The notes under the pieces are model-generated. The model did not search any database. It was given only the letters and a program-made list of their open reading frames with translations, and was not told the DNA's origin. A stretch of DNA of 64,000 nt from Geodermatophilus obscurus DSM 43160 (GTDB lineage: Bacteria; Actinomycetota; Actinomycetes; Mycobacteriales; Geodermatophilaceae): the NCBI RefSeq assembly GCF_000025345.1, contig NC_013757.1, forward strand, positions 1,178,001 through 1,242,000, given 5' to 3'. Made by a program: the position numbers and the translations under genes. Below, one piece after another: positions 1 to 64,000 of this stretch. Numbering within the stretch: the stretch's first letter is position 1; each line of letters begins with the position of its first letter.

Positions 1-26
1 TCCGTGCAGGTCAGGCTCTCGTGGCG

Positions 27-1361
27 TCACTGTCCGTGGTGCAGTGGCAGCACAGCGGTCAGCAGTGCGCCACCGCCGAGCCGATCACCCAGGGTCACCG
101 TGCCGCCGAGGCCGACCACCCGGTCGCGGAGCAGGGCCAGCCCCAGGTGGCCCTCGGCGCGCCTGTCGGTGGACGCCGGGAAGCCGACGCCGTCGTCGGC
201 GACCTCCAGGCGCACCGCGGGGCTGCCGCGCAGCACGGTCTCCTCGAGGGTGATCCAGGTGCGCTTGGCCTGCGCGTGGTGGGCGACGTTGGCCAGCGCC
301 TCCTTGGCGGTGCGGTAGATCGCCGCGGTCACGTCCGGGGGCGTCTCCGGCAGCGGGGCGGCGTCGATGAGCACCTCGATGCCGGCCGCGCGCAGCGGCT
401 CGGCGCTGTCGGAGATCGCCACCCCCAGGCCCGGCCCGCTGAGGTCGGGCGGGTAGATGTCGACCATCAGCCGGCGCAGCGACTGGACGGCGTGCCGGAT
501 GGCCCCCACCAGCTTGTCGACGGTGGGCTGTCGCTCCTCGGGCAGGCTGCCGCGCAGCGCCGACAGCGCGTAGCTCACCCCGGCGAGGTCCTGCACCGGG
601 CCGTCGTGCACGTCGGCGGCGATCGCCCGCCGCTCCCGGTCCGAGACCTCGACGTTGCGCTGCACCAGCGCCGTCCGTTCGGCCTCCTGGCGGCGTACCC
701 GGCGGGCCAGGGACGTCGCGATCGGCACCTGGACCAGCTGCAGGACCACCAGTGCACCGATGGCCATCGGGATGATCTGGCCGCGCAGCCGCGCCGCCTG
801 GCGGGCGATGCCGTCGTAGGCGAAGTACGCCTCGAAGGCCAGCTGCTCGCCGGGCCCGGTGAGGGGCGTGTACACCTCCAGCAGCGTCTGCGGCTCGCCG
901 TCGGCCGCGGTCTCCGGTCGCTCGTCGACCTCGGCGACGGTGTCACCGCCGATCGCGGCCAGCACTCCGTCGGAGGGGCCGAGGTCCCGGCCGACGAGCT
1001 CGGGCTCGGTGGCCCAGACGACCTCACCGGTCGCCCGCCAGACGACCATGCGGACGACCGACCCGTCGCTCATCCGGTTCTCCGCGGCTCGGTCGAGCTC
1101 GTCGAACCGCCCCGGCGCGCCGGTCGGTGCCTGGGCCAGCCCCGGCTCGACCAGGAACTGCGCCAGCCGCTGCGCGGTGCGCTCGGCCTCCTCCAGCGCG
1201 TTCGCCCGTGCGATGCGCTCGCTCAGCCAGACCGTGCCCGCCGAGACGGCGAGCAGGACCAGCAGCGCGGTGGCGCAGAAGGCGACCAGCTCACGGCCCC
1301 AGACGGTGCGACGGGCCGGCACGGGTCCCGCGGAGGGGGAGGAGCCGAGGTCAGCGCTCAT
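27..1361 (-). CDS. NarL-type sensor histidine kinase
   Basis: Membrane histidine kinase of about 444 aa. TM1 lies near residues 24-46 and TM2 near 196-216, with an extracytoplasmic loop of about 150 aa between them. The HisKA_3 region follows, with phospho-acceptor H252 in DVHDGPVQ, then an HATPase domain with EALANVAHHA and DDGVGF motifs. It should autophosphorylate and pass phosphate to the response regulator immediately upstream. I chose ATG 1361 because it overlaps that regulator's stop by 11 bp; a longer reading to 1424 only extends into the regulator gene. The signal sensed is unknown. Confidence 0.9.
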   Translation of the reverse strand: MSADLGSSPSAGPVPARRTVWGRELVAFCATALLVLLAVSAGTVWLSERIARANALEEAERTAQRLAQFLVEPGLAQAPTGAPGRFDELDRAAENRMSDGSVVRMVVWRATGEVVWATEPELVGRDLGPSDGVLAAIGGDTVAEVDERPETAADGEPQTLLEVYTPLTGPGEQLAFEAYFAYDGIARQAARLRGQIIPMAIGALVVLQLVQVPIATSLARRVRRQEAERTALVQRNVEVSDRERRAIAADVHDGPVQDLAGVSYALSALRGSLPEERQPTVDKLVGAIRHAVQSLRRLMVDIYPPDLSGPGLGVAISDSAEPLRAAGIEVLIDAAPLPETPPDVTAAIYRTAKEALANVAHHAQAKRTWITLEETVLRGSPAVRLEVADDGVGFPASTDRRAEGHLGLALLRDRVVGLGGTVTLGDRLGGGALLTAVLPLHHGQ

Positions 1362-2028
1362 CCGCAGCGCTGAGGAGCCCCAGCTGCTGGGCCTTGACGA
1401 CCGCCTCCAGCTGGGAGCGGACACCGAGCTTGGCGTGCAGCGACTTCACGTAGCCGCGGCAGGTCTCCAGCGTGATGCCGAGCACCCGGGCGATGGCCTT
1501 GACCTGCATCCCGCGGCCGAGGCAGTCGAGCACCTCCTGCTCGCGCCGGGTCAGCTGCGGCACCGCGCCCCGGCTCCCGGCCGAGGCGGTGCGGGGCGCG
1601 CCACCGGCGAAGGTGGAGGGAGCGACCAGCATCTGTCCCGGCTGCACGCGGGAGAGGACGTCGATCATCTCGGCTAGGGAGCCGTCCTTGGGGATGAACG
1701 CCGAGGCGCCGGCCTGCGCGGCGCGGACGACCCAGTCGGGGTCGCGGTGGGCGGTGACCACGGCGACGACGGCGTTCGGCGCGACCTCGCGGACCCGACG
1801 GGTGGCCGCCAGCCCGTCCTGGCGGGGCATCTCGATGTCCATCACCACGATGTCGGGCTGCAGGTCCTGCGCCATGGCCACGGCCTGCGCCGCCGAGTGG
1901 GCGGTGCCGATCGCGTCCATCCCGGCCGACGCCAGCGCCCCGGAGAGCAGCTCGGCGAACGTGCGGTGGTCGTCGACCACCAGCACCCGCGCCAGGTCGG
2001 TCGGCCGCTCCAGCTGGGCAAGCCTCAT
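1351..2028 (-). CDS. LuxR/NarL-family response regulator
   Basis: A 225-aa response regulator. The receiver domain starts at VLVVDDHRTF and has phospho-acceptor D64 in VVMDIEMPRQDG. The C-terminal LuxR-type helix-turn-helix begins at LTRREQEVLDCLGRG. It is first in a two-gene operon with the histidine kinase at 27-1361, and the reading frames overlap. The ATG at 2028 is preceded by a GGGGG ribosome-binding stretch, which favours it over an upstream in-frame start at 2175. The target genes cannot be read from the sequence. Confidence 0.9.
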   Translation of the reverse strand: MRLAQLERPTDLARVLVVDDHRTFAELLSGALASAGMDAIGTAHSAAQAVAMAQDLQPDIVVMDIEMPRQDGLAATRRVREVAPNAVVAVVTAHRDPDWVVRAAQAGASAFIPKDGSLAEMIDVLSRVQPGQMLVAPSTFAGGAPRTASAGSRGAVPQLTRREQEVLDCLGRGMQVKAIARVLGITLETCRGYVKSLHAKLGVRSQLEAVVKAQQLGLLSAADER

Positions 2029-2237
2029 GTGAACCCCCGTTGTCGTGCCGTGCCCCGTCCCGCCGCTGCGGAGGAGCCCGATCATGGGACCCGACTCACG
2101 GCCGTCTGGCCAGGGTCGTTGCACCCGTACGGGACGTAGGTCCCGGGTGACCCGGGTCACCTGCAAGCGAGTCACGACTCTCCGTACAGGGGGCCCTGCC
2201 TGTGCGTGGTGACGGGTTCACCCTCCGGAGTGAGGCC

Positions 2238-2663
2238 TCAGGAACCGCGTCGGCCGTCGCCGGCGGTCGCCGAGGCGGCGGCATCGCTCCAGGCGGTGCC
2301 ACCGGCGGCCACCGTCCGCACGTGGCCGGGCAGGGCGCCGGGGTCCTCGCCCTTGAGCAGGTACCCCACGACGCCGATCTCGCGGGCCTCTCGCACCAGT
2401 GCCGGGGTGAGCGAGCCGGTCAGGACGACGACGCGCGACTCGGGGCGGTCGGCGAGCAGCTCCCTGGCCGCCTGCAGGCCGGTGACCCGCGGCATCGCCA
2501 GGTCCAGGAGGACGACGTCGGGCCGGGTGCGCCGCGCCGCGTCGAGCACCTGCCCGCCGTCCTCGCACTCGGCCACCACCGTGAGGTCGCCGCTGGCGGT
2601 GAACAGCTCGACCAGGGAGTCGCGGACGAACGCGTGGTCGTCCGCGACCAGGACTGTGATCAC
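2238..2663 (-). CDS. Single-domain response regulator (receiver only)
   Basis: A 141-aa protein that is almost entirely a CheY-like receiver. It has the acidic pair ADDH at residues 7-10, phospho-acceptor D54 in VVLLDLAMP, a conserved T in VLTGS and K in YLLKGED. No DNA-binding or enzymatic output domain follows. It sits upstream of the two-component pair on the same strand, separated by about 210 bp, so it may be phosphorylated by the neighbouring kinase or by a kinase elsewhere. About 180 bp of GC-rich spacer separates it from the GAF-ANTAR gene. Confidence 0.8.
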   Translation of the reverse strand: MITVLVADDHAFVRDSLVELFTASGDLTVVAECEDGGQVLDAARRTRPDVVLLDLAMPRVTGLQAARELLADRPESRVVVLTGSLTPALVREAREIGVVGYLLKGEDPGALPGHVRTVAAGGTAWSDAAASATAGDGRRGS

Positions 2664-2843
2664 GCCTCGCCCCCATCCCGCCGATCCGTGGCGGTCGTGT
2701 CCACCGGCCGCCGTGCCGCTGCTGGCGGTACCCGGCCAGTCTGCCGACCACCCACCGCCGGGGACAGCCCGACCCCGGGGGGAGCCGACCCCCCACCTCG
2801 GGGGCTCCCGGAATGGTGCGACGACCCGGCGGGAGCCCGTCGG

Positions 2844-3599
2844 TCAGCCCCGGGGAGCCGGCGGGAGGTCGTCCGGTGCCAGGAGGACGGTGGGGTCGAG
2901 GCGGCCGGCGACGACGTCCCCGGCGAGGTCGTCGACCGTGCGCCCGGTCCTCGCGGCTGCGGCGCGCAACACGTCCAGGGCCGCCGGTGCGGTCGTGTCC
3001 TGGGCCATCGCGACCCGGCCGATCGCCGTCCACACCAGCGCCCGGCGCTGCGCGGCCGGACCGTGCAGCCACGCGGGCCCGCCGCGCGGTGACCACGGTG
3101 CCCACACCGCGGCGTCGCCGAGCGCCGCGCAGGTCAGGTCGCCGACGGCCATGGCCTCGAAGACGTCGAGCTGGGGGACGGCCGCCTCGTCGGTGAAGAA
3201 GAGGTCCAGGGCGCCCGGGCCGGCCAGCGTCTCGCCGATCGGCAGGGCGACCACCGCGCGGTAGGGCGTGTGCTCGGCCAGCAGCCGGGCGAACGCGGGC
3301 CAGCGGCGCTCCAGGTCCGCCGACGCCGCGAACACCGGCTCCTGGTCCCGGTGCGCGGACGTGCACGGACCGTCCCCGGCGGTGAACTGCAGCCGCTCGG
3401 CGAGGTCGGCGGTCGCCGAGCTGGCCCCGAGGGGAGCCCGGCCCTCCTCGCCGGCGGTCACGCTCAGCCCGGCGGCGTCCACCCCGAGCGTCCGGGCGCA
3501 GGCGCGCGCCAGCTGCACCGGGAGCAGCTCGGGGACGGCGAGGCGGGGCTCGCGGACGTCCTCCAGCGCGACGCGGAAGCGCTCGGCTATCGACGACAC
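2844..3599 (-). CDS. GAF-ANTAR domain protein
   Basis: A protein of about 251 aa. The N-terminal two thirds resemble a GAF sensor domain (GDGPCTSAHRDQEPVF, PYRAVVALPIGE). The last 60 residues fit the ANTAR RNA-binding fold (AIGRVAMAQ followed by AALDVLRAAAARTGRTVDDLA). ANTAR proteins bind paired hairpins in mRNA leaders and act as antiterminators. The start is uncertain: no ATG lies near the domain, so I used GTG 3599, 59 bp downstream of the stop of the membrane-protein gene at 3659. Confidence 0.7.
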   Translation of the reverse strand: MSSIAERFRVALEDVREPRLAVPELLPVQLARACARTLGVDAAGLSVTAGEEGRAPLGASSATADLAERLQFTAGDGPCTSAHRDQEPVFAASADLERRWPAFARLLAEHTPYRAVVALPIGETLAGPGALDLFFTDEAAVPQLDVFEAMAVGDLTCAALGDAAVWAPWSPRGGPAWLHGPAAQRRALVWTAIGRVAMAQDTTAPAALDVLRAAAARTGRTVDDLAGDVVAGRLDPTVLLAPDDLPPAPRG

Positions 3600-3658
3600 G
3601 AAGACGATGATCCGCCACGCCGCGGCAACGGGGGTGCCGGGATGTGCCGGGGTCCGGA

Positions 3659-4723
3659 TCAGTGCGCCGGCTGCTCCGACCGGTAGGTGTAGGCGGCCTC
3701 CCGCACCGCGTCGTCGGACTCCAGCCCGGCCCCGAGCGCGCCGCCCACCGTCGCCAGCGAGCAGGTGAGCCAGGCCAGCTCCAGGTAGTCCGACAGGGAC
3801 GCCGGGTGTCCCAGCCCCTCGGTGAACAGCGGCTCGACGACCAGCAGCAGCGCGCCGACGAGGGCGAGGACGAAGAGCACCGCGTAGAGGGTGAGGACGC
3901 CGATGACGACGGTCGCGGTGGTCGCCACGTTGAACAGCAGGACCTGCTTGCGCACCCGGGGAGAGCGCGGTCGCTCCCACAGCTGCGCCCCGACCACGAG
4001 CGTGACCACGACGGCCACCACCGAGCCGACGGCGACGACGGTCAGCCGTGGCCAGCCGGAGTTGTCAGCCAGCCGCCAGATGTCGGCGGTGATGAGGGCG
4101 AAGACGCCGGCCGCGATGGCCGCGGTGAGCGCCCGGGACAGCCGCACCGCCAGGCGCCACGGCCGGTTGGCCCGCACCATCCCGAGCAGCAGCCGCAGGT
4201 TGCCGGTCAGCACGCGGGCGGTGAAGGCCACGCCCGCGGTGGCGTCGGCCGGGTCGGTGGCCAGCTCCCGCAGCCGCCGTCCCATCGCGGCGTGGTCGTC
4301 GGCGTCGGCGTCCTCCGGGGTGCCGAGCAGGGTGCGCACCAGCCCGAGCGCGGTCTGCAGTGCCCGCTTGCGCAGCCCGACCGCGCCGAGCGCCGGCAGC
4401 GACAGCAGCGCGACGCCGTGCACCGGGCTGGCCGAGCCGACCACCGGCCGCCGGTCGACCTCCAGCGGGACGTCGGTGAGGGCCACGGCCAGGTCCCAGT
4501 CCTCGGCGAGCAGCCGCCGTCGGGTAGCCGCGACGATCTCGTCGTCGTCGGCCGGGGGCTGCACCAGCCCGTCCTCGACCGCCCGGACCTCCCAGCGCAC
4601 CTGCGGGTGCGCCGCGGCCAGCTCGGTGCCCAGTTCCCCGGCCAGCCAGCCGGCCAGCTCGGCCGGTGCGCCAGGGGCGGCGACCAGCCCGACCTGGACG
4701 ACGGGCGCGACGGCCTGCGACAA
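3659..4723 (-). CDS. Conserved four-TM membrane protein, function unknown
   Basis: A 354-aa protein with a soluble N-terminal half (about 190 aa) and several hydrophobic segments in the C-terminal half: around ALTAAIAAGVFALI, VVAVGSVVAVVVTLVVG, TATVVIGVLTLYAVLFVLALVGALLLVV and LAWLTCSLATVGGALGAGL. No catalytic motif is recognised. It reads towards the GAF-ANTAR gene with a 59-bp gap and may share its transcript. The intergenic repeat at 4832-4943 lies behind its start. Confidence 0.65.
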   Translation of the reverse strand: MSQAVAPVVQVGLVAAPGAPAELAGWLAGELGTELAAAHPQVRWEVRAVEDGLVQPPADDDEIVAATRRRLLAEDWDLAVALTDVPLEVDRRPVVGSASPVHGVALLSLPALGAVGLRKRALQTALGLVRTLLGTPEDADADDHAAMGRRLRELATDPADATAGVAFTARVLTGNLRLLLGMVRANRPWRLAVRLSRALTAAIAAGVFALITADIWRLADNSGWPRLTVVAVGSVVAVVVTLVVGAQLWERPRSPRVRKQVLLFNVATTATVVIGVLTLYAVLFVLALVGALLLVVEPLFTEGLGHPASLSDYLELAWLTCSLATVGGALGAGLESDDAVREAAYTYRSEQPAH

Positions 4724-4831
4724 CGGTGCTCCCTCCCGACGTGGCCCCGGTGGCTCGTCGGGGCCCGATCATCCCGGGAGGTCCGTGGCCCCCCGCAGGG
4801 GCCCGCCACGAGCTCGGTGACGTACGGGAAC

Positions 4832-4943
4832 GGCCACCCTGCAGGGGCCCCGCTGGCCCCGTCTCGGGTCCGGCCTCGAGCCTGCGGCGGGGTGGGGAGG
4901 ACGGGGTCCTCCGACGAGGCGTGGGGAGGAGGGTGGTCCTCCT
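4832..4943. repeat. Composite GC-rich intergenic repeat, copy 1
   Basis: Copy of a family seen at least seven times between core genes. Modules in order are a CTGCAG-centred palindrome, a GGCCCCGTC arm, a GAGCCTGCG core, a GGACGGGGTCC arm that can pair with the first arm, and a third GGGGAGGAGGG-like module. It abuts the stop codon of glgM. Confidence 0.75.
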
Positions 4944-6116
4944 TCAGCCCCGGGCGGCGACGACCGCGGCGTAGACGTCCACCGTCTGCCGCGCGATCGC
5001 CGGCCAGCCGAACTCGGCCAGCACCCGCTCGCGACCCGCGGCGCCCATGCGGGTGGCCCGTTCCGGGTCGTGCAGCAGCTCGGTCACCCGCTCGGCGAGG
5101 CCCGCCTCGAAGGCGGCGGCGTCGTCGGGGTCGTAGGGGACAAGCAGGCCGGTCCGGCCGTCGGCGACCACCTCGGGGATGCCGCCCACGGCGCTGGCGA
5201 CGACGGCGGTGCCGCACGCGGCGGCCTCCAGGTTCACGATGCCCAGCGGCTCGTACACCGAGGGCACGACGAACACCGTCGCGCCGGTGATCAGCGGTAC
5301 GAGCTGCTCGCGCGGCAGCATCGCCTCGATCCACACCACGCCGCCCCGCCGGGACTGCAGCTCGGCGACCGCGTCGGCGACCTGCTGCCGCTCGGCCGGG
5401 GTGTCGGCGGCGCCGGCGCACAGCACCAGTCCGGCGTCGTCAGGCAGCTGCTCGGCCGCCCGCAGCAGGTGGACGACGCCCTTCTGCCGGGTGATCCGGC
5501 CGACGAACAGCGCGTAGGGCCGGTCGGGGTCCACGCCGAGCGAGCGGACGACGTCGGGGTCGTGCACCGGCCGGTAGGCCTCGGCGTCCACCCCGTTGCC
5601 GACGACGTGCACGCGGGCCGGGTCGAGGTCGGGATAGGCGTCGAGCACGTCGGCGCGCATGCCGTGGCTGACCGCGACCACGCCGTCGGCGGCGAGGTAG
5701 GCGGTGCGCTCCACCCAGGAGGACAGCCGGTAGCCCCCGCCCAGCTGGTCGGCCTTCCACGGCCGGCGCGGTTCCAGGGAGTGCGCCGTCACCACGTGCG
5801 GGGTGCCGTGCACCAGCGAGGCGAACAGGCCCGCACCGTTGGCGTACCAGGTGTGGCTGTGCACCAGGTCCACGCCGGCCAGCGCCCCGGCGATCTCGAC
5901 GTCCACCCCGAGCGCCTGGAGTGCGCCGTTGGCGCCCTGCAGCCCGGCGGGGACCTCGTGCCCCGTCGCGTCCGCCCGCGGTCCGCCGAAGCAGTGGACG
6001 TGGAGGTCGGGCCCGTCCGGCAGCGCGCGCAGCGCCGCCGCGAGGTGCTCCACGTGCACGCCTGCGCCGCCGTAGACGTCCGGCGGCCACTCCCGGGTCA
6101 CCATGCCGATGCGCAC
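4944..6116 (-). CDS. glgM: Glycogen synthase / alpha-maltose-1-phosphate synthase (GlgM/GlgA, GT4)
   Basis: A glycosyltransferase of about 390 aa. It has the N-terminal [14 protein letters not shown] motif, the GRITRQKG phosphate-binding loop and the C-terminal E-x7-E motif in [14 protein letters not shown]. It uses ADP-glucose made by GlgC to build maltose-1-phosphate or alpha-glucan. The length and the divergent layout with glgC match Rv1212c/Rv1213 of M. tuberculosis, which was assigned as GlgM. The GTG at 6116 gives the expected N-terminus ([11 protein letters not shown]). Because activity as maltosyl-phosphate synthase rather than glycogen synthase is inferred from that orthologue, the symbol is tentative. 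Confidence 0.88.
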
Positions 6117-6128
6117 GCAGGTCACCCT

Positions 6129-6212
6129 AGAAGGACCCCGTCCTCCCCGCCCGTCGCGAGCTCGCAGCGGTGCCCGGGACGGGACCGGGCGCGCAGTTCT
6201 GCAGCGCCCGCG
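6129..6212. repeat. Composite GC-rich intergenic repeat, copy 2
   Basis: Copy in the opposite orientation to copy 1. It starts with GGACCCCGTCCTCCCC and runs through the GCGAGCTCGC core to GGGACGGGACC and a CTGCAG motif. It fills nearly all of the glgM-glgC divergent spacer, so it overlaps the place where the promoters of both genes must lie. Confidence 0.7.
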
Positions 6213-6237
6213 GCGAACAGCGGATACGTTGCGACCC

Positions 6238-7458
6238 ATGCGTGGCGGTCCTCGGGTTCTCGGCATCGTCCTGGCCGGCGGTGAGGGCAAGCGGTTGGCC
6301 CCCCTGACGCAGGACCGGGCCAAGCCGGCGGTGCCCTTCGGCGGCAACTACCGGCTCATCGACTTCGTCCTGTCCAACCTGGTGAACGCCGAGATCCGGC
6401 AGATCGCGGTGCTCACCCAGTACAAGAGCCACAGCCTCGACCGGCACATCACCACGACGTGGCGGCTGTCGCAGATGCTCGGGAACTACATCACCCCGGT
6501 GCCGGCGCAGCAGCGGCTCGGCCCGCGCTGGTACACCGGCAGCGCCGACGCGATCCTGCAGAGCCTCAACCTGATCTACGACGCGCGGCCGGACATCGTC
6601 GTCGTCTTCGGCGCCGACCACGTGTACCGGATGGACCCGGCGCAGATGATCGACCAGCACCTGCGGACCGGCGCGGGGGTGACCATCGCCGGGCTGCGGG
6701 TCCCCCGTCACGAGGCCACCGAGTTCGGCGTCATCGACGCCGACGCCGAGGGCCGGGTGCGCGGCTTCCTGGAGAAGCCGGCCGACCCGCCGGGGCTGCC
6801 GGACTCGCCCGAGGAGAGCTTCGCCTCCATGGGCAACTACGTGTTCAGCACCGACGCCCTGCTCGAGGCGCTGCGCAAGGACGGCGAGGACGAGAACTCG
6901 GCGCACGACATGGGCGGCTCGATCATGCCGATGTTCGCCGAGGCCGGCGACGCCTGGGTCTACGACTTCTCGACCAACGTCGTCCCCGGGGCCACCGAAC
7001 GCGACCAGGGCTACTGGCGCGACGTCGGGACGATCGACTCCTACTTCGACGCGCACATGGACCTGGTGTCGGTCACCCCGGTGTTCAACCTCTACAACGA
7101 CCGCTGGCCGATCCTCACCCTGCCGCCGCAGCAGCCGCCCGCGAAGTTCGTGCTCGGCGGGCGGGCCGAGGAGTCGATGGTCAGCGCCGGCGCGATCATC
7201 GGCGGCGGCTCGGTGCACAACTCCGTCGTCTCGCCGGGGGTGCGGGTCGAGCGCGGTGCCCGGGTCGAGGACAGCGTGCTGATGGACGGCGTGTACGTGG
7301 GCGAGGGCGCCTACGTCCGGCGGGCGATCCTGGACAAGAACGTCGTCGTCCCGGACTGGACCCGCATCGGGGTCGACCTCGCCACCGACCGCGAGCGCTA
7401 CCACGTCAGCTCCGGCGGCGTGACGGTCCTCGGCAAGGGTGCCCGCGCCCATCGGTGA
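6238..7458 (+). CDS. glgC: Glucose-1-phosphate adenylyltransferase
   Basis: A 406-aa ADP-glucose pyrophosphorylase that makes ADP-glucose from glucose-1-phosphate and ATP, the committed step of glycogen and maltosyl-phosphate synthesis. The N-terminal nucleotidyltransferase signature [20 protein letters not shown], the [10 protein letters not shown] metal/substrate site and a C-terminal left-handed beta-helix (residues about 300-400) are all visible. The ATG at 6238 gives the usual length and N-terminus. It is transcribed divergently from glgM across a spacer filled by the intergenic repeat. Confidence 0.95.
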
Positions 7459-8122
7459 GCGGCCCCGTCCAGAGGCTCGCCCCGAGCCTGCGAGGGGTGA
7501 GGGGGACGGGGTCCTGTTTCCCCCCGACCCTCGCTCCGCTCGGGCCGGGCCCCTGCACGAGGGCCGTTCCAGCACCTCACCACTGATCGTCACGCTGCTC
7601 CTGGAGCCCGAGGCCCAGGAGCGGTTCGACCGGCTGCGCGCGGCGCACTTCCCGGCCGAGCGCAACCACCTCCGCGCGCACGTCACGCTGTTCCACGCGC
7701 TGCCCGGCGAGCAGGCCGACGCGGTGGCCGGCGACCTCGCCGACGCGGCGCGCCGGCCGGCCTTCGGCGTCGCCGTCACCGGCCTGCGACTGCTCGGCCG
7801 GGGCGTGGCCTACACGCTCGACGCCCCGGAGCTGACCGCGCTGCGCGCCGGGCTGGCCGCGGCCTGGGAGCCGTGGCTGACCCCGCAGGACCGGCAGCGG
7901 CACGCGCCGCACGTGACGGTGCAGAACAAGGTCGAGCCGGCGGTCGCCCGCGCGCTGCGCGACCGGCTGGCCGCCGGGTTCGTGCCGCACCGGGTCGGCG
8001 CACGCGGCCTCGGCCTGTGGCGCTACCTGGGCGGGCCGTGGGCGCCGGTCGCGGAGTGTGCGTTCGCGTGCACCGGCCCTCCTGCAGGGACCCGCCGCGG
8101 CCCGTCCAGGGCACCGCCCTGA
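7439..8122 (+). CDS. 2H phosphoesterase, 2'-5' RNA ligase family
   Basis: The conserved part begins near position 7583 and carries the two HxT motifs of 2H phosphoesterases, HVTLF and HVTVQ. These enzymes act on 2'-5' or cyclic phosphodiester linkages in RNA. No ATG or GTG lies close to the conserved start. The only in-frame ATG (7439) overlaps the end of glgC and would force translation through about 115 bp of intergenic repeat. The last ~15 residues also read into another repeat copy. Either a non-standard start near 7583 is used, or repeat insertion has replaced both ends of the gene. Confidence 0.75.
7461..7577. repeat. Composite GC-rich intergenic repeat, copy 3
   Basis: Same orientation as copy 1: GGCCCCGTCC arm, GAGCCTGCGAGGGGTGAG core, GGACGGGGTCC arm, then a trailing CCCCTGCACGAGGGCC module. 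It directly follows the glgC stop and encroaches on the start of the 2H phosphoesterase gene. Confidence 0.7.
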
Positions 8123-8176
8123 GCTCGCGAAGGGTGGGGGGTCCTTCCACGGTGGGGGCAGGAGCGTCCTCCTCCC
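8077..8176. repeat. Composite GC-rich intergenic repeat, copy 4
   Basis: Order of modules: CCTCCTGCAGGGACC, GGCCCGTCCAGGG, a shortened GAGCTCGCGAAGGGTGGGG core, then CCTTCCACGGTGGGGGCAGG. It lies between two convergent genes and runs to the O-methyltransferase stop, so it could act as a two-way terminator. Confidence 0.65.
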
Positions 8177-8827
8177 TCAGCGGCGGCGGGTCGCGACGAG
8201 CAGGCCGGCCCCGATCGGTAGGACGGCGGAGGTGAGGTCCTCGTGCTCGCGGACGGCGCGGGCGACGTCCCGCCAGGCCGTCGTCTGGTCGTCCCGCGCG
8301 TGGGGGTCGGCGATCCGGTCGCCGTCCAGCAGCCCGTGGCACACCACCGTGCCGCCGACCCGGACCAGCTCGAGCAGTGCGCCGAGGTGCGCGGCGTACT
8401 GGGTGGGCGCCCCGGCGCACACGACCATGTCGTAGGCGCCGGGCGAGAGGCGGGGGAGGACCTCCCCGGTCGTGCCGAAGATCATCCGGGTTCGCCCGGG
8501 CGGGTGGCCGGCCTCGGCGAAGGCCCCGCGGGTGGCGCGCAGCGCCTCGGCATCGCTGTCCAGCACGGTGAGGACGCCGTCGGGCCGCATCCCCTGGAGC
8601 AGCCACAGCCCGGCGATGCCACCGCCGCTGCCGATGGAGACCACCGTGCGGGCCGCGGCACCGGCGGCCAGGACGGCGAGGGTGGCACCGACCGCCGGTG
8701 TCACGAGTGGCGCGCCGGCCAGCCCCGCCGCGCGGGACCGGGCCGACACCAGTGCGGGCGTCTCGGCGGCGAAGCGGTCGGCGTAGGCCGCGCCGTCCCT
8801 CCCCGGTCCGGGTGCCGCGATGGTCAC
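8177..8827 (-). CDS. SAM-dependent O-methyltransferase (Rv1220c-type)
   Basis: About 216 aa, a class I methyltransferase. The SAM-binding motif I is VVSIGSGGGIAGLWLL, followed by an acidic residue in VLDSDAEA and a motif IV-like YDMVVCAGAP. The substrate is unknown. Length and position, divergent from sigE, match Rv1220c of M. tuberculosis. The GTG at 8827 was chosen because it gives that length; a longer frame reaches 9052 but would run into the sigE promoter. Confidence 0.85.
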   Translation of the reverse strand: MTIAAPGPGRDGAAYADRFAAETPALVSARSRAAGLAGAPLVTPAVGATLAVLAAGAAARTVVSIGSGGGIAGLWLLQGMRPDGVLTVLDSDAEALRATRGAFAEAGHPPGRTRMIFGTTGEVLPRLSPGAYDMVVCAGAPTQYAAHLGALLELVRVGGTVVCHGLLDGDRIADPHARDDQTTAWRDVARAVREHEDLTSAVLPIGAGLLVATRRR

Positions 8828-8981
8828 TGCTCGACCCCCGGCTCGTTCCGCTGCTCGCTCACCGGCGCCGGCTGCGACGCTCGCCTGCCCGTCGTCGTCG
8901 CGGCGCTCATCACCGGCCGAGGGTAGTGGCCGGGGCGGCCCGCGCCGGGCCGCGCGCGCAGCTGTGAGCTCCCTGTGAACG

Positions 8982-9008
8982 GGAACACCGCCCGGCTCCC
9001 GGCCCGTT
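8982..9008 (+). promoter_or_regulatory. ECF-type (SigE-like) promoter upstream of sigE
   Basis: GGAAC at 8982-8986 and CGTT at 9005-9008 are separated by 18 bp. This matches the GGAAC/CGTT pattern of SigE-type ECF promoters and suggests that sigE drives its own transcription. Start of transcription would fall around 9015-9018. Confidence 0.6.
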
Positions 9009-9098
9009 GGACCTGTCGTGCGCCCTGAGAGAGCCGCCCCCGCCCGACCCACCGACGTCGGGGGGTCGACGACGGCTCCGGTCTGCGATCCTGGGACC

Positions 9099-9689
9099 GT
9101 GTCCGACGCCGCCGACCCCGCCCCCGTGACCGAGGCGTGGGTCGCCCCGACCTGGGAGCAGGTCGTGCGCGACCACTCCGCCCGCGTGTACCGGCTGGCC
9201 TACCGCCTCTCGGGCAACCCGCAGGACGCCGAGGACCTGACCCAGGAGACCTTCGTCCGGGTCTTCCGCTCGCTCGCCGACTTCTCGCCCGGCACCTTCG
9301 AGGGCTGGCTGCACCGCATCACCACCAACCTCTTCCTCGACATGGTGCGTCGCCGGCAGCGGATCCGGTTCGACGCCCTGCCGGAGGACACCGAGCGCCT
9401 GCCCGGGACGGCGCCCAGCCCGGAGCAGGTGTACTCCGACACCCACCTCGACCCGCAGGTGCAGGCCGCGCTCGACGCGCTCTCCCCGGAGTTCCGCGTC
9501 GCCGTCGTCCTCTGCGACATCGAGGGACTGACCTACGAGGAGATCGCGGCGACCCTTGGCATCAAGCTCGGCACGGTGCGCAGCCGCATCCACCGCGGCC
9601 GCGTCCAGCTGCGCGAGGCGCTCGCGCACCTGGCCCCGCGCCGGCCGGCGACCACCCGGGACGCCGTCGCGGAGGGGAGCGTGGGGTGA
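9099..9689 (+). CDS. sigE: ECF sigma factor SigE
   Basis: A group IV sigma factor that recruits RNA polymerase to envelope-stress promoters. Region 2 shows [23 protein letters not shown] and [19 protein letters not shown]. Region 4 shows [24 protein letters not shown] and [11 protein letters not shown]. The following genes rseA, htrA and tatB reproduce the mycobacterial sigE locus. Two GTG starts are possible, 9018 and 9099, neither with a strong ribosome-binding site. The conserved part starts after 9130 in either case. The stop overlaps rseA in GTGA, so the two are translationally coupled. Confidence 0.92.
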
Positions 9690-10276
9690 ACATCCCGGAG
9701 AGCCACCTGGCCCAGGAGGCCATCGCCGCCCTCGTGGACGGCGAGCTGGCCGGTGGTCCCGCCGCCCGCGCGGCCCGCCACCTGACCGGCTGCGCCCAGT
9801 GCCGCATGGCGGTGCAGGCGCAGCGGGAGGCCAAGGAGGCGCTGCACGCCTCCGCGGACGTCGCCGTCCCCGGCGACCTGCTGTCCCGGCTGCGCGCCAT
9901 CCCGTTCACCGCCGACGTGCCGGGCCCCGGCAGCGGGCTGGGCGCGCTGAGCGCCGGCCCCGGCCAGCTCACCGTCAGCGGCAGCACCGGCTCGTGGGCG
10001 GTGCCGCTGGCCCCGACGCCGGCCGGCCACGAGCGGCCCGGCCACGCCCGCTGGCTGCGCCGCGGCTTCACCGGGGCGCTCGGCGTCCTGGGCGTGGGCG
10101 TGACCGCGCTGGCGCTGAACCTCCCGGCCGGCAGCTCCGACGGCGTCCGCCCGTCCCCGGAGCAGGTGGCCGGGGCCACGTTCGAGGAGCGCACCGAGAT
10201 CGTCCCGCCGGTCGTGCGCGCGACGACCGTCGGCACCGCCGTCCAGCCCTCGGTGAGCCCGGGCGGGACGCCCTGA
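9686..10276 (+). CDS. rseA: Anti-sigma factor RseA (zinc-binding)
   Basis: A 196-aa protein coupled to sigE by a 4-bp GTGA overlap. The N-terminal domain has the ZAS motif H-x3-C-x2-C in [13 protein letters not shown], which holds zinc and binds SigE. A hydrophobic segment near residues 128-146 ([15 protein letters not shown]) could anchor it to the membrane. In mycobacteria RseA releases SigE on oxidation or after phosphorylation and proteolysis; which applies here cannot be told. The C-terminal tail is short and low in complexity. Confidence 0.88.
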
Positions 10277-10308
10277 CCAGCCGCGCCGGCACCCCGTCGG
10301 GAGATCCG

Positions 10309-11880
10309 TTGGACCCCGAGCCGAAGACCCCGCACACCGCCGACGGCCGTCCCGACCAGGCGGCACAGCTGCCGGACGAGGCGTTCGCGCGCCCCCGGGA
10401 CGGCGTCGGCGGCTTCGACCCGCCCGCTCGTGCGCAGCCCGCCCCGCCCCGCCCGCCCGCGCCCAGCCCCGCCCAGCAGGCCGCCTTCGGGCGGCCCGCC
10501 ACGGTGCAGGACGGCTTCGCCGGCGAGCGCCCGGTCGTGCCACCCCGCCCGCTGCCGCCCCCGCCGCCGGAGGCCGTGCTGCGCGCCTTCGCCCCCGGGG
10601 CCGGCCAGCGCGGCCTGCAGGAGCCGCCCGGCGGCCGGCCCGGGCGCCGCCGCACCGCCACCGGGCCGTGGTGGAAGCCCGACGCCCGCTCCGACCCCTG
10701 GCGCGACCCGCACGCCCCGGCCGGCCTCACCGGTCCGGCGGTGTTCGAGGAGCCCGAGCAGCAGGCCGGCCCGGTCGTCGTCGACGGCCGGGGACGCCGT
10801 CGGCTGCGGCTGGCCGACGTGTCGATCCGGCTGTCGGTGCTCGCCCTGCTCGCCGTGCTGCTGACCGGCCTGGTGGGGGGTGCGTCCGGCTACTGGCTGA
10901 CCCGCACCGCCGACGAGTCGCCGCTGCTGGCACCGGGCACCCAGCTCAACGAGACCGACGAGGGGATCGCGCGGGAGCCGGGCTCGGTGTCCGACATCGC
11001 CTCGCGGGTGACCCCGGCGGTCGTCTCGGTCGAGGTCCGCATCGGCGAGGCCGGCGCCACCGGGTCCGGGGTCGTCATCGACGGCGCGAACGGCTACATC
11101 GTCACCAACAACCACGTCATCTCCGGCGCCGACGGCGTCGAGGGCGCCGAGATCCGCGCGGTCTTCTCCGACGGCAGCGGCTCGGCGGCCCGCATCGTCG
11201 GCCGCGACCCGGCCAGCGACCTCGCCGTCCTCAAGGTGGAGAAGCCCGGCCTGCTGACCGCCGCCCTCGGCAACTCCGGCGACGTCGTCGTCGGCGACCC
11301 GGTGGTCGCGATCGGCTCCCCGCTGGGCCTGGCCAGCACGGTCACCAGCGGCATCGTCAGCGCGCTCGAGCGGCCCGTCCGGCTGGCCGGCGAGGGCAGC
11401 GACACCAACGCGGTGATCAGCGCGGTGCAGACCGACGCCCCGATCAACCCCGGCAACTCCGGCGGCGCGCTGGTCAACGGCGCCGGCGAGGTCATCGGCA
11501 TCAACACCGCCATCGCGTCGCTGGGTGGCGGCAGCGTCGGCCTCGGCTTCGCCATCCCGGTCGACACCGTGCGCGACATCGCCGAGCAGCTCATCGGCAC
11601 CGGTCGCGCGGTGCACGCCGCGCTCGGGGTCAACGCCCGTTCGGTCACCGACGGCACCCGCGACGGCGCGCTCGTGGTCAACGTGGAGCCGGGCAGCGCC
11701 GCGGCCGAGGCCGGCATCCGCGAGCAGGACGTCGTCATCGCCGTCGACGGCGAGCCGGTCGGCAGCTCCGAGGAGCTGGTCGTGGCGGTGGACTCCCACG
11801 AGCCGGGGGAGACGATCAACCTGGAGCTGGTGCGGGACGGGTCGTCGACGACGGTCGAGGCCACGCTCGACGAGGCCTGA
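10309..11880 (+). CDS. htrA: HtrA/DegP-like serine protease with PDZ domain
   Basis: About 523 aa. A proline-rich, probably disordered cytoplasmic segment (residues 1-165) precedes one TM helix (about 174-197). A trypsin-like domain follows with the triad H269 (TNNHV), D304 (SDLAVL) and S384 (GNSGG), and a PDZ domain lies at about 425-515. It should degrade or refold misfolded envelope proteins. The TTG at 10309, with GGGAG a few bases upstream, lies 32 bp after rseA and gives a length close to the 528-aa Rv1223. It probably belongs to the SigE operon. Confidence 0.92.
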   Translation: MDPEPKTPHTADGRPDQAAQLPDEAFARPRDGVGGFDPPARAQPAPPRPPAPSPAQQAAFGRPATVQDGFAGERPVVPPRPLPPPPPEAVLRAFAPGAGQRGLQEPPGGRPGRRRTATGPWWKPDARSDPWRDPHAPAGLTGPAVFEEPEQQAGPVVVDGRGRRRLRLADVSIRLSVLALLAVLLTGLVGGASGYWLTRTADESPLLAPGTQLNETDEGIAREPGSVSDIASRVTPAVVSVEVRIGEAGATGSGVVIDGANGYIVTNNHVISGADGVEGAEIRAVFSDGSGSAARIVGRDPASDLAVLKVEKPGLLTAALGNSGDVVVGDPVVAIGSPLGLASTVTSGIVSALERPVRLAGEGSDTNAVISAVQTDAPINPGNSGGALVNGAGEVIGINTAIASLGGGSVGLGFAIPVDTVRDIAEQLIGTGRAVHAALGVNARSVTDGTRDGALVVNVEPGSAAAEAGIREQDVVIAVDGEPVGSSEELVVAVDSHEPGETINLELVRDGSSTTVEATLDEA

Positions 11881-11984
11881 GGAGAGGGACCCCCCCTCAT
11901 CGGGGCACTGACCGTGGCGGGCGCGCTGCCTACGCTGGACACGCGCGACGGCCGGACCGGGCGCACGAGGAGAGGAGCTGGCGC

Positions 11985-12347
11985 GTGTTCGACTCGATCG
12001 GCTGGGGCGAGATCATCGTCCTCGCGCTCGCCGCGCTGTTCATCTTCGGGCCCGACCGGCTGCCCGACCTCGCCAAGGACGCCGCCGCCGGGCTGAAGAA
12101 GGTGCGGACGGCGATCACCGGGGTCCGGGCCCAGGTCGACGAGTCGCTGGGCGACGACCTCGCCAAGCTGCGCGACCTCGACCTGCGGCAGTACCACCCG
12201 CGGACCTTCATCAAAAACCAGCTGCTCGCCGACGACGACGCGCCGCGGCCGGCCGCCGGGGCCACGGCCGCGACCACGGTGGCGGCCGCCGCCGCGCGCA
12301 CGCGGGACCACTCCGCCCCGCCCCCGTTCGACCCCGACGCGACGTAG
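11985..12347 (+). CDS. tatB: Sec-independent translocase subunit TatB
   Basis: A 120-aa protein starting at GTG 11985 with AGAGGAG upstream. It has the N-terminal TM helix of TatB (IGWGEIIVLALAALFIFGPD) with the glutamate and the FGPxRLP hinge, followed by an amphipathic helix (LPDLAKDAAAGLKKVRTAI) and a disordered tail rich in Ala and Pro. It works with TatC in exporting folded twin-arginine proteins. Its place after sigE-rseA-htrA matches Rv1224. Confidence 0.92.
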   Translation: MFDSIGWGEIIVLALAALFIFGPDRLPDLAKDAAAGLKKVRTAITGVRAQVDESLGDDLAKLRDLDLRQYHPRTFIKNQLLADDDAPRPAAGATAATTVAAAAARTRDHSAPPPFDPDAT

Positions 12348-12430
12348 TTCCTGCCTCTCGCGGTCCAGCAGTCGCTCCCGCGGCGCTGCACCGCCGCAGG
12401 AGCGCGGGGGACACCGCAGGAGACAGCGGA

Positions 12431-12462
12431 GAGGCCGGCCCCCGAGAACGGGGACCGGCCTC
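12431..12462. terminator. Bidirectional hairpin between tatB and mrp
   Basis: GAGGCCGG at 12431 pairs with CCGGCCTC ending at 12462, with further CCCCG/CGGGG pairing inside and an AGAA loop. It lies between convergent genes. There is no U-tract, as is common in high-GC actinobacteria. Confidence 0.7.
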
Positions 12463-12475
12463 TTCCCGGGTCAGC

Positions 12476-13627
12476 TCAGTGGCGGACCGGGGTGAGCCCC
12501 AGCGACATGCCCGACAGGCCGCGCTGGCGGGTGGCCAGGCCGTCGGCGATCCTGGCCAGCGCCTGCGCCGCGGAGGACGCGGGGTCGGCCAGCACCACCG
12601 GTGCACCGGCGTCCCCGGCCTCGCGGACCCGGGTGTCCAGCGGGATCTGGCCCAGCAGCGGCACCCGGGCACCGAGGGTGCGGGTGAGCGCGTCGGAGAC
12701 CGCCTCGCCGCCGCCGGAGCCGAAGACCTCCATGCGGCCGCCGTCGGGCAGGTCCAGCCAGGACATGTTCTCGATGACGCCGACCACCTGCTGGTGGGTC
12801 TGCGTGGCGATCGCGCCGGCCCGCTCGGCGACCTCGGCGGCGGCCAGCTGCGGCGTCGTCACCACGAGGATCTCGGCGTTGGGCAGCAGCTGGGCGATGG
12901 AGATCGCCACGTCGCCGGTACCGGGCGGCAGGTCGAGCAGCAGGACGTCGAGGTCGCCCCACCACACGTCGGCGAGGAACTGCTGCAGCGCGCGGTGCAG
13001 CATCGGCCCGCGCCACACCACGGGGGTGTTGCCCGGGGTGAACATGCCGATCGAGATGACCTTCACGCCGTAGGCCTGCGGCGGCATGATCATGTTGTCG
13101 ACCTGGGTCGGCTTGTCGTCGACGCCGAGCATCCGCGGCACCGAGTGGCCGTAGATGTCGGCGTCCACGACGCCCACCGACAGGCCCTTCTTCGCCAGCG
13201 CGGCGGCCAGGTTCACCGTGACCGACGACTTGCCGACGCCGCCCTTGCCCGAGGCGACGGCGTACACGCGGGTCAGCGAGCCGGGCTGGGCGAACGGGAT
13301 GACCGGCTCCGGGGCGTCGGTGCCGCGCACCGTCTTGCGCAGCTCGGCGCGCTGCTCGTCGTTCATCACGTCCAGGCCGACCTGCACCGAGGTGACACCG
13401 GGGACGGCGGACACGGCCTGGGTGACCCGGTTGGTGATCGTCTCGCGCATCGGGCAGCCGGAGACGGTGAGGTAGACCTCGACGCGGACGGTGCCGTCGT
13501 CGGCGATCTGGACGTCCTTGACCATGCCGAGCTCGGGGAGCGGGCGGTTGATCTCCGGGTCCTGGACGGTGGCCAGTGCGGCGTTGACGGCGTCGAGCGC
13601 CGGCGCGCCGGTCAGCGGGGCGGACAT
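12476..13627 (-). CDS. mrp: Mrp/NBP35-family Fe-S cluster carrier ATPase
   Basis: A 383-aa protein. The N-terminal MIP18/DUF59 domain (residues 10-85) has the CPM motif in VSGCPMRETI. The P-loop ATPase has the deviant Walker A GKGGVGKSS (about residue 120) and the DLPPGTGD motif. It assembles or carries Fe-S clusters. It corresponds to Rv1229c in the conserved block, on the strand opposite tatB. Interestingly, the usual C-terminal CxxC of bacterial ApbC/Mrp is not evident, so cluster binding may be atypical. Confidence 0.92.
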   Translation of the reverse strand: MSAPLTGAPALDAVNAALATVQDPEINRPLPELGMVKDVQIADDGTVRVEVYLTVSGCPMRETITNRVTQAVSAVPGVTSVQVGLDVMNDEQRAELRKTVRGTDAPEPVIPFAQPGSLTRVYAVASGKGGVGKSSVTVNLAAALAKKGLSVGVVDADIYGHSVPRMLGVDDKPTQVDNMIMPPQAYGVKVISIGMFTPGNTPVVWRGPMLHRALQQFLADVWWGDLDVLLLDLPPGTGDVAISIAQLLPNAEILVVTTPQLAAAEVAERAGAIATQTHQQVVGVIENMSWLDLPDGGRMEVFGSGGGEAVSDALTRTLGARVPLLGQIPLDTRVREAGDAGAPVVLADPASSAAQALARIADGLATRQRGLSGMSLGLTPVRH

Positions 13628-13772
13628 CTGTGCGTCTGTCTCCTTCGACGGGGGACCCGGTCCGGTCCGCCGAGGAGCGGCGGTGACCTGCGTTCACGGG
13701 CCTGCTGCCACTGTACGGCCGTCGCGCGGGTCGGCCGTCGCGCGGAGGGTGATCTACTGCTCAGCCGGGCGG

Positions 13773-13859
13773 TCAGCCCACCGGTACCGGCGTGCACGGG
13801 CCGCCGCACACGGCGTTGCGGGTGACCTCGGCGCGGTGGAGCTGCGCGTCGGCCTGCAC
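13773..13859 (-). CDS. Putative 28-aa cysteine-pair small protein
   Basis: A short reading frame starting at GTG 13859 with GGAG nine bases upstream. It encodes 28 residues and ends in CGGPCTPVPVG. The two cysteines in a CGGPC arrangement suggest a metal or redox site. It lies in the roughly 300-bp mrp-azlC spacer, on the mrp strand, about 145 bp upstream of mrp. Short length makes coding status uncertain; conservation in relatives would decide. Nothing else was recognised in this spacer. Confidence 0.3.
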   Translation of the reverse strand: MQADAQLHRAEVTRNAVCGGPCTPVPVG

Positions 13860-13930
13860 CGTCAGCCGCTCCGGTGCACCTCCTCGGAGGGGTGCGGGGC
13901 CGGCACGGCTGCCTGGCTAGCCTCGCTGCC

Positions 13931-14701
13931 GTGTCCGCTGCCCGCACCGCCACCCTCCGCGACGCCGTCGGGCTGGGCCTGGCGGTGGGCCTCTACGGGG
14001 TGGCCTTCGGCGCCGCCGCGGACGCCGCCGGCCTCGACGTCTGGCAGGCGCTGGTGCTCTCCGCGCTGATGTTCACCGGCGCTTCCCAGTTCGCCCTGGT
14101 CGGGGTCCTGGGCGCCGGAGGGAGCGGGCTCGCCGCCATCGGCAGCGCCCTGCTGCTGGGCACCCGCAACACCGTCTACGGGGTGCGGCTGGCCCCGCTG
14201 CTCGCCCCCCGCGGCGTGCTCCGCCGGGTCGGCGCCGCGCACTGGGTGATCGACGAGACCACCGCGATGGCCGTCGCCGCCCCGGACCGCGAGCTGGGAC
14301 GGCTGGCGTTCTGGGCCACCGGGGCGACCATCTACGTCGGCTGGAACCTGACCACGGTGCTCGGCGCACTCGGCGCCTCCGGACTCGGGGGCACGGCCCA
14401 GGCCGCGCTGGACGCCGTCGTCCCGGCCGCGTTCCTCGCGCTGCTGTGGCCCCGGCTGCAGCGCACGTTCCCGGAGGCGGCGGTGCAGCGACGGGTCGCC
14501 GTCGGCGGGGCGGTCGTCGCGCTCCTGCTCACCTCGGTGGTGCCGGCCGGTGTGCAGGTGGTGGCGGCCGTCGTCGCCGTGGCGCTGGCGGGCCGGCCGC
14601 GTCGCGAGGAGGTGGTCCAGGCGGGCGAGCTCGGGAGCCCGCCCGAGGACGGCGCAGCCCCGCGGACGCGGCCGACGAGCGCCGGCGAGGAGGACTCGTG
14701 A
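13931..14701 (+). CDS. azlC: AzlC-family branched-chain amino acid exporter, large subunit
   Basis: A 256-aa multi-spanning membrane protein with AzlC signatures: GVAFGAAADAAGLDVWQAL, SALMFTGASQFALVGVL, GTRNTVYGVRLAPLL and HWVIDETTAM. AzlC and AzlD together export branched-chain amino acids or analogues. The GTG at 13931 starts just before the first conserved segment. The gene is coupled to azlD by a GTGA overlap. The tail (about 35 aa) is hydrophilic. Confidence 0.9.
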   Translation: MSAARTATLRDAVGLGLAVGLYGVAFGAAADAAGLDVWQALVLSALMFTGASQFALVGVLGAGGSGLAAIGSALLLGTRNTVYGVRLAPLLAPRGVLRRVGAAHWVIDETTAMAVAAPDRELGRLAFWATGATIYVGWNLTTVLGALGASGLGGTAQAALDAVVPAAFLALLWPRLQRTFPEAAVQRRVAVGGAVVALLLTSVVPAGVQVVAAVVAVALAGRPRREEVVQAGELGSPPEDGAAPRTRPTSAGEEDS

Positions 14702-15015
14702 GCGGCGGGTCGCTGTGGACGGTCGTCCTGGTCGCGGCCGTGGGCTGTTACCTGCTGAAGCTGGCCGGCCTGTCCGTGCCGGCGGCCTGGGTCGAGCACC
14801 CGTGGGTCACCCGCGTCGTGGAGTTCGTCCCGGCGGCGCTGCTGGCCGCGCTGGTCGCCGTCCAGGCGGCGACCTCCGGTCCGGACCTGGTGGTCGACGG
14901 GCGGCTGGCCGGGCTGGCGGTCGCCGCGCTCGCGCTGGCGCTGCGGGCGCCGTTCATCGTCGTCCTGGTGCTGGCCGGGGCGACCGGGGCGCTGGTGCAC
15001 GTCCTCGCCGGCTGA
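14698..15015 (+). CDS. azlD: AzlD-family transporter subunit
   Basis: A 105-aa membrane protein with about four hydrophobic segments. It begins at SLWTVVLVAAVGCYLLKLAG and has the family's FVPAALLAALVA segment. It overlaps azlC by 4 bp and forms the small subunit of the AzlCD exporter. Confidence 0.88.
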   Translation: MSGGSLWTVVLVAAVGCYLLKLAGLSVPAAWVEHPWVTRVVEFVPAALLAALVAVQAATSGPDLVVDGRLAGLAVAALALALRAPFIVVLVLAGATGALVHVLAG

Positions 15016-15065
15016 CCCGGCGCGGCAGGCGGCCGGGTCGGCGGGTGCCGCGCAGGAGGGGCGGC

Positions 15066-15435
15066 GTGCAGCCGACCCGTGACCGCGTGTCCGCCCCGGT
15101 CCTGCCGGCCTGCGTGGCGCTCGGCCCGGTCGCCGGGGCGCTCGCCAAGGCCGCCGACGAGTCCGGCCTGCGCTGGGCCGCCGACCTCGCCAGCCACCCG
15201 GCGGCCTGGGTGCTCGCCGTCGCGCTGCTCGGTGGGGCGGCTCCGACCGTGCGCGCCGCAGCGACCCGCTCGGCGGCGTTCTCCGCGGCGTACCACGCGT
15301 GAGCGGCGCTGGTCCTCGGCTTCGGCTGGAGCCGGCTGCAACGGCCGCACCCGGCTGTGGGCGCTGGTGCTGCTGGCACCCGCGACCTGGCTGGCCGGCC
15401 GGGGCCTCGACGTCCTGGCCGCACTGCTCGGCTGA
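15066..15435 (+). pseudogene. Decayed small membrane protein gene
   Basis: The open frame 15066-15302 encodes 78 residues with hydrophobic segments (LPACVALGPVAGALAKAADE, HPAAWVLAVALLGGA) and ends AFSAAYHA. After the stop the same frame continues with AALVLGFGWSRLQ. Membrane-like sequence resumes in a second frame (LWALVLLAPATWLAGRGLDVL) and ends at 15435. One stop and one frameshift would need repair to restore a single protein. The parent family is not identified with confidence; DUF6518-like proteins have similar segments. Confidence 0.45.
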
Positions 15436-15439
15436 GCCC

Positions 15440-16054
15440 TCAGCAGTCGCCGGGGAACCGGCGGCGGGAGGCGTCCTCCTGGGCCAGCCGGCGCAGCGCC
15501 AGCAGCACCGGCTCGAGCAGCACGGTGTTGACCACCACGAAGCGGACGGCCTCGGCCACGGAGCCGGTCGGCACGTCGGCGACGTCCTGCTCACCGATCC
15601 GGCCGGCGGCCTCGGCGTAGCGGTCCAGCAGCTCGTCGGTCGGGGCCGCGCCGGCGGCGCGCAGAGCCTCGAGGGCGGCGGCCAGCGCGACGAGGGCGGG
15701 GGAGTCCTCGGCCACCCGCCACCCTCGGCGCCGCAGGACGGCGCGGGCCTGCTCGAGGTCGGCCGTCCCCTCGGGCCCTACCCCGGGCAGCGCCCGGTGG
15801 GCGGCGCCCAGGGCCGCGTGCACCGAGGTGTCCGGGGTGTCGACGGCGGCCAGCACGGCGCGCGCCCGCGCCACGGAGAGGCCGCCGGGGCCGAGCAGGG
15901 CGCGCACCAGCCGCAGCCGCTCCAGGTGCTCCTCGCCGTACCGCGCCCGGGTCGCACCGGTCAGCTCGCCCGCCGGCACGAGCCCCTCCCGCAGGTAGTA
16001 CTTCACCGTCGCCACCGGGACGCCGGCCCGGCGGGCCAGCTCGGAGATCTGCAC
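15440..16054 (-). CDS. MerR-family transcriptional regulator
   Basis: A 204-aa regulator. The winged-helix N-terminus reads MQISELARRAGVPVATVKYY, with the usual LREGLVPAG and YGEEHLERLRLVRAL helices. The C-terminal half (about 120 aa) is a helical effector domain without a cysteine metal-binding pattern, so the ligand is more likely organic than a metal. It is divergent from the DUF4188 gene, with a perfect dyad in the 72-bp spacer, and very probably controls that gene and itself. Confidence 0.88.
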   Translation of the reverse strand: MQISELARRAGVPVATVKYYLREGLVPAGELTGATRARYGEEHLERLRLVRALLGPGGLSVARARAVLAAVDTPDTSVHAALGAAHRALPGVGPEGTADLEQARAVLRRRGWRVAEDSPALVALAAALEALRAAGAAPTDELLDRYAEAAGRIGEQDVADVPTGSVAEAVRFVVVNTVLLEPVLLALRRLAQEDASRRRFPGDC

Positions 16055-16069
16055 GCGCTCCCCTCGACA

Positions 16070-16113
16070 TTGGATAGTGACACTCTCTAGTGTTGGGTAC
16101 TCGCACTATCCAA
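16070..16113. promoter_or_regulatory. Dyad operator in the MerR-DUF4188 spacer
   Basis: TTGGATAGTG at 16070-16079 and CACTATCCAA at 16104-16113 form a perfect 10-bp inverted repeat. Inside it is a second dyad, CACT-CTCT-AGTG, at 16081-16092. The AT-rich character stands out from the surrounding GC-rich sequence and fits a MerR operator overlapping divergent promoters. Confidence 0.75.
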
Positions 16114-16126
16114 CCAGGAGGACGGC

Positions 16127-16597
16127 ATGGCACGCATCGCCCGGGGCCGCTGGACCCACACGCACGAGGGGGACCTCACCGTTTTCCTGATCGGCATGCG
16201 CATCAACCGGCCGTGGCGGCTGGACGCCTGGTTGCCGGTGTTCCTCGCCATGCCGCGGATGCTCCGGGAGCTCGCGGCCGACCCCGCGTCGGGCTTCCTG
16301 GGGCACCGGCTGGCGATGGGACCGGACGGTCCCCTGGTGGTGCAGTACTGGCGCCGCCCCGAGGACCTCTACCGCTACGCCACCGACACCGGTGCCGGAC
16401 ACCGGCCCGCGTGGACCGCGTTCAACCGGCGGGCCCGCCGGATCCCGGGTGCGGTCGGCATCTGGCACGAGACCTACGAGGTCGCGCGGGCGGAGAGCGT
16501 CTACGTCGACCTGCCCACCCAGGGGCTGGCCGCCGCCACCACGCCCCGCCCGGTGACCGGACGGCTGGACCGCGCCGCGGCCCGCCTCGCCGGCTGA
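16127..16597 (+). CDS. DUF4188 domain protein
   Basis: A 156-aa protein whose body matches the DUF4188 pattern (FLIGMRINRPWRLDAWLPVF, GHRLAMGPDGPLVVQYWRR, WHETYEV). Proteins of this kind have a dimeric alpha/beta-barrel-like fold similar to small monooxygenases; no activity is established for this one. It starts at ATG 16127 with AGGAGG just upstream and is probably regulated by the divergent MerR protein through the dyad at 16070-16113. Confidence 0.85.
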   Translation: MARIARGRWTHTHEGDLTVFLIGMRINRPWRLDAWLPVFLAMPRMLRELAADPASGFLGHRLAMGPDGPLVVQYWRRPEDLYRYATDTGAGHRPAWTAFNRRARRIPGAVGIWHETYEVARAESVYVDLPTQGLAAATTPRPVTGRLDRAAARLAG

Positions 16598-16620
16598 GGG
16601 AGGACCCCTCCCAGGCCACC

Positions 16621-16746
16621 GCGCCGAGCTGCGAGAGGGCGGCCCCTCTGCAGGACCCAGCCGCTAGCCCCGTCCCGGGTCCCGCCCCGAGCCTGCCAGA
16701 GGTGGGGAGGACGGGGTCCTTCCACGGTGGGGGCAGAGGGGTCCTC
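16621..16746. repeat. Composite GC-rich intergenic repeat, copy 5
   Basis: The most complete copy: CCTCTGCAGGACC module, GCCCCGTCCCGGGTCCCGCC arm, GAGCCTGCCAGAGGTGGGG core, GGACGGGGTCC arm and an ACGGTGGGGGCAGAGGGGTCC module. It lies between convergent genes and ends at the DUF1003 stop. Confidence 0.75.
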
Positions 16747-17268
16747 TCACTCGCGGGCGGCGGCCTCCCGCTTCTTCCGCGCCTTCCGCTCCCGCCGCTC
16801 GGCGTCCTCGGGGGTCTCCTCGGTCAGCCGGTTGAGCTCGCCGCGGATGAAGTCGCGGGTCGCGAGCTCGCCGATGGCGACCCGCAGCGCGGCCAGCTCG
16901 CGGGCCAGGTACTCGGTGTCCGCGCGGGTCTGGGCCGCCCGCGCCCGGTCCTCCTCGGCCTGCACCCGGTCGCGGTCGGCCTGCCGGTTCTGGGCCAGCA
17001 GGATGAGCGGCGCGGCGTAGGCGGCCTGGGTGGAGAAGGCCAGGTTGAGCAGGATGAACGGGTAGGGGTCCCACTGCAGCCGGACGGCGAAGACGTTGAG
17101 CGCGATCCAGACGATGACGATCACCGTCTGGACGGTGAGGAAGCGGCCGGTGCCGAGGAACCGGGCGATCGCCTCGGCGAAGCGGCCGACGGCGTCGGGG
17201 TCCAGCCGCAGGACGTTGCCGAAGCCGCGGGCACCGCGGGGGACGTCGAGCCGGCGGCTCTCAGCCAC
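16747..17268 (-). CDS. DUF1003 membrane protein
   Basis: A 173-aa protein with the DUF1003 core: a TM segment (FLTVQTVIVIVWIALNVF), the PYPFILLNLAFSTQAAYAAP signature and a second TM region. A long charged, probably coiled-coil C-terminus follows. It overlaps the upstream CBS/MgtE-like gene by 8 bp. The pair corresponds to Rv1231c-Rv1232c, which suggests linked roles at the membrane, possibly related to divalent cations. No activity is known. Confidence 0.85.
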   Translation of the reverse strand: MAESRRLDVPRGARGFGNVLRLDPDAVGRFAEAIARFLGTGRFLTVQTVIVIVWIALNVFAVRLQWDPYPFILLNLAFSTQAAYAAPLILLAQNRQADRDRVQAEEDRARAAQTRADTEYLARELAALRVAIGELATRDFIRGELNRLTEETPEDAERRERKARKKREAAARE

Positions 17269-18499
17269 GGCGGGCCCGCTCGCGCCAGTCCTCGGGCAGC
17301 AGGTGGTCGAGGACGTCGTCCACGCTCACCGCGCCGACGAGCCGGCCCTGGGCGTCGACCACCGGCGCGGCGACCAGGTTGTAGGTGGCGAAGTAGCGGG
17401 TGACCTCGGCCAGCGGCGCCTCCGGGCGCAGCGGTTCCAGGTCGTCGAGCACCCCGCTGACCAGCGTGGACGGCGGGGTGCGCAGCAGCCGCTGGATGTG
17501 CGCCAGGCCCAGGTAGCGCCCGGTCGGGGTGGCCGACGGCGGCCGGCAGACGTACACCTGGCTGGCCAGCGCCGGGGACAGCTCGGGCTCGCGCACCCGG
17601 GCCAGCGCCTCGGCGATGGTGGCGTCCGGGGTGAGGATCACCGGCTCGCTGGTCATGATCCCGCCGGCGGTGTCCTCGGTGTACTGCAGCAGCTGGCGCA
17701 CCGGCTCGGCCTCGTCGGGCTCCATGAGCTCCAGCAGCCGGTTGCGGTCGACGTTGGACAGCTCGGCCAGCAGGTCCGCCGCGTCGTCGGGGTCCATGAC
17801 CTCCAGGACGTCGGCCGCCCGCTTCTCCTCCAGCGTGCCGAGAATGGTGATCTGGTCGGCCTCGGGCAGCTCGCCGAGCACGTCGGCCAGCCGCTCGTCG
17901 TCGAGGGCCTCGGCGACCTCGTGCCGCCGCTGGATCGGCAGGTCCTGCAGCGCGTGGGCGACGTCGGCGGCGTTGAGCTCGCGGTAGGTGGCGATCAGCG
18001 TCTCGGCGCCCTGCCCGGTCTGCGGCAGGGCCAGCCCGGTCACCTCGTCCCAGGCCAGCTGGTGCAGCTGCCCCCGCCGGCCCAGCCGCCCGGGCTCCTG
18101 CACGGCGAGCCGGGAGAGCACCCAGTCGCCGGTGCGGTTCTGCTCGATGCCGGCGTCGACGACGGTGGCCGGCCGGCCGGACTCCGCGATCTGCACCCGG
18201 CGGTCGAGCAGCTCGCCGAGCACCAGCGTCTCGCCGCGTCGCTGCTCGAAGCGCTTGAGGTTCAGGGTGCCGGTGGAGAGCACGACCGAGCCGGGGTCCA
18301 GCGTGGTCACCCGGCCCATCGGCACGAAGATGCGGCGGCGGGCGACCACCTCGACGACCAGGCCCAGCACGCGCGGCGGCGCCGTCCCCACCCGCAGCGC
18401 CACGACCACGTCGCGGACCTTGCCGACGCGGTCGCCGTTGGGGTCGAAGACGGGCAGCCCGGCGAGCCGGGAGACGTACGCCCTGGTCGCCGTGGTCAC
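17261..18499 (-). CDS. PRC-barrel / MgtE-N / CBS domain protein
   Basis: About 412 aa. An N-terminal PRC-barrel-like region (VSRLAGLPVFDPNGDRVGKV) precedes an MgtE N-terminal superhelical domain (residues about 195-270, with ADVLGELPEADQITIL and DDAADLLAEL). A CBS pair follows (from TAGGIMTSEPVILTPDATI). It lacks the membrane channel domain of a true MgtE Mg2+ transporter, so it is better seen as a cytoplasmic sensor/regulator of that type (like Rv1232c). The GTG at 18499 with a strong GAGGAGG upstream fixes the start. Confidence 0.88.
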   Translation of the reverse strand: MTTATRAYVSRLAGLPVFDPNGDRVGKVRDVVVALRVGTAPPRVLGLVVEVVARRRIFVPMGRVTTLDPGSVVLSTGTLNLKRFEQRRGETLVLGELLDRRVQIAESGRPATVVDAGIEQNRTGDWVLSRLAVQEPGRLGRRGQLHQLAWDEVTGLALPQTGQGAETLIATYRELNAADVAHALQDLPIQRRHEVAEALDDERLADVLGELPEADQITILGTLEEKRAADVLEVMDPDDAADLLAELSNVDRNRLLELMEPDEAEPVRQLLQYTEDTAGGIMTSEPVILTPDATIAEALARVREPELSPALASQVYVCRPPSATPTGRYLGLAHIQRLLRTPPSTLVSGVLDDLEPLRPEAPLAEVTRYFATYNLVAAPVVDAQGRLVGAVSVDDVLDHLLPEDWRERARRG

Positions 18500-18599
18500 G
18501 AGTCCTCCTCGCTGGCGCTCGTCGTCCCCGTGCCGGGGTGCTGTGCCCATGCGTGACCTCGCCAGCTCGGTCACCGAGCAGCGAGGCTACCGTCGAGCC

Positions 18600-19469
18600 G
18601 TGGCCGCCCCCGGAGAGCTGGACTACGAGGTCGTCGACGTCTTCGCGCCGCGCGCCTTCGCCGGCAACCCGCTGGCCGTGGTCTTCGACGCCGACGACCT
18701 CTCCACCGACCAGTGCCAGGCGCTGGCCGACGAGTTCCACCTGTCGGAGACGTCGTTCCTGTCCGCTCCGACCGAGCCGGGTGCTTCCTACCGGGTGCGC
18801 ATCTTCACCCCCTACGCCGAGCTGCCCTTCGCCGGGCACCCGAGCGTGGGCGCGGCGCACACGCTCGTGCGCGCCGGCCGGCTGCCCGCCGGCACGCTGC
18901 GCCAGGAGTGCGGTGCCGGCGTCCTCGACGTGGTGGTCGACGACGACGGCGCGACGCTGTCCGGTGGCCGCCCCACCCTCGAGGACGGCCCCGACCCGGC
19001 CGCGCTGGCCGAGGCGCTGGGGCTCTCGGCCGCCGACGCCGTCGGACTGCCCGCGCACGTCGCCGGCTGCGGCCTGCCGTTCGCCTTCCTCGCCGTCCGC
19101 CCGGAGGTGGTGGACGACGCCGCGCCGGTCCCCGCGCTGCTCGGTGGGCACGGCGTGGGGGAGGGCGTCTCGGTGCTGTCCTGGGACGGCGCGACCGCCG
19201 CCGCCCGCGCCCGGGTGTTCGCCGCCGACCTGGCCTGGGGCGAGGACCCGGCGACCGGCTCGGCGGCGCTCGGCACCGGCGTCTGGCTGGTCGCCGCCGG
19301 GCTGCTCGCGCCGGAGGGGACGTCGTCCTACGCCGTGCACCAGGGCGAGGCGATGGGCCGGCCCTCGCTGCTCTCCTGCACGGTGACCGCCTCCGGTGGC
19401 CGCGCGGTCGCGGCCACGGTCCGCGGCGCAGTGGTCCCGGTCGCGCGCGGCCGCATCCGGGTGCCTTGA
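18600..19469 (+). CDS. PhzF-family isomerase
   Basis: About 289 aa with the two-lobed PhzF fold signatures: VVDVFAPRAFAGNPLAVV near the N-terminus, SETSFL with the catalytic glutamate, RIFTPYAELPFAGHPSVG, and the second-lobe EDPATGSAALG. The family catalyses proton transfers such as in phenazine synthesis; the substrate here is unknown. An alternative ATG at 18549 would add 17 residues. The gene is divergent from the CBS/MgtE-like gene. Confidence 0.88.
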   Translation: MAAPGELDYEVVDVFAPRAFAGNPLAVVFDADDLSTDQCQALADEFHLSETSFLSAPTEPGASYRVRIFTPYAELPFAGHPSVGAAHTLVRAGRLPAGTLRQECGAGVLDVVVDDDGATLSGGRPTLEDGPDPAALAEALGLSAADAVGLPAHVAGCGLPFAFLAVRPEVVDDAAPVPALLGGHGVGEGVSVLSWDGATAAARARVFAADLAWGEDPATGSAALGTGVWLVAAGLLAPEGTSSYAVHQGEAMGRPSLLSCTVTASGGRAVAATVRGAVVPVARGRIRVP

Positions 19470-19583
19470 GAAAGGACCCCCTTGCCCCCCGCCACTCGGG
19501 GAAGGACCCCGTCCTCCCCACCCCTCGCAGGCTCGGGGCGGGACCCGGGACGGGGCCGGGGTCCCTGCAGGAGGGCCGTGGGG
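19470..19583. repeat. Composite GC-rich intergenic repeat, copy 6
   Basis: Reverse orientation: GGACCCCCTTGCCCCCC module, GGACCCCGTCCTCCCC arm, CCCTCGCAGGCTCGGGGC core, CCCGGGACGGGGCC arm, then GTCCCTGCAGGAGGGCC. It starts directly after the PhzF stop. Confidence 0.75.
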
Positions 19584-19597
19584 CCGGGGCCTGGGCG

Positions 19598-20491
19598 GTG
19601 CACCGGCCCGGTGGGCGGGACGTCGCGATCATGGCCGTCGCCGTCGTCGGCGTCTCGCTGTCGGCGCCGCTGACCACGATGCTGGCCGCGCCGATGCTCG
19701 CGCTCGCGTTCTGGCGCAACCTCGGCGGCGCGGCGGTCCTGCTGCCGGTGCTGCTCGTGCGCGAGCGCCGGGTCCTCGCCGGGTTGCGACCGCGTGACCT
19801 GACCAGCTCCGTCGTCGCCGGCCTCTTCCTCGCCGCGCACTTCGCCGCGTGGCTGCCCAGCCTGTCGATGACGACGGTCGCCGCCTCCACCGCGTTGGTG
19901 ACCACCACCCCGATCTGGACGGCGCTGGCCGCGCGGGTCAGCGGGGTGCGGCTGCCCGCCGCGACCTGGTGGGGGCTGGTGCTGGCGGTGCTCGGCGTCG
20001 CGCTGATCGCCGGGGTGGACGTCACGGTGAGCCTGCGCGCCCTGGCCGGGGACGGGCTGGCGCTGCTCGGCGCGCTCTGCGCCGGCGGGTACGTGCTGGC
20101 CGGGGCGCGGGCGCGGCAGCGGCTGTCGACCTCGGCGTACGCGGTGGTCTGCTACTCGGTGTGCGCCGCGGTCGTCGCCGTCGCCGCCGTCGTGGTCGGC
20201 GACCCGCTCGTCGGCTTCACCGCGCGGGACTGGGTGCTCATCGCCGCCATCACCGTCTGCGCCCAGCTGCTCGGGCACACGCTGTTCAACCTGGTGCTCT
20301 CCTCGGTCGGCCCGACGATGGTGAGCCTGGTGATCCTGCTGGAGGTGCCTGGCGCCCTGCTGTTCGCGCTGGTGCTGCTGCAGCAGGTGCCCCCGCTGCT
20401 GGCCCTGCCCGGGGTGGCCCTGGTGGTCGTCGGTGTCGGCCTGGTCGTCCGGGCCAGCCGCCCGGCGGGTCTGGCCGAGCCCGGCACCTGA
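19598..20491 (+). CDS. EamA-family (DMT) transporter
   Basis: A protein of about 297 aa with ten predicted TM segments in two EamA halves. Recognisable parts are LAAPMLALAFWRNLGGAAVL, the TALVTTTPIWTALAARV segment, and the second-half GHTLFNLVLSSVGPTMVSL. It probably exports small metabolites or amino acids. The GTG at 19598 is used because the first helix begins around DVAIMAVAVVG; ATG 19631 would cut into it. The composite repeat lies directly upstream. Confidence 0.85.
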   Translation: MHRPGGRDVAIMAVAVVGVSLSAPLTTMLAAPMLALAFWRNLGGAAVLLPVLLVRERRVLAGLRPRDLTSSVVAGLFLAAHFAAWLPSLSMTTVAASTALVTTTPIWTALAARVSGVRLPAATWWGLVLAVLGVALIAGVDVTVSLRALAGDGLALLGALCAGGYVLAGARARQRLSTSAYAVVCYSVCAAVVAVAAVVVGDPLVGFTARDWVLIAAITVCAQLLGHTLFNLVLSSVGPTMVSLVILLEVPGALLFALVLLQQVPPLLALPGVALVVVGVGLVVRASRPAGLAEPGT

Positions 20492-20551
20492 GGGCCCGCG
20501 CAGGCCGTCGCTACCCTCCGGTGGACCCGATCCCGATCAAGCGGAGGCACC

Positions 20552-21505
20552 GTGGCCGAGCTCCGATCCCGCCGTTCCAACCTGGCCGTCCCGGGCAGCA
20601 ACCCCCGGTTCCTGGAGAAGGCCAAGGGCCTGGCCGCCGACCAGGTGTTCCTCGACCTGGAGGACGCGTGCGCCCCGCTGGCCAAGCCCGGTGCCCGCAA
20701 GAACATCGTCGCGGCGCTGAACGAGGGCGGCTGGGGCGACAAGATCCGCACCGTCCGGGTCAACGACTGGACGACGGAGTGGACCTTCCAGGACGTGATC
20801 GAGGTCGTCGGCGGTGCCGGCGCCGACCTCGACTGCATCATGCTGCCGAAGGTCCAGGACGCCGCTCAGGTGCAGGCGCTGGACATGCTGCTGACCCAGC
20901 TGGAGAAGGCCAACGGCCTGGAGGTCGGCCGGATCGGCATCGAGGCGCAGATCGAGACCGCGCAGGGGCTCATCAACGTCAACCAGATCGCGTTCGCCAG
21001 CCCGCGGATCGAGACCATCATCTTCGGCCCGGCCGACTTCATGGCCAGCATCAACATGAAGTCACTCGTGGTCGGCGCCCTGCACCCCGACTACGCCGGG
21101 GACCCCTTCCACTACATCCTCATGCAGATCCTCATGGCCGCCCGCGCCCGCGGTGTGCAGGCCATCGACGGCCCGTTCCTGCAGGTGCGCGACGTCGAGG
21201 CGTTCCGCGAGGTGGCCAAGCGGTCGGCCGTCCTCGGGTTCGACGGCAAGTGGGTGCTGCACCCGGGCCAGGTCGACGCGGCGAACGAGATCTACTCGCC
21301 GTCCCAGGAGGACTACGACCACGCCGAGCTCATCCTCGACGCCTACGACTGGGCGACCTCGGAGGCCGGCGGCAAGAAGGGCTCGGCGATGCTCGGCGAC
21401 GAGATGATCGACGAGGCCAGCCGCAAGATGGCGCTGGTCATCGCCGGCAAGGGCCGGGCCGCCGGCATGCAGCGCACCTCGACCTTCACCCCTCCTGAGT
21501 CCTGA
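20552..21505 (+). CDS. HpcH/HpaI aldolase - malyl-CoA/citramalyl-CoA lyase-like
   Basis: A 317-aa CoA-ester lyase. It has RSNLAVPGSNPRFLEKA, the acidic metal-binding DQVFLDLEDA, CIMLPKV, IEAQIETAQGLIN with the metal-binding glutamate, and FGPADFMASI. These enzymes cleave or condense malyl-CoA-type thioesters with Mg2+. The family includes (S)-malyl-CoA and beta-methylmalyl-CoA lyases and CitE-like proteins; the exact substrate cannot be told. An acyl-CoA dehydrogenase follows downstream, so a shared CoA pathway is possible. A perfect 17-bp hairpin terminates it. Confidence 0.85.
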   Translation: MAELRSRRSNLAVPGSNPRFLEKAKGLAADQVFLDLEDACAPLAKPGARKNIVAALNEGGWGDKIRTVRVNDWTTEWTFQDVIEVVGGAGADLDCIMLPKVQDAAQVQALDMLLTQLEKANGLEVGRIGIEAQIETAQGLINVNQIAFASPRIETIIFGPADFMASINMKSLVVGALHPDYAGDPFHYILMQILMAARARGVQAIDGPFLQVRDVEAFREVAKRSAVLGFDGKWVLHPGQVDAANEIYSPSQEDYDHAELILDAYDWATSEAGGKKGSAMLGDEMIDEASRKMALVIAGKGRAAGMQRTSTFTPPES

Positions 21506-21512
21506 GCCCGGT

Positions 21513-21557
21513 ACGACGACGGCCCGCCCCGAGAGCACCCGGGCGGGCCGTCGTCGT
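21513..21557. terminator. 17-bp perfect hairpin terminator
   Basis: Positions 21513-21529 (ACGACGACGGCCCGCCC) pair perfectly with 21541-21557 across an 11-nt loop. It begins 8 bp after the lyase stop and ends 12 bp before the convergent DUF4190 gene's stop, so it can serve both. Confidence 0.85.
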
Positions 21558-21568
21558 GTGCGGCGCGA

Positions 21569-22096
21569 CTACGGCGCGAAGGCGCCCGACGAGCCGGCCG
21601 CGGCCAGCGCGAGGAAGAAGAACAGGAAGGCCAGCACGGCCAGCGCGGTGCCGATGCCGCCGATGATGATCCCGGCCAGTGCCAGACCGTCGCCCTGCTC
21701 GTGGGTCTGCCGGATCTGCCGGCGGGCCACGATGCCGAGCACCAGCCCGACCGGGCTGAACACGAAGGCCATCACCAGCGCCAGGATCGCCAGGGTGTTG
21801 GTCGGCCTCGGGTAGCCGTAGCCGGGCGGCGGGCCGTAGCCGGGCGGGCCGTACCCCGGCTGGCTCCACGCGGTCTGGCCGTAGCCGGGCGGCGGGCCGT
21901 ACGCCGGCTGGCCGCCGTACCCCGGCGGGGGACCGTAGCCGGGCTGGGTGCCGTACCCCTCCTGACCGCCGGCGGAGGTGGACCCCTGCGTGCCGTAGGA
22001 GTGCAGCGGCGGGTGCCCGGGCTGCCGCTGGCCCTCGACGCCCGCGGGTGGCTGTGCGGAGTCGGGGGCACCGCGGTGGGGCTCGTCCTGCGTCAT
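21569..22096 (-). CDS. DUF4190 membrane protein with GYGPP repeats
   Basis: A 175-aa protein. Residues about 30-95 are a low-complexity tract of repeated GYGPPPGYG-type units, rich in Gly, Tyr, Pro and Gln. The C-terminal part is a two-TM DUF4190 domain (LAILALVMAFVFSPVGLVLG, LALAGIIIGGIGTALAVLAF). Such proteins are common, uncharacterised actinobacterial membrane proteins; the disordered tail may mediate interactions. It is monocistronic and convergent with the lyase. Confidence 0.85.
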   Translation of the reverse strand: MTQDEPHRGAPDSAQPPAGVEGQRQPGHPPLHSYGTQGSTSAGGQEGYGTQPGYGPPPGYGGQPAYGPPPGYGQTAWSQPGYGPPGYGPPPGYGYPRPTNTLAILALVMAFVFSPVGLVLGIVARRQIRQTHEQGDGLALAGIIIGGIGTALAVLAFLFFFLALAAAGSSGAFAP

Positions 22097-22243
22097 CGTC
22101 GTCCTCCCACGGTCGGCGGGTCCTCGTGCGGAACGCTAGACGCGCCGGGCCCCGGGGAGTGACCAGGCGCACGCGGACGGCGTCCTGCGGTGGCCCATAC
22201 TCACCGGTAACCCGGACACCGGAGTCCCCGGAGGAGCGACGCG

Positions 22244-23443
22244 ATGACCCGTCTGGCGCAGACCGCCGACCTGACCGACATCCAGCAGGAGATCCTGTCG
22301 ACGGTCAGGACCTTCGTCGACAAGGAGATCATCCCGCACGCGCAGGAGCTCGAGCACGCCGACGAGTACCCGCAGGAGATCGTCGACGGGCTCAAGGAGC
22401 TGGGCATCTTCGGGCTGACGATCCCGGAGGAGTTCGGCGGTCTCGGTGAGTCGCTGCTGACCTACGCGCTGGTGGTCGAGGAGATCGCCCGCGGCTGGAT
22501 GAGCGTCTCCGGCGTCATCAACACCCACTTCATCGTCGCCTACATGGTGATGCAGCACGGCACCCAGGAGCAGCGCGACCGGCTGCTGCCGCGCATGGCC
22601 ACGGGCGAGGTGCGCGGGGCGTTCTCGATGTCCGAACCGGGGCTGGGCTCCGACGTCGCCGGCATTCGCACCAGGGCGGTCCGGCAGGCCGACGGCGACT
22701 ACGTCATCGACGGCCAGAAGATGTGGCTGACCAACGGCGGCAGCTCCACCCTCGTCGCCGCGCTGGTGCGCACCGACGAGGGTGCGGAGAAGGCCCACCA
22801 GAACCTGACGACGTTCCTGGTCGAGAAGCCGGCCGGTTTCGGCGAGGTCGTCCCCGGCATCACCATCCCCGGCAAGATCGACAAGATGGGCTACAAGGGC
22901 GTGGACACCACCGAGCTGGTGTTCGACGGCTACCGGGCCGAGGCCTCCGACGTCCTCGGCGGCGTCCCCGGCCGGGGCTTCGCCCAGATGATGGACGGCG
23001 TCGAGGTCGGGCGGGTCAACGTCGCCGCGCGCGCGTGCGGCATCTCCATCCGCGCCTTCGAGCTGGCCATCGCCTACGCCCAGCAGCGGGAGACCTTCGG
23101 CAAGCCGATCGCCCAGCACCAGGCGATCGCGTTCCAGCTGGCCGAGATGGCGACCAAGGTCGAGGCCGCGCACGCGATGATGGTCAAGGCCGCGCGGCTC
23201 AAGGACGCCGGCAAGCGCAACGACGTCGAGGCCGGCATGGCCAAGCTGCTGGCCAGCGAGTACTGCGCCGAGGTGACCACCCAGTCCTTCCGGATCCACG
23301 GCGGCTACGGCTACTCCAAGGAGTACGAGATCGAGCGACTCATGCGCGAGGCGCCGTTCCTGCTCATCGGCGAGGGCACCAGTGAGATCCAGAAGACGAT
23401 CATCAGCCGGGGCCTGCTCAAGGAGTACGCGCTCAAGCGCTGA
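22244..23443 (+). CDS. Acyl-CoA dehydrogenase
   Basis: A 399-aa flavoprotein. The N-terminal helical domain is followed by the FAD-binding signatures AFSMSEPGLGSDVAGI and MWLTNGG, a C-terminal helical domain with QQRETFGKPIAQHQAI, and the catalytic base in LIGEGTSEIQ. It oxidises an acyl-CoA to the 2,3-enoyl-CoA, passing electrons to ETF. The short/branched-chain class is likely from length and motifs; the substrate is unknown. Confidence 0.9.
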   Translation: MTRLAQTADLTDIQQEILSTVRTFVDKEIIPHAQELEHADEYPQEIVDGLKELGIFGLTIPEEFGGLGESLLTYALVVEEIARGWMSVSGVINTHFIVAYMVMQHGTQEQRDRLLPRMATGEVRGAFSMSEPGLGSDVAGIRTRAVRQADGDYVIDGQKMWLTNGGSSTLVAALVRTDEGAEKAHQNLTTFLVEKPAGFGEVVPGITIPGKIDKMGYKGVDTTELVFDGYRAEASDVLGGVPGRGFAQMMDGVEVGRVNVAARACGISIRAFELAIAYAQQRETFGKPIAQHQAIAFQLAEMATKVEAAHAMMVKAARLKDAGKRNDVEAGMAKLLASEYCAEVTTQSFRIHGGYGYSKEYEIERLMREAPFLLIGEGTSEIQKTIISRGLLKEYALKR

Positions 23444-23445
23444 AG

Positions 23446-23500
23446 AAGATCCCCCTGCCCCCCACTCGCAGGTCCGCGGCGGGACCCGGCAGGGGGTCTG
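23446..23500. repeat. Composite GC-rich intergenic repeat, partial copy 7
   Basis: A shortened reverse-oriented copy: GATCCCCCTGCCCCCC, ACTCGCAGGTCCGCGGCGGGACCCGG and CAGGGGGTC. It starts right after the acyl-CoA dehydrogenase stop. Confidence 0.55.
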
Positions 23501-23510
23501 ATCAGCCGGC

Positions 23511-23560
23511 GCCGGAGGTCGTGCTCTGCCCACCACCGTGGGCAGAGCACGACCTCCGGC
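23511..23560. terminator. 23-bp perfect hairpin between convergent genes
   Basis: Positions 23511-23533 pair without mismatch with 23538-23560 around a CACC loop. The stem starts GCCGGAGGTCGTGC. It lies between the acyl-CoA dehydrogenase (+) and DUF4230 (-) genes and should terminate both. Confidence 0.88.
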
Positions 23561-23569
23561 GAGGAGACC

Positions 23570-24271
23570 TCAGCCGTCGCCGTCGGCCGGCTCGTCGAAG
23601 GTGACCTCGACCTGCTGGACGCCGAGGGAGCGGGCCAGGCCGGTCAGCATGTCCCGGGTGTTGGCCTCGGCGCGCTCGCGCAGGTCGCTCCGCGTGGCCG
23701 CGGCGGCCAGCCGGTCCTCGGCCAGCGCGTACAGCTCGCTGTCGTCGACCGGGTTGTCCTCGAGCGCGTCGCCGACCCGCTGGAGCAGCCCGCGGTCGCG
23801 GTCCAGGACGCGGCTCTGCGCCGGGTCGATGCGCACCTCGCCCAGCTGCGGGGCGGGCAGCGCGATGGTCGCCGACGTGCCGTCGGGGGAGAGGGTGACC
23901 CGGCCGGCGTCCAGCCCCTCGAGGTCGACGTAGGCGTCGGCGGTGCCGGTGGCCAGGAAGCTGACCTGCTCGCCGCTGATCACCGACGGCACGTACCGGG
24001 TGTCCACCTCGCGGTCGACGACGACCTGGAAGGTGCCGGTCGCGGCGTGGTACTCCGACAGGTCCTCCAGCGCCAGCAGCAGCGGAGGGGTGCTGCGGTC
24101 GACGACGTCCTGACCGAGGGGGTTGTCGGGCAGCCAGTCGGCCACCTGGAAGCCGGCGGGCACCAGCAGCGCCAGGCCGATCCCCGCGGCCACCAGCTTG
24201 GGCCGCAGGCGACGCCGTCGACGCGGGGCCGGGTCCAGGGAGACGGGGCGGGACGGCAGCAGCGTGGGCAT
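23570..24271 (-). CDS. DUF4230 domain protein
   Basis: A 233-aa protein. After a basic N-terminus (RRRRRLRPK) a single hydrophobic anchor (LVAAGIGLALLVPAGFQVA, residues about 26-44) leads to an extracytoplasmic domain with the DUF4230 pattern (YHAATGTFQVVVDRE, VPSVISGEQVSFLATGTADA). It is probably a secreted or membrane-anchored protein of unknown role. It is divergent from the MDR oxidoreductase gene. Confidence 0.82.
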   Translation of the reverse strand: MPTLLPSRPVSLDPAPRRRRRLRPKLVAAGIGLALLVPAGFQVADWLPDNPLGQDVVDRSTPPLLLALEDLSEYHAATGTFQVVVDREVDTRYVPSVISGEQVSFLATGTADAYVDLEGLDAGRVTLSPDGTSATIALPAPQLGEVRIDPAQSRVLDRDRGLLQRVGDALEDNPVDDSELYALAEDRLAAAATRSDLRERAEANTRDMLTGLARSLGVQQVEVTFDEPADGDG

Positions 24272-24402
24272 GCTCGGCCTCTCGGGTCGGGGGCGGGCGT
24301 GCGGTGGCTCACCCGTTCAGCGACGTTCCCGCGGCTCCCATTCCCGACACGCCGGGCCCACCCGCGGGAACAGGGCCGGCCGGCGTCGGCGAGGCTTCGG
24401 GC

Positions 24403-25341
24403 ATGAGAGCTGTCGGGGTGACCGAGTTCGGTGGGCCGGAGGCCCTGCACGTCGTCGACGTCCCGCCCGAGCCGCTGGGGCCGGGCCAGGTGCGGGTACG
24501 GGTGACCGCGGCGGCGGTCAGCCCCACCGACACCCACCTGCGCGAGGGCGCCTACGCCGGGCGCGACCCGGTGCAGGAGTTCCCGTACGTGCCCGGGATG
24601 GACGCCGCCGGCGTGCTCGCCGAGATCGGCCCGGGCACCGACACCGACCTGCAGGTCGGCGACCGGGTGATGGCGATCGTGGTGCCCACCGGCGCGCACG
24701 GCGCCTACCGGGAGGACCTGGTCCTGCCGGCCGGCTCGGTGACCCGCGCGCCGGCGGGCAGCACCGACGCCGAGGCCTCGACCCTGCCGATGAACGGGCT
24801 CACCGCGCGGCTGGCGCTGGACCTCATGGGGCTGCAGCCCGGCCAGGTGCTGGCGGTGACGGGCGCGGCGGGGGCGTTCGGCGGCTACGTCGTCCAGCTG
24901 GGCAGGGCGGACGGGCTGACCGTGGTCGCCGACGCGTCGGAGGCCGACGAGCAGCTGGTCCGGGACCTGGGTGCCGACGTCGTCGTCCGGCGCGGGGACG
25001 ACGTCGCCGACCGCATCCGCGCGGAGTTCCCCGACGGCGTCGACGGGCTGGCCGACGGCTCGGTGCAGGACGCGGCCGTGCTGCCGGCCGTGCGGGACGG
25101 CGGGGCGGTGGCGACCGTGCGCGGCTACCGGGGGGACGGCTCGGGCCGGGTCCGGGTGCACCCGACGCTGGTGCGCCGGGTGGCCGAGGACCGGGTGGCG
25201 CTCGACCGGCTGCGGGAGCAGGCCGAGCAGGGCGTGCTGACCCTCCGCGTGGCCCGCACCCTGCCCGCCGAGGACGCCGCCGAGGCGCACCGGCTGCTGG
25301 CGCGCGGCGGCGTCCGCGGGCGGCTGGTGCTCACCTTCTGA
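24403..25341 (+). CDS. Zinc-free MDR oxidoreductase (quinone reductase-like)
   Basis: A 312-aa medium-chain reductase. The GroES-like N-terminal domain ([43 protein letters not shown]) is followed by a Rossmann domain with [15 protein letters not shown]. The zinc-ligand cysteines of alcohol dehydrogenases are absent, so it is probably an NADPH:quinone or enoyl reductase. The ATG at 24403 gives the canonical N-terminus; the open frame extends upstream without domain support. Confidence 0.88.
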
Positions 25342-25435
25342 GGCCGGGCCCCGCGGTGGCGGGAGGTCGTCCGGTCCTGACAGGGTGAGGGGGTCCCGGG
25401 CAGCGGAGCCCGGCGTGGTGCGGAGGTGTGGTGCG

Positions 25436-25756
25436 ATGGTGCACAGACTCGTCGTCAGCTACGGGCAGCCCGACGACCCGGCGGCGTTCGACGCGTACTA
25501 CCGCGACACGCACACCCCGCTCGCCACGAGGATGCCCGGCCTGCTCCGGCTGACCACCGGCTCCCCGCAGACGCTGGACCCGACGCAGCTCGCGCCCTAC
25601 CTGGTGGCGGAGCTGGACTTCGAGTCCGAGCAGGCGATGGGTGCGGCGTTCGCGTCCGAGGAGGGGAAGGCTGCGGCCGGTGACGTCGCCCGGTTCGCCA
25701 CCGGCGGCGCGACCATGACGCACTACGAGCTGAACGAGGTGCACGCTCCCCGGTGA
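25436..25756 (+). CDS. EthD-family protein
   Basis: A 106-aa ferredoxin-like alpha-beta-barrel protein with the EthD pattern (FDAYYRDTHTPLATRMPGL). GGAGG lies upstream of the ATG at 25436. It overlaps the acetolactate-synthase-like gene by 4 bp, so the two are probably translated together. EthD-like proteins often accompany degradation enzymes; no activity can be assigned. Confidence 0.85.
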   Translation: MVHRLVVSYGQPDDPAAFDAYYRDTHTPLATRMPGLLRLTTGSPQTLDPTQLAPYLVAELDFESEQAMGAAFASEEGKAAAGDVARFATGGATMTHYELNEVHAPR

Positions 25757-27303
25757 ACGGCGCGCAGGCACTCATCCGGACCCTCGTCGGCGCGGGCGTC
25801 GACGTCTGCTTCGCCAACCCCGGCACGTCGGAGATGCACTTCGTCGCCGCGCTGGACGACGTCCCGGAGATGCGCGGCGTGCTGACGCTCTTCGAGGGCG
25901 TCGCGACCGGCGCCGCCGACGGGTACGCGCGGATGGCCGGGAAGCCGGCGGCCACGCTGCTGCACCTCGGCCCGGGGCTGGCCAACGGACTGGCCAACCT
26001 GCACAACGCCCGCCGGGGCCGCGCGCCGGTGGTCAACGTCGTCGGGGACCACGCCCGCTCGCACAAGCGGCTGGACGCGCCGCTGGAGTCCGACCTCGAC
26101 GCGCTGGCCGGCGCGGTGTCGGGCTGGCTGCGCCGGTCGCTGTCCCCGGCCGACGTCGCCGCCGACGCCGCCGACGCGGTCGCGGAGTCGGCCCGCCGCG
26201 GCATCGCCACGCTGGTGCTGCCCGCCGACGTCTCGTGGGAGGACGGCGCCGAGCCGGCCCCGCCGCAGCCGGGGCGCCCGGCTCCGCAGGTGGCACCGTC
26301 CGTGGTGGACGACGTCGCCGCGGTGCTGCGCTCCGGCGAGCCGACCGTGCTCTTCCTCGGTGGGGACGTCGTCGGCAGCGAGGCGGCGCTGCTGGCCGCC
26401 GGTCAGGTCGCCGCCGGCACCGGCGCGCGGCTGATGGCCGAGACGTTCTCCGCGCGCGCGGTCCGCGGCGCCGGGCTGCCCGAGCTGACCAAGCTGCCGT
26501 ATCCGCCGGAGATGGCGATCGCCGCGCTGGTCGGGACGCGCCACCTGGTGCTCGCCGGCGCGACCTCGCCGGTGCACTTCTTCGGGTACCCGGACGTCCC
26601 GGGGACGCCGGTGCCCGAGGACTGCACGGTGCACGTGCTCGCCGCACCGGGGGAGGACGGCGTCGCCGCGGTGCGGGCGCTGGCCCAGGTCGCGGCACCG
26701 GACGCGCGCGCGGAGCTGCTGGAGGCGTCCCGTCCCGAGCTGCCGACCGGCGAGCTGACGCCGCGGGCGATGTCGGCCGTGGTCGGGGCCCTGCTGCCGG
26801 AGCGGGCCGTCGTCGTCGACGAGGTGCTGACCTCCGGCGTCGGTCTGGCCGAGCTGACCTCGGGTGCGCCGCGGCACGACTGGCTGTCGCTGACCGGCGG
26901 GGCGATCGGCGACGGGCTGCCGATGGCCGTGGGCGCCGCGGTGGCCTGCCCGGACCGGCCGGTGCTCGCGCTGCAGGCCGACGGCAGCGCCATGTACACC
27001 ATCCAGGCGCTGTGGACGATGGCCCGCGAGCAGCTCGACGTCACCGTCGTCGTCTGCGACAACGGCTCCTACGCGATCCTCGAGAACGAGCTGTCCCGGG
27101 TCGGCGCGGCCGAGGACGGCAAGCGCGCCGGCGAGCTGCTGCACCTGGGCGGGCCGTCGCTGGACTTCGTCGCGCTGGCCACCGGCATGGGCGTGCCCGC
27201 GACCCGGGCCACGACCGCGGAGGAGCTGGCCGAGCAGCTGCGCGCGGCGCTCGCCGCCCCCGGCCCGCACCTGGTGGATGCGGTGCTGCCCGGCCGCCGC
27301 TGA
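25753..27303 (+). CDS. Acetolactate-synthase-like TPP enzyme (IlvX type)
   Basis: A 516-aa thiamine-diphosphate enzyme. The PYR domain has VCFANPGTSEMHF with the family glutamate at FEGVATGAADGYARM. The central domain binds nucleotide-like ligands, and the C-terminal PP domain has LQADGSAMYTIQALW...VVVCDNGSYA, matching the GDG-N cofactor motif (GDG is ADG here). The family includes IlvX (Rv3509c), benzoylformate decarboxylase and related decarboxylases. It begins at GTG 25753 inside the EthD stop (GTGA). The reaction is not known. Confidence 0.85.
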   Translation: MNGAQALIRTLVGAGVDVCFANPGTSEMHFVAALDDVPEMRGVLTLFEGVATGAADGYARMAGKPAATLLHLGPGLANGLANLHNARRGRAPVVNVVGDHARSHKRLDAPLESDLDALAGAVSGWLRRSLSPADVAADAADAVAESARRGIATLVLPADVSWEDGAEPAPPQPGRPAPQVAPSVVDDVAAVLRSGEPTVLFLGGDVVGSEAALLAAGQVAAGTGARLMAETFSARAVRGAGLPELTKLPYPPEMAIAALVGTRHLVLAGATSPVHFFGYPDVPGTPVPEDCTVHVLAAPGEDGVAAVRALAQVAAPDARAELLEASRPELPTGELTPRAMSAVVGALLPERAVVVDEVLTSGVGLAELTSGAPRHDWLSLTGGAIGDGLPMAVGAAVACPDRPVLALQADGSAMYTIQALWTMAREQLDVTVVVCDNGSYAILENELSRVGAAEDGKRAGELLHLGGPSLDFVALATGMGVPATRATTAEELAEQLRAALAAPGPHLVDAVLPGRR

Positions 27304-27418
27304 ACCACTGGCGGGTCCTCGCGCGACTCCCCGGCCGGGCCTTGCCCTGCCCGGGACCGCGACGCACAGTGCGAGGGGCGGTGACGCACGTCACCCGGTG
27401 ACCGAAGGAGCTCATGCC

Positions 27419-28918
27419 GTGTCCCTGCACCGCAACCGGTTCCTGCACCTCGCCGCCGCCACCTGCCTGGGCCTCGGCGCTGTCGTCGCCACCGGGACGC
27501 CCGCCCTGGCCGGTCCGCCCGGCTCCGCGCAGCCGCCGGGCGGGGCCGAGGAGCACCCGCCGCCGGGCTCGGAGGACTGGCAGCCGGTCCAGGAGTCGCC
27601 GAGCGAACCCCTCTACGACGTGGACTGGGCCATCGCCGACCCCCGCTACGACTACGACCCCGCGACCGGCCGGGGCGCGGAGTTCATGCCGCTGACCGAC
27701 CAGACCGGCGTCCTGATCAGCCGGGTGCTGTACGGCGTGCACCGGGGCGCCGCCTACCGGATCGAGGTGCCCCTGGACTGGAACGGCGACGTCGTCTTCT
27801 GGGAGCACGGCTACCGGGGCACGGGCACCACGCTGTACGTCAGCGACCCGAGCTACGACCTGCGCCGGACCTACGTCGAGAACGGCTACGCCTGGGCGGC
27901 GTCGTCCTACAGCGCGAACCGGTACGACATCGAGGCCGGCGTGCGCTCCACCGAGGCACTCGCGAAGCTCTTCGACCGGCTGGTCGGCCGGGCCGACCAG
28001 CGCTACCTGCAGGGCGTCTCGATGGGCGGGCACGTCATCGGCGTCCTGCTCGAGCGCAACCGGGGCGTGGAGTGGGACGGCGCCGCGCCGATGTGCGGCG
28101 TGATGGGCGACGTCGAGCTGTACGACTTCTTCCTCGACTACAACCTGCTGGCGCAGACGCTCGCCGAGGTGGACGCCTACCCCTTCCCCGAGGACTACCT
28201 GACCGAGGCCGTGCCGGACATCAAGGCCGCGCTGCGGACCCCGCAGGGGACCCTGAACGAGCGGGGTGCGGTCTTCCGCGACCTGGTCACCGAGATCTCC
28301 GGCGGGCCACGGCCCGGTGACGACGCCGCCTTCGGCTTCTGGGAGGCGGAGAACTTCGTCTACGGCGTCGTCGCCACCGAGCCCGGGGGTCTGGACGGGG
28401 TCGCGCCCGGTGCCGTCTGGACCAACGCCGACACCGACTACCCGGACGAGCTCGTCGTCGCCGGCGGCTTCGTCTTCGCGGACGGCGAGTCGCTGGACGA
28501 GCGCGTGGAGCGGGTGGCCCCGGCGCCCCAGGCCCGGCGCACCGGCCCGTCGGCCTCCGTCCCGGACATCAGGGCGTCCTTCGACGTCCCCGTCCTGTCG
28601 GTGCACACCCTCGGCGACTACTTCGTGCCGTTCTCGATGGAGCAGTACTACGCCGCCGAGGCCGCCGAGCAGGGCACGTCCGACCTGCTGGTGCAGCGGG
28701 CCGTCCGGGCCGCCGGCCACTGCGAGTTCACGCCGGAGGAGGCGGAGGCGCAGTTCCTCGACCTGGTGCAGTGGGTCGAGGAGGACGAGCGGCCCGCGGG
28801 CCAGCCGGTGCTCGACCGGGACGTGGTCGCCTCGCCGGACTACGGCTGCGCGTTCACCACGCCGGTCCGCACCGGCACGCGGGTGCTGTACTCCACCTGC
28901 CCGGCGACCGGGAGCTGA
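27419..28918 (+). CDS. Secreted alpha/beta hydrolase
   Basis: A 499-aa protein with an N-terminal Sec signal (RNRFLHLAAATCLGLGAVVA, predicted cleavage after ALA near residue 33). A proline-rich linker and a hydrolase domain follow, with nucleophile elbow GVSMGGHV, an acidic residue near DYFVPF and the histidine in AAGHCEF. Cysteines near the C-terminus (YGCAF, STCPA) may form a disulfide. AAGGAG lies 8 bp before GTG 27419. The substrate is unknown; an extracellular esterase or peptidase is likely. Confidence 0.82.
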   Translation: MSLHRNRFLHLAAATCLGLGAVVATGTPALAGPPGSAQPPGGAEEHPPPGSEDWQPVQESPSEPLYDVDWAIADPRYDYDPATGRGAEFMPLTDQTGVLISRVLYGVHRGAAYRIEVPLDWNGDVVFWEHGYRGTGTTLYVSDPSYDLRRTYVENGYAWAASSYSANRYDIEAGVRSTEALAKLFDRLVGRADQRYLQGVSMGGHVIGVLLERNRGVEWDGAAPMCGVMGDVELYDFFLDYNLLAQTLAEVDAYPFPEDYLTEAVPDIKAALRTPQGTLNERGAVFRDLVTEISGGPRPGDDAAFGFWEAENFVYGVVATEPGGLDGVAPGAVWTNADTDYPDELVVAGGFVFADGESLDERVERVAPAPQARRTGPSASVPDIRASFDVPVLSVHTLGDYFVPFSMEQYYAAEAAEQGTSDLLVQRAVRAAGHCEFTPEEAEAQFLDLVQWVEEDERPAGQPVLDRDVVASPDYGCAFTTPVRTGTRVLYSTCPATGS

Positions 28919-29020
28919 GCCGAGGGCGGCCGCACCCTTCTCGTGACCGCCGCCTGACACGGGCCCGAGGGCGGACCCCGGCCGTGAGCATGGGGGTCTC
29001 GACGACACCGGGAGGCCGGG

Positions 29021-29524
29021 ATGGACGCCGCACAGCTGCGGGACCTGCAGGCACCGATCAAGCAGCGCTACCGGGACGAGCCGGCGTCCGCGTGCGTGAC
29101 GATGCACGCGGAGGCCACCTTCGCCGACCCGGGCGTCACCGCCACCGTGCAGACCTGGGCCGGACCCGCCCGCGCCGGGCTGCACCCCTCCACCGGCGGC
29201 GACGGCAGCGACGCCTGCTCCGGCGACATGCTGCTGCAGGCCCTGCTGGCCTGCGCCGGGGTAACCATGCGCAGCGTGGCCACGGCGATGGGCGTCGAGA
29301 TCCGCTCGGCGCGGCTCACCGCGCGGGGCGACATGGACGCCCGCGGGACGCTCGGCGTCTCCAAGGAGGCGCCGGTCGGCCTGGGCGCGATCACGGTGGA
29401 CGCCGAGCTGGACACCGACGCCGACGACGCCACCCTCACCAAGCTGGGTCAGCTCACCGAGCGGTACTGCGTGGTCGCCCAGACCCTGGCCCAGCCGCCG
29501 CACCTCACCGTCCGCCGCGCCTGA
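29021..29524 (+). CDS. OsmC-family protein
   Basis: A 167-aa OsmC/Ohr-fold protein: GLHPSTGGDGSDACSGDMLL with one reactive cysteine, and LLQALLACAGVTMRSVA with a second. Thiol peroxidase activity towards organic hydroperoxides is typical for the family, although the spacing differs from classical OsmC/Ohr. Monocistronic on the + strand; a start at ATG 29021 fits. Confidence 0.85.
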   Translation: MDAAQLRDLQAPIKQRYRDEPASACVTMHAEATFADPGVTATVQTWAGPARAGLHPSTGGDGSDACSGDMLLQALLACAGVTMRSVATAMGVEIRSARLTARGDMDARGTLGVSKEAPVGLGAITVDAELDTDADDATLTKLGQLTERYCVVAQTLAQPPHLTVRRA

Positions 29525-29603
29525 CCGTCCGCCGCGGACGGCTCCGGCCCCGCGTACCGGCAGGTGTGACGCGGCGGTGACGCGCGGGCGTTAGACCTCG
29601 CCC

Positions 29604-30077
29604 ATGACACAGACCGCCCCACTGGCCGTCCTCGACCCCGAGAGCCCCTTCGTCGCGCTGTCGAAGCAGGCCGACCTGCGGGTGTCCGTCCGCCGCACCC
29701 TGCGGGCCGGGACCCTGACCGGGACGCCGGTGGAGGACCCGGGCATCACGCCGGACCACCGGCACGAGATGACCCGCCTCGACGTGCTGGAGAACGACGT
29801 CGACCTCGTGGAGCGGGCCGGCCAGCTGCTCGCCGCGATGCCGCGCCGCCGGCTGGACGTGACCGCCTCCCTCTCCGGCGACGCGCTCACCCTCGAGGTC
29901 GACGTGACCGGTGCCGACCGGCTCGACGTGTACGTCGACGACCAGCCGCGGGCCAGCGCCGACGCCACCGACGAGCACCGGACGATCACCGTGGACGGTG
30001 TCCCCGGCGCCCGGGTCGTACGGGTCGAGGGCTTCGCGGCCGGCGAGCTGGTCGCCGCCCGGACGCTGCGGGTCTGA
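29604..30077 (+). CDS. Uncharacterised 157-aa protein paired with patatin
   Basis: I do not recognise this family. The C-terminal half (from RRLDVTASLSGDALTLEVDV) looks like a beta-sandwich, as in small carbohydrate- or partner-binding modules. The N-terminal part is charged and helical. It ends 12 bp before the patatin-like gene, with GGGGAGG in between, so it is likely co-expressed with and may assist that phospholipase. Confidence 0.6.
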   Translation: MTQTAPLAVLDPESPFVALSKQADLRVSVRRTLRAGTLTGTPVEDPGITPDHRHEMTRLDVLENDVDLVERAGQLLAAMPRRRLDVTASLSGDALTLEVDVTGADRLDVYVDDQPRASADATDEHRTITVDGVPGARVVRVEGFAAGELVAARTLRV

Positions 30078-30089
30078 GGGGAGGCGCAC

Positions 30090-32546
30090 GTGTCCGAGCC
30101 GCGCACCCCGGGTCGCTCCCGGCAGGAGGTCCGCCTGGCCCTGGTCCTCAACGGCGGGGTCAGCCTGGCCGTGTGGATGGGGGGCGTCACCCACGAGATC
30201 GACCTGCTCCGCCGGGCCTCGCGCGTGGCCGCCGGCGAGTCGGAGGCGGACGTCGGCGGCGTGGCGGACCACGACCGGGCGGGGTTCGACGCCTGGGTCG
30301 ACTACTGCCGGAGGGCGGACGTCGGGGAGGTCGTCGTCGACGTCATCGCCGGCACCAGCGCCGGTGGGCTCAACGGCACGCTGCTGGCCACGGCGGTGGC
30401 CCGCGGCGTGCCGCTGGACCCGCCCGGCGGCGGCACCGGCCCGCGCCTGCGCCGGGTGTGGGACGAGCGCGCCCGGCTGCAGGAGGGACACCTGCTGCGC
30501 GCGCCCGGGGAGGAGCCGCTGCCGAGCTTCCTGGACGGCGAGTACTTCCAGGACGCGGTCCGCGACGAGGTCAGGGGCACGGGCGGGAACGGCGACCGCG
30601 GGACCCCGGTGACGCTCTTCGTCACCGCCACCGCGCTCGGACCCGCCAACCGGCCGCACGTCGACTCCTTCGGCCAGGCCTTCGACGTGTCCGACCACCG
30701 GCGGCTGTACCGCTTCCGTCGCACCGAGGCCGACGGCGTCGGCTACCGGCCCCACGAGGGGGAGGCCGACGAGTCGTGGTGGCCCCCGGCCATGGTCGAC
30801 GAGTTCGCCGGTGAGCGCGCCGAGACGGCGCTGATCACCGCCGCCCGCGCGTCGGCCTCCTTCCCGCTGGCCTTCACCCCGGTGCGCGAGGGACCCGAGC
30901 TCGCCGGGCGCCGGGTGCTGCCGGCCGCGTCCGTCGAGCCGGAAGGCGACCGGTGGCTGGTGGACGGCGGCGTCCTGGACAACGCGCCCTTCCAGCCGGT
31001 GCTCGACGCGATCGGCCGCAGGCCGGCCACCGGCCCGGTACGGCGGCTGCTGGTGTACGTGGTGCCCTCCCGCGGGCAGGCCTCGACCGGCCTGGACCGG
31101 GCCGACCCGCGCGGGTCCGCGGAGGCGAACGGGGACGGCGCCCGGTACCCCGACTGGAAGGCCATCCTCGGCGCGGCTGTGGGCTTCCCGCGGGAGGGCG
31201 ACGTCCGAGCGGACATGGAGTACACGGTCGAGCTGCTGGCGCGGGCCGACGGGCGCCAGGCCGGCCCCGAGGCGCTGCTGCGCGCCGAGCTGGCCGGCCG
31301 CAACGGGATCGCGGACGGCCTGGTCGACCAGTACCGGCGGGCGCGGGCGGTCGGCGGACTGTTCGACGTGCGCACCATCCTGGCCGAGGCCAACGAGGGC
31401 CGTGGGGTGGTGCTCGCGCCGCCGTCCCGCGTCCAACTGGAAGAACTGCTCGACCAGGACCTGCCCTGGGTGCCGCCTCGCGGAACGGGGCTGGACCCGG
31501 GCCCCGGCGGCTGGGCCTGGGGCCTGGGCACCGCCGAGCGGGTGTGCCGGCTGCTGGCCGGAGACCTCCGGGACCGCGTCGCCGAGGACGAGGAGGTGGA
31601 CGCCGACGCGATCGGGGAGGTGACCGCCGCACTGACCCGGGTCGAGGCGGTGCGGGACGCGGTCTCGGCCCGTCTGGCCACGCACGCCGCGGACGCCCCG
31701 ACCGGGGACGTCGAGTGCGGCGAGTGGGCGCGGGGGCACATCGACGCGCTGCGGGTCCCGGCCGCGTTGGCCCACTGCGTGCAGCAGGCCGCCCGGGGAT
31801 ACGCCGCCGCCCTTGGTGGCTCCCTGGACCCGGCCGCGGTGGTCCGTGCGGCGCTGGCGGTCGAGGTGGCCTCCCAGGCCTTCACCGCCTACGGGCCGTT
31901 CCGGCGGACCGCCCCGTTCCGGCTGCTCCGCCTCGGGCCGGACGTCGACAGCCCGTTCGTGGACACCGGCGAGGACGCCGCGCGACGGGCCCGCGGGTTC
32001 GGGGACACCAAGCTGTACGGCACCCGGGTCCTGCACTTCGCGGCGTTCGGCCTGGCCGCGTGGCGCGCGTGGGACTGGACCGCCGGCCGGCTGGACGCGC
32101 AGGTGCACCTCGCGCGTGCGCTGCTGCCCGAGGACGCCGGGACGCGCGCCTGGCTGACCGACTGGCTCACCGACGTCCAGACCCGCACGGTCGAGGACGA
32201 GCTGGGGGAGACCCCGGCCGGGTGGGCGAGCAGGCGGCAGGAGCTGTGCGGGGTCAGGAGCGGGGACCTCGTCGGCGGGCTGTACCGCACCAAGGCCGGG
32301 CGGCAGCTGCTCCGCTCGGTCGCCGACGCCGCCACGCGTGCCCTGCCGCACGAGCTGGCGCTCGACCAGCGGGGTCGGCTGCTCAACTCGCTCGTGGCCC
32401 GGAAGCCGCAGCGACGGCTGCCGCCGCTGTGGGCCCCGATCATCCGCTGGGGGGTCCGGAGGCGGGTGGTGAAGGAACTCAAGGACCTCGGCCGCGCCCC
32501 CGCCGGCAACGGGGCGAGGTCGGGTCAGCAGCCCGCCGGGACGTGA
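30090..32546 (+). CDS. Patatin-like phospholipase (DUF3376 type)
   Basis: An 818-aa lipid acyl hydrolase. The catalytic pieces are all present: an oxyanion loop (LVLNGGVSLAVWMGG), nucleophile GTSAGG near residue 91, and the catalytic aspartate in VDGGVLDN. The large C-terminal part (about 500 aa) has no assignable domain beyond the DUF3376 region seen in actinobacterial patatins. It should cleave fatty acids from membrane lipids. The GTG at 30090 follows the 157-aa gene closely, and two small membrane-protein genes follow. Confidence 0.85.
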   Translation: MSEPRTPGRSRQEVRLALVLNGGVSLAVWMGGVTHEIDLLRRASRVAAGESEADVGGVADHDRAGFDAWVDYCRRADVGEVVVDVIAGTSAGGLNGTLLATAVARGVPLDPPGGGTGPRLRRVWDERARLQEGHLLRAPGEEPLPSFLDGEYFQDAVRDEVRGTGGNGDRGTPVTLFVTATALGPANRPHVDSFGQAFDVSDHRRLYRFRRTEADGVGYRPHEGEADESWWPPAMVDEFAGERAETALITAARASASFPLAFTPVREGPELAGRRVLPAASVEPEGDRWLVDGGVLDNAPFQPVLDAIGRRPATGPVRRLLVYVVPSRGQASTGLDRADPRGSAEANGDGARYPDWKAILGAAVGFPREGDVRADMEYTVELLARADGRQAGPEALLRAELAGRNGIADGLVDQYRRARAVGGLFDVRTILAEANEGRGVVLAPPSRVQLEELLDQDLPWVPPRGTGLDPGPGGWAWGLGTAERVCRLLAGDLRDRVAEDEEVDADAIGEVTAALTRVEAVRDAVSARLATHAADAPTGDVECGEWARGHIDALRVPAALAHCVQQAARGYAAALGGSLDPAAVVRAALAVEVASQAFTAYGPFRRTAPFRLLRLGPDVDSPFVDTGEDAARRARGFGDTKLYGTRVLHFAAFGLAAWRAWDWTAGRLDAQVHLARALLPEDAGTRAWLTDWLTDVQTRTVEDELGETPAGWASRRQELCGVRSGDLVGGLYRTKAGRQLLRSVADAATRALPHELALDQRGRLLNSLVARKPQRRLPPLWAPIIRWGVRRRVVKELKDLGRAPAGNGARSGQQPAGT

Positions 32547-32562
32547 CCAGGGAGGTGGGACG

Positions 32563-33084
32563 GTGCCCAGGACACAGGCGGCGGAGCGGGCCGCTCCGCG
32601 GACCGACCAGGTCGGGACGCTGGCGACGCTGACCACCGCCGGCCTCCTCGCGACCGTCGGTGCTGCGCTGGTGCTAGTGCTGGTGCTGGTGTTGGTGCTG
32701 ATGCCGGTGCTCGACGACGACGTCTCGCCCTGCTGGTGGACCGCCGTCGGGTTCGCCTTCGTCTTCGGCGTGGTGGCCCTGGTGGCTACCGTCGCAGCCG
32801 TGCTGCGCCGTCGGGCGGCCATCGAGGAGGGCGGGCAGCCCACCGGAGGCGACGTCGGCGAGCCGGCGACTCCGAGGCATGCCGTGGTCCAGCCTTCGGC
32901 GGGCGTCTCGCCGGCTGAGCTCTCCGAGACGAGGGCGGCGATCGACGCGATGGTGGCAGGGCTGCTGCGACGGGTCGGGGACGAGGCGTTCCAGCGCCTG
33001 GAGACGGCCGACGCCGGGTCGACCGATGGGACCAACGCAGGGACTCAGGGTGGCGGCTCGACTCGCATCCCCTCAACAGGGTGA
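32563..33084 (+). CDS. Small two-TM membrane protein
   Basis: A 173-aa protein with two hydrophobic helices (a run of LVLVLVLVL after LATVGAALV, and WTAVGFAFVFGVVALVATV), then a hydrophilic tail. The Leu/Val run is encoded by a CTGGTG-type simple repeat at 32675-32705 that may vary in length. It begins 16 bp after the patatin gene with GGGAGG upstream. Function unknown. Confidence 0.6.
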   Translation: MPRTQAAERAAPRTDQVGTLATLTTAGLLATVGAALVLVLVLVLVLMPVLDDDVSPCWWTAVGFAFVFGVVALVATVAAVLRRRAAIEEGGQPTGGDVGEPATPRHAVVQPSAGVSPAELSETRAAIDAMVAGLLRRVGDEAFQRLETADAGSTDGTNAGTQGGGSTRIPSTG

Positions 33085-33425
33085 GACGGCATGACGACCG
33101 AGGTCCGGGTCGGGGTCATCGCGGGGTCGCCGTCATCGCGTTGATCGGGTCGCTGATCAGCGGCGACGTGTCCCGGTCCGCCCCACGGCCGGACACGACC
33201 GGAGCCTCGACGACGAGTGCGGCGCCGGCCGATCCCACGGGCACCGACCCACCGGCCGGCGAGCTCCCCTCGTGCCCGGCGGTGTACGAGCACTACCGAC
33301 GCATCGTCCTCGCGGACGCCAATGCGCTGACCACCGCTGACGCGGGGGGCATGTCACCGCTGAGAGCCGATCCGGACGCGCGCCGCTGCGGCCTGTCCGA
33401 GGTCGCACTGCAGGCGATGCGCTGA
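33081..33425 (+). CDS. Small secreted or anchored protein
   Basis: A 114-aa protein overlapping the previous gene by 4 bp (GTGA). The N-terminus is basic with a hydrophobic stretch (VAVIALIGSLI), then a Thr/Pro/Ala-rich linker and a C-terminal helical part with two cysteines (PSCPAVYEHY, RRCGLSEVAL). It looks like an exported, possibly disulfide-containing protein; family unknown. Confidence 0.55.
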   Translation: MRRHDDRGPGRGHRGVAVIALIGSLISGDVSRSAPRPDTTGASTTSAAPADPTGTDPPAGELPSCPAVYEHYRRIVLADANALTTADAGGMSPLRADPDARRCGLSEVALQAMR

Positions 33426-33593
33426 CCGGCGCGACCGCACCGCCGCTGCGCCGAACACCTCCTGTGGACGCCCATGGGCGGAACCTCGGGTCCCCTCCCG
33501 CTCGCGGAGCGGGTCACCCGCGCGGGTGGTCGACCGGGCGGCGTCGTCCACAGATCGTGGTGACGGCCGCCTACGGGCCAGCCGGTTCTCCTA

Positions 33594-34295
33594 GTGTCCG
33601 TCGTCGTCCTGATCAGGTTCGACGACGGGGGTGCCGTGCCGACCGCGACCAGTGCGCTGGAGGTCGTCGACGGCGAGGTGCGGGAGCTGATCCGCCGGCG
33701 CGGGTTGGACCCGTTCACCGATCCCGGGCCGGTGCGGCTGCTGGTGCGCGACGTGGTGGCCGACTACTCCGAGCGGTCGCTGACCTCGGCGCTGCCGCCG
33801 ATCGGCGACCCCGAGTCGGTGGTGCGTGACGTGCTGGACCGGGTGGCCGGGTTCGGTCCGCTGCAGCGGTGGCTGGACGACCCGGAGGTCGAGGAGATCT
33901 GGGTCAACGAGCCGGGCCGGGTGTTCGTCGCGCGGCGCGGCCGCTCGGAGCTGACGACGACGATCCTGGCGCCCGGTGAGCTGGCCGACCTGGTGGAGCG
34001 GATGCTGCGCACCTCGGGGCGGCGGATCGACATGTCGACGCCGTTCGTCGACGCGACGATGCCCGACGGGTCGCGGCTGCACGTGGTCATCCCGGACATC
34101 ACCCGCCGCCACATGGCGGTCAACATCCGCAAGTTCGTGCTGCAGGCGCACTCGCTGGACGAGCTGGTCGGGCTGGGCACGCTGACCCCGCAGGCGGCGC
34201 GGTTCCTCGAGGCCGCCGTCGTCTCCGGGCTCAACGTGCTGATCGCCGGCGGCACCCAGGCCGGCAAGACCACCCTCGTTGTCTGTTCACTGTGA
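33594..34295 (+). pseudogene. TadA/CpaF pilus ATPase, truncated at Walker A by an integrated element
   Basis: The N-terminal 228 or so residues of a TadA/CpaF type II/IV secretion ATPase: GFGPLQRWLDDPEVEEIWVN, MSTPFVDATMPDGSRLHVVI and VNIRKFVLQAHSLDELV. It runs up to the P-loop GGTQAGKTT at 34251-34274, then the frame diverges (LVVCSL, stop at 34295). The Walker B, secretion and His boxes are missing. The serine recombinase starts at 34308, so the gene was interrupted by integration at this point. GTG 33594 or GTG 33636 may be the start. The rest of tadA and any tadB/C genes must lie beyond this window. Confidence 0.85.
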
Positions 34296-34307
34296 CATAC
34301 TTTCTCG
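34262..34307. other. Probable left attachment site (attL) and integrase promoter region
   Basis: Similarity to tadA stops at about 34274-34277, within the codons for GKTT-L. The next 30 bp, with an imperfect palindrome (TGTCTGTTCACTGTGACATA), belong to the element. A CATACT box at 34296-34301 lies 6 bp before the integrase GTG and no Shine-Dalgarno is present, which would fit a leaderless transcript. The exact crossover dinucleotide cannot be fixed without the right end. Confidence 0.5.
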
Positions 34308-35690
34308 GTGTCGAGCCGAGCGGCCATTTACTGCCGGATCTCTAGCGACCCTCGGGACACCGGCCTGGGAGTTGACCGTCAGCGACAGGAGTGCCGCGAC
34401 CTGGCGGTGGCTCGCGGTTGGGACATCGTCCGTGTCCACGTCGACAACGACGTGTCTGCCTTCTCAGGAAAGCGCCGGCCCGCATATGAGCGGTTGCTAG
34501 CGGACGTGAGCGCTGGGGCCGTGGACGTCGTCCTGGCCTGGCACCCTGACCGACTGCACCGGTCCCCGTTGGAGCTGGAGGAGTTCATCGTCGCGGTAGA
34601 GAAGGGCGGGGTCGGGGTTCAGACGGTCACGGCTGGCCAGTGGGACCTGAGCACCGCGACCGGGCGGTTCTTCGCCCGCCAGTTGGGCGGCGTCGCCCGA
34701 TACGAGAGCGAGCACCGAGGCGAGAGGCTGCGTGCGAAGTTGGACCAGAACGCGGCCCGTGGTGTGACCCACGGCCGAGCGACGTACGGCTGGCGCGCCG
34801 AGTACGCCCCTGACAAGACCCGCTGCGACGTCGTTCACGAGGAGGAGGCTGACGTTGTCCGGGGCATCGCCGGCCAGCTCCTCGCGGGGGAGTCTCTTCG
34901 GTCCATCACCGCGAACCTCAATGCCCGCGGCGTGCCGTCCCCGCGTGGCGGCCCCTGGCACAAGGGCATGGTCCGACACCTGGTCCTACGCGAGCGCAAC
35001 GCGGGCCTCCGCGTCCACCGCGGCCAGGTCGTCGGGCAAGGCACTTGGGAGCCGATTCTCGACCCGGGGACCTACGAGCAGGTGCGCGCCGTCCTGGGGG
35101 ACCCGGCTCGCAAGACGAGCACCGGGACCGCGGCCCAGCATCTCCTCTCGGGGATTGCCCGATGCGGCGTCTGCGGTACCCCCGTCCGGGTCGCATGGAA
35201 TCGCACCGTCCACTCCTACCGCTGCGCAGGCCGAAGCTGCGTCAGCCGACGGAAGGCCGACGTGGACGAGCTGGTGAGCCGGGTGGTCGTCGCTCGGCTG
35301 GCCCGACCGGACGCCGTCGATCTCTTCGCCCCCGACACGTCAGACGTTCGTCGAGCGGCGGCCGAGGAGGTGCAGGTGCTCCGTGCCCGCCTGGACAACG
35401 CCGCGGATGACTACGCGGACGGGAAGATTGACGCCCGACAGCTAGAGCGCATCACCGCTCGGCTTCGTCCTGCGGTGGCGACCGCGGAGGCGCGCGCCCG
35501 AGCGGTTGACGACGCGCCCCTACTGTCCGGCCTTCTCGGCGTGGCCGACGTAGAGACGGCGTGGAGCTCCCTGAGCCTGAGCCGACGGCGAGCCGTCGTT
35601 GAGGCGCTCATGGCCGTGACCATCCTGCCGACACGCCAGGGGGTGCGGACCTTCGATCCCTCCACGGTGCGGATTGAATGGAAGGCGTGA
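34308..35690 (+). CDS. Large serine recombinase (integrase)
   Basis: A 460-aa site-specific recombinase. The catalytic resolvase domain has AAIYCRISSDP with S12 as likely nucleophile, the DRQRQEC motif and GRFFARQLGGVARYES. The recombinase domain follows, then a zinc ribbon (CGVCGTP...CAGRSC, residues about 285-312) and a coiled-coil (about 350-385). It is shorter than phiC31-type integrases (about 600 aa) but complete in domains. It should catalyse attP x attB integration into tadA. Confidence 0.93.
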   Translation: MSSRAAIYCRISSDPRDTGLGVDRQRQECRDLAVARGWDIVRVHVDNDVSAFSGKRRPAYERLLADVSAGAVDVVLAWHPDRLHRSPLELEEFIVAVEKGGVGVQTVTAGQWDLSTATGRFFARQLGGVARYESEHRGERLRAKLDQNAARGVTHGRATYGWRAEYAPDKTRCDVVHEEEADVVRGIAGQLLAGESLRSITANLNARGVPSPRGGPWHKGMVRHLVLRERNAGLRVHRGQVVGQGTWEPILDPGTYEQVRAVLGDPARKTSTGTAAQHLLSGIARCGVCGTPVRVAWNRTVHSYRCAGRSCVSRRKADVDELVSRVVVARLARPDAVDLFAPDTSDVRRAAAEEVQVLRARLDNAADDYADGKIDARQLERITARLRPAVATAEARARAVDDAPLLSGLLGVADVETAWSSLSLSRRRAVVEALMAVTILPTRQGVRTFDPSTVRIEWKA

Positions 35691-35757
35691 CTCGCGACGA
35701 CAGGAGCAGACGGCTTCCCTGTGCCCCGACCGAGGGCAGGCTGCCAATAACCCCGGT

Positions 35758-36012
35758 CTACATCGGCGGCGATGCCGGTGGGGGCGTGAGCTGATCAGAC
35801 GCGGGTCCGCGGAGCAGCAGAGCTAGCTCGTCGCGCTGTTCGCTGGTCAGAGGCGGCGCCGCGTCGACAACTCGGCGGACGTGATCCTCAAGATGCTCCG
35901 CCAGCCGAACTTCGGCCAGGGAGCGGTAGGCAGCTTGGAGTCCGAGTGAGCCGCTGGTCACCACGCCCGGAGCTGACTGCGCCTCGCCCACGTCGTCTCC
36001 CTCTACGGCCAC
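35758..36012 (-). CDS. Small element-associated protein
   Basis: An 84-aa protein with a helical core (RLAEHLEDHVRRVVDAAPPL, then TSEQRDELALLLRG). Short proteins with this ending are common near integrases of actinobacterial elements. No function is known. It is convergent with the integrase and shares its strand with the cysteine-rich protein gene at 36304-36840. The intervening 290 bp hold no recognised gene. Confidence 0.6.
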   Translation of the reverse strand: MAVEGDDVGEAQSAPGVVTSGSLGLQAAYRSLAEVRLAEHLEDHVRRVVDAAPPLTSEQRDELALLLRGPASDQLTPPPASPPM

Positions 36013-36303
36013 CGCTTGGGCAGGTCGAGGTTGGAGCTGGACGCGCGGCCCCTGCGCGCTCCGTCCCGACTGTCGGCGATGACGATGGGGGAGTTAGCTC
36101 CTGTTCTTCTGCTGTTCCGTCGCAGGAGGCTGCTGACGCCGTTCTGGCTTCTCCGGCTGACGCTCCGCAACATCAGGGGTTGACCTACTGGAGGTTGGCT
36201 GGAGGAAAACAGGAGGACAACCGGAGCTTGCCGCCCGCGGCCCGCTCCCAGGGCTGGCCGTAGCGGCCGCCCTTCGCCCAGAGCCGACCCGGCTTCGGTG
36301 AGG

Positions 36304-36840
36304 TCACCGCAGGTTCAGAGCGTGTTCTCCGCGACTCCTGTCCCGGACGTACGGGCGTCTGTCGTAGGCGTCGAGAACGCTGCGCAGCGCCGGGGCGAGG
36401 GCAGGTAGGTCGCGGTCGTAGACGCGACCATCGTCCAGTTGGCGGGCGAGCTCGCCGAGCAGGGTGGCCCAGGCCCTGCGGGTCGGCGTTGCGGGGACAC
36501 GGACCTCCACTTGACGCTCAATGACGTGTACGGCCGAGCGGCCGGACGCCGCGGCGCGTGCCTGTTCCCAGGCTCGCTGCCGGCACGATGCTGAGCACCA
36601 CTTGGGGATGCGCCCGCGGGCCTTTACGCAGACCGGTCCTTCACACCAGGCGCAGGTGGTCGCGGACGCGCGGCGGTCAGCGGCCTCAGGCAACCTCGAG
36701 GTCGGTGAGACGGCGCCATCGCTGGCTTCACTCGGCTGGGTTGCCGCAGATGGCTGCGGCTCCTGAGCGCGCTTTCGGGCCCGCTGATTATTAGTCGGCT
36801 GTCTCGCCACGCCTCCACAGTATTCATCACGACGGAACAT
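36304..36840 (-). CDS. Zinc-binding element protein (CxxC-type)
   Basis: A 178-aa protein with a treble-clef-like zinc motif at residues about 62-88 (CAWCEGPVC, then KWCSASCRQRAWEQAR). This is typical of small putative DNA-binding proteins on actinobacterial mobile elements. The N-terminal 55 residues are low-complexity and the C-terminal part is helical. The ATG at 36840 is likely, although translation may begin inside the low-complexity part. A role in element control is inference from context only. Confidence 0.6.
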   Translation of the reverse strand: MFRRDEYCGGVARQPTNNQRARKRAQEPQPSAATQPSEASDGAVSPTSRLPEAADRRASATTCAWCEGPVCVKARGRIPKWCSASCRQRAWEQARAAASGRSAVHVIERQVEVRVPATPTRRAWATLLGELARQLDDGRVYDRDLPALAPALRSVLDAYDRRPYVRDRSRGEHALNLR

Positions 36841-37022
36841 CGCACCCTGAGTGCATGAGGTGTGATGGCTCGTAATCTTGATATCTCCAGCAGGTCGTTG
36901 AGGGCGCCGGGCGCGGAGAGGTTGGGCGAGTCGTCTCAGGAAGGAGCCTCGGCGCTGAAGGGCTCGAAGGAAGTGGCTGACTCCCGGGTCCGGGGCGCAT
37001 GACGGTGTAAAGGGGAGTCGTC

Positions 37023-37400
37023 GGCGGGCTTCACCGCCGTTCGCATCGACCCGTCCTGCGCGCGCCGCACAAGCCGCTGCTCCTGCTGTGGATGCTCGGA
37101 CGCGTCCAAGCCGGCCGCCCTGGTCCGGTCACCTTCGCCGAGCTGGAGGAGCCCGTCCGGGGGCTGCTGCGCGACTTCGGCTTACCGCCGGCCAGCTATC
37201 ACCTGAAGTTCCCGCTCCACCACCTGACCAGCGACGGGCTGTGGACCATCACCGACGCCGCCGACGCCACCGACGCCACCGGCGCCGACGCCGGCCCGCT
37301 GGACACCTCCGTGACCAAGCTGCGCCGCCGGAGCGATGGGCCAGCGGGAGCCGACCTTCGAGGACGCGCTGATCGCCGCCCGCACCGGCCTGGCGCCCGA
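37023..37400 (+). pseudogene. Remnant of SBD (phosphorothioate-binding) restriction endonuclease
   Basis: The open stretch reads RAPHKPLLLLWMLGRVQAG, then FAELEEPVRGLLRDFGLPP, SYHLKFPLHHLTSDGLW. This pattern matches the N-terminal sulfur-binding domain (SBD) of ScoMcrA-like, phosphorothioation-dependent HNH endonucleases. There is no proper start codon: a TAA lies at 37008 and the first in-frame ATG (37092) is already inside the domain. After about 37260 the sequence becomes a simple GACGCCACC repeat and loses the family pattern, and no HNH domain follows. About 180 bp of unassigned sequence precedes it. Confidence 0.6.
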
Positions 37401-37529
37401 CGCGAGGCCAAGCTCGCCGTCTTCGACTACCTCGAAACCTTCAACAACCCGCGTCGGTGCCACTCGGCTCTCGGCCAGATCGCCCCGACGACGTTCGAAG
37501 CACAGCACACTGCCACCACCGCGGCCTGA
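37401..37529 (+). mobile_element. IS3-family transposase remnant (OrfB C-terminus)
   Basis: The last 42 codons read EAKLAVFDYLETFNNPRRCH then SALGQIAPTTFE, the characteristic end of IS3-family OrfB transposases. It is fused in frame behind the restriction-enzyme remnant, so this is an insertion/deletion scar and not a functional element. Confidence 0.75.
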
Positions 37530-37567
37530 ACCTCAGACCGTAAAGCGAGGCATCCGCGCCAGCGGGT

Positions 37568-37665
37568 CATTCCGGGGACGGCATGCTGGCCGAGCTACGC
37601 CGGCGGCTGCGCACCGAGCAGGGCACGCTGGTGTGCAGGCGCTGTACGGGTTGGACGGGATGAGG
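37568..37665 (+). pseudogene. Fragment of a TIR/NB-ARC gene like the one at 52232
   Basis: About 100 bp are closely similar to 52758-52855 of the complete NB-ARC gene: [13 protein letters not shown], then a one-base deletion, then QALYGLDG-like codons in the next frame. It stops exactly where the P-loop would begin. This shows that a second STAND gene of this type once existed here or that recombination carried a piece over. Confidence 0.65.
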
Positions 37666-37769
37666 CCGCATCCCCTCGAGAGGGGTGACGGGGTGATGAC
37701 GCTTCGGTGACGCACGCCCGGTCACACTCCTCGGATTCGTTTATACCCGGTAGGCGCTATTAGCCAACG

Positions 37770-39905
37770 ATGGCCGAAGTTGCCGAAGTATGCTCTCCCG
37801 CCTCAACGGGATCCGACTGGCGGCCAGCAGGGCAGGTGGGACCGGTGGCTTCGAAGGACGCAGAACTGGAGATCGGCCTCCAATGGAGGCCTCATGACCA
37901 GCGATTCAACGCCAGCCTCGCCTTCGACGGGCCGGCTGACCAAGAGCCACGGCGCCAGCTGGTGGACCAGCCGGTGTACGTGGACCTGCCGCGTCTCAGG
38001 CAACTGACTGCGAACGCCGAGCAGTACGGCACTGCGCTCACCGAAATGCTATTCGCCGTCGAGGAGATCGGGGACTTCTACCGGCTGGCTCGCACCGCCG
38101 CAGGAGCTGACGACACTCCCATCCACCTCCGGCTGCTGGTCGACCCCAGCGCGCCCAACGACTATCACCGGGTGCGATGGGAGCTGCTGCGGGACCCGGA
38201 GGACGGTGCGCCCGTTGCCACCCGGCGCAACGTCATGTTCTCCCGCTACCTGAGCAGCTCCGACTGGACGCTGAGCACATCGCCGCCCAAACATGACCTG
38301 CGTGCCCTCGTGGTGATCGCCAACCCCAGCAACCTAGCGGACTACACTCCGCGGGGCCGGTCCCTCGCCCCGGTAAACGTGCTGGCCGAGCGTCAGAGCG
38401 CCGTCATCGCGCTCGGGCCGAGTATTTCTGTCACGGTGCTCGACTCCGGCGGCGCGGCGACCCTTGACCGCATTACCGACGCCCTGGCCGACGGGATCGA
38501 CCTGCTGTATCTGGTCTGCCATGGCACCCTCGCCGACGGCGACACGCGGCTGTGGCTCGAGGCTCCCGACGGCACGGCGGCGGTGGTCGACGGCCAGCAG
38601 TTGGTGGACCGGCTCAACGGGCTCACCCGCCGGCCCACGCTGGCCGTCCTCTGCTCGTGCCAGTCCGCCGGCACCGAGCCCGCCACCGAGGACGGCGGTG
38701 TGTTCGCCGCCCTTGGCCCCCGGCTGGCCGCTTCCGGTGTGCCAGCCGTGGTAGCCATGCAAGGCAACGTCACGATGACGACGGCGGCTAGCTTCTTCCC
38801 GGCGTTCTTCGAGGAGCTGGCCGCGCACGGCGTCGTGGACCGGGCCATGGCCGTCGCCCGCAGCCGGATCGAGGGCCGGCAAGACTGGTGGGCACCGGTC
38901 CTCTTCTCCCGTCTTAAGCGGGGCCGCACCTGGTATCTACCGGGGTTCGCCGAGGCCGGCAGCTATCTTTGGAACGCCGTGATAAGCGCCGTTGAGAGCC
39001 GCACCTTTACGCCGATCCTCGGCCCCGGCCTGGCCGCGCAGATTATCGGCTCCAGGCGGGAGATCGCCCGCCGGTGGGTGGACCGCTGGATGATGCCTAT
39101 CGCCCCGGCCAACCGCGAGGACCTGCCGAAGGTCGCCCAGTACCTGCGCACTCGCACTGCGGAGCAGGTGCCGGCCAACGACCTGCGCAATTACCTAATG
39201 ACAGACTTTCGGCAGCGGTACGCCGACCGGGTGCCCGAGGCGCTGCTGCAGGGCTCGCAGCCGGAGAAGGTTATCGCCGAGCTGGGCGCGCAGACCCGGC
39301 GGACCGACCTCGACGACCCCTATGTCCGCGTCGCTGCGCTGCCCGCGCCCATCTACGTGACCACCACCTGGAACTCTCTGCTGGAGGACGCCCTCGTCGA
39401 CGCCGGCCGCCCCCCCGTCGTCGGTAGCTTCGACTGGAATGACGCTCCGGTCTCCGACCTTTCTGAGGAGCTGCACGAGAAACCCACCGTGGAGCGGCCG
39501 CTGGTCTATCACCTGTTCGGCCGGATCGAGGAGCCCGAGTCTCTGGTGCTCACCGAGGACGACCACTTCGCCTGGCTGATGGCCTGGATCGACCGGCGGC
39601 AGAACCTGCCGGCGAGCGTGCGTCATGCCCTCACTCGGAAGTCACTAATGTTCCTCGGCTACCGCCTCGACGACCTCGACTTTCGTGTGCTCTTCCAGAG
39701 CCTGCAGAGCTTCGGCGGGTCGGGACAGCTTCGGCGGTGGCAGCACATCGGCGTCCAGCTCAGCCCGGCAAGCCCGATGATTGAGCCGGAGGCTGCCCAG
39801 GAATACCTCGAGTCCTACTTCGGAGAGCGCAAGGTCGGCATCTACTGGGGGGAAACCCGCCGGTTCCTGCAGGAGCTCGGCCAGCGCATGCAGGTGCCCC
39901 AGTGA
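37770..39905 (+). CDS. CHAT protease-SIR2-like fusion protein
   Basis: A 711-aa two-domain protein. The CHAT (caspase-fold) domain spans about residues 115-390 with the dyad H251 (YLVCHGTL) and C297 (CSCQSAG). The C-terminal part (about 400-705) follows the SIR2_2-like pattern (TPILGPGL, YVTTTWNSLLEDAL, ESLVLTEDDHFAWL, LMFLGYRLDDLDFRVLF). In that part the catalytic Asn of TTNYD is replaced (TTTWN, 531-535) and the LHG histidine reads LFG, so NAD+ cleavage is doubtful. It overlaps a truncated STAND gene by 4 bp. The start (ATG 37770) has a weak ribosome-binding site; GTG 37848 is an alternative. Confidence 0.85.
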   Translation: MAEVAEVCSPASTGSDWRPAGQVGPVASKDAELEIGLQWRPHDQRFNASLAFDGPADQEPRRQLVDQPVYVDLPRLRQLTANAEQYGTALTEMLFAVEEIGDFYRLARTAAGADDTPIHLRLLVDPSAPNDYHRVRWELLRDPEDGAPVATRRNVMFSRYLSSSDWTLSTSPPKHDLRALVVIANPSNLADYTPRGRSLAPVNVLAERQSAVIALGPSISVTVLDSGGAATLDRITDALADGIDLLYLVCHGTLADGDTRLWLEAPDGTAAVVDGQQLVDRLNGLTRRPTLAVLCSCQSAGTEPATEDGGVFAALGPRLAASGVPAVVAMQGNVTMTTAASFFPAFFEELAAHGVVDRAMAVARSRIEGRQDWWAPVLFSRLKRGRTWYLPGFAEAGSYLWNAVISAVESRTFTPILGPGLAAQIIGSRREIARRWVDRWMMPIAPANREDLPKVAQYLRTRTAEQVPANDLRNYLMTDFRQRYADRVPEALLQGSQPEKVIAELGAQTRRTDLDDPYVRVAALPAPIYVTTTWNSLLEDALVDAGRPPVVGSFDWNDAPVSDLSEELHEKPTVERPLVYHLFGRIEEPESLVLTEDDHFAWLMAWIDRRQNLPASVRHALTRKSLMFLGYRLDDLDFRVLFQSLQSFGGSGQLRRWQHIGVQLSPASPMIEPEAAQEYLESYFGERKVGIYWGETRRFLQELGQRMQVPQ

Positions 39906-40045
39906 CCGCCCTCCGGGGGCTGTGGACCCGCCGCCCCGGGCTGTCCAACCCCTACGTCGGCCCTCGCGCCTTCGGCTCCGACGACCGTCTGTACGGCCGT
40001 GACCGCGAGACCCGTGAGCTGTTCGACCTGCTGATCGCCGAGCGC
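39902..40045 (+). pseudogene. Truncated STAND ATPase (N-terminal 48 codons)
   Basis: GTG 39902 overlaps the CHAT-SIR2 stop (GTGA). The product begins like the intact STAND protein at 44308: NPYVGPRAFGSDDRLYGRDR, ELFDLLIAERIV. Similarity ends exactly before the P-loop, where the intact gene continues LIYSPSGAGKTS. The frame then runs through unrelated sequence into the next gene. A deletion has removed the ATPase core and everything after it. Confidence 0.8.
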
Positions 40046-40136
40046 ATTGTTTGCTGTACGCGCCATCCGGCGCTGCCCACCCCGGTCGAGCAGCACTTCC
40101 TTGCCAAGTCGAAGGAAGTGTGGGTGGGGGGAGAAA

Positions 40137-40253
40137 TGGCGGCAGGCCACACAGGTCGTAGTCCGCCTCGCGGTCATCGCCGGCGTCCTCCTGCTAGCCC
40201 TGATTGTCTGCATCGTCTTGCTGACCCGCCGCGTCGGAAGGAAACGGCCATGA
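40137..40253 (+). pseudogene. C-terminal remnant of a small membrane protein
   Basis: In the frame ending at 40253 the residues WRQATQVVVRLAVIAGVLLL and following ALIVCIVLLTRRVGRKRP form one TM helix with a basic tail. Its stop overlaps the ATG of the C25-like protease gene (ATGA). Probably a membrane partner gene of that protease, cut at its 5' end by the same deletion that removed the STAND gene. Confidence 0.45.
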
Positions 40254-41725
40254 CTCATGACAGCCCCCTCGCCGCGCACGACGAGAACCCGGCCACCACA
40301 GACAGCGAGCTGGTGTTCAATGGCGTGGACGGCACCACCGGTGGCTACTTGTTCCCGCCCACCCCCGCAGCCTCACTGGCGGCTCTTGTGCGTGGGGAGC
40401 AGCTCGCCGGGGACGCCGTCGACGAGCTGCAGTCGCGCAGCGCGGCGGACGAGGCCGACTTCGGCATCGCCTTCGGCCACGACCCCGAGGACCTGGCGCA
40501 GTCCGGTTGGGGGCTGGTTGCGCCGGTTGGCCTGGCGCCCGACGTGCTGGAGGCGCTCACCCCGCTGCGCGAACTCCGCCGAAGGCAGGCAGGAGACCTT
40601 TACCGGGAGTTCCTCGGCGATTACGGAGTTCAGCCGGGGGAGGGCAAGCAGCAGTGGTTGGCCCGCCACGGGATGGGACCCAGCCCTGCCAACCCCGCGA
40701 AGGTGCCGTACTACCTGCTCCTGGTCGGTGATCCGGAGGCCATCCCGTACCGCTTCCAATACCAGCTCGACGTCCAGTACGCGGTCGGGCGAGTCGCCTT
40801 CAACACCGCCGAAGAGTACGACAACTACGCCCGGACGGTCGTGCAGCGCGAGTCCACCATGGCTAGTGGGCCGCGCAGCGTCGCGCTGTTCGGCCCCCAA
40901 AACCTGGCAGACCGGTCCACTAATCTTAGCCGCCGCCTGCTCGTCGAGCCCCTGGCCGAAGAGCTGATCGCCGCGCGTGAGCGTTTTCCGAAGCTGGCCG
41001 ATCTGCGGGTCGGGTCGGCTGTGGCCGACAAGGCCACCAAGGCCCAGCTGCTCGACCTCCTCACTAGCGATAGTGCCCCCGAGGTGCTGTTCACCGCCGG
41101 CCACGGTGTCGGTTTCCCCGCCCAGGACACCCGGCAGCGGGAAGCGCAGGGCGCACTGATTTGCCAGGAGTGGCCGGGTCCCCTGCTGTCGGCCGGCGCC
41201 ATGACCGACGACTATTACCTCTCTGCTGCTGACATCGACCTGACGACGTTGGTACGCCCTGCCGTCGTCTTCAGCTTCGCCTGCTTCGGCGGCGGCACCC
41301 CGGTGGAGAATGACTTCGCACACCAGGGCACGGGACCGGCGGCCATGGCGGCGCGCCCGTTCGTGGCCCGCCTGCCGCAGCGGCTGCTCGGCTCACCAGC
41401 CGGCGGTGCACTCGCCTTCCTCGGGCACGTCGAGCGCGCCTGGGGCTGCTCATTCACCTGGCCAGGAGCGGGTGCGCAGCGCGTGGTCTTCCACAGCGCC
41501 CTCCTCGCCGTGCTCAGCGGCTGGCGGGTGGGACACGCGATGGAGTTCTTCGACGAGCGGTACGCCGAGCTGTCGGCCGACCTAAACGAGACGCTCGAAG
41601 GAGTCCGCAAGGACGGCCGCAATGTGCCCGACAGCGAACTGGCCGGCGCCTGGACGGCCAACAACGATGCCCGCAGCTACGTCGTGGTCGGCGACCCGGC
41701 CGCGCGCCTGCCGGTCGCGCCTTGA
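40250..41725 (+). CDS. Caspase-fold cysteine protease, C25 (gingipain)-like
   Basis: A 491-aa protein. Features typical of the C25/caspase clan are YYLLLVGDPEAIPYRFQYQL, YAVGRVAF, the catalytic His285 in LFTAGHGVGFP and Cys345 in FSFACFGGGTP. A late SYVVVGDPAARLP is where C25-like proteins end. No signal peptide is present, so it acts in the cytoplasm, unlike secreted gingipains. The ATG at 40250 has GGAAGGAAA upstream. It precedes the alpha/beta hydrolase gene by 34 bp in the same direction. Confidence 0.78.
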   Translation: MTHDSPLAAHDENPATTDSELVFNGVDGTTGGYLFPPTPAASLAALVRGEQLAGDAVDELQSRSAADEADFGIAFGHDPEDLAQSGWGLVAPVGLAPDVLEALTPLRELRRRQAGDLYREFLGDYGVQPGEGKQQWLARHGMGPSPANPAKVPYYLLLVGDPEAIPYRFQYQLDVQYAVGRVAFNTAEEYDNYARTVVQRESTMASGPRSVALFGPQNLADRSTNLSRRLLVEPLAEELIAARERFPKLADLRVGSAVADKATKAQLLDLLTSDSAPEVLFTAGHGVGFPAQDTRQREAQGALICQEWPGPLLSAGAMTDDYYLSAADIDLTTLVRPAVVFSFACFGGGTPVENDFAHQGTGPAAMAARPFVARLPQRLLGSPAGGALAFLGHVERAWGCSFTWPGAGAQRVVFHSALLAVLSGWRVGHAMEFFDERYAELSADLNETLEGVRKDGRNVPDSELAGAWTANNDARSYVVVGDPAARLPVAP

Positions 41726-41759
41726 TCCGCCCACCGACTGCCCGAGCGGAGGCAGCGCC

Positions 41760-43109
41760 ATGCCGCGAGAGATAGTCCCCGGCACCGACTTCGACTACTT
41801 CCTCGTCGCCTTCGACGCCGAGGGGCGGGAACGACGAGAGGACGGCCGGTTGCTCACCGAGCAAGTGCTGAAGGAGGTCGAGCGGCGGAGGGCCACCGAC
41901 GTGGTCCTGCTCAGCCACGGGTGGAACGGCGACGTCCCTGCGGTCCGACACCAGTACGCGCGCTGGCTGACCACCATGCTGGGCTGCGAGGCCGACCAGG
42001 CTGCGATGCGTGACCTCGTCCCCGATTACCGGCCGCTCGTAATCGGACTGCACTGGCCCAGCAGGGCGTGGGGTGACGAGGGGCTCGACGGGTCCGGCTC
42101 CTTCACCGCCGCGTCACGGGGGGACGACGAGCCACCCGCTGCGCCGGTGACAGTCGGCGACGTCGTTGAGCGCTACCTCGACCGGCTGGCCGAGAGCGAG
42201 GTCGCCCGCGCGGCACTGCGGACAATTGTAACCGCGGCACTCGAAGACATCTCCCCGCCGACGCTGCCGCCAGAGGTGCGCGAGGCATACCAGGTGCTGG
42301 ACGCCGAGGTTGGGCTGGCCGCGGAGGGGGAGGGGGCCGACCCCGCCGCCGACCGTGTGCCGTTCGACGCCGAACAGGCATATCAGGCGGCACGTTCGGA
42401 GGAAGAGGATTTTGAGTTCGGCCGGGCTGCGCTGGGGGGCGTCCTTGCGCCACTGCGAATGCTCACGTTCTGGCAGATGAAGCGTCGAGCCCGCGACTTC
42501 GGTAGGACCGGCGCGCATGACCTCCTCCGCGCGCTGCAGAAACTGGATTTCGACGGTCGGCGCCTGCGGCTGCACCTCATGGGGCACAGCTTTGGCTGCA
42601 TCGTGACATCCGCCGCCGTCACCGGCCCGCCAGGCGGCCAGCCCGTGCGGCCGGTGGACTCTCTGGTGTTGGTGCAGGGCGCGCTGTCACTATGGTCGTA
42701 TTGCTCAAGTATCCCGCATCGACCTGACCGACGGGGCTACTTCTCCCGGCTGGTGGCAGATGAGCTTGTGGCTGGTCCGGTGGTGGTCACCACCTCGGAG
42801 CGAGACCGAGCGGTGGGTTCCTTCTACCCGATCGGCGCCGGGCTACGCCGCCAGATCGACTTCGGAACTGAGCTTCCCGAGTACGGGGGGCTAGGCAGCT
42901 TTGGGATGCGGGGTCCCGGTCCGCGCATCGAGGACCTCCCGATGGCGGACGCCGCCGATGACTACCGGTTCCGGAGCGGCACGGTCTACAACCTTGAGAG
43001 CAGCCACGTCATCCGGGAAGGCGGGGGCGCGTCAGGCGCGCACAGCGACATCAACCGCCCGGAGGTCGCCCACGCGGTGTGGCAGGCGATGGCCTGCACA
43101 GCCCGCTGA
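41760..43109 (+). CDS. Alpha/beta hydrolase of the conflict locus
   Basis: A 449-aa serine hydrolase. An early strand and oxyanion region (DVVLLSHGWNGD, residues 47-58) and nucleophile elbow LMGHSFGC (S277) are clear. A long helical insertion lies at about 105-250. The acid and final histidine may be in TTSERDRAVG and HSDINRPEVAHAVW (the sequence around S-D-I-N-R-P-E-V-A-H). Lipase, esterase or peptidase activity cannot be separated. The gene end runs directly into the 5'-truncated SIR2-like gene. Confidence 0.78.
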   Translation: MPREIVPGTDFDYFLVAFDAEGRERREDGRLLTEQVLKEVERRRATDVVLLSHGWNGDVPAVRHQYARWLTTMLGCEADQAAMRDLVPDYRPLVIGLHWPSRAWGDEGLDGSGSFTAASRGDDEPPAAPVTVGDVVERYLDRLAESEVARAALRTIVTAALEDISPPTLPPEVREAYQVLDAEVGLAAEGEGADPAADRVPFDAEQAYQAARSEEEDFEFGRAALGGVLAPLRMLTFWQMKRRARDFGRTGAHDLLRALQKLDFDGRRLRLHLMGHSFGCIVTSAAVTGPPGGQPVRPVDSLVLVQGALSLWSYCSSIPHRPDRRGYFSRLVADELVAGPVVVTTSERDRAVGSFYPIGAGLRRQIDFGTELPEYGGLGSFGMRGPGPRIEDLPMADAADDYRFRSGTVYNLESSHVIREGGGASGAHSDINRPEVAHAVWQAMACTAR

Positions 43110-44311
43110 CGACGGCGAGGGGCGTGCCCGCCGTGGTGACGATGCAGGGGAACATCACCATGACCACCGCCGCAGTATTAACCCAGGCCTTCTTCCAGAG
43201 CCCAGTCAAGCACGGGCTTGTGAACCGAGTGACCGTGGTCGTCCGGGCGGCCGTGCAGAACCGGCCGGACTGGTCGGTGCCCGCGCTGTTCATGCGGCTG
43301 AGGAGCGGACGGCTGTGGTACCGGCCCGGAACCGCTCCCGGCGGGGAGCGGTTCGACAAGTGGCCGTCGCTGGTCATCGACCTGCAGGTCGGAATGTGCA
43401 CCCCGGTGGTCGGGGTCGGCATCACCGAGGCGCTGCTGGGCACCCGCCAGGACATCGCCACGGATTGGGCCCAGAGCTACCGCTACCCCATGGCACCGCA
43501 CAACCGGGACAGCCTGCCCCAGGTGGCCCAGTACCTGTCGGTCAACCAGAACCGGCGCTTCCCCTGCCTGAAGTACATGAGCCATCTGCGCCGTACACTC
43601 GTGGAGCGGTACCGCGAGGACCTGCCCGCGGACCTGCTCGACGAGGACGCCTCCCTCGAGGACCTCCTCGCCGCGGCCTGGGAGGCGCAGCACCGGCGCG
43701 AGGAGGTCGAACCCTTCTCGGTGCTGGCCCAGCTGCCGGCGCCGGTCTACATCACCACCCTGAATTCCCGCCTGCTGGCCAACGCCCCGCGCGACGCCAG
43801 CCGCAGACCGGAGGTGGAGCTCTGCCGCTGGCACGAGGACGCCGACTGGCCCGAGTCGGTCTTCGATCGCGAACTGGACTACCGGCCCACCCCCGAGCGT
43901 CCGCTGATCTACCACCTGCTGGGGACCTTCGACGAGCCCGAGTCCCTGGTGCTGACCGAGGATGACCACTTCAACTTCCTCATCGGCGTCACCCGCAACC
44001 AGGACCTCGTGCCGGCGGTGGTGCGCTGGCGGCTGTCGGACTCTGCGCAAATGTTCCTGAGGTCTCGCCTGGATGAGTGGGACTTCCGCGTCCTGTACCG
44101 CAGCCTGATGAACTCCGAGGGGGGACGGCGGCGAGCCCAGTACACGCATGTGGCCGTTCAGCTCGATCCCGAGGAGGGGGCCACGGTCGACGCGGGGCGT
44201 GCCTGGAGGTGCCTGAAGACCTACTTCAGCAATGCGCGCGTGTCCCTGTACTGGGGCAGCACGGAGCACTTCGCCAAGGATCCGCAGGACGCCTGGGGTG
44301 CCCGGCGATGA
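43079..44311 (+). CDS. SIR2-like protein, 5'-truncated relative of the CHAT-SIR2 gene
   Basis: Residues from GVPAVVTMQGNITMTTAA onward align with the CHAT-SIR2 protein at its residue 323 onward, but the CHAT His and Cys are missing. The SIR2-like part is complete (TPVVGVGITEALLGTRQDIA, APVYITTLNSRLL, ESLVLTEDDHFNFL, RLDEWDFRVLYRSL). The catalytic Asn and His positions read L and L, so NADase activity is doubtful here too. The frame can start at GTG 43079 or 43124, within or just after the hydrolase gene end. It overlaps the STAND gene in ATGA. Possibly still expressed as a shortened protein. Confidence 0.7.
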   Translation: MAGDGLHSPLTTARGVPAVVTMQGNITMTTAAVLTQAFFQSPVKHGLVNRVTVVVRAAVQNRPDWSVPALFMRLRSGRLWYRPGTAPGGERFDKWPSLVIDLQVGMCTPVVGVGITEALLGTRQDIATDWAQSYRYPMAPHNRDSLPQVAQYLSVNQNRRFPCLKYMSHLRRTLVERYREDLPADLLDEDASLEDLLAAAWEAQHRREEVEPFSVLAQLPAPVYITTLNSRLLANAPRDASRRPEVELCRWHEDADWPESVFDRELDYRPTPERPLIYHLLGTFDEPESLVLTEDDHFNFLIGVTRNQDLVPAVVRWRLSDSAQMFLRSRLDEWDFRVLYRSLMNSEGGRRRAQYTHVAVQLDPEEGATVDAGRAWRCLKTYFSNARVSLYWGSTEHFAKDPQDAWGARR

Positions 44312-47300
44312 CCGCCACCGACACGCCCTCGCGGGTCGGCAACCCCTACGTCGGCCCGACCTCCTTCCGTCTTGGCGACGCTCTCTATGGACGGGACCGC
44401 GAGCGCGAGGAACTGGTCGACCTGCTCGAAGCTGAACGGATCGTCCTGATTTACTCGCCCTCCGGCGCCGGGAAGACGTCGCTGATCGAGGCCGCCCTGG
44501 TTCCGGCCCTGCGGGACGACGGATTCGAGGTGCTGCCGGTCATCCGGGTCACCCACCCGCTGGAATCCCGGCCCGGAGCTCCCACGCCCCGCAACCGCTA
44601 CGTGATGAGCGCACTGCTGTCCCTCGAGGAAGGCCTGCCGCCGGAGCGACAACGACCGGTCGCAGAGCTGGCGACCCTGACGCTGCGCGAGTACCTGGCG
44701 GTCCGCGCCGACCGGGACGGCCGTCCAGGCAACGAGGTGTTCATCTTCGACCAGTTCGAGGAGGTGCTCACCGCCGACCCCACCGACGAGCCGGCCAAGC
44801 ACGCGTTCTTCAAGGAGCTCGGCCAGACGCTGCGCGACCAGGACTACTGGGCGCTGTTCTTGATGCGGGAGGACTTCCTCGCCGCCCTGGACCCCTACCT
44901 GCGGCATGTCCCAACGCGGCTGCGGACGAGGTTCCGGCTGGACCTGCTCTCCGCGGACCAGGCACTCGAGGCGATCCGCCGACCGGCGGAGCGGGCCGGC
45001 GTCGACTTCACCGAGGAGGCCGCCCGGCAGCTGGTCGACGACCTGCGCACCGTGCGGGTGCAGCGGCCGGACGGGGTCACCGAGGTGCTCGGCTCCTACG
45101 TCGAGCCGGTCCAGCTGCAGGTCACCTGCCACCTGCTGTGGTCGATGCTGCCACCTGGTGCCTCGGAGATCACCCGTGCCGACGTCGAGGCCCTGGGGCG
45201 GGTGGACCAGGCGCTGGCCGGCTACTACGCCGAGCGGGTCCGCGCGGCCGCGGAGCGCACCGGGGTACCCGAGCGAGCCATCCGGGAGTGGTTCGAGGAG
45301 CGGCTCATCACCCCGCAGGGGCTGCGCAGCCAGGTGCTCGAGGGACCCGCGCCCTCCGGGGAGGGCGGGTACCGCCTGCTGGGCGAGCTGCTCGACGCCC
45401 ACCTCGTCCGCGCGGAGACCCGCCGGCAGGCCACCTGGTACGAGCTGGCCCACGACCGGCTGATCGAACCCGTCCAACGGGACAACGCCGCCTGGCTCGC
45501 CCAGCACCTGTCCCCCGTGGAGCGGGCGGCCACGCTGTGGGAGCAAGAGTGCAGGCCGGACCGCCTGCTGCTGCTCGGCGCTGACCTCGCCGCCGCGGAG
45601 GAGGACGACGCAGTCCGGGCCGGCAAGCTCACGCACCGGCAGCGAGAGTTTCTCGAGGCGTCGCGGCGAGCAGCGGAGCGGAGCGCCCGCCGCCGCCTGC
45701 GTCGCGCGAGCTTGATTGCGGCAACCATGGCCCTGCTCCTGATCTCTGCCTTGGTGCTCGGCGTCATCGCCTGGAGGAACGCCGCAAATGCCCGGGCGGC
45801 GTCCGCTTTGGCCTCGGCGCGGGAGCTGGCAGCCGGTGCGGACCGGCTGGTCAGCACGCGCCCGGACCTGGCCATCCTGCTGGGCCTGCAGAGCCTAAGT
45901 CTCGCGGGCGACCAGGACCGGTCCCCTCCCGCCGGACTGATAACCGCACTCTCCCAGCTCACCCACCGCACTGCGTGGGTGTCCGACGGCCACGACGGGG
46001 CGGTGTTCGGCGTGGCGTTCAGCCCGGACGGTGCTGTGCTGGCCGGCGCCGGCGCCGACGGAACGGTGCGGCTGTGGGATGCCGCCACCGGCCGAGCGCG
46101 CGGCGCGCCGCTGACCGGCCACACCGACGCGGTGACCGCGGTGGCGTTCAGCCCGGACGGTGCTGTGCTGGCCAGCGCTGGCGCCGACGGGACGGTGCGG
46201 CTGTGGGACCCCGCCACCGGTCGGCCGCGCGGCGCGCCGCTAGCCGGCCACACCGACGCCGTCAACGCCGTGGCGTTCAACCCGGACGGGACCCTGCTCG
46301 TCAGCGCTGGAACCGACCGGACGATCCGGTTGTGGGACACAGCGACCGGCCGAGGGCGCGGCGAGCTGGCCGGTGTGGCCGGCCACGCTGGTGCGGTCAA
46401 CGCGGTGGCGTTCAGCCCCGACGGGTCTCTGCTGGCCAGCGCCGGCGCCGACGGGACGGTGCGGCTGTGGGACCCCGCCACCGGGGGACCGCACGGCGCG
46501 CCGCTGGCCGGTCAAGCGGGTCACGTCGGCGCGGTGAACGCCGTGGCGTTCAGCCCCGCCCCCGACGGCTCCCTGCTGGCCACCGCCGGCGCCGACCGGA
46601 CGGTGCGGCTGTGGAATCCGGCCACCGGCCAGCCGCGCGGTGTGCCGCTGGAAGGTCACGTCGGCGCGGTGAACGGCGTGGCGTTCAGCCCCGACGGCAC
46701 CCTGCTGGCCACCGCCGGCGCCGACGCGACGGTGCGGCTGTGGAATCCGGCCACCGGCCGGCCGCGCGGCGGTCCGCTGGCCGGCCACGACGGCGCGGTG
46801 ACCGCCGTAGCGTTCAGCCCCGACGGGGCCTCATTGGGCAGCGCCGGCACCGACCAAACGGCGCGAATCTGGGAGGTCGCCGACACCTATTCCGTCAGCC
46901 GGCGGCTGGCCGGTGACCCCGGCCTGGTCTACGAGGTGGCATTCAGCCCGGACGGCGCGCTGCTAAGCACCGCCGGTCGCAACGGGAGGGTGCGGCTGTG
47001 GGATCCCGTCACGGGTGAGCCGCGGGGCGCGCCGCTGTTCGGCCACAGCGGCGCGGTGAACGGCGTGGCGTTCAGCCCCGACGGCACCCTGCTGGCCAGC
47101 GCCAGCGTCGACGAGATGGCGTTGTTGTGGGACCCCGCCACCGGCCGGCCGCAGGGTGCGCTGCTGACCACCCACGGCGGCCCGGTGAACGCCGTGGCGT
47201 TCAGCCCCGATGGCACGCCGCTAGCCACCGCGAGTGAGGACGGAACGGTGCAGTTGTGGGATGCCGCCACGGGCGAGCCGCAGGGTGCGCCGCTGACCGG

Positions 47301-47961
47301 GCACACCGACGCGGTGAACGGCGTGGCGTTCAGCCCCGACGGCACCCTGCTGGCCAGCGCCGGCTCCGACCGGACGGTGCGGCTGTGGAATCCGGCCACC
47401 GGCCGGCCCCACCGCGAGCCGCTGGGCGGTCACGTCGGCGCGGTGAACGGCGTGGCGTTCAGCCCCGACGGCACGCTGCTGGCGACCGCCGGCGCCGACG
47501 GAACGGTGCGGCTGTGGAATCCGGCCACCGGCCGGCCCCACCGCGAGCCGCTGACCGGCCACACCGACGCGGTGAACGCGGTGGCGTTCAGCCCCGACGG
47601 GACCCTGCTGGTCAGCGCCGGCGCCGACGGAACGACGTTGTTGTGGGACCCTGCCACCGGCCAGCCGTACGGCGAGCCGCTCGAAGGTAACAGCGGCGTG
47701 GTCTGGAGTGCGGCGTTCAGCCTCGACGGGCGCCTACTGGCCACCACCACCGATAAGACGTTGCAGCTGTGGGACCTGAGCTGGTGGGAGGAGCCGCCCT
47801 CTGCCTGGGCTGAGGCCGGCTGCAGGCTGGTCAACCGCAACTTGTCCGCAGACGAATGGAACCAGTTCGCCGGGGATCTGCCGTACCAGCGGACCTGCCC
47901 GGGACTACCTTCCGGGGAGCGTGCACCGAGCAATGCCATCGCAGCCGACTACTCACCGTGA
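44308..47961 (+). CDS. STAND ATPase with 14 WD40 repeats
   Basis: A 1217-aa sensor-type ATPase (nSTAND1-like). The N-terminus NPYVGPTSFRLGDALYGRDR precedes the P-loop PSGAGKTS (51-58) and Walker B VFIFDQFEE (144-152). A helical arm ends at WYELAHDRLIEPVQ. One hydrophobic helix (about 468-488, ASLIAATMALLLISALVLGV) may anchor it to the membrane. Fourteen WD40 units (561-1158) would form two seven-bladed propellers, and a short tail follows. STAND proteins oligomerise on ligand binding. ATGA coupling to the SIR2-like gene suggests it controls the proteases and SIR2-like proteins. Confidence 0.92.
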   Translation: MTATDTPSRVGNPYVGPTSFRLGDALYGRDREREELVDLLEAERIVLIYSPSGAGKTSLIEAALVPALRDDGFEVLPVIRVTHPLESRPGAPTPRNRYVMSALLSLEEGLPPERQRPVAELATLTLREYLAVRADRDGRPGNEVFIFDQFEEVLTADPTDEPAKHAFFKELGQTLRDQDYWALFLMREDFLAALDPYLRHVPTRLRTRFRLDLLSADQALEAIRRPAERAGVDFTEEAARQLVDDLRTVRVQRPDGVTEVLGSYVEPVQLQVTCHLLWSMLPPGASEITRADVEALGRVDQALAGYYAERVRAAAERTGVPERAIREWFEERLITPQGLRSQVLEGPAPSGEGGYRLLGELLDAHLVRAETRRQATWYELAHDRLIEPVQRDNAAWLAQHLSPVERAATLWEQECRPDRLLLLGADLAAAEEDDAVRAGKLTHRQREFLEASRRAAERSARRRLRRASLIAATMALLLISALVLGVIAWRNAANARAASALASARELAAGADRLVSTRPDLAILLGLQSLSLAGDQDRSPPAGLITALSQLTHRTAWVSDGHDGAVFGVAFSPDGAVLAGAGADGTVRLWDAATGRARGAPLTGHTDAVTAVAFSPDGAVLASAGADGTVRLWDPATGRPRGAPLAGHTDAVNAVAFNPDGTLLVSAGTDRTIRLWDTATGRGRGELAGVAGHAGAVNAVAFSPDGSLLASAGADGTVRLWDPATGGPHGAPLAGQAGHVGAVNAVAFSPAPDGSLLATAGADRTVRLWNPATGQPRGVPLEGHVGAVNGVAFSPDGTLLATAGADATVRLWNPATGRPRGGPLAGHDGAVTAVAFSPDGASLGSAGTDQTARIWEVADTYSVSRRLAGDPGLVYEVAFSPDGALLSTAGRNGRVRLWDPVTGEPRGAPLFGHSGAVNGVAFSPDGTLLASASVDEMALLWDPATGRPQGALLTTHGGPVNAVAFSPDGTPLATASEDGTVQLWDAATGEPQGAPLTGHTDAVNGVAFSPDGTLLASAGSDRTVRLWNPATGRPHREPLGGHVGAVNGVAFSPDGTLLATAGADGTVRLWNPATGRPHREPLTGHTDAVNAVAFSPDGTLLVSAGADGTTLLWDPATGQPYGEPLEGNSGVVWSAAFSLDGRLLATTTDKTLQLWDLSWWEEPPSAWAEAGCRLVNRNLSADEWNQFAGDLPYQRTCPGLPSGERAPSNAIAADYSP
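45988..47781 (+). repeat. Tandem WD40-encoding DNA repeats (14 units)
   Basis: Units of roughly 120-135 bp, each with the motif GVAFSPDGTLLA...ADGTVRLWNPATG. Neighbouring units share long identical stretches at DNA level (for example around GGCGTGGCGTTCAGCCCCGA), which is far more alike than needed for the fold. Units 7 and 8 are the most divergent and may mark the border of the two propellers. Confidence 0.9.
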
Positions 47962-47964
47962 TTG

Positions 47965-48440
47965 GCCTCAGGGACCCAGCTGAGCTTGGCTTGAGCCGCT
48001 CGTCGCGGACCGCCCGATCCGATGACGGCCGGGTCCGCGCGGCGTAGTAGATACTCGGAGCGATCCCGGCGCCCGCCTCGGTGAGCGCACGGCAGATCGG
48101 CTCGACTCCGCACTCCTGCCGATGCTGGTCCATGTCGTGGATCAGCGCTGCTGCGGCCGGTCGAGCTCGGCGGCGAGGAAGGCCGACTTCTCACGCTCCG
48201 ACGTCACCAACCGTGCCCGCTCATCGGTCGTCGGACTCGACGCCTTGCTGGTGTCGATGCGAGCCTGCTGTACCCAGTTCCGCAGCGAGTCCGACACGAT
48301 TCCCGCCTGCTCGCCGACCGGCCGTCAGGCGGCGTTGACGCTCAATCCCTCGGACCGCGACCAGGTCGAGCGCCAAGCGGATCGCCCGCTCACGCAGCTC
48401 GTTGGGTTTCCTCCGTGCCGCCATGACCTCCATTCAGCGG
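47965..48440 (-). mobile_element. Degraded IS3-family element (OrfA plus start of OrfB)
   Basis: On the minus strand OrfA starts near 48424 (MAARRKPNELRERAIRLALD) and is frameshifted, continuing in another frame with VGEQAGIVSDSLRNWVQQAR and FLAAELDRPQQ. OrfB follows (MDQHRQECGVEPICRALTEA then YYAARTRPSSDRAVRDERLK) and breaks off near 47990, directly after the STAND gene. It is complementary in content to the OrfB C-terminus at 37401-37529. Confidence 0.75.
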
Positions 48441-48548
48441 GGGTTGGAAGCCTCCATTCATCCCGGGGCAGAATCAGCGGGACGATGACGGGCGTCCGCG
48501 CTGACCAGGGCTGGAGTAAGAACCGGATGAGTCCGACGTCCTCTCGGC

Positions 48549-49454
48549 TCATGGACGTGAGGCTAAGAACATCAGCACGCCGTTGGCAATCCCCTGCGCG
48601 GCTCGTTGACGCCAGTCCGGGTCGGTAACAACTGTTCCATCCTCGTGGTTGCGCATGTTTCCGCACTCGATAAAGATTGCCGGAACGCGTGCTAGGTTAA
48701 GTCCGGCGAGATCGTTACGTCGAGTGAGTCCGGGCTGCACAAGCTCTCCCGGGTAGGTGGCCATTGGTTCAGCAGTCGCCGCGCTGAAGGCCGTCAGCAT
48801 GTGGAACGCTGCTTGCTCCGAAGGCTCCAAGATGCCGGCGTTGCCACCATCAGGTGCCAAAGCAGGTTTGATCACATGGAAGCCCCGAACGTCCGGGTCG
48901 GCGCCGTCCGCATGGATGGAAACCGCCAAAGCGGCGCCGGCCTCGTTGGCTGCGTCGGCGCGCTCGTTCACGCAGGGGCCCACTCCCGAGTCATCGGTGC
49001 GGGTCAGGGCCACGGTCACGCCCTTGGCGCGGAGCAGGTCCGCTGCCCGATGCGCCACATCGAACGCGAACGCGTGCTCGGGGTATCCGGCGCTCGTCTG
49101 TGCACCAACGGTGTTGCACGGCTTGGTGAAGCCACCTGCCGGGACGGGCCGGCTAATATCAGCCGGAGCAGCAGCATTGCCGCCATTGTGCCCCGGATCC
49201 AGAACGACGACAGCAGGCAGCCCGGCTGAGAGCGGGGCCGCGAACGGAGGTGAGGAGACCTGCGACGTAGTTTGTGTCGTCGTCCCGGTCGAGGCACTCG
49301 ACGCACTTGTCGGGATTGTGCAGGCGGTAGCCGAGCCAATCACGCTCAGCGCCACTGCGAAGGCGGCGCCTCTCACAGCTGACAAGGCTGTGGCCGACCT
49401 CCGGTGACCCCGAGGTGCGCAGCCGCGGCAGTGGCCCGGTCGTTCGGTCACCAT
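48549..49454 (-). CDS. N-acetylmuramoyl-L-alanine amidase (Amidase_3)
   Basis: A 301-aa exported amidase. A hydrophobic export segment (AAFAVALSVIGSATAC) ends in a possible lipobox cysteine, followed by a Ser/Thr-rich linker. The Amidase_3 domain has VLDPGHNGG, YPEHAFAFDVA, VALTRTDDSG, VSIHADGAD and the catalytic glutamate in IFIECGNMRN. It cleaves the amide bond between N-acetylmuramic acid and the peptide stem. A host-like secreted enzyme rather than a phage endolysin is suggested by the lipoprotein-type signal. A 20-codon frame overlaps its start. Confidence 0.85.
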   Translation of the reverse strand: MVTERPGHCRGCAPRGHRRSATALSAVRGAAFAVALSVIGSATACTIPTSASSASTGTTTQTTSQVSSPPFAAPLSAGLPAVVVLDPGHNGGNAAAPADISRPVPAGGFTKPCNTVGAQTSAGYPEHAFAFDVAHRAADLLRAKGVTVALTRTDDSGVGPCVNERADAANEAGAALAVSIHADGADPDVRGFHVIKPALAPDGGNAGILEPSEQAAFHMLTAFSAATAEPMATYPGELVQPGLTRRNDLAGLNLARVPAIFIECGNMRNHEDGTVVTDPDWRQRAAQGIANGVLMFLASRP

Positions 49455-49510
49455 CCGAACAGCCTCACGACCAGGTCGGTAATCCGCGCCATCTGCTCAT
49501 CGGCGGTCAC
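49448..49510 (-). CDS. Possible 20-aa leader peptide upstream of the amidase
   Basis: GTG 49510, with GGGAG six bases upstream, opens a frame encoding VTADEQMARITDLVVRLFGW. Its stop overlaps the amidase start (ATGGTGA). The product is amphipathic. It could couple translation of the amidase or be the tail of a decayed gene; coding status is uncertain. Confidence 0.3.
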   Translation of the reverse strand: MTADEQMARITDLVVRLFGW

Positions 49511-49836
49511 GGCGTCTCCCAGCAAGCTGAGTACCGACTTTCAGGAGTACAGACTTCCAGTAGCTCCTCGCTACGGCGCCATCGGGCTCGTCGGTGTCGA
49601 GTTCTTGCTCGGTGTTTCGGATCGCGTGCCGGATTCCGCCTGCCAGTCCTCGTCATGGCCGCTGCGGATCCAGCTCGGGGGCCGAGGCGGGGAGCCGAGT
49701 GAAGGTCGGCAACCTGGCCGCTTACCATGGGATGGACTGTCCTCGAGGGCAGCAGTCAGGACAAGGGGATGGGCCTGCTGCCAAGCGTGCGAACCTGGCG
49801 TCGGCCGCCTGATGTGCTCGAAGGAGCCACCGTCAC
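49511..49836. other. Non-coding spacer, nothing recognised
   Basis: About 325 bp between the amidase leader and the zinc-ribbon protein gene, both on the minus strand. No open frame with family resemblance was found. It probably holds the amidase promoter and the terminator of the upstream operon, but no clear hairpin was seen. Confidence 0.4.
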
Positions 49837-50682
49837 TCAGCCAGCGATGAGGACGTCGCTGATCGCCGTCTTGTCGAAGCGTGCGTCGCCAGGCTCGGTG
49901 ACCGCATCAATCCGAAGCTGCACGATCCTGGCCTGCACCGGCGGGATGCTGATCGTCTGAAGACAACGAGCCCCGTCCACCAGCGGTTGATGATGAACGA
50001 GTCCACCCACGGACCAGGAGACGTTCACAATTCTGCGCTCCTGACTATAGCGATCCTCGCCTGTCGCTGGGTCGATCTTCGCATACCCGTTGACCAACCC
50101 CAGCTGCGCGATGGGACGCCGCTCGTCGAGGCCGAAAGTCAGGACGGCGCCCGTCCCGTCGCCGTCCATGCGCCATGCCGTCGCGGGATCCCCGTCGAGC
50201 ATGTTGGCCGGGACATACGAGGTCCGGTTCCCTGCCCCGTCGACGCCGCCCACGGATGTCGACGGGGCCCGCGCCTCGGACACGGAGTTCCAGGACCGAG
50301 GGGCCAGATCGGTCGACGGGTCGGCATCGATGACGTCCGGCGTCGAGGCGCTGGGACGCGATGGGACCGCCGTGTCGGGTCCGGGATCGTGAGAGCTGGG
50401 ACTCGAAATCGGTGTCGAAGATGCGACAGGGCCGTGGTCGCGGTTTGGGACGAGCACGAGTATGGCGGCAGCTCCGATGGCAACCAGACCAGCGACCGGT
50501 AGTGCGACGGCCACCCACCGCGATCTCCCGGCAGGTCGGCGACCCCAGCGGCCCACGTCGGACCACCTGCGGCCCTCGCCTCTGGCGGTGAGGGATCGAC
50601 TGCACTTCTGACAGAACCTGTCTCCGGGCGCAATTGGCTCGCCACAAAGGGTACACCGATCTACCTCAGTCGGTTCGCTCAT
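49837..50682 (-). CDS. Zinc-ribbon, TM and discoidin-like domain protein
   Basis: About 281 aa. It starts with a cytoplasmic zinc ribbon (CTLCGEPIAPGDRFCQKC), then a basic stretch and one TM helix (VAVALPVAGLVAIGAAAILV, about residues 56-75). A Ser/Pro linker leads to a C-terminal beta-sandwich resembling discoidin/NADase-type glycan-binding modules (PANMLDGDPATAWRMDGDG, LGLVNGYAKIDP). It probably binds a surface ligand. ATG 50682 has GAGGGG upstream and lies inside the frameshifted end of the preceding gene. Confidence 0.75.
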   Translation of the reverse strand: MSEPTEVDRCTLCGEPIAPGDRFCQKCSRSLTARGEGRRWSDVGRWGRRPAGRSRWVAVALPVAGLVAIGAAAILVLVPNRDHGPVASSTPISSPSSHDPGPDTAVPSRPSASTPDVIDADPSTDLAPRSWNSVSEARAPSTSVGGVDGAGNRTSYVPANMLDGDPATAWRMDGDGTGAVLTFGLDERRPIAQLGLVNGYAKIDPATGEDRYSQERRIVNVSWSVGGLVHHQPLVDGARCLQTISIPPVQARIVQLRIDAVTEPGDARFDKTAISDVLIAG

Positions 50683-50733
50683 CGACCCCTCCTCGTCCGT
50701 CGGCCCGCGCCTGCAGGGCGACAAGCCGCGCGG

Positions 50734-51045
50734 TCAGCTCCTGGGCGATGGCCGGATCGGCGCCTCGGGCTCCCGCTGGTGAGCGGTGTACAGGCCGCGC
50801 AGCCAACCGGCGGGCCGCAGTTCCACCCATAGATACAGCTCCCGAGCCGACTTGTACGCAGGCCTGCGCGGGTTCGAACGCGCCACCAGGTCGGCGTACA
50901 AGTCGAGCCCGCCCCCGCTGTTGTGGGCGTCGGCCGCCACGCCGTCGTAGTACACCCGGTCCCGATTTGCCGCGAGTTCGGCCAGTGCGGCCGTCACATC
51001 AGCCGTCACCAGCCCCGACACCGGAATGCCCGCATCCGTGCTCAC
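50734..51045 (-). CDS. Hypothetical protein with probable C-terminal frameshift
   Basis: The open frame gives 103 aa (SGLVTADVTAALAELAANRD, ELYLWVELRPAGWLRGLYTA) of unknown family. After HQREPEA the frame ends in a Pro/Arg-rich tail, whereas a neighbouring frame reads DPAIAQELTARLVALQARAD and stops at 50666, overlapping the start of the zinc-ribbon gene. That alternative looks far more protein-like, so a one-base change near 50765 has probably shifted the gene, or the sequence has an error there. Confidence 0.5.
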   Translation of the reverse strand: MSTDAGIPVSGLVTADVTAALAELAANRDRVYYDGVAADAHNSGGGLDLYADLVARSNPRRPAYKSARELYLWVELRPAGWLRGLYTAHQREPEAPIRPSPRS

Positions 51046-51087
51046 CCAGCAACACCTATAACTTGGCCGTCACGGCGGCGTCACCGC

Positions 51088-51340
51088 CTACCCCTTGACA
51101 GTGAATACCACCCACGGCCCCCGATCGGTCTCGATCCCCACGACGACTTGGTCGGCTTCGGCGTCCTCGTCGAGGTGGTCGGTGATCAGGGCGTGCAGCG
51201 CCGCCAGCCCCTCCACGCCCTCGGGCAGCCTTCGGCGGGCCAATCGCCCCGCCCGGACTCGACGACGAGCTCGATGTCGTGATGGACCTCGGCCAAGTCG
51301 TTTCCGAGGAACAACACCGCGTACAGGCCTCCTCCGGTCC
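51088..51340 (-). mobile_element. IS110-family transposase remnant (N-terminal part)
   Basis: Two frames together give the IS110 N-terminus: VLFLGNDLAEVHHDIELVVE in one, then RLARRRLPEGVEGLAALHAL and ITDHLDEDAEADQVVVGIET in the next. The catalytic DEDD start residues are partly visible. It ends after DRGPWVVFTVKG. A frameshift and the missing two thirds make it inactive. Confidence 0.75.
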
Positions 51341-52231
51341 GCATCACTGCGTCCGAACCCTGGAGGTGGAGCCGGGACTGCCCCGGTTCGGTTGACTCCT
51401 TGCCTGTGAGCCACGGCCTCACTGGAAGGGTCAGCATCGAGCCCAAGCCGTTCCCGGCGGAGTTCCTTCGTGACGTCATCGCCGTAGCCCTTAAAGTAAG
51501 GGGCAGCGGTTGAGCCCCCGATACGCCGTTGCCCTCGGCTCTGCGTCCGACTACGGCCCTTTCCCGGCTCGGTCAGCAATCATGCGGTCATCGTTACGCC
51601 TGCTGCTTGGCCGATGATGAACCAGGCACGTCATGCTCGCCGTCGTCCTGGGCGCGTCAGGGATGTACCAAATCAGCCCGCGGCGGGAGACCGGACTTGG
51701 CCGGTCAAGCCGGGCGTCAAACTAGGGCATGGGCGAGCGGCGGGCTCGATGAGGTGAGCCTGTCGGCCGGGCGGTAGAGCCTTGCGAGGCCGACCGTGGA
51801 GGAGCCGAGAGCCGTTGCAGCGCGTCACGCATGTCGGTCTGTGTACTTGTCGCTGATCGACTGGCCGGCATGTATGGGGCCGAGGGACTGAAGTGCCGAA
51901 GGCCATGGACCGCGTATCAGCCGCCAGGCCCGCGTGGGCTACAAGGGGCTGCCAGACAGCGTCCCGGGAGGTGTCAGGCCAGAGCGGCCGGTCAGCGATG
52001 TCTTGCCTATTTCGCCCCGCCGATACGTCGCGCGATTTGTTCAGGTCGTGCGCCTATTTCAGCGCCGAGGCTCTTCAGCAACTGGCGGGGGTGGTAGGCG
52101 ATGAGTGCTGCCGGAGACAACGAGGCTCCACTTGGGCCCGGCGAGATGAGGGTCTGCGGCCGGATGGGCTGCTTGTGTGAACGGCGGCGCTGGGTATCGC
52201 CTACGGCCAGTGATGGGTGTACGTCTGGTGC
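51341..52231. other. Gene-poor region between IS110 remnant and TIR gene
   Basis: About 890 bp with no convincing gene on either strand. The first part (51341 to about 51750) is upstream of the IS110 transposase frame and may be its left end, where IS110 elements encode their guide (bridge) RNA. It also holds one copy of a 50-bp sequence found again after the TIR gene. The rest (51750-52231) may contain the TIR gene promoter. Confidence 0.4.
51369..51418. repeat. 50-bp direct repeat, left copy (IS-end-like)
   Basis: GGGACTGCCCCGGTTCGGTT and the following GACTCC...CTGTG...CGGCC match 55225-55275 in the same orientation with a few changes. The sequence resembles an insertion-sequence end. The two copies bracket the TIR-NB-ARC gene. 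Confidence 0.6.
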
Positions 52232-55195
52232 GTGAGCAGTCGGGCGACCGATTTCTTCATCAGCCACGCCGGCCGGGACACCGGGTGGGCGGAGTGGCTG
52301 GCCTGGCAGCTGCAGCAGGCCGGCTACACCGTCGAGCTCGACGTGTGGGACTGGGCTCCGGGTGAGGACTTCGTGGCCCTGATGGCCGCCGCGCTGGAGT
52401 CCGCGGACCGGCTGCTGGCGGTGTGCACCGAGGCCTACTTCGCCTCTGTGTTCGGCGGCGCGGAGCTGCGGGCGGCCTTCGCCAATCAGGCCAAGGCCGC
52501 GGGGCGGATCGTGCCGGTGCTGGTCGAGCCGGTCACCCTGCCCCCGCTGTACGCGTCGCTGATCCATCTGGACCTGACCGGCTTGGACGAGGCCGCAGCG
52601 GCGGCCCGGCTGCGGGCCCGGCTGGCCGGGGGCCGCCCCACGAGCGCGCCGCCGTTTCCCCGCCCGGGTCCGGCACCCCGGTTGGCGGACAAGCCGCGGT
52701 TCGCCGGCGCGCTGCCGGGCGTGTGGCGGGTGCCGCCGCGCAATCCCCGCTTCACCGGCCGGGACGGCATGCTCGCCGAGCTCCGGCGGCGGCTGCGCGC
52801 CGGGGAGGGCACGCTGGTGGTGCAGGCGCTGTACGGGCTGGGCGGAGTGGGCAAGACCCAGCTGGCGCTCGAGTACGCCCACCGGTTCACCGCCGACTAC
52901 GACCTGGTGTGGTGGATCGACGCCGAACAGCCGGTGCTCATCCCCGACCAGCTCGCCGTCCTCGCCGCCCGGCTAGACCTGCCGGCCGGGCCGACGGTGG
53001 CTGCCACCGTGGACCGGTTGCTGGCGGAGCTGCGCGCCCGGACCCGCTGGCTGCTGGTCTTCGACAACGCCGAACACCCTCAGGACATTGCCGACTACCG
53101 GCCCGGCGGGGCTGGGCACGTGCTGATCACCTCCCGCTCTCCCGGCTGGGGCGCGCTGGGTGGGCGGCTGGAGGTGGACGTGCTGGCCCGGGTCGAGACG
53201 GTGGCGCTGCTGCGCGCCCGCATTCCGGCCCTGGATGAGGAGCTGGCCGACAAGCTCGCCGCCGAACTCGGGGACCTGCCGCTGGCTGCCGCCCAGGCCG
53301 CCAGCTTTCTGGAGCAGACCGACCTGCCACCCGTGGACTATCTGCGCCGCTTCCGGGCCCGCCGCACCAGCCTGCTGGCCCGCGGCGACGTGGTGGGCTA
53401 CTCCGGGCGGGTCGACACCGCCTGGGCGCTGTCGCTGGACCGGCTGCGCGACGAGGACCCGGCCGCCGTGCAGCTGCTCGAGCTGGCCGCCTTCTTCGCC
53501 CCCGAACCCATCCCGCTGGCGCTGGTCAGCGACCACGCCGACCTGCTCGACGAGCCGCTGCGCACCATCGCCGCCGATCCCGACACCCTGACCGACAGCG
53601 TCGGCGCGCTGGTCGGCTACTCCCTGGCCCGCCGCCACCCCGATGGCTTCCAGCTACACCGGCTCGTGCAAGCGGTCATCCGCCAGCAGCTCCTGCCCGA
53701 CCGGCAACAGACCACCGCCCAACAAGCAGTGGCGCTGCTGGTTGCGGCCGCCCCGGGCGACCCGGAGGACTCGGTCAGCTGGGCCGGCTACGCCCAGCTC
53801 GCTCCGCACGTGCTGGCCACCTCCCCGCTGGGTGATTCCTCTGCTGCCGGCCGGCACCTGGTCCTGGACATCATTCGCTACCTGCACGCCCATGGGGACA
53901 GCTCCGGCAGCCGGGCCGTTGGCGAACCGCTGCTCGACCGCTGGCGGGCGATCCTCGGCTGCGACCATCCCGACACCCTGACCGCCGCGAGCACCCTCAC
54001 CCTTGCCCTCATCTCGGTGGGTGAGGTGGAGTCGGGCCGCGCCCTGGGGGAGGACACCCTGTGGCGCTGCCGCCGGGTACTCGGCCCGGACCACGCCAGC
54101 ACCCTGTTGGCGGCGGCCGCCCTGATCCGGGCCTTGAACCAGCTGGGCGAGGGGAAGGCGGCCCGCAGCCTGGGCGAGGACACGCTGCAGCGCTGCCGCC
54201 GAGTGCTCGGCTCCGACCACGCCACCACCCTGTCGGCGGCGGCCGCCCTAACCGGCGCCCTGGCCCAACTGGGGGAGGCGCGGCCGGCCCGGGTCCTGGG
54301 TGAGGACACCCTGCAGCGCGGCCGCCGGGTACTCGGCCCGAACTACCCGATCACCCTGATGGCAGCCGCCGCCCTGACCCACGCCCTGGTCGGACTGGGT
54401 GAGGCGGAGGCGACCCGGATCCTGGGTGAGGACACGCTGCAGCGCGGCCGCCGGGTGCTCGGCCCGGACCACCTGATCACCCTGATGGCGGCGGCCGCCC
54501 TGACCCTCGCCCTGGTCGGACTGGGTGAGGCGGAGTCGGCCCGGATCCTGGGTGAGGACACCCTGCAGCGCGGCCGCCGGGTGCTCGGCCCGGACCACCT
54601 GATCACCCTGTGGGCGGCGGCCGCGCTCACCCACGCCCAGGTCGGACTGGGTGAGGCGGAGGCGACCCGGGTCCTGGGTGAGGACACGCTGCAGCGCGGC
54701 CGCCGGGTGCTCGGCCCGGACCACCTGATCACCCTGTGGGCGGCGAGCAGTCTCGCCCTTGCCCTGACCGCGCTGGGTGATGCGGAGTCGGCCCGCAGCC
54801 TGGGTGAGGACACGCTGCAGCACTGCCGCCGGGTGCTCGGCCCGGACCACCTGATCACCCTGTGGGCGGCGGCCGCCCTGACCCTCGCCCAGGCCCAACT
54901 GGGCGAGGCGGAGGCGACCCGCAGCCTGGGTGAGGACACGCTGCAGCACTGCCGCCGGGTGCTCGGCCTCGATCACCCGACCAGCCTCTGGGCGGCGGCC
55001 GCCCTGACCCTCGCCCAGGCCCAACTGGGCGAGGCGGAGTCGGCCCGCAGCCTGGGTGAGGACACGCTGCAGCGCAGCCGCCGGGTCTTCGGCCCGGACA
55101 ATCCGATCATGCAGTACCTGTCCCAGGCCGCCGGCATCGGCCACTCGTTGCTGGGTGGCGATGCGACTGCCGACCGCACCAGTGGGCCGCTGTGA
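52232..55195 (+). CDS. TIR-NB-ARC-TPR (STAND) protein
   Basis: About 987 aa. The N-terminal TIR domain (residues 5-125) has [17 protein letters not shown], a [11 protein letters not shown] loop and a candidate NADase glutamate E78 ([10 protein letters not shown]). The NB-ARC ATPase has [13 protein letters not shown], the P-loop GLGGVGKT (202-209) and Walker [11 protein letters not shown] helical region leads to nine or more 42-aa TPR units. Architecture resembles plant-like NLRs and the actinobacterial FxsT-type proteins, but no FxsA/FxsB gene is nearby. Likely senses a ligand through the TPRs and activates the TIR domain. GTG 52217 is an alternative start. Confidence 0.9.
53962..55095 (+). 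repeat. Nine 126-bp TPR-encoding tandem repeats
   Basis: Each unit encodes 42 residues of the type [20 protein letters not shown] followed by [10 protein letters not shown]. Units 4-8 are nearly identical at DNA level, pointing to recent copy-number change or gene conversion. The first and last units are more divergent. Confidence 0.9.
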
Positions 55196-55518
55196 AGGTC
55201 CGTCCACTGCCCGATCCAGTCACGGAGCGGGACTGCCCCCGGTTCAGTTGACTCCGTGGCTGTGGGGCTGCGGCCTGCGCTGGCAGAGCGAGATCCGCGC
55301 GGGAACGAACGTTCCTTGGGCGGTGGTGGGCAGCCAGGTCTAGACGTGTCCTGACCGTCACTTTGACCTGTCGAGGGCTCCGGAGGGTCGACGGCTGGGA
55401 AGGCTGCACGCCTGGCTCGCTGTCCGTCCGGCGTAGCTGGAACCCGGCGGACGCGCCTAGTAGACGCATCAGTACTGCAGCGGCACCTGGCGAGGCTTGT
55501 GATCAGCTCGGCATGGCG
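55196..55518. other. Spacer between convergent genes with IS-end-like sequence
   Basis: About 320 bp between the TIR gene and the PLP decarboxylase. It contains the right copy of the 50-bp direct repeat (55225-55275) and no recognised gene. Confidence 0.5.
55225..55275. repeat. 50-bp direct repeat, right copy (IS-end-like)
   Basis: GGGACTGCCCCCGGTTCAGT and the following GACTCC...CTGTG...CGGCC, matching 51369-51418 in direct orientation with one inserted C and several substitutions. Confidence 0.6.
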
Positions 55519-56967
55519 TCATCCATTTGCTGTGCGCGCGGCGGTGATGATCGCGTCGGCGCTGCGGTGGGCGTCGGCCGGGGTGGTCTGCCATCCGACG
55601 ACCGAGATGCGCATGACGCTTTGTCCGCGGAAGGTGCTGCCGGCCAGCCAGCAGACTCCGTCGCGTTGGACCCGCTCGATCACCGTGTTGGTGAGTGCGT
55701 CGTCGTCGCCGAAGCGCACGAGGACCTGGTTGAGCACGACGTCGTTGAGGATTTCGATGCCGGGCTCGGCGGCGAGGCGGCCGGCGATCAGCTGGGCGTG
55801 GTCGCAGCATCGGTCGACGAGGTCGGCCAGGCCGTGGCGGCCCAGCTGGCGCAGCGCTGCGTACACCGTGACGCCCCGTGCCCGCCGGGAGAACTCCGGT
55901 GTCCAGTCGAAGCCGTAGGGCACGTCGTCGGCGTGCGCCGGAACGTAGGCCTGGGTCGAGGTCATGGCCGCGCGGTGAGCGGGCGGGTCGGCGACGATGG
56001 CGATCCCGCAGTCGTAGGGGACGTTGAGCCACTTGTGGCCGTCGGTCGCCCACGAGTTCGCCTGCTCGGCGCCGGCCAGGAGTGGGCGCCGCCGCGGGCT
56101 GGCGGCGGCCCACAGCCCGAACGCGCCGTCGATGTGCAGCCACGCCCGGTGCTCGCGACAGGTGCGGGCGATGTCGACGAACGGGTCGAACGCCCCGGTG
56201 TTGATCTCTCCGGCCTGCGCGCAGACGATCGTCGGGGTGTCGGCGCCGTTGGCGAGGGCGCCGCGCAGCGCGTCGGCGCGCATCCGGCCCTGGCCGTCGG
56301 CCGGCACCACGTCGAGGAGTTGGCCCAGCCCGAGCAGCCGGCAGGCGACCCCGACGGTGACGTGGGCGTACTCGCCGGCCAGGACGCGGACCCGGGGCGC
56401 GCCGTGCAGCCCGTGCGCCTCGACGTCCCAGCTGGCGTCGCGCAGAACCGCATGCCGCGCGGCGGCCAGGCAGGTGAAGTTGGCCATCTGGCCGCCGGTG
56501 ACGAACCCGACCCCACTGGACGCCGGCACACCGAGGAGCTCCCGGACCCAGCCGGCGGCGACCTCCTCGACCACTGACAGGGCAGGTGAGGCGACGAAGC
56601 CTCCGCCGTTCTGGTCCCACGCCGACACCAGCCAGTCGGCCGCCACCGCGGCCGGCACCGCGCCGCCGATGACGAACCCGAAGTACCGCGGTCCACCCGA
56701 CGCGACCAGTCCGGGGTCGACGTCGCGCGCCAGGCTCTCAACGATCACCGAGGGCTCCTCGCCGTCGTCGGTCAGTGGGCGTGCGAGCACGGCGCGCAGC
56801 TCACCGAGTCCCGCCTTCGCGCGCACCGGTCGATCCCGCAGCCCGTCGAGGTACCGGCGGGCCAGTCGGGCGGCGTCGTCGAGACAGTCATAGCGCCAAT
56901 CCGACGCTCGGGCATCCCCCCTCTGCAGAGATCGGCCAGAGATCGCGGAAGTGTCGTCGCTCGCCAT
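55519..56967 (-). CDS. PLP-dependent group II decarboxylase
   Basis: A 482-aa fold-type I PLP enzyme. The PLP lysine is in ATDGHKWLNVPYDCG. The aspartate contacting the ring nitrogen is in WLHIDGAFG, and the N-terminal segment has GPRYFGFVIGG and the GGQMANFTCL phosphate-binding region. The family includes aromatic-amino-acid, glutamate and diaminobutyrate decarboxylases; the substrate here is not clear. Intact, in contrast to the genes that follow. Its start faces the decayed DUF2236 gene across a 114-bp divergent spacer. Confidence 0.88.
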   Translation of the reverse strand: MASDDTSAISGRSLQRGDARASDWRYDCLDDAARLARRYLDGLRDRPVRAKAGLGELRAVLARPLTDDGEEPSVIVESLARDVDPGLVASGGPRYFGFVIGGAVPAAVAADWLVSAWDQNGGGFVASPALSVVEEVAAGWVRELLGVPASSGVGFVTGGQMANFTCLAAARHAVLRDASWDVEAHGLHGAPRVRVLAGEYAHVTVGVACRLLGLGQLLDVVPADGQGRMRADALRGALANGADTPTIVCAQAGEINTGAFDPFVDIARTCREHRAWLHIDGAFGLWAAASPRRRPLLAGAEQANSWATDGHKWLNVPYDCGIAIVADPPAHRAAMTSTQAYVPAHADDVPYGFDWTPEFSRRARGVTVYAALRQLGRHGLADLVDRCCDHAQLIAGRLAAEPGIEILNDVVLNQVLVRFGDDDALTNTVIERVQRDGVCWLAGSTFRGQSVMRISVVGWQTTPADAHRSADAIITAARTANG

Positions 56968-57081
56968 GGCGGTCCTCCTCGCGCGCGGACACCGGGCCGT
57001 CGGCCAAGAATGGTCCGCCGCCAGGTCGTGAACTAGAGGGGACGGTCGACGATCGCCCGCGACTGGTGTCAGGACGAGCAG

Positions 57082-58121
57082 GTGATCACCACCCGGCTGG
57101 GCGACGTCGCGACAACCTGCGTCCCGCCGGCCGCTGTCACCGCCTTGCTGGAGGGCCGGTCGGCGTCGGTTGCGGTCCCCGACTCGCTGGCCGCACTGGT
57201 CGCCGAGCTCGAGCGCCTGCCCTCCTGGGTGCGACCGGAGCGGCTCCAGCGGGGCGGCGCTGCCTACCTGGGCATCGGGACCGTCTGGATGCAGCTGCTG
57301 CTCGGGCCGGGCTCGCTGATCAACACCTACCGCTCGCCGGGGTTGGCCCGTGTCCTGACCTCGAGCGGGCGGCTGGTGACCCGCGCGCCGCGGCGCATCC
57401 AGGAGACCGGGGCCTGGTTGGGCAGTGCCGTGCAGCCGGGCGCCCTGCGGGTGGGCGCGCCGGGGTACGTGGCCACCGCGCAGGTGCGGCTGTTCTACGC
57501 CCGCATGCGCGCTGAGCTCTTGCGGTGGTGGTGGGACGTCGAGCAGTGGGGGGTGCCGATCAATCAGGCCGACCTCGCCCGGACCCTGCTCGACTTCACC
57601 TACGTCCCGATCCGGGCGATGGGCCGGCTGGGGTCGGCCTGCGCCCTCACGAGCGGGACGACGTCCACCATCAGTTCCGCTACATCGCCCACCTGCTCGG
57701 GATCGATCCCGAGCTGCAGGTGGACGACCACGCGGGGGCGACGAACCTGGCGGCGCTGCTGGAGATGGTCACGCCGCCGCCGGACGAGGGGTCCCGCGCG
57801 TTGGTCTAGGCGCTGCTGGAGGCCTACGCGCAACTGTTGACGCCGGTGCTCCATACTCCGGAGGCAATGACCCGCGAGCTGGTCCTGGCACTCGCGCAGA
57901 TTTTCCACGGCGCGCCGGTGTGTCGGAGGTTGGGGATGGCGGCGCCGGCGTGGTGGGCGGTTGCTGCGGTGCGTGCCCTCGGGGTCGCGAACTCCCTCGT
58001 CCGGCTCGGGCATCGGGCGGTGCCCGCAGCCGGACGCCGGCAGGTTCGCCGCGCGCACTCGGCGATCCGGCAGCACGCCAGCATGCTCACCGGTCCGACC
58101 GCCTACCAGCAGTTGCCGTGA
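57082..58121 (+). pseudogene. DUF2236 (MpaB-like oxygenase) gene, frameshifted and with internal stop
   Basis: Frame one encodes LLLGPGSLINTYRSPGLARV and WGVPINQADLARTLLDFTYV, ending sense near 57650. The protein continues in the next frame with HHQFRYIAHLLGIDPELQVD, meets a TAG at 57807-57809, and goes on as LLEAYAQLLTPVLHTPEAMT to 58121. One indel and one nonsense change break a single DUF2236 protein of about 345 aa, the family of latex-clearing-protein and MpaB-type haem oxygenases. Confidence 0.75.
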
Positions 58122-58222
58122 GGCAGGCGACGTCATCCGGACCATGAACGCGAACAGGCTCGGAAGGTTGCCGGCACCCAGCGTTCGCGATGAGCGGCGC
58201 GCCAGTCCCGGATCCAACCTGC

Positions 58223-58650
58223 ATGACGTACCGGACAGTCACCTCGGCGGACGGCACCCTCATCGCTCATGAGACCTTCGGTTCCGGGCCACCCTTGATC
58301 ACGGTCTGCGGTGCGACCTGCGACCGCGTCCTGATGCGCCCCACGGCCCGGGGGCTCGGCGAGTACTTCACGACCGTGAACCATGACCGGCGGGGTCGCG
58401 GGGACAAGCTGCATACGCGTCGATCGGGAGATCGAGGACATCGCCGCGCTGATCGACGCGGTCGGCGGGCGCGTGCACCTCTACGGGCACTCCTCCGGCG
58501 CCGCCCTGGTGCTCCGCGCCGCCGGGCGGGCCTGCGGTGGACAGGTTCGTCTGCCACGACCCGCCGTTCGCGCCTGATGACCAGTCCTTCCGGGACGAGG
58601 CGTGGACCTTCGCGACGAGCATCCGCCGCCTGGGGGCTGTCCCGGTTTGA
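58223..58650 (+). pseudogene. Alpha/beta hydrolase gene with two frameshifts
   Basis: Starts TYRTVTSADGTLIAHETFGS and VNHDRRGRG. It continues in a second frame with VDREIEDIAALIDAVGGRVH and the nucleophile elbow LYGHSSGAALVLRAAG, then a third frame with RFVCHDPPFAPDDQSFRDEA. The C-terminal half with the acid and His is missing. A product could not fold as a hydrolase. Confidence 0.7.
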
Positions 58651-58744
58651 TCGGGGAATCCGGATGCCGCCGCGTGCGCCCGTCTCTGCAGCGATTGCCC
58701 ATCCCATGGGATGGTGACAGGATTGTATCGGCAGGGGGGGCGCC

Positions 58745-59140
58745 ATGGCCGAGACGGACAAGAGCGAGAAGATCACCATCAACATCGGTCTCGTCGACCT
58801 CGGTCACATCGATCTCCTGGTCGACGAGGGCTTCTACGCCAACCGAACGGACTTCATCCGCACGGCGATCCGGCGGCAGCTCGAGACCCGGGCCGCAGCC
58901 GTCGACGACACGGTCGCGCGCCGGACGCTGACCCTGGGAGCCCAGCACCTCACCAGGCGAGACCTCGAGGACCTCCGCAACGCCGGGCGCACCGTGCAAC
59001 TTCGTGTCCTCGGGCTGGCCACGATCGCGGACGACGTCACTCCCGAACTCGCCCTGGCGACGATCTCGGCCGTCGAGGTCCTCGGCGCATTCCGAGCGCC
59101 GCGGGCGGTCAAGGCTGCTCTGGCCCCCCGCACGGCCTGA
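58745..59140 (+). CDS. CopG-like ribbon-helix-helix regulator
   Basis: A 131-aa protein. The N-terminal ribbon-helix-helix is [20 protein letters not shown] then [20 protein letters not shown]. The rest carries a helical extension with [20 protein letters not shown]. It lies 88 bp upstream of the PHA-depolymerase-like gene, an arrangement that suggests it regulates that gene. Confidence 0.82.
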
Positions 59141-59228
59141 AGCCGCTGCCCCGCCGACCGGCGGGGGAGCAGTCCCGCACGGCGCCGACCGCACGATCCG
59201 CGCCGCACTCACCCCCGAAGGGGCCTGC

Positions 59229-60461
59229 ATGGACGACGACCGTACTTCCGGCATGTCCGAAGCTCTCCGGCTCACCCGCGCAGGGCAGCTGAACGAGGCG
59301 TTCGCGGTCATCCAGCGCACGCTCGGCTCCACACCTGTCGTGCCACCCCCCGCGACGCCCGGCGCCGGTCAGGCACTCACCGGGCTGCCGTTCTCCAAGG
59401 TCGCTCCGATCCGGTCCGCAGGAGGGAGCGGTGCGCCGGGCGCCAGCGGCCTGCTCGACGCACTCCATGGTGCCTGGGCGGCCCGGTCCGACGCAGGCCT
59501 GCCCGACGCCCTGGGCCGTCTGCTCCAGCAGCTTCGTCCCGTCCGCGGGGCCGGGGCGCCCGTGGGCGCGGCCGAGGCGGCTGCTGCGCCCGGGGGCGAG
59601 ATCCGGCACCTCAGCCTCACCGAGCCGGCCGGCACGCGTGCCTATGACCTGTACCTCCCCACCGGACGCACCGGCGTTCCGCTGCCGCTGGTCGTGATGC
59701 TGCACGGCGGCCAGCAGGATGCGGCGGACTGCGCTGCCGGCACCCGGATGAACGAGCTGGCTGAGCAGCACGGCTTCCTCGTCGCCTATCCCGAACAGTC
59801 ACGCGCCGCCAACAGCGGCGGCTACTGGAACTGGTTCTCCCCGGCTCACCAGCAGGCCGGCACCGGCGAGCCCTCGATCATCGCCGGCATCGTCCGGCGG
59901 GTCATGACCGATCACGCCGTCGACCCGGACCGGGTGTTCGTGGCCGGACTGTCCGCGGGCGGCGCCATGGCCGCCGTGATGGCCGCCACCCATCCGGATC
60001 TCTTCGCCGGGGTGGGGGTGCACTCCGGGATCGCCTTCAGGGCAGCGCACGACACGGCCTCTGCGCTCGCCGCCATGCGGACCGGAGGCTCGCCCGCTCC
60101 CGGGGGTCAGATCCCGTTGATCGTCTTCCACGGCGACCGGGACCCGGTCGTGGCCCCGGTGAACGCCGAGAAGCTGGTGGCTGCCCGGCTGGTCTCGGCC
60201 AAGACCTCGGTGTCGCAGACGACGCGGGTGGACGCAGGGGTCGGTCATGCGTGCACGAAGACGGTGCACACCGATGGCCACGGGACGGTCCTCGTCGAGT
60301 CCTGGACGGTGCACGGCGGCGGGCATGCCTGGTACGGCGGAAACCCTGTCGGTTCCTACACCGATCCCCTGGGTCCGGACGCGTCCGCTGAGATGATCAG
60401 GTTCTTCCTCGCGTCGGCGCCGGCACCTCGGCCTGGTGAGGCGTCAGGCTCGGACTCCTGA
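59229..60461 (+). CDS. PHB-depolymerase-family esterase
   Basis: A 410-aa serine esterase. An N-terminal helix ([20 protein letters not shown]) and linker precede the catalytic domain from [20 protein letters not shown]. The nucleophile is in [14 protein letters not shown], the acid in FHGDRDPVV and the histidine in [11 protein letters not shown]. No export signal is present, so it is probably intracellular, acting on short-chain polyhydroxyalkanoates or on other esters such as feruloyl/acetyl esters of the same family. Co-directional with the CopG-like gene. Confidence 0.88.
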
Positions 60462-60831
60462 GATCGCGCTCACAGATCCCCGGGGAGGTGCGCGCCGTCG
60501 CCATGAGGACCTCTCCGACGGCGGCAAGGACCCACAAGCGTGCTTGTATCTGGCGCGAGTGCTTGGGCTGGTGAGCACCGAACGGCCACCCACCTCCTGC
60601 GCAGACAGCGAGCCCTTCGTCCCGGAGGCCGGCGGGGTCCTCCTCCGGCTGCGCTGCCCGGTCGACTCCGCACCGCGAGCCGGAGATCGATCTGGGCGAC
60701 GAACCGGCGGGCGTAGACGGGCGTGAAACAGCCGCGGAGCAGCGACTCCGGGCCCTGGTTGGCCGCCGCCGTTCCTACAGTGGCGCCACGGCCGTCTCCA
60801 TACCGACGGACCCGCGCAAGGGAGGTCGACG
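60462..60831. other. 370-bp spacer, no gene recognised
   Basis: Follows the esterase stop. Short open frames on both strands are compositionally biased and unlike known families. A GGGAGG at 60820-60825 is the ribosome-binding site of the next (decayed) gene. Confidence 0.4.
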
Positions 60832-61227
60832 ATGGCCCAGACCAATTCCGTCCCGATCCGGGAGCTGGCGCGCAGCTGCTTCGACCAGGGCTCGCGCCGG
60901 CTGGGAGCAAGACGTGTCCGGTCTCGGTGAGGTCGACAGCGACGACCTCATCTACCACATGCCGCCCTTCCCTGAGCTGGACAAGGTGCGGCTGCGGAAC
61001 TACATCACCGGGTTCCACCGGGCATTCCCGACTCCTCCGTCCGCGTGGATGAACTGGTCGTCGACGGGGACATGACGGTGCAGCGCTGGCCCTGCACGGG
61101 CACCTACAGCGGCTACAGCCCGCTGCTTGCGGTGCCGCCCACCGGCCGGTCGACCCGGGGCACCGGCGTGCTCCTGGCGCACTGGCGCAATGTTCAGATC
61201 TCGGAGCTGTGGCACTTCGGGGACTGA
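60832..61227 (+). pseudogene. SnoaL-like (ester cyclase) gene with frameshifts
   Basis: ATG 60832 gives QTNSVPIRELARSCFDQGSR, then the frame is lost. SGLGEVDSDDLIYHMPPFPE and VRLRNYITGFHRAFPD appear in a second frame, and ELVVDGDMTVQRWPCTGTYS with ISELWHFGD in a third, ending at 61227. Together they make one NTF2-fold SnoaL-like protein of about 130 aa. Confidence 0.65.
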
Positions 61228-61472
61228 CTGGGGTCGCTGACCGCCGCCGGCGTCGGCTCACCGCTGAATCTGACGAGCGCGGGCTGACCGACGTCCGCGA
61301 CGGTGCGTTTCCGGCCAAGTCGTCGACCTCACCGGGAGACCTGGCCATCGGCACCGCCTTCGCCGCCGTCGTTCAGGCGTCGTCGAGCCCTCCGCTGGAA
61401 TCGGCGGGACGAGCGGCGTTCGGCGAGTGATCAGCACTGAAAACCCTCCGCACTGACCGCAAGGGAGACTGA

Positions 61473-61951
61473 GTGTTCAGGAACGTTGTGCAATTGGCTT
61501 GTGTCACGACCGACCTCGAGCGGGCGGTCTCGGTCTTCCGTGACGACCAAGGCGTCCGCGAGTTCGCGACCTTCGACAGTCTGCAGCTGCCCACCGTCGG
61601 TAGCGGGCAGGCGGCGATCAACTGGGGGCTGACCTATGTCGGCGACCTTCAGCTCGAGATTGTTCAGCCCGTGTCCGGCGAGGTCGACGTCTTTCGAGCG
61701 CTTCTGCCCGAGCGATCGGACCGGTTCGCCCTTCGTAGTCATCACATCGCCAGTCAGTTGGACAGCACAGACGAGTACGACCGGTGATGGCTGGCTACCG
61801 CCAGCGCGGCCACCGGATCGCGCTCGAGGCCAGCTTTGGGGGGACCCGGTTCTTCTATGCCGACACGTACGATCTGCTCGGCCATTTTCGGGAGTATCTG
61901 TTGCTCGACGACGCCACCAAGAAGTGGCTGGCCACCCTTCCGCGCAACTGA
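61473..61951 (+). pseudogene. VOC (glyoxalase-like) gene with one frameshift
   Basis: First frame: FRNVVQLACVTTDLERAVSV, LQLEIVQPVSG, RSHHIASQLDSTDEYDR, stop at 61787. The second frame overlaps in TGATG and reads VMAGYRQRGHRIALEASFGG, FFYADTYDLLGHFREYLLLD, stop at 61951. A single missing G near 61784 accounts for the split. Restored, it is a typical VOC protein of about 159 aa. Confidence 0.75.
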
Positions 61952-62339
61952 CGTGCGCCGCGCCACCCCGACGCAAGATCGCAGCCGGACCATGGCTGAT
62001 AGGCGCTCATGACCCGGTCGCCTCGACAACGAGCATGGCCTGGTGGACGAGGCAGAGGCGTTCGTGGCTGGCGACCGTCGGGCCGAGCATCAGGCGGCGG
62101 GTCCGCCAGCTCATGTCTAGGTGCGTTGTTGGCGTGATGCGTTCGTTCGCTGAGTCAGCAGTCAACTATGAGGCAGTGTTCCCTTTCGCGACGCTCCGGA
62201 CGTGTGACGGAGCCCTCGAAGGTCTTGGGTGCAATGGCTGGGCTCATTGCACTGACAGGGTGGTTCTGACCGCCCCGATCGGGTCAATGGCCGTATGGCT
62301 CATCTTGACTTTCCGGTCGGTGCCCGGAAGATGTTGGGC
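61952..62339. other. 390-bp spacer upstream of lsr2, no gene recognised
   Basis: AT content is slightly higher than in the surrounding sequence. No family resemblance was seen in the short frames. It should hold the lsr2 promoter. Confidence 0.4.
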
Positions 62340-62675
62340 ATGGCAACCAAGACCAATGTCATGCTGGTGGACGACCTGGACGGGGAGTCACCGGCCGACA
62401 CCACAGTGAAGTTCGGCATCTCGGGCACTGAGTACGAGATCGACCTCACAGACGACAATGCGGCTGAGTTCCGTAACGCGCTGTCGAAGTATGTGAGCGC
62501 AGCGCGCAAGGTTGGCTCGACGAGCAAGGGCCGCGCCGCTGTTCGACACACCACCACCGACTCGATCGACCCCGCGGCAGTCCGAGCCTGGGCGAAGGGC
62601 CAGGGAATCGACGTGTCTCCGCGCGGCCGCATCAAGGCAGACGTCGTGAAGCAGTTCCGGGCCGCCGGCAACTGA
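62340..62675 (+). CDS. Lsr2-family nucleoid-associated protein
   Basis: A 111-aa H-NS-like protein. The N-terminal dimerisation domain has MLVDDLDGESPADTTVKFGI and YEIDLTDDNAAEF. The C-terminal DNA-binding domain has AVRAWAKGQGIDVSPRGRIK with the RGR minor-groove clamp. Lsr2 silences AT-rich foreign DNA. An extra copy within an island could silence the island's own genes or those of competing elements. The ATG at 62340 gives the standard N-terminus. Confidence 0.92.
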   Translation: MATKTNVMLVDDLDGESPADTTVKFGISGTEYEIDLTDDNAAEFRNALSKYVSAARKVGSTSKGRAAVRHTTTDSIDPAAVRAWAKGQGIDVSPRGRIKADVVKQFRAAGN

Positions 62676-62779
62676 GCCTCCAGCGTCTGACCGGCGCGTG
62701 CCATCAGCAGTAGTCCGGCGGCCGCGCACGGGACGCATGCGATGAGGTCAGGCCGCCTCGGCCTCCGCTGCGCCGTTCT

Positions 62780-62808
62780 GCGGGCCCGCCCATTGCCAGC
62801 GGGCCCGC
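62780..62808. terminator. Hairpin downstream of lsr2
   Basis: GCGGGCCCGC at 62780-62789 repeats at 62799-62808. The unit is self-complementary, so the two copies can pair across a 9-nt loop. It is 105 bp after lsr2 and before the convergent SnoaL gene. Confidence 0.5.
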
Positions 62809-62915
62809 CTCGAGAAGCGCAATCCGCCTGGTCAGCTGCGACGTCCCGCGTCAAGCTGCGCGCACGCTGCCACGGAGGACTCGACGCTCGATGGCTCCGT
62901 CGCCGAGCCATCCCG

Positions 62916-63377
62916 TCACACGGTGGCCGGCGCGGGAGCCTCCGGCATCAGGCCGACCTGGGTCATGTAGTCGGCCATGTTCCAGTACAGGTGCTCCTCG
63001 GCGACCTTTCCGTCGCGCAGCCGCCCGATCGACAGCCCCTGAATTCGGAACCGGCGACCGGTGTTCGGCAGGCCGCGCGCCTTGTCCTCCCGGTCATTCG
63101 TGCCCGACATGGTCCACTCCGCGCCCCACAGGTCGTCCGTGCCGACGATGAGCTCGCCCCAGTCGAGGCGGTAGTCGCTGGACATGCTCTGGGTCAGGTC
63201 AAGAAGCAGGGCGCGCACCGCGTCGGTGCCCTCCAGGCGTTCGCCCAGCCCCTTGTCGTCGAAGACGACATCCTCGGTCATGCAGGCCAGCACCTTCGCA
63301 GGATCGTGGCTGTTCCACGCGTCGATGTAGGCAGACATCCAGTTCGGGATCCCGGAACGTCCGGTGTCACTGGTCAT
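62916..63377 (-). CDS. SnoaL-like NTF2-fold protein
   Basis: A 153-aa protein with a SnoaL-like pattern: MSAYIDAWNSHDPAKVLACM, TEDVVFDDKGLGERLEGTDA, and IQGLSIGRLRDGKVAEEHLY. Members include polyketide cyclases and limonene-epoxide-hydrolase-like enzymes; no specific function can be assigned. ATG 63377 is preferred over 63386. The gene is intact, unlike the related decayed gene at 60832. Confidence 0.82.
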   Translation of the reverse strand: MTSDTGRSGIPNWMSAYIDAWNSHDPAKVLACMTEDVVFDDKGLGERLEGTDAVRALLLDLTQSMSSDYRLDWGELIVGTDDLWGAEWTMSGTNDREDKARGLPNTGRRFRIQGLSIGRLRDGKVAEEHLYWNMADYMTQVGLMPEAPAPATV

Positions 63378-63932
63378 CGTCCCCACTCCGTCGTGATCCC
63401 TGGTTGGTCCCCCTGAGCCCCCGTGGGATCGAGGAAACTACTCGTGTCCCGAAGCCGTCGAAAGGGACCGAAGGCGGTGCGGTGATCCGCCGGGCCGTAG
63501 GCCCGGGCTGAAGCCGTAGTAGGGGACCGACCGTTCTCACGACGAGGCGCATGAGTTCCGTAGGTCCTTTGCCCTCGGCACATGGCCTGGACCGTCCGGC
63601 AGCCACTGCTGGATGCCGGTGGGATGCCCCGGACGTAAGCGTGTCCCGGTCGCCCCATTGACCTGGCACTCGCCGTTGCGGTCCTGGCCCCGGATGGAGC
63701 GGTTTCGCCAGACTGCATCGCCAGGACGGATTGTCTTCGACGAACTCAGGCTCGACGGCCTCGTTAGCCCGGATCTTTCACGGTCATGATCATCATGATG
63801 GCCGTCGGGGTTCTTGTCCCGCGTGGTCGTGAGAATCGCATCCGGCTGTGACTGATTGGCCGAGGTCGCTCGGGTGGCGCCGGTTCCACGGTCCGGGCAT
63901 CGCTGCGGTCGTAGGGACGGGGAGTACGGGGG
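63378..63932. other. 555-bp region without a recognised gene
   Basis: Contains short frames in all registers without family resemblance and a near-palindrome at 63782-63800 (GTCATGATCATCATGATGG). Possibly a remnant of an insertion sequence. Confidence 0.35.
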
Positions 63933-64000
63933 TCAGCCCGGCGCGGGAGCCGCGGCTGGCCCGCTCAGCCGCGTGACGGCGTCCAGGGCTTGCAGCGCGA
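63933..64000 (-). CDS. C-terminal end of a gene running off the window
   Basis: On the minus strand the last 21 codons read ALQALDAVTRLSGPAAAPAP followed by G and a TGA at 63935-63933. The composition suits the end of a real protein, but the fragment is too short to name. Confidence 0.25.
   Translation of the reverse strand, partial: ALQALDAVTRLSGPAAAPAPG

Follow-up and report, generated by a model that had tools for sequence, protein, structure and literature searches.

Gene content of the locus

Positions 37770-47961 of the window, the 64,000-nucleotide stretch of DNA analysed here, hold two gene units, a and b, each lacking one gene. The run had been read as a single intact system, a reading that does not hold. 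The ATPase of unit a and the CHAT protease of unit b are gone, leaving a putative two-protease conflict cassette that is rearranged and patched from two gene sets. Four open reading frames remain: CHAT-SIR2a, a C25 protease, an alpha/beta-hydrolase and STAND-b. Frames and + strand agree with the original prediction, as do the domains, the catalytic dyads and the common direction; its independent SIR2 gene and details of its gene order do not survive.

CHAT-SIR2a (37770..39905, +) keeps an intact protease dyad. Pfam recognises CHAT (PF12770) at E 3e-30, 106.1 bits against a cut-off of 24, and SIR2_2 (PF13289) at E 5e-21. The predicted dyad, H251/C297, is invariant in 22 of 22 aligned sequences, and the protein departs at none of 28 invariant positions. 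PADLOC gave weak, partial matches to CHAT-SIR2. NCBIfam gave nothing at E 0.01 for CHAT-SIR2, C25, the hydrolase or the nSTAND part, and relatives had matches below cut-off only.

The second protease, of 491 aa (40250..41725, +), was rightly called C25-like: its predicted fold is clearly gingipain, and H285/C345 is present in 30 of 30 aligned sequences. Its PF01364 match (E 1.3e-4) stays under Pfam's threshold at 21.8 bits against a gathering cut-off of 23, which the relatives L025 (31.6 bits) and G288 (23.8 bits) exceed. The protein departs at 6 of 117 near-invariant positions (relatives, 0-13) and lacks a C-terminal domain of about 110 aa present in many relatives. Its N-terminus has no hydrophobic stretch by Kyte-Doolittle hydropathy, the one measure used. 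A C25 profile found a single chance match among PDB sequences (E 0.045), and PADLOC found none for C25 or the hydrolase. A phage-borne C25 was rejected, as 50,697 phage records yielded no match at E 1e-5.

The alpha/beta-hydrolase (41760..43109, +) carries a GHSFG motif and a putative triad, S277-D349-H428. Foldseek E-values for its model are weak (best 0.022), so the fold assignment rests on a second structural look together with the triad. An alpha/beta fold and a conserved putative Ser-Asp-His triad place it among serine hydrolases, as first proposed. It departs at 6 of 104 near-invariant positions, relatives at 0-15.

STAND-b, an nSTAND1-TM-WD40 ATPase of 1217 aa (44308..47961, +), closes the run. 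It matches nSTAND1 (PF20703) at E 1.2e-34, 121 bits against 27.1, carries the expected WD40 repeats, has GAGKTS (P-loop) and FIFDQFEE (Walker B, with the DQFEE motif), and departs at none of 39 invariant nSTAND positions. PADLOC's HEAT-ARM_XIII match is strong (E 6e-58) but spans only the WD40 repeats; a profile of the nSTAND part found no PDB sequences. Between ATPase and WD40 part, after an Arg-rich stretch, lies a predicted transmembrane helix (residues 469-487; 45712..45768, +; Kyte-Doolittle mean 2.73), and 33 of 45 nSTAND matches have a comparable one, with helix and topology judged by hydropathy and K/R counts only. The WD40 part that the original prediction took for a sensor is present, but on this topology it probably sits beyond the membrane helix. 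Confirmation of the repeats by Pfam extends to the window and L037; in G288 and G292 they were recognised by likeness to the window protein.

Reciprocal gene loss

An overlooked remnant of unit a's nSTAND1 ATPase lies between CHAT-SIR2a and C25 (39902..40253, +). It retains the N-terminal ~50 aa, a frame-shifted P-loop start and, in another frame, a hydrophobic tail. The remnant matches 44340-44468 by blastn, and its N-terminus matches the TM-tailed nSTANDs of L050, L067, L084 and L143 by blastx (E 1.7e-15 to 4e-8); the tail, whose likeness is weak (E 0.04 at best), was placed by hydrophobicity and position. Among the short gaps and overlaps described for the run, the GTGA one at 39902 is that of this remnant, and the ATGA at the C25 start is shared with the remnant's stop.

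The supposed separate SIR2-like gene at 43079..44311 (+) is the 5'-truncated CHAT-SIR2 of unit b. Its product is 76% identical to a congener's full-length CHAT-SIR2 and lacks the first ~320 residues including the dyad: there is no PF12770 match at E 0.01 and neither dyad residue is present. Of the 28 positions that never vary in the 23 other sequences it has changed 5, the highest count among all 24, and its closest relatives (G292, G284, L098) have changed none; the L031 and L050 proteins have changed 4 of 32. With 90% conservation as the threshold, it ranks second of 24 (11 of 60) behind L035 (12 of 65). CHAT-SIR2b is apparently decaying, judging by these substitutions, and truncation and apparent decay together rule out an independent SIR2 gene.

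These losses raise the serious possibility, somewhat short of an even chance, that the locus is dead in this genome, a collapsed tandem of two cassettes heading for loss. Such a fate would account for the nSTAND-a remnant and the truncated, diverged CHAT-SIR2b, and it fits the gene fragments around the locus described below. Against it, the four open genes keep their conserved residues: CHAT-SIR2a and nSTAND-b without a single departure, C25 and the hydrolase within the range of their relatives. Because the four remaining genes keep these residues and the two stumps do not, we slightly favour the reading that units a and b complement each other as a working hybrid rather than forming a decaying locus.

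The locus lies in an integrative element. Upstream, the 5' half of tadA/cpaF, a T2SSE ATPase (33594..34295, +), is interrupted at or just past its P-loop, and some 60 kb separate it from the 3' half at G000:C1:1272465-1272863. PF00437 is split between the halves (profile 4-161 and 156-273), and four relatives have unbroken tadA frames of 432-442 aa. A serine recombinase adjoining the break (34308..35690, +; PF00239, PF07508, PF13408) is likely the element's integrase. An integrase-core fragment (37092-37529, PF13333) lies just upstream of the CHAT-SIR2a run, and a TPR fragment close to the element's far end. A search for the element's exact att core brought up no clear repeat of the sort expected.

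Recurrence in other genomes

The gene set is not peculiar to this genome. C25, hydrolase, CHAT-SIR2 and nSTAND occur together in three other actinobacteria: Cellulomonas fimi SB (L098), a Kitasatospora (L067), whose nSTAND is short and TM-tailed, and a congener (G292). Nocardioides L050, Actinokineospora L084 and G288 have the set without the hydrolase, and the association recurs in other phyla. The original prediction would have failed had the genes never met in another genome, and that does not apply. This cross-phylum recurrence puts the co-directional run far above chance and, with a gene-density check, led us to reject chance adjacency; since the 12 genomes of that check were hand-picked, mostly known cassette holders, only their gene density was used.

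Three C25 proteins served to rank 231 stretches by similarity, and our survey covers the best 80. Several of these loci share one genome and many are short contigs, so absence counts are lower bounds. Profiles for CHAT, nSTAND, SIR2, hydrolase, c3 and c5 were built partly from the same 80 loci, and matches weaker than 60 bits (CHAT, nSTAND, c3), 100 (SIR2) or 200 (hydrolase) were scored as absent. By record labels, 24 of the best 80 loci are cyanobacterial and 36 are from Chloroflexota. Lipoxygenase-like genes neighbour some loci, and one CHAT-SIR2-nSTAND locus adjoins a phage-sheath-like gene. Within the order the cassette is patchy, turning up in 3 of the 397 genomes, and three plasmids carry near-full matches; next to one plasmid copy lie genes for a WYL protein and a PD-(D/E)XK nuclease.

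The genes do not always form one operon, as the C25-hydrolase and CHAT-nSTAND blocks are sometimes convergent or divergent. The two blocks occupy separate strands in seven loci (G292, L068, L069, L098, L054, L056 and L070), and in 8 of the 31 C25 loci with ample flanks no CHAT or nSTAND1 reaches the threshold. CHAT-SIR2 lacks a nearby C25 in three of six genomes of the order (nine less G348, G012 and G036, which are single-domain matches): G284, where it sits at a contig end; G171, an 85% complete draft whose match is split in two and contains a stop codon; and G017, which has CHAT-SIR2-nSTAND1 and no close C25. The separate strands, the C25 loci without partners and the G017 locus would suit two modules independent of each other, C25-hydrolase and CHAT-SIR2-nSTAND-WD40, moving together in islands with no joining cascade. 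We think this rather unlikely, since same-strand, closely spaced orders occur in several phyla: hydrolase-C25-CHAT::nSTAND1 in cyanobacteria, where CHAT is fused directly to nSTAND1; CHAT-SIR2-nSTAND-C25 in Chloroflexota; and C25-CHAT-SIR2-nSTAND in L050, L083, L088 and G288. Even the distant L136-L139 operons keep hydrolase, CHAT-like and C25-like genes together.

The partner of C25 may be swappable. The domain at the C25 C-terminus of many relatives also occurs in c3, a small protein of other lineages with a moderately hydrophobic tail (best 19-residue mean 1.36-2.10, n = 23 proteins). Hydrolase and c3 share a locus in 1 of the best 80, and a C25 extension of 100 aa or more is found in 1 of 23 cases with a hydrolase in the locus versus 38 of 52 without (75 of 77 C25 genes counted, two loci lying outside our table). 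This split is partly phylogenetic, because cyanobacteria supply 20 of 25 hydrolase loci. In c3 and c5 the shared domain fits nothing in Pfam even at E 1, and NCBIfam gives nothing above its cut-off; the shuffled controls are confined to two comparisons, c5 with c3 and c5 with the extension.

A proposed cascade

The SIR2 domain fused to CHAT appears catalytically dead. At the catalytic His position, 22 aligned CHAT-SIR2 proteins have F (19), L (2) or M (1); the catalytic Asn is retained in 11 of 22, and CHAT-SIR2a has T and F at the Asn and His positions, which correspond to ThsA N112 and H152. A SIR2 domain acting as a ThsA- or KomBC-type NADase effector, with NAD+ depletion as output, would fit the SIR2_2 match and the best PDB sequence matches, which are SIR2 proteins including ThsA and KomC. 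The catalytic Asn and His of a ThsA-type NADase are not both there, however, and with the His lost in all 22 we rejected a ThsA-like effector and regard NADase output as very improbable. The domain probably serves as a scaffold or binds nucleotides.

We tentatively propose, at a little under an even chance, that a widespread conflict or cell-death cassette, running from CHAT through C25 to a membrane-directed partner, is present here in rearranged form. Two proteins would make up its core: an nSTAND1 ATPase anchored by one membrane helix, beyond which there is often a long C-terminal part, with WD40 propellers in the copies checked; and a CHAT protease joined to dead SIR2 or, in cyanobacteria, directly to nSTAND1. 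A stimulus at the WD40 part, possibly infection, would cause the ATPase to assemble and bring CHAT proteases together. CHAT would then cleave and activate the gingipain-fold C25, which would unleash a partner directed at the membrane: here the lipase-like hydrolase, in other lineages the hydrophobic-tailed protein that shares the C25 C-terminal domain. Counting against the proposal are the C25 loci that lack CHAT and nSTAND1, the CHAT-SIR2 genes with no C25 nearby, the blocks that differ in orientation, the merely moderate hydrophobicity of the c3 tails and the two broken genes of the window copy. The sensor-triggered protease cascade first proposed is partly supported, in that STAND, caspase-fold proteases and hydrolase fit conflict-system logic as set out in the available parts of PMC7159879.

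A bolder version likens the cassette to a membrane-spanning inflammasome, and we consider it doubtful. An outward WD40 receptor with a cytosolic nSTAND1 switch would engage an initiator CHAT with its dead SIR2 scaffold, and the initiator would fire an executioner of another clan-CD family, the gingipain fold. The executioner would release a membrane attacker of either of two exchangeable kinds: a phospholipase-like hydrolase, in some cases with a lipoxygenase coupled to it, or the hydrophobic-tailed protein, recruited via the unnamed adaptor domain it has in common with the protease. The window's hybrid of two such chains would work after reciprocal gene loss.

The cassette may instead act in cell death, during development or under stress, or in surveillance of the envelope, not in antiphage defence. 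The many cyanobacterial and Chloroflexota loci, with numerous filamentous genera among them, point that way, as do the outward-facing WD40 part predicted from hydropathy, the lipoxygenase-like neighbours, the phage-sheath-like gene and the lack of C25 matches in phage records. Patchiness, the integrative element and the plasmid copies, one beside WYL and nuclease genes, are typical of accessory conflict genes, and we judge a developmental or surveillance role improbable.

Relation to known systems

Known systems share parts of this design. MoxR-vWA-VMAP ternary systems, NTP-dependent and rich in multicellular bacteria, are described in the available parts of Kaur et al. 2020 (PMC7159879) as always setting a caspase-fold protease beside an alpha/beta-hydrolase, a pairing that excludes another peptidase pairing. 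The pairing recurs here, but with an nSTAND1 ATPase, two different caspase-fold proteases and CHAT-SIR2. Pfam found no MoxR, vWA or VMAP among the window frames scanned, part of the neighbouring genes, and CHAT, C25, nSTAND and SIR2 do not occur in the available text of PMC7159879. Kaur et al. 2021 (PMC8195603, available parts) describe nSTAND1-centred conflict proteins and the effector-associated-domain principle. Our peptidase-linked nSTAND1 NTPase and the small protease/partner domain as adaptor resemble these, whereas the CHAT-C25-hydrolase set is absent from those parts and the shared domain has no Pfam or NCBIfam model. CHAT and nSTAND1 proteins are also among the targets of diversity-generating retroelements in Thiohalocapsa, likewise putative conflict systems of a multicellular bacterium (PMC10907252, available parts); that text contains no C25, SIR2 or hydrolase.

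The proteases differ from their best-known kin. Unlike gingipains, with which it shares 12-13% identity, the window C25 shows no hydrophobic N-terminus by Kyte-Doolittle hydropathy and belongs to a STAND-linked gene set. In contrast to Craspase TPR-CHAT and SAVED-CHAT, CHAT here is fused to SIR2 or nSTAND1 and comes with a second protease, and no gRAMP or SAVED part was recognised in the genes scanned. The Apaf-1/CED-4 apoptosome likewise joins a STAND ATPase and C-terminal WD40 sensor to a caspase-fold protease chain (PMC7159879, available parts), a chain that is proposed here. The window's ATPase belongs to the nSTAND1 clade, with a predicted helix between ATPase and WD40, and CHAT and C25 replace caspases.

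The gene set has the look of a bacterial alarm, or of a switch for self-destruction. Different caspase-fold proteases chained behind a STAND sensor are reminiscent of animal death signalling. Were such a recurrent set to combine the two proteases with a STAND protein anchored in the membrane and an exchangeable output aimed at the membrane, both the cascade logic and its origin could be tested in few genes. Among its parts, the shared domain, which has no name, and the dead SIR2 that CHAT carries are new and testable.

Results

The protease genes belong to a recurring gene neighborhood spread across distant bacterial phyla. A profile built from three C25 proteins and scanned over a genome contig collection recovered 231 relatives, and we fetched the best 80. 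By record title, these 80 comprise 36 Chloroflexota, 24 cyanobacteria, 8 Acidobacteriota, 5 Proteobacteria (broad sense), 4 Actinobacteria and one each of Myxococcota, Planctomycetota and Latescibacterota. CHAT is encoded in 45 of these best 80 loci, nSTAND1 in 39, both in 34 and either in 50; SIR2 occurs in 19, the hydrolase in 25 and the protein cluster c3 in 30. Among the 31 loci flanked by at least 9 kb on each side, the counts are 22 for CHAT, 21 for nSTAND1, 20 for both, 23 for either, 13 for the hydrolase and 10 for c3. CHAT is present in 9 of 11 well-flanked cyanobacterial loci against 9–15% expected, and in 13 of 20 others against ~1%, the expectation being CHAT gene density in 12 genomes that we picked.

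Gene order varies around this core. Cyanobacterial loci show hydrolase, C25 and a CHAT::nSTAND1-WD40 fusion (nSTAND1-WD40 checked with Pfam in one locus, L037), and several Chloroflexota carry CHAT-SIR2, nSTAND, C25, c3 and c5, another cluster. C25-hydrolase and CHAT-SIR2-nSTAND are convergent in congener G292 and Cellulomonas fimi (L098) and divergent in loci L068 and L069; C25 precedes CHAT-SIR2 and nSTAND in L050 (Nocardioides), L083, L088 and genome G288. Co-occurrence in other actinobacteria, a point raised by the original prediction, was borne out: all four genes are found together in Kitasatospora (L067), G292 and C. fimi. Among the order's 397 genomes, 7 have a C25 match, which is close in 3; CHAT-SIR2 carrying both domains was matched in 6 and the hydrolase family in 34. 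All 3 close-C25 genomes carry CHAT-SIR2 (P = 1.9e-6, or 1.3e-4 minus the index genome).

Distant relatives point to further arrangements. Distant C25-like genes (25–31% identity) in genomes G120, G042, G257 and G395 lie in an operon of hydrolase, unknown protein (~463 aa), CHAT-like protein (~447 aa; Pfam-supported in G120 only) and C25-like protein (~476 aa), without STAND. This operon, possibly a separate system, spans L136:1297-6762, L137:10311-15768, L138:9185-14704 and about 6900-12394 of L139, where the C25-like frame is partly called. Genome G048 has a SEFIR-NACHT-CHAT gene followed by a hydrolase-family gene. At L140:6138-11419, a 1305-aa SEFIR-NNH1-NACHT-CHAT protein precedes a gene of that hydrolase family, and the C25 profile had no match in the 20 kb fetched. 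C25 also matched in five plasmid records, three over most of its length, with the hydrolase adjoining in two of those three; plasmid pNSMS101 has a peroxidase family gene upstream of its hydrolase-C25 pair. L143:8703-19052 encodes a lipase-like 580-aa protein, CHAT-SIR2 and an nSTAND with a transmembrane tail; nearby are a phage-sheath-like gene, recognised by Pfam, and a tube-like gene (judged from its start), perhaps a contractile injection system.

The window copy is damaged or hybrid. As had been predicted, the described genes at 37770-47961 of the window (itself G000:C1:1178001-1242000 of a single-contig, 5.32 Mb genome) are co-directional on the forward strand. Open frames identified by Pfam or fold encode CHAT-SIR2a (37770-39905), the C25-like protease (40250-41725), the alpha/beta-hydrolase (41760-43109, its start most likely 41760, not 41622) and the nSTAND1-WD40 protein STAND-b (44308-47961). 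Directly upstream of CHAT-SIR2a, a fragment at 37092-37529 narrowly passes the cut-off of an integrase-core model (PF13333, 22.8 against 22 bits). Beside the locus lie an Amidase_3 protein (48549-49454; Rv3717-type amidase model matched below cut-off) and, on the reverse strand, a zinc-ribbon protein with an NADase-type glycan-binding domain (49837-50724).

Self-comparison found the CHAT-SIR2/nSTAND pair twice, and by its sequence the locus is a mosaic of two copies. In copy a, CHAT-SIR2a is intact and joined by a GTGA overlap to an nSTAND start. This remnant retains the first ~50 residues (NPYVGPRAF...), including a 36-aa stretch 78% identical to the Nocardioides protein, continues as a frame-shifted LLYAPSGA (P-loop start) and then as a hydrophobic tail in another frame; the tail's stop codon and the start of C25 share an ATGA. 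The nSTANDs of Nocardioides, Kitasatospora, Actinokineospora (L084) and L143 are 478–532 aa long and end in such a helix; because their tails are only weakly like the remnant's (E 0.04 or worse), the tail was assigned by how hydrophobic it is, where it lies and its ATGA overlap with C25. We infer a loss of roughly 370–400 codons. Kitasatospora preserves the intact order: CHAT-SIR2, nSTAND-TM, C25, hydrolase.

In copy b, the frame begins inside the 3' end of the hydrolase gene and lacks the first ~320 aa; the SIR2-like protein originally proposed does contain SIR2, yet is this truncated CHAT-SIR2b rather than a separate gene. Identity to the G292 pair is 76% for CHAT-SIR2b and, over the NTPase part, 79% for STAND-b. 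Of 28 positions that never vary among 23 other sequences (22 aligned CHAT-SIR2 plus genome G284), CHAT-SIR2b has a different residue at 5, against none in its nearest relatives (G292, G284, C. fimi) or CHAT-SIR2a. At the 90% level it departs at 11 of 60, second to L035 (12/65), and near relatives at 1–2 of 61–62. Since the divergent sequences L031 and L050 depart almost as often (4/32) and L035 ranks higher at the 90% level, the sign of decay is the contrast with near relatives, not the bare count. STAND-b departs at none of 39 invariant positions (22 sequences).

The locus lies in an apparent integrated element. The 5' half of tadA ends at 34295, adjoining a serine recombinase (34308-35690), and its 3' half is matched from G000:C1:1272465, ~60 kb farther; tadA is unbroken in genomes G085, G198, G324 and G002 (open frames of 432–442 aa). 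GC drops from ~0.75 to ~0.69 across 34–44 kb of the window. In this genus, tadA seems to have served for integration more than once. The window tadA (33594-34295) is broken at its P-loop; in congeners G152:C12, G057:C17 and G316:C13, matches end near residues 172–179 and restart ~20–27 kb on. A TIR-NTPase-TPR protein of FxSxx-COOH type (NF040586, 698 bits) occupies 52217-55195, and a TPR fragment resembling it is found close to the element's far end (L019:9820-10152).

Catalytic residues are conserved in three of the domains. His/Cys are kept in 22/22 CHAT and 30/30 C25 aligned sequences, and Ser/Asp/His in 18/18 hydrolases. The CHAT-fused SIR2, still recognisable as a domain, very probably does not act as a NADase of the ThsA kind: aligned to ThsA, its catalytic His is replaced in 22/22 (F 19, L 2, M 1) and the Asn is kept in 11/22 (T in the window protein).

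STAND-b has a predicted membrane helix between NTPase and WD40 (residues 469–487, hydropathy 2.73). The 15 residues that precede it contain seven K/R, and the 15 that follow contain two. Such a helix (mean at least 1.9) occurs in 33 of 45 nSTAND hits of C25 loci, its positive side towards the NTPase in 30 of the 33. Under the positive-inside rule, this charge bias would turn WD40 outward.

The protease appears to have alternative partners. Of 77 C25 genes whose core is clear, 40 have 100 aa or more added at the C-terminus. By profile comparison, the domain of this extension recurs as the stand-alone ~112-aa c5 and mid-protein in c3, a ~270-aa protein with a moderately hydrophobic tail (scores 75.9, 47.6 and 45.9; as controls, column-shuffled c5 reached no more than 18.9 over 40 comparisons and unrelated profiles no more than 18.3 over 10). 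Examples of c3 and c5 matched nothing in Pfam even at E values as high as 1, and none of the NCBIfam models reached its cut-off. The extension is absent from 22 of 23 C25 genes in hydrolase loci and present in 38 of 52 without hydrolase (Fisher P = 1.6e-8, an association partly phylogenetic), and hydrolase and c3 share one of the best 80 loci. It looks as if one protease had two alternative partners, the hydrolase and c3. Cluster c6 (median 724 aa) occurs in 8 of 25 hydrolase loci, all cyanobacterial, just upstream of the hydrolase in L056, L057, L070 and L073 and nearby in L037, L043, L044 and L054. PF00305 identifies the one member tested as a lipoxygenase (E 8.5e-59), which would fit a lipid output.

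Discussion

The most likely working is a relay, each step of which is inferred from its components and from how related systems are described in passages of PMC7159879 and PMC8195603. A stimulus would act on the WD40 part, nSTAND1 would assemble at the membrane, and proximity would activate CHAT. CHAT would then activate C25, which would activate or release the hydrolase or c3, leading to membrane damage and then growth arrest or death.

Related parts are known. Passages of Kaur et al. 2020 (PMC7159879) describe caspase and alpha/beta-hydrolase pairs in MoxR-vWA systems, those of Kaur et al. 2021 (PMC8195603) nSTAND1 together with peptidases, and those of PMC10907252 CHAT and nSTAND1 proteins among Thiohalocapsa retroelement targets. 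These passages do not describe CHAT-SIR2, C25 or the four-gene set, and the term C25 has 0 occurrences in the three papers. Full-text literature yielded no paper on the set, weak evidence of absence because subscription journals and bioRxiv were largely uncovered. In NCBI records, some members already bear the names 'C25 family cysteine peptidase' or 'CHAT domain-containing protein'. The kinds of parts are known; what appears new is how they are combined, together with the dead SIR2, the adaptor-like domain that several proteins share and the choice between outputs. Kitasatospora or a Nostoc locus is a better object of study than the window copy.
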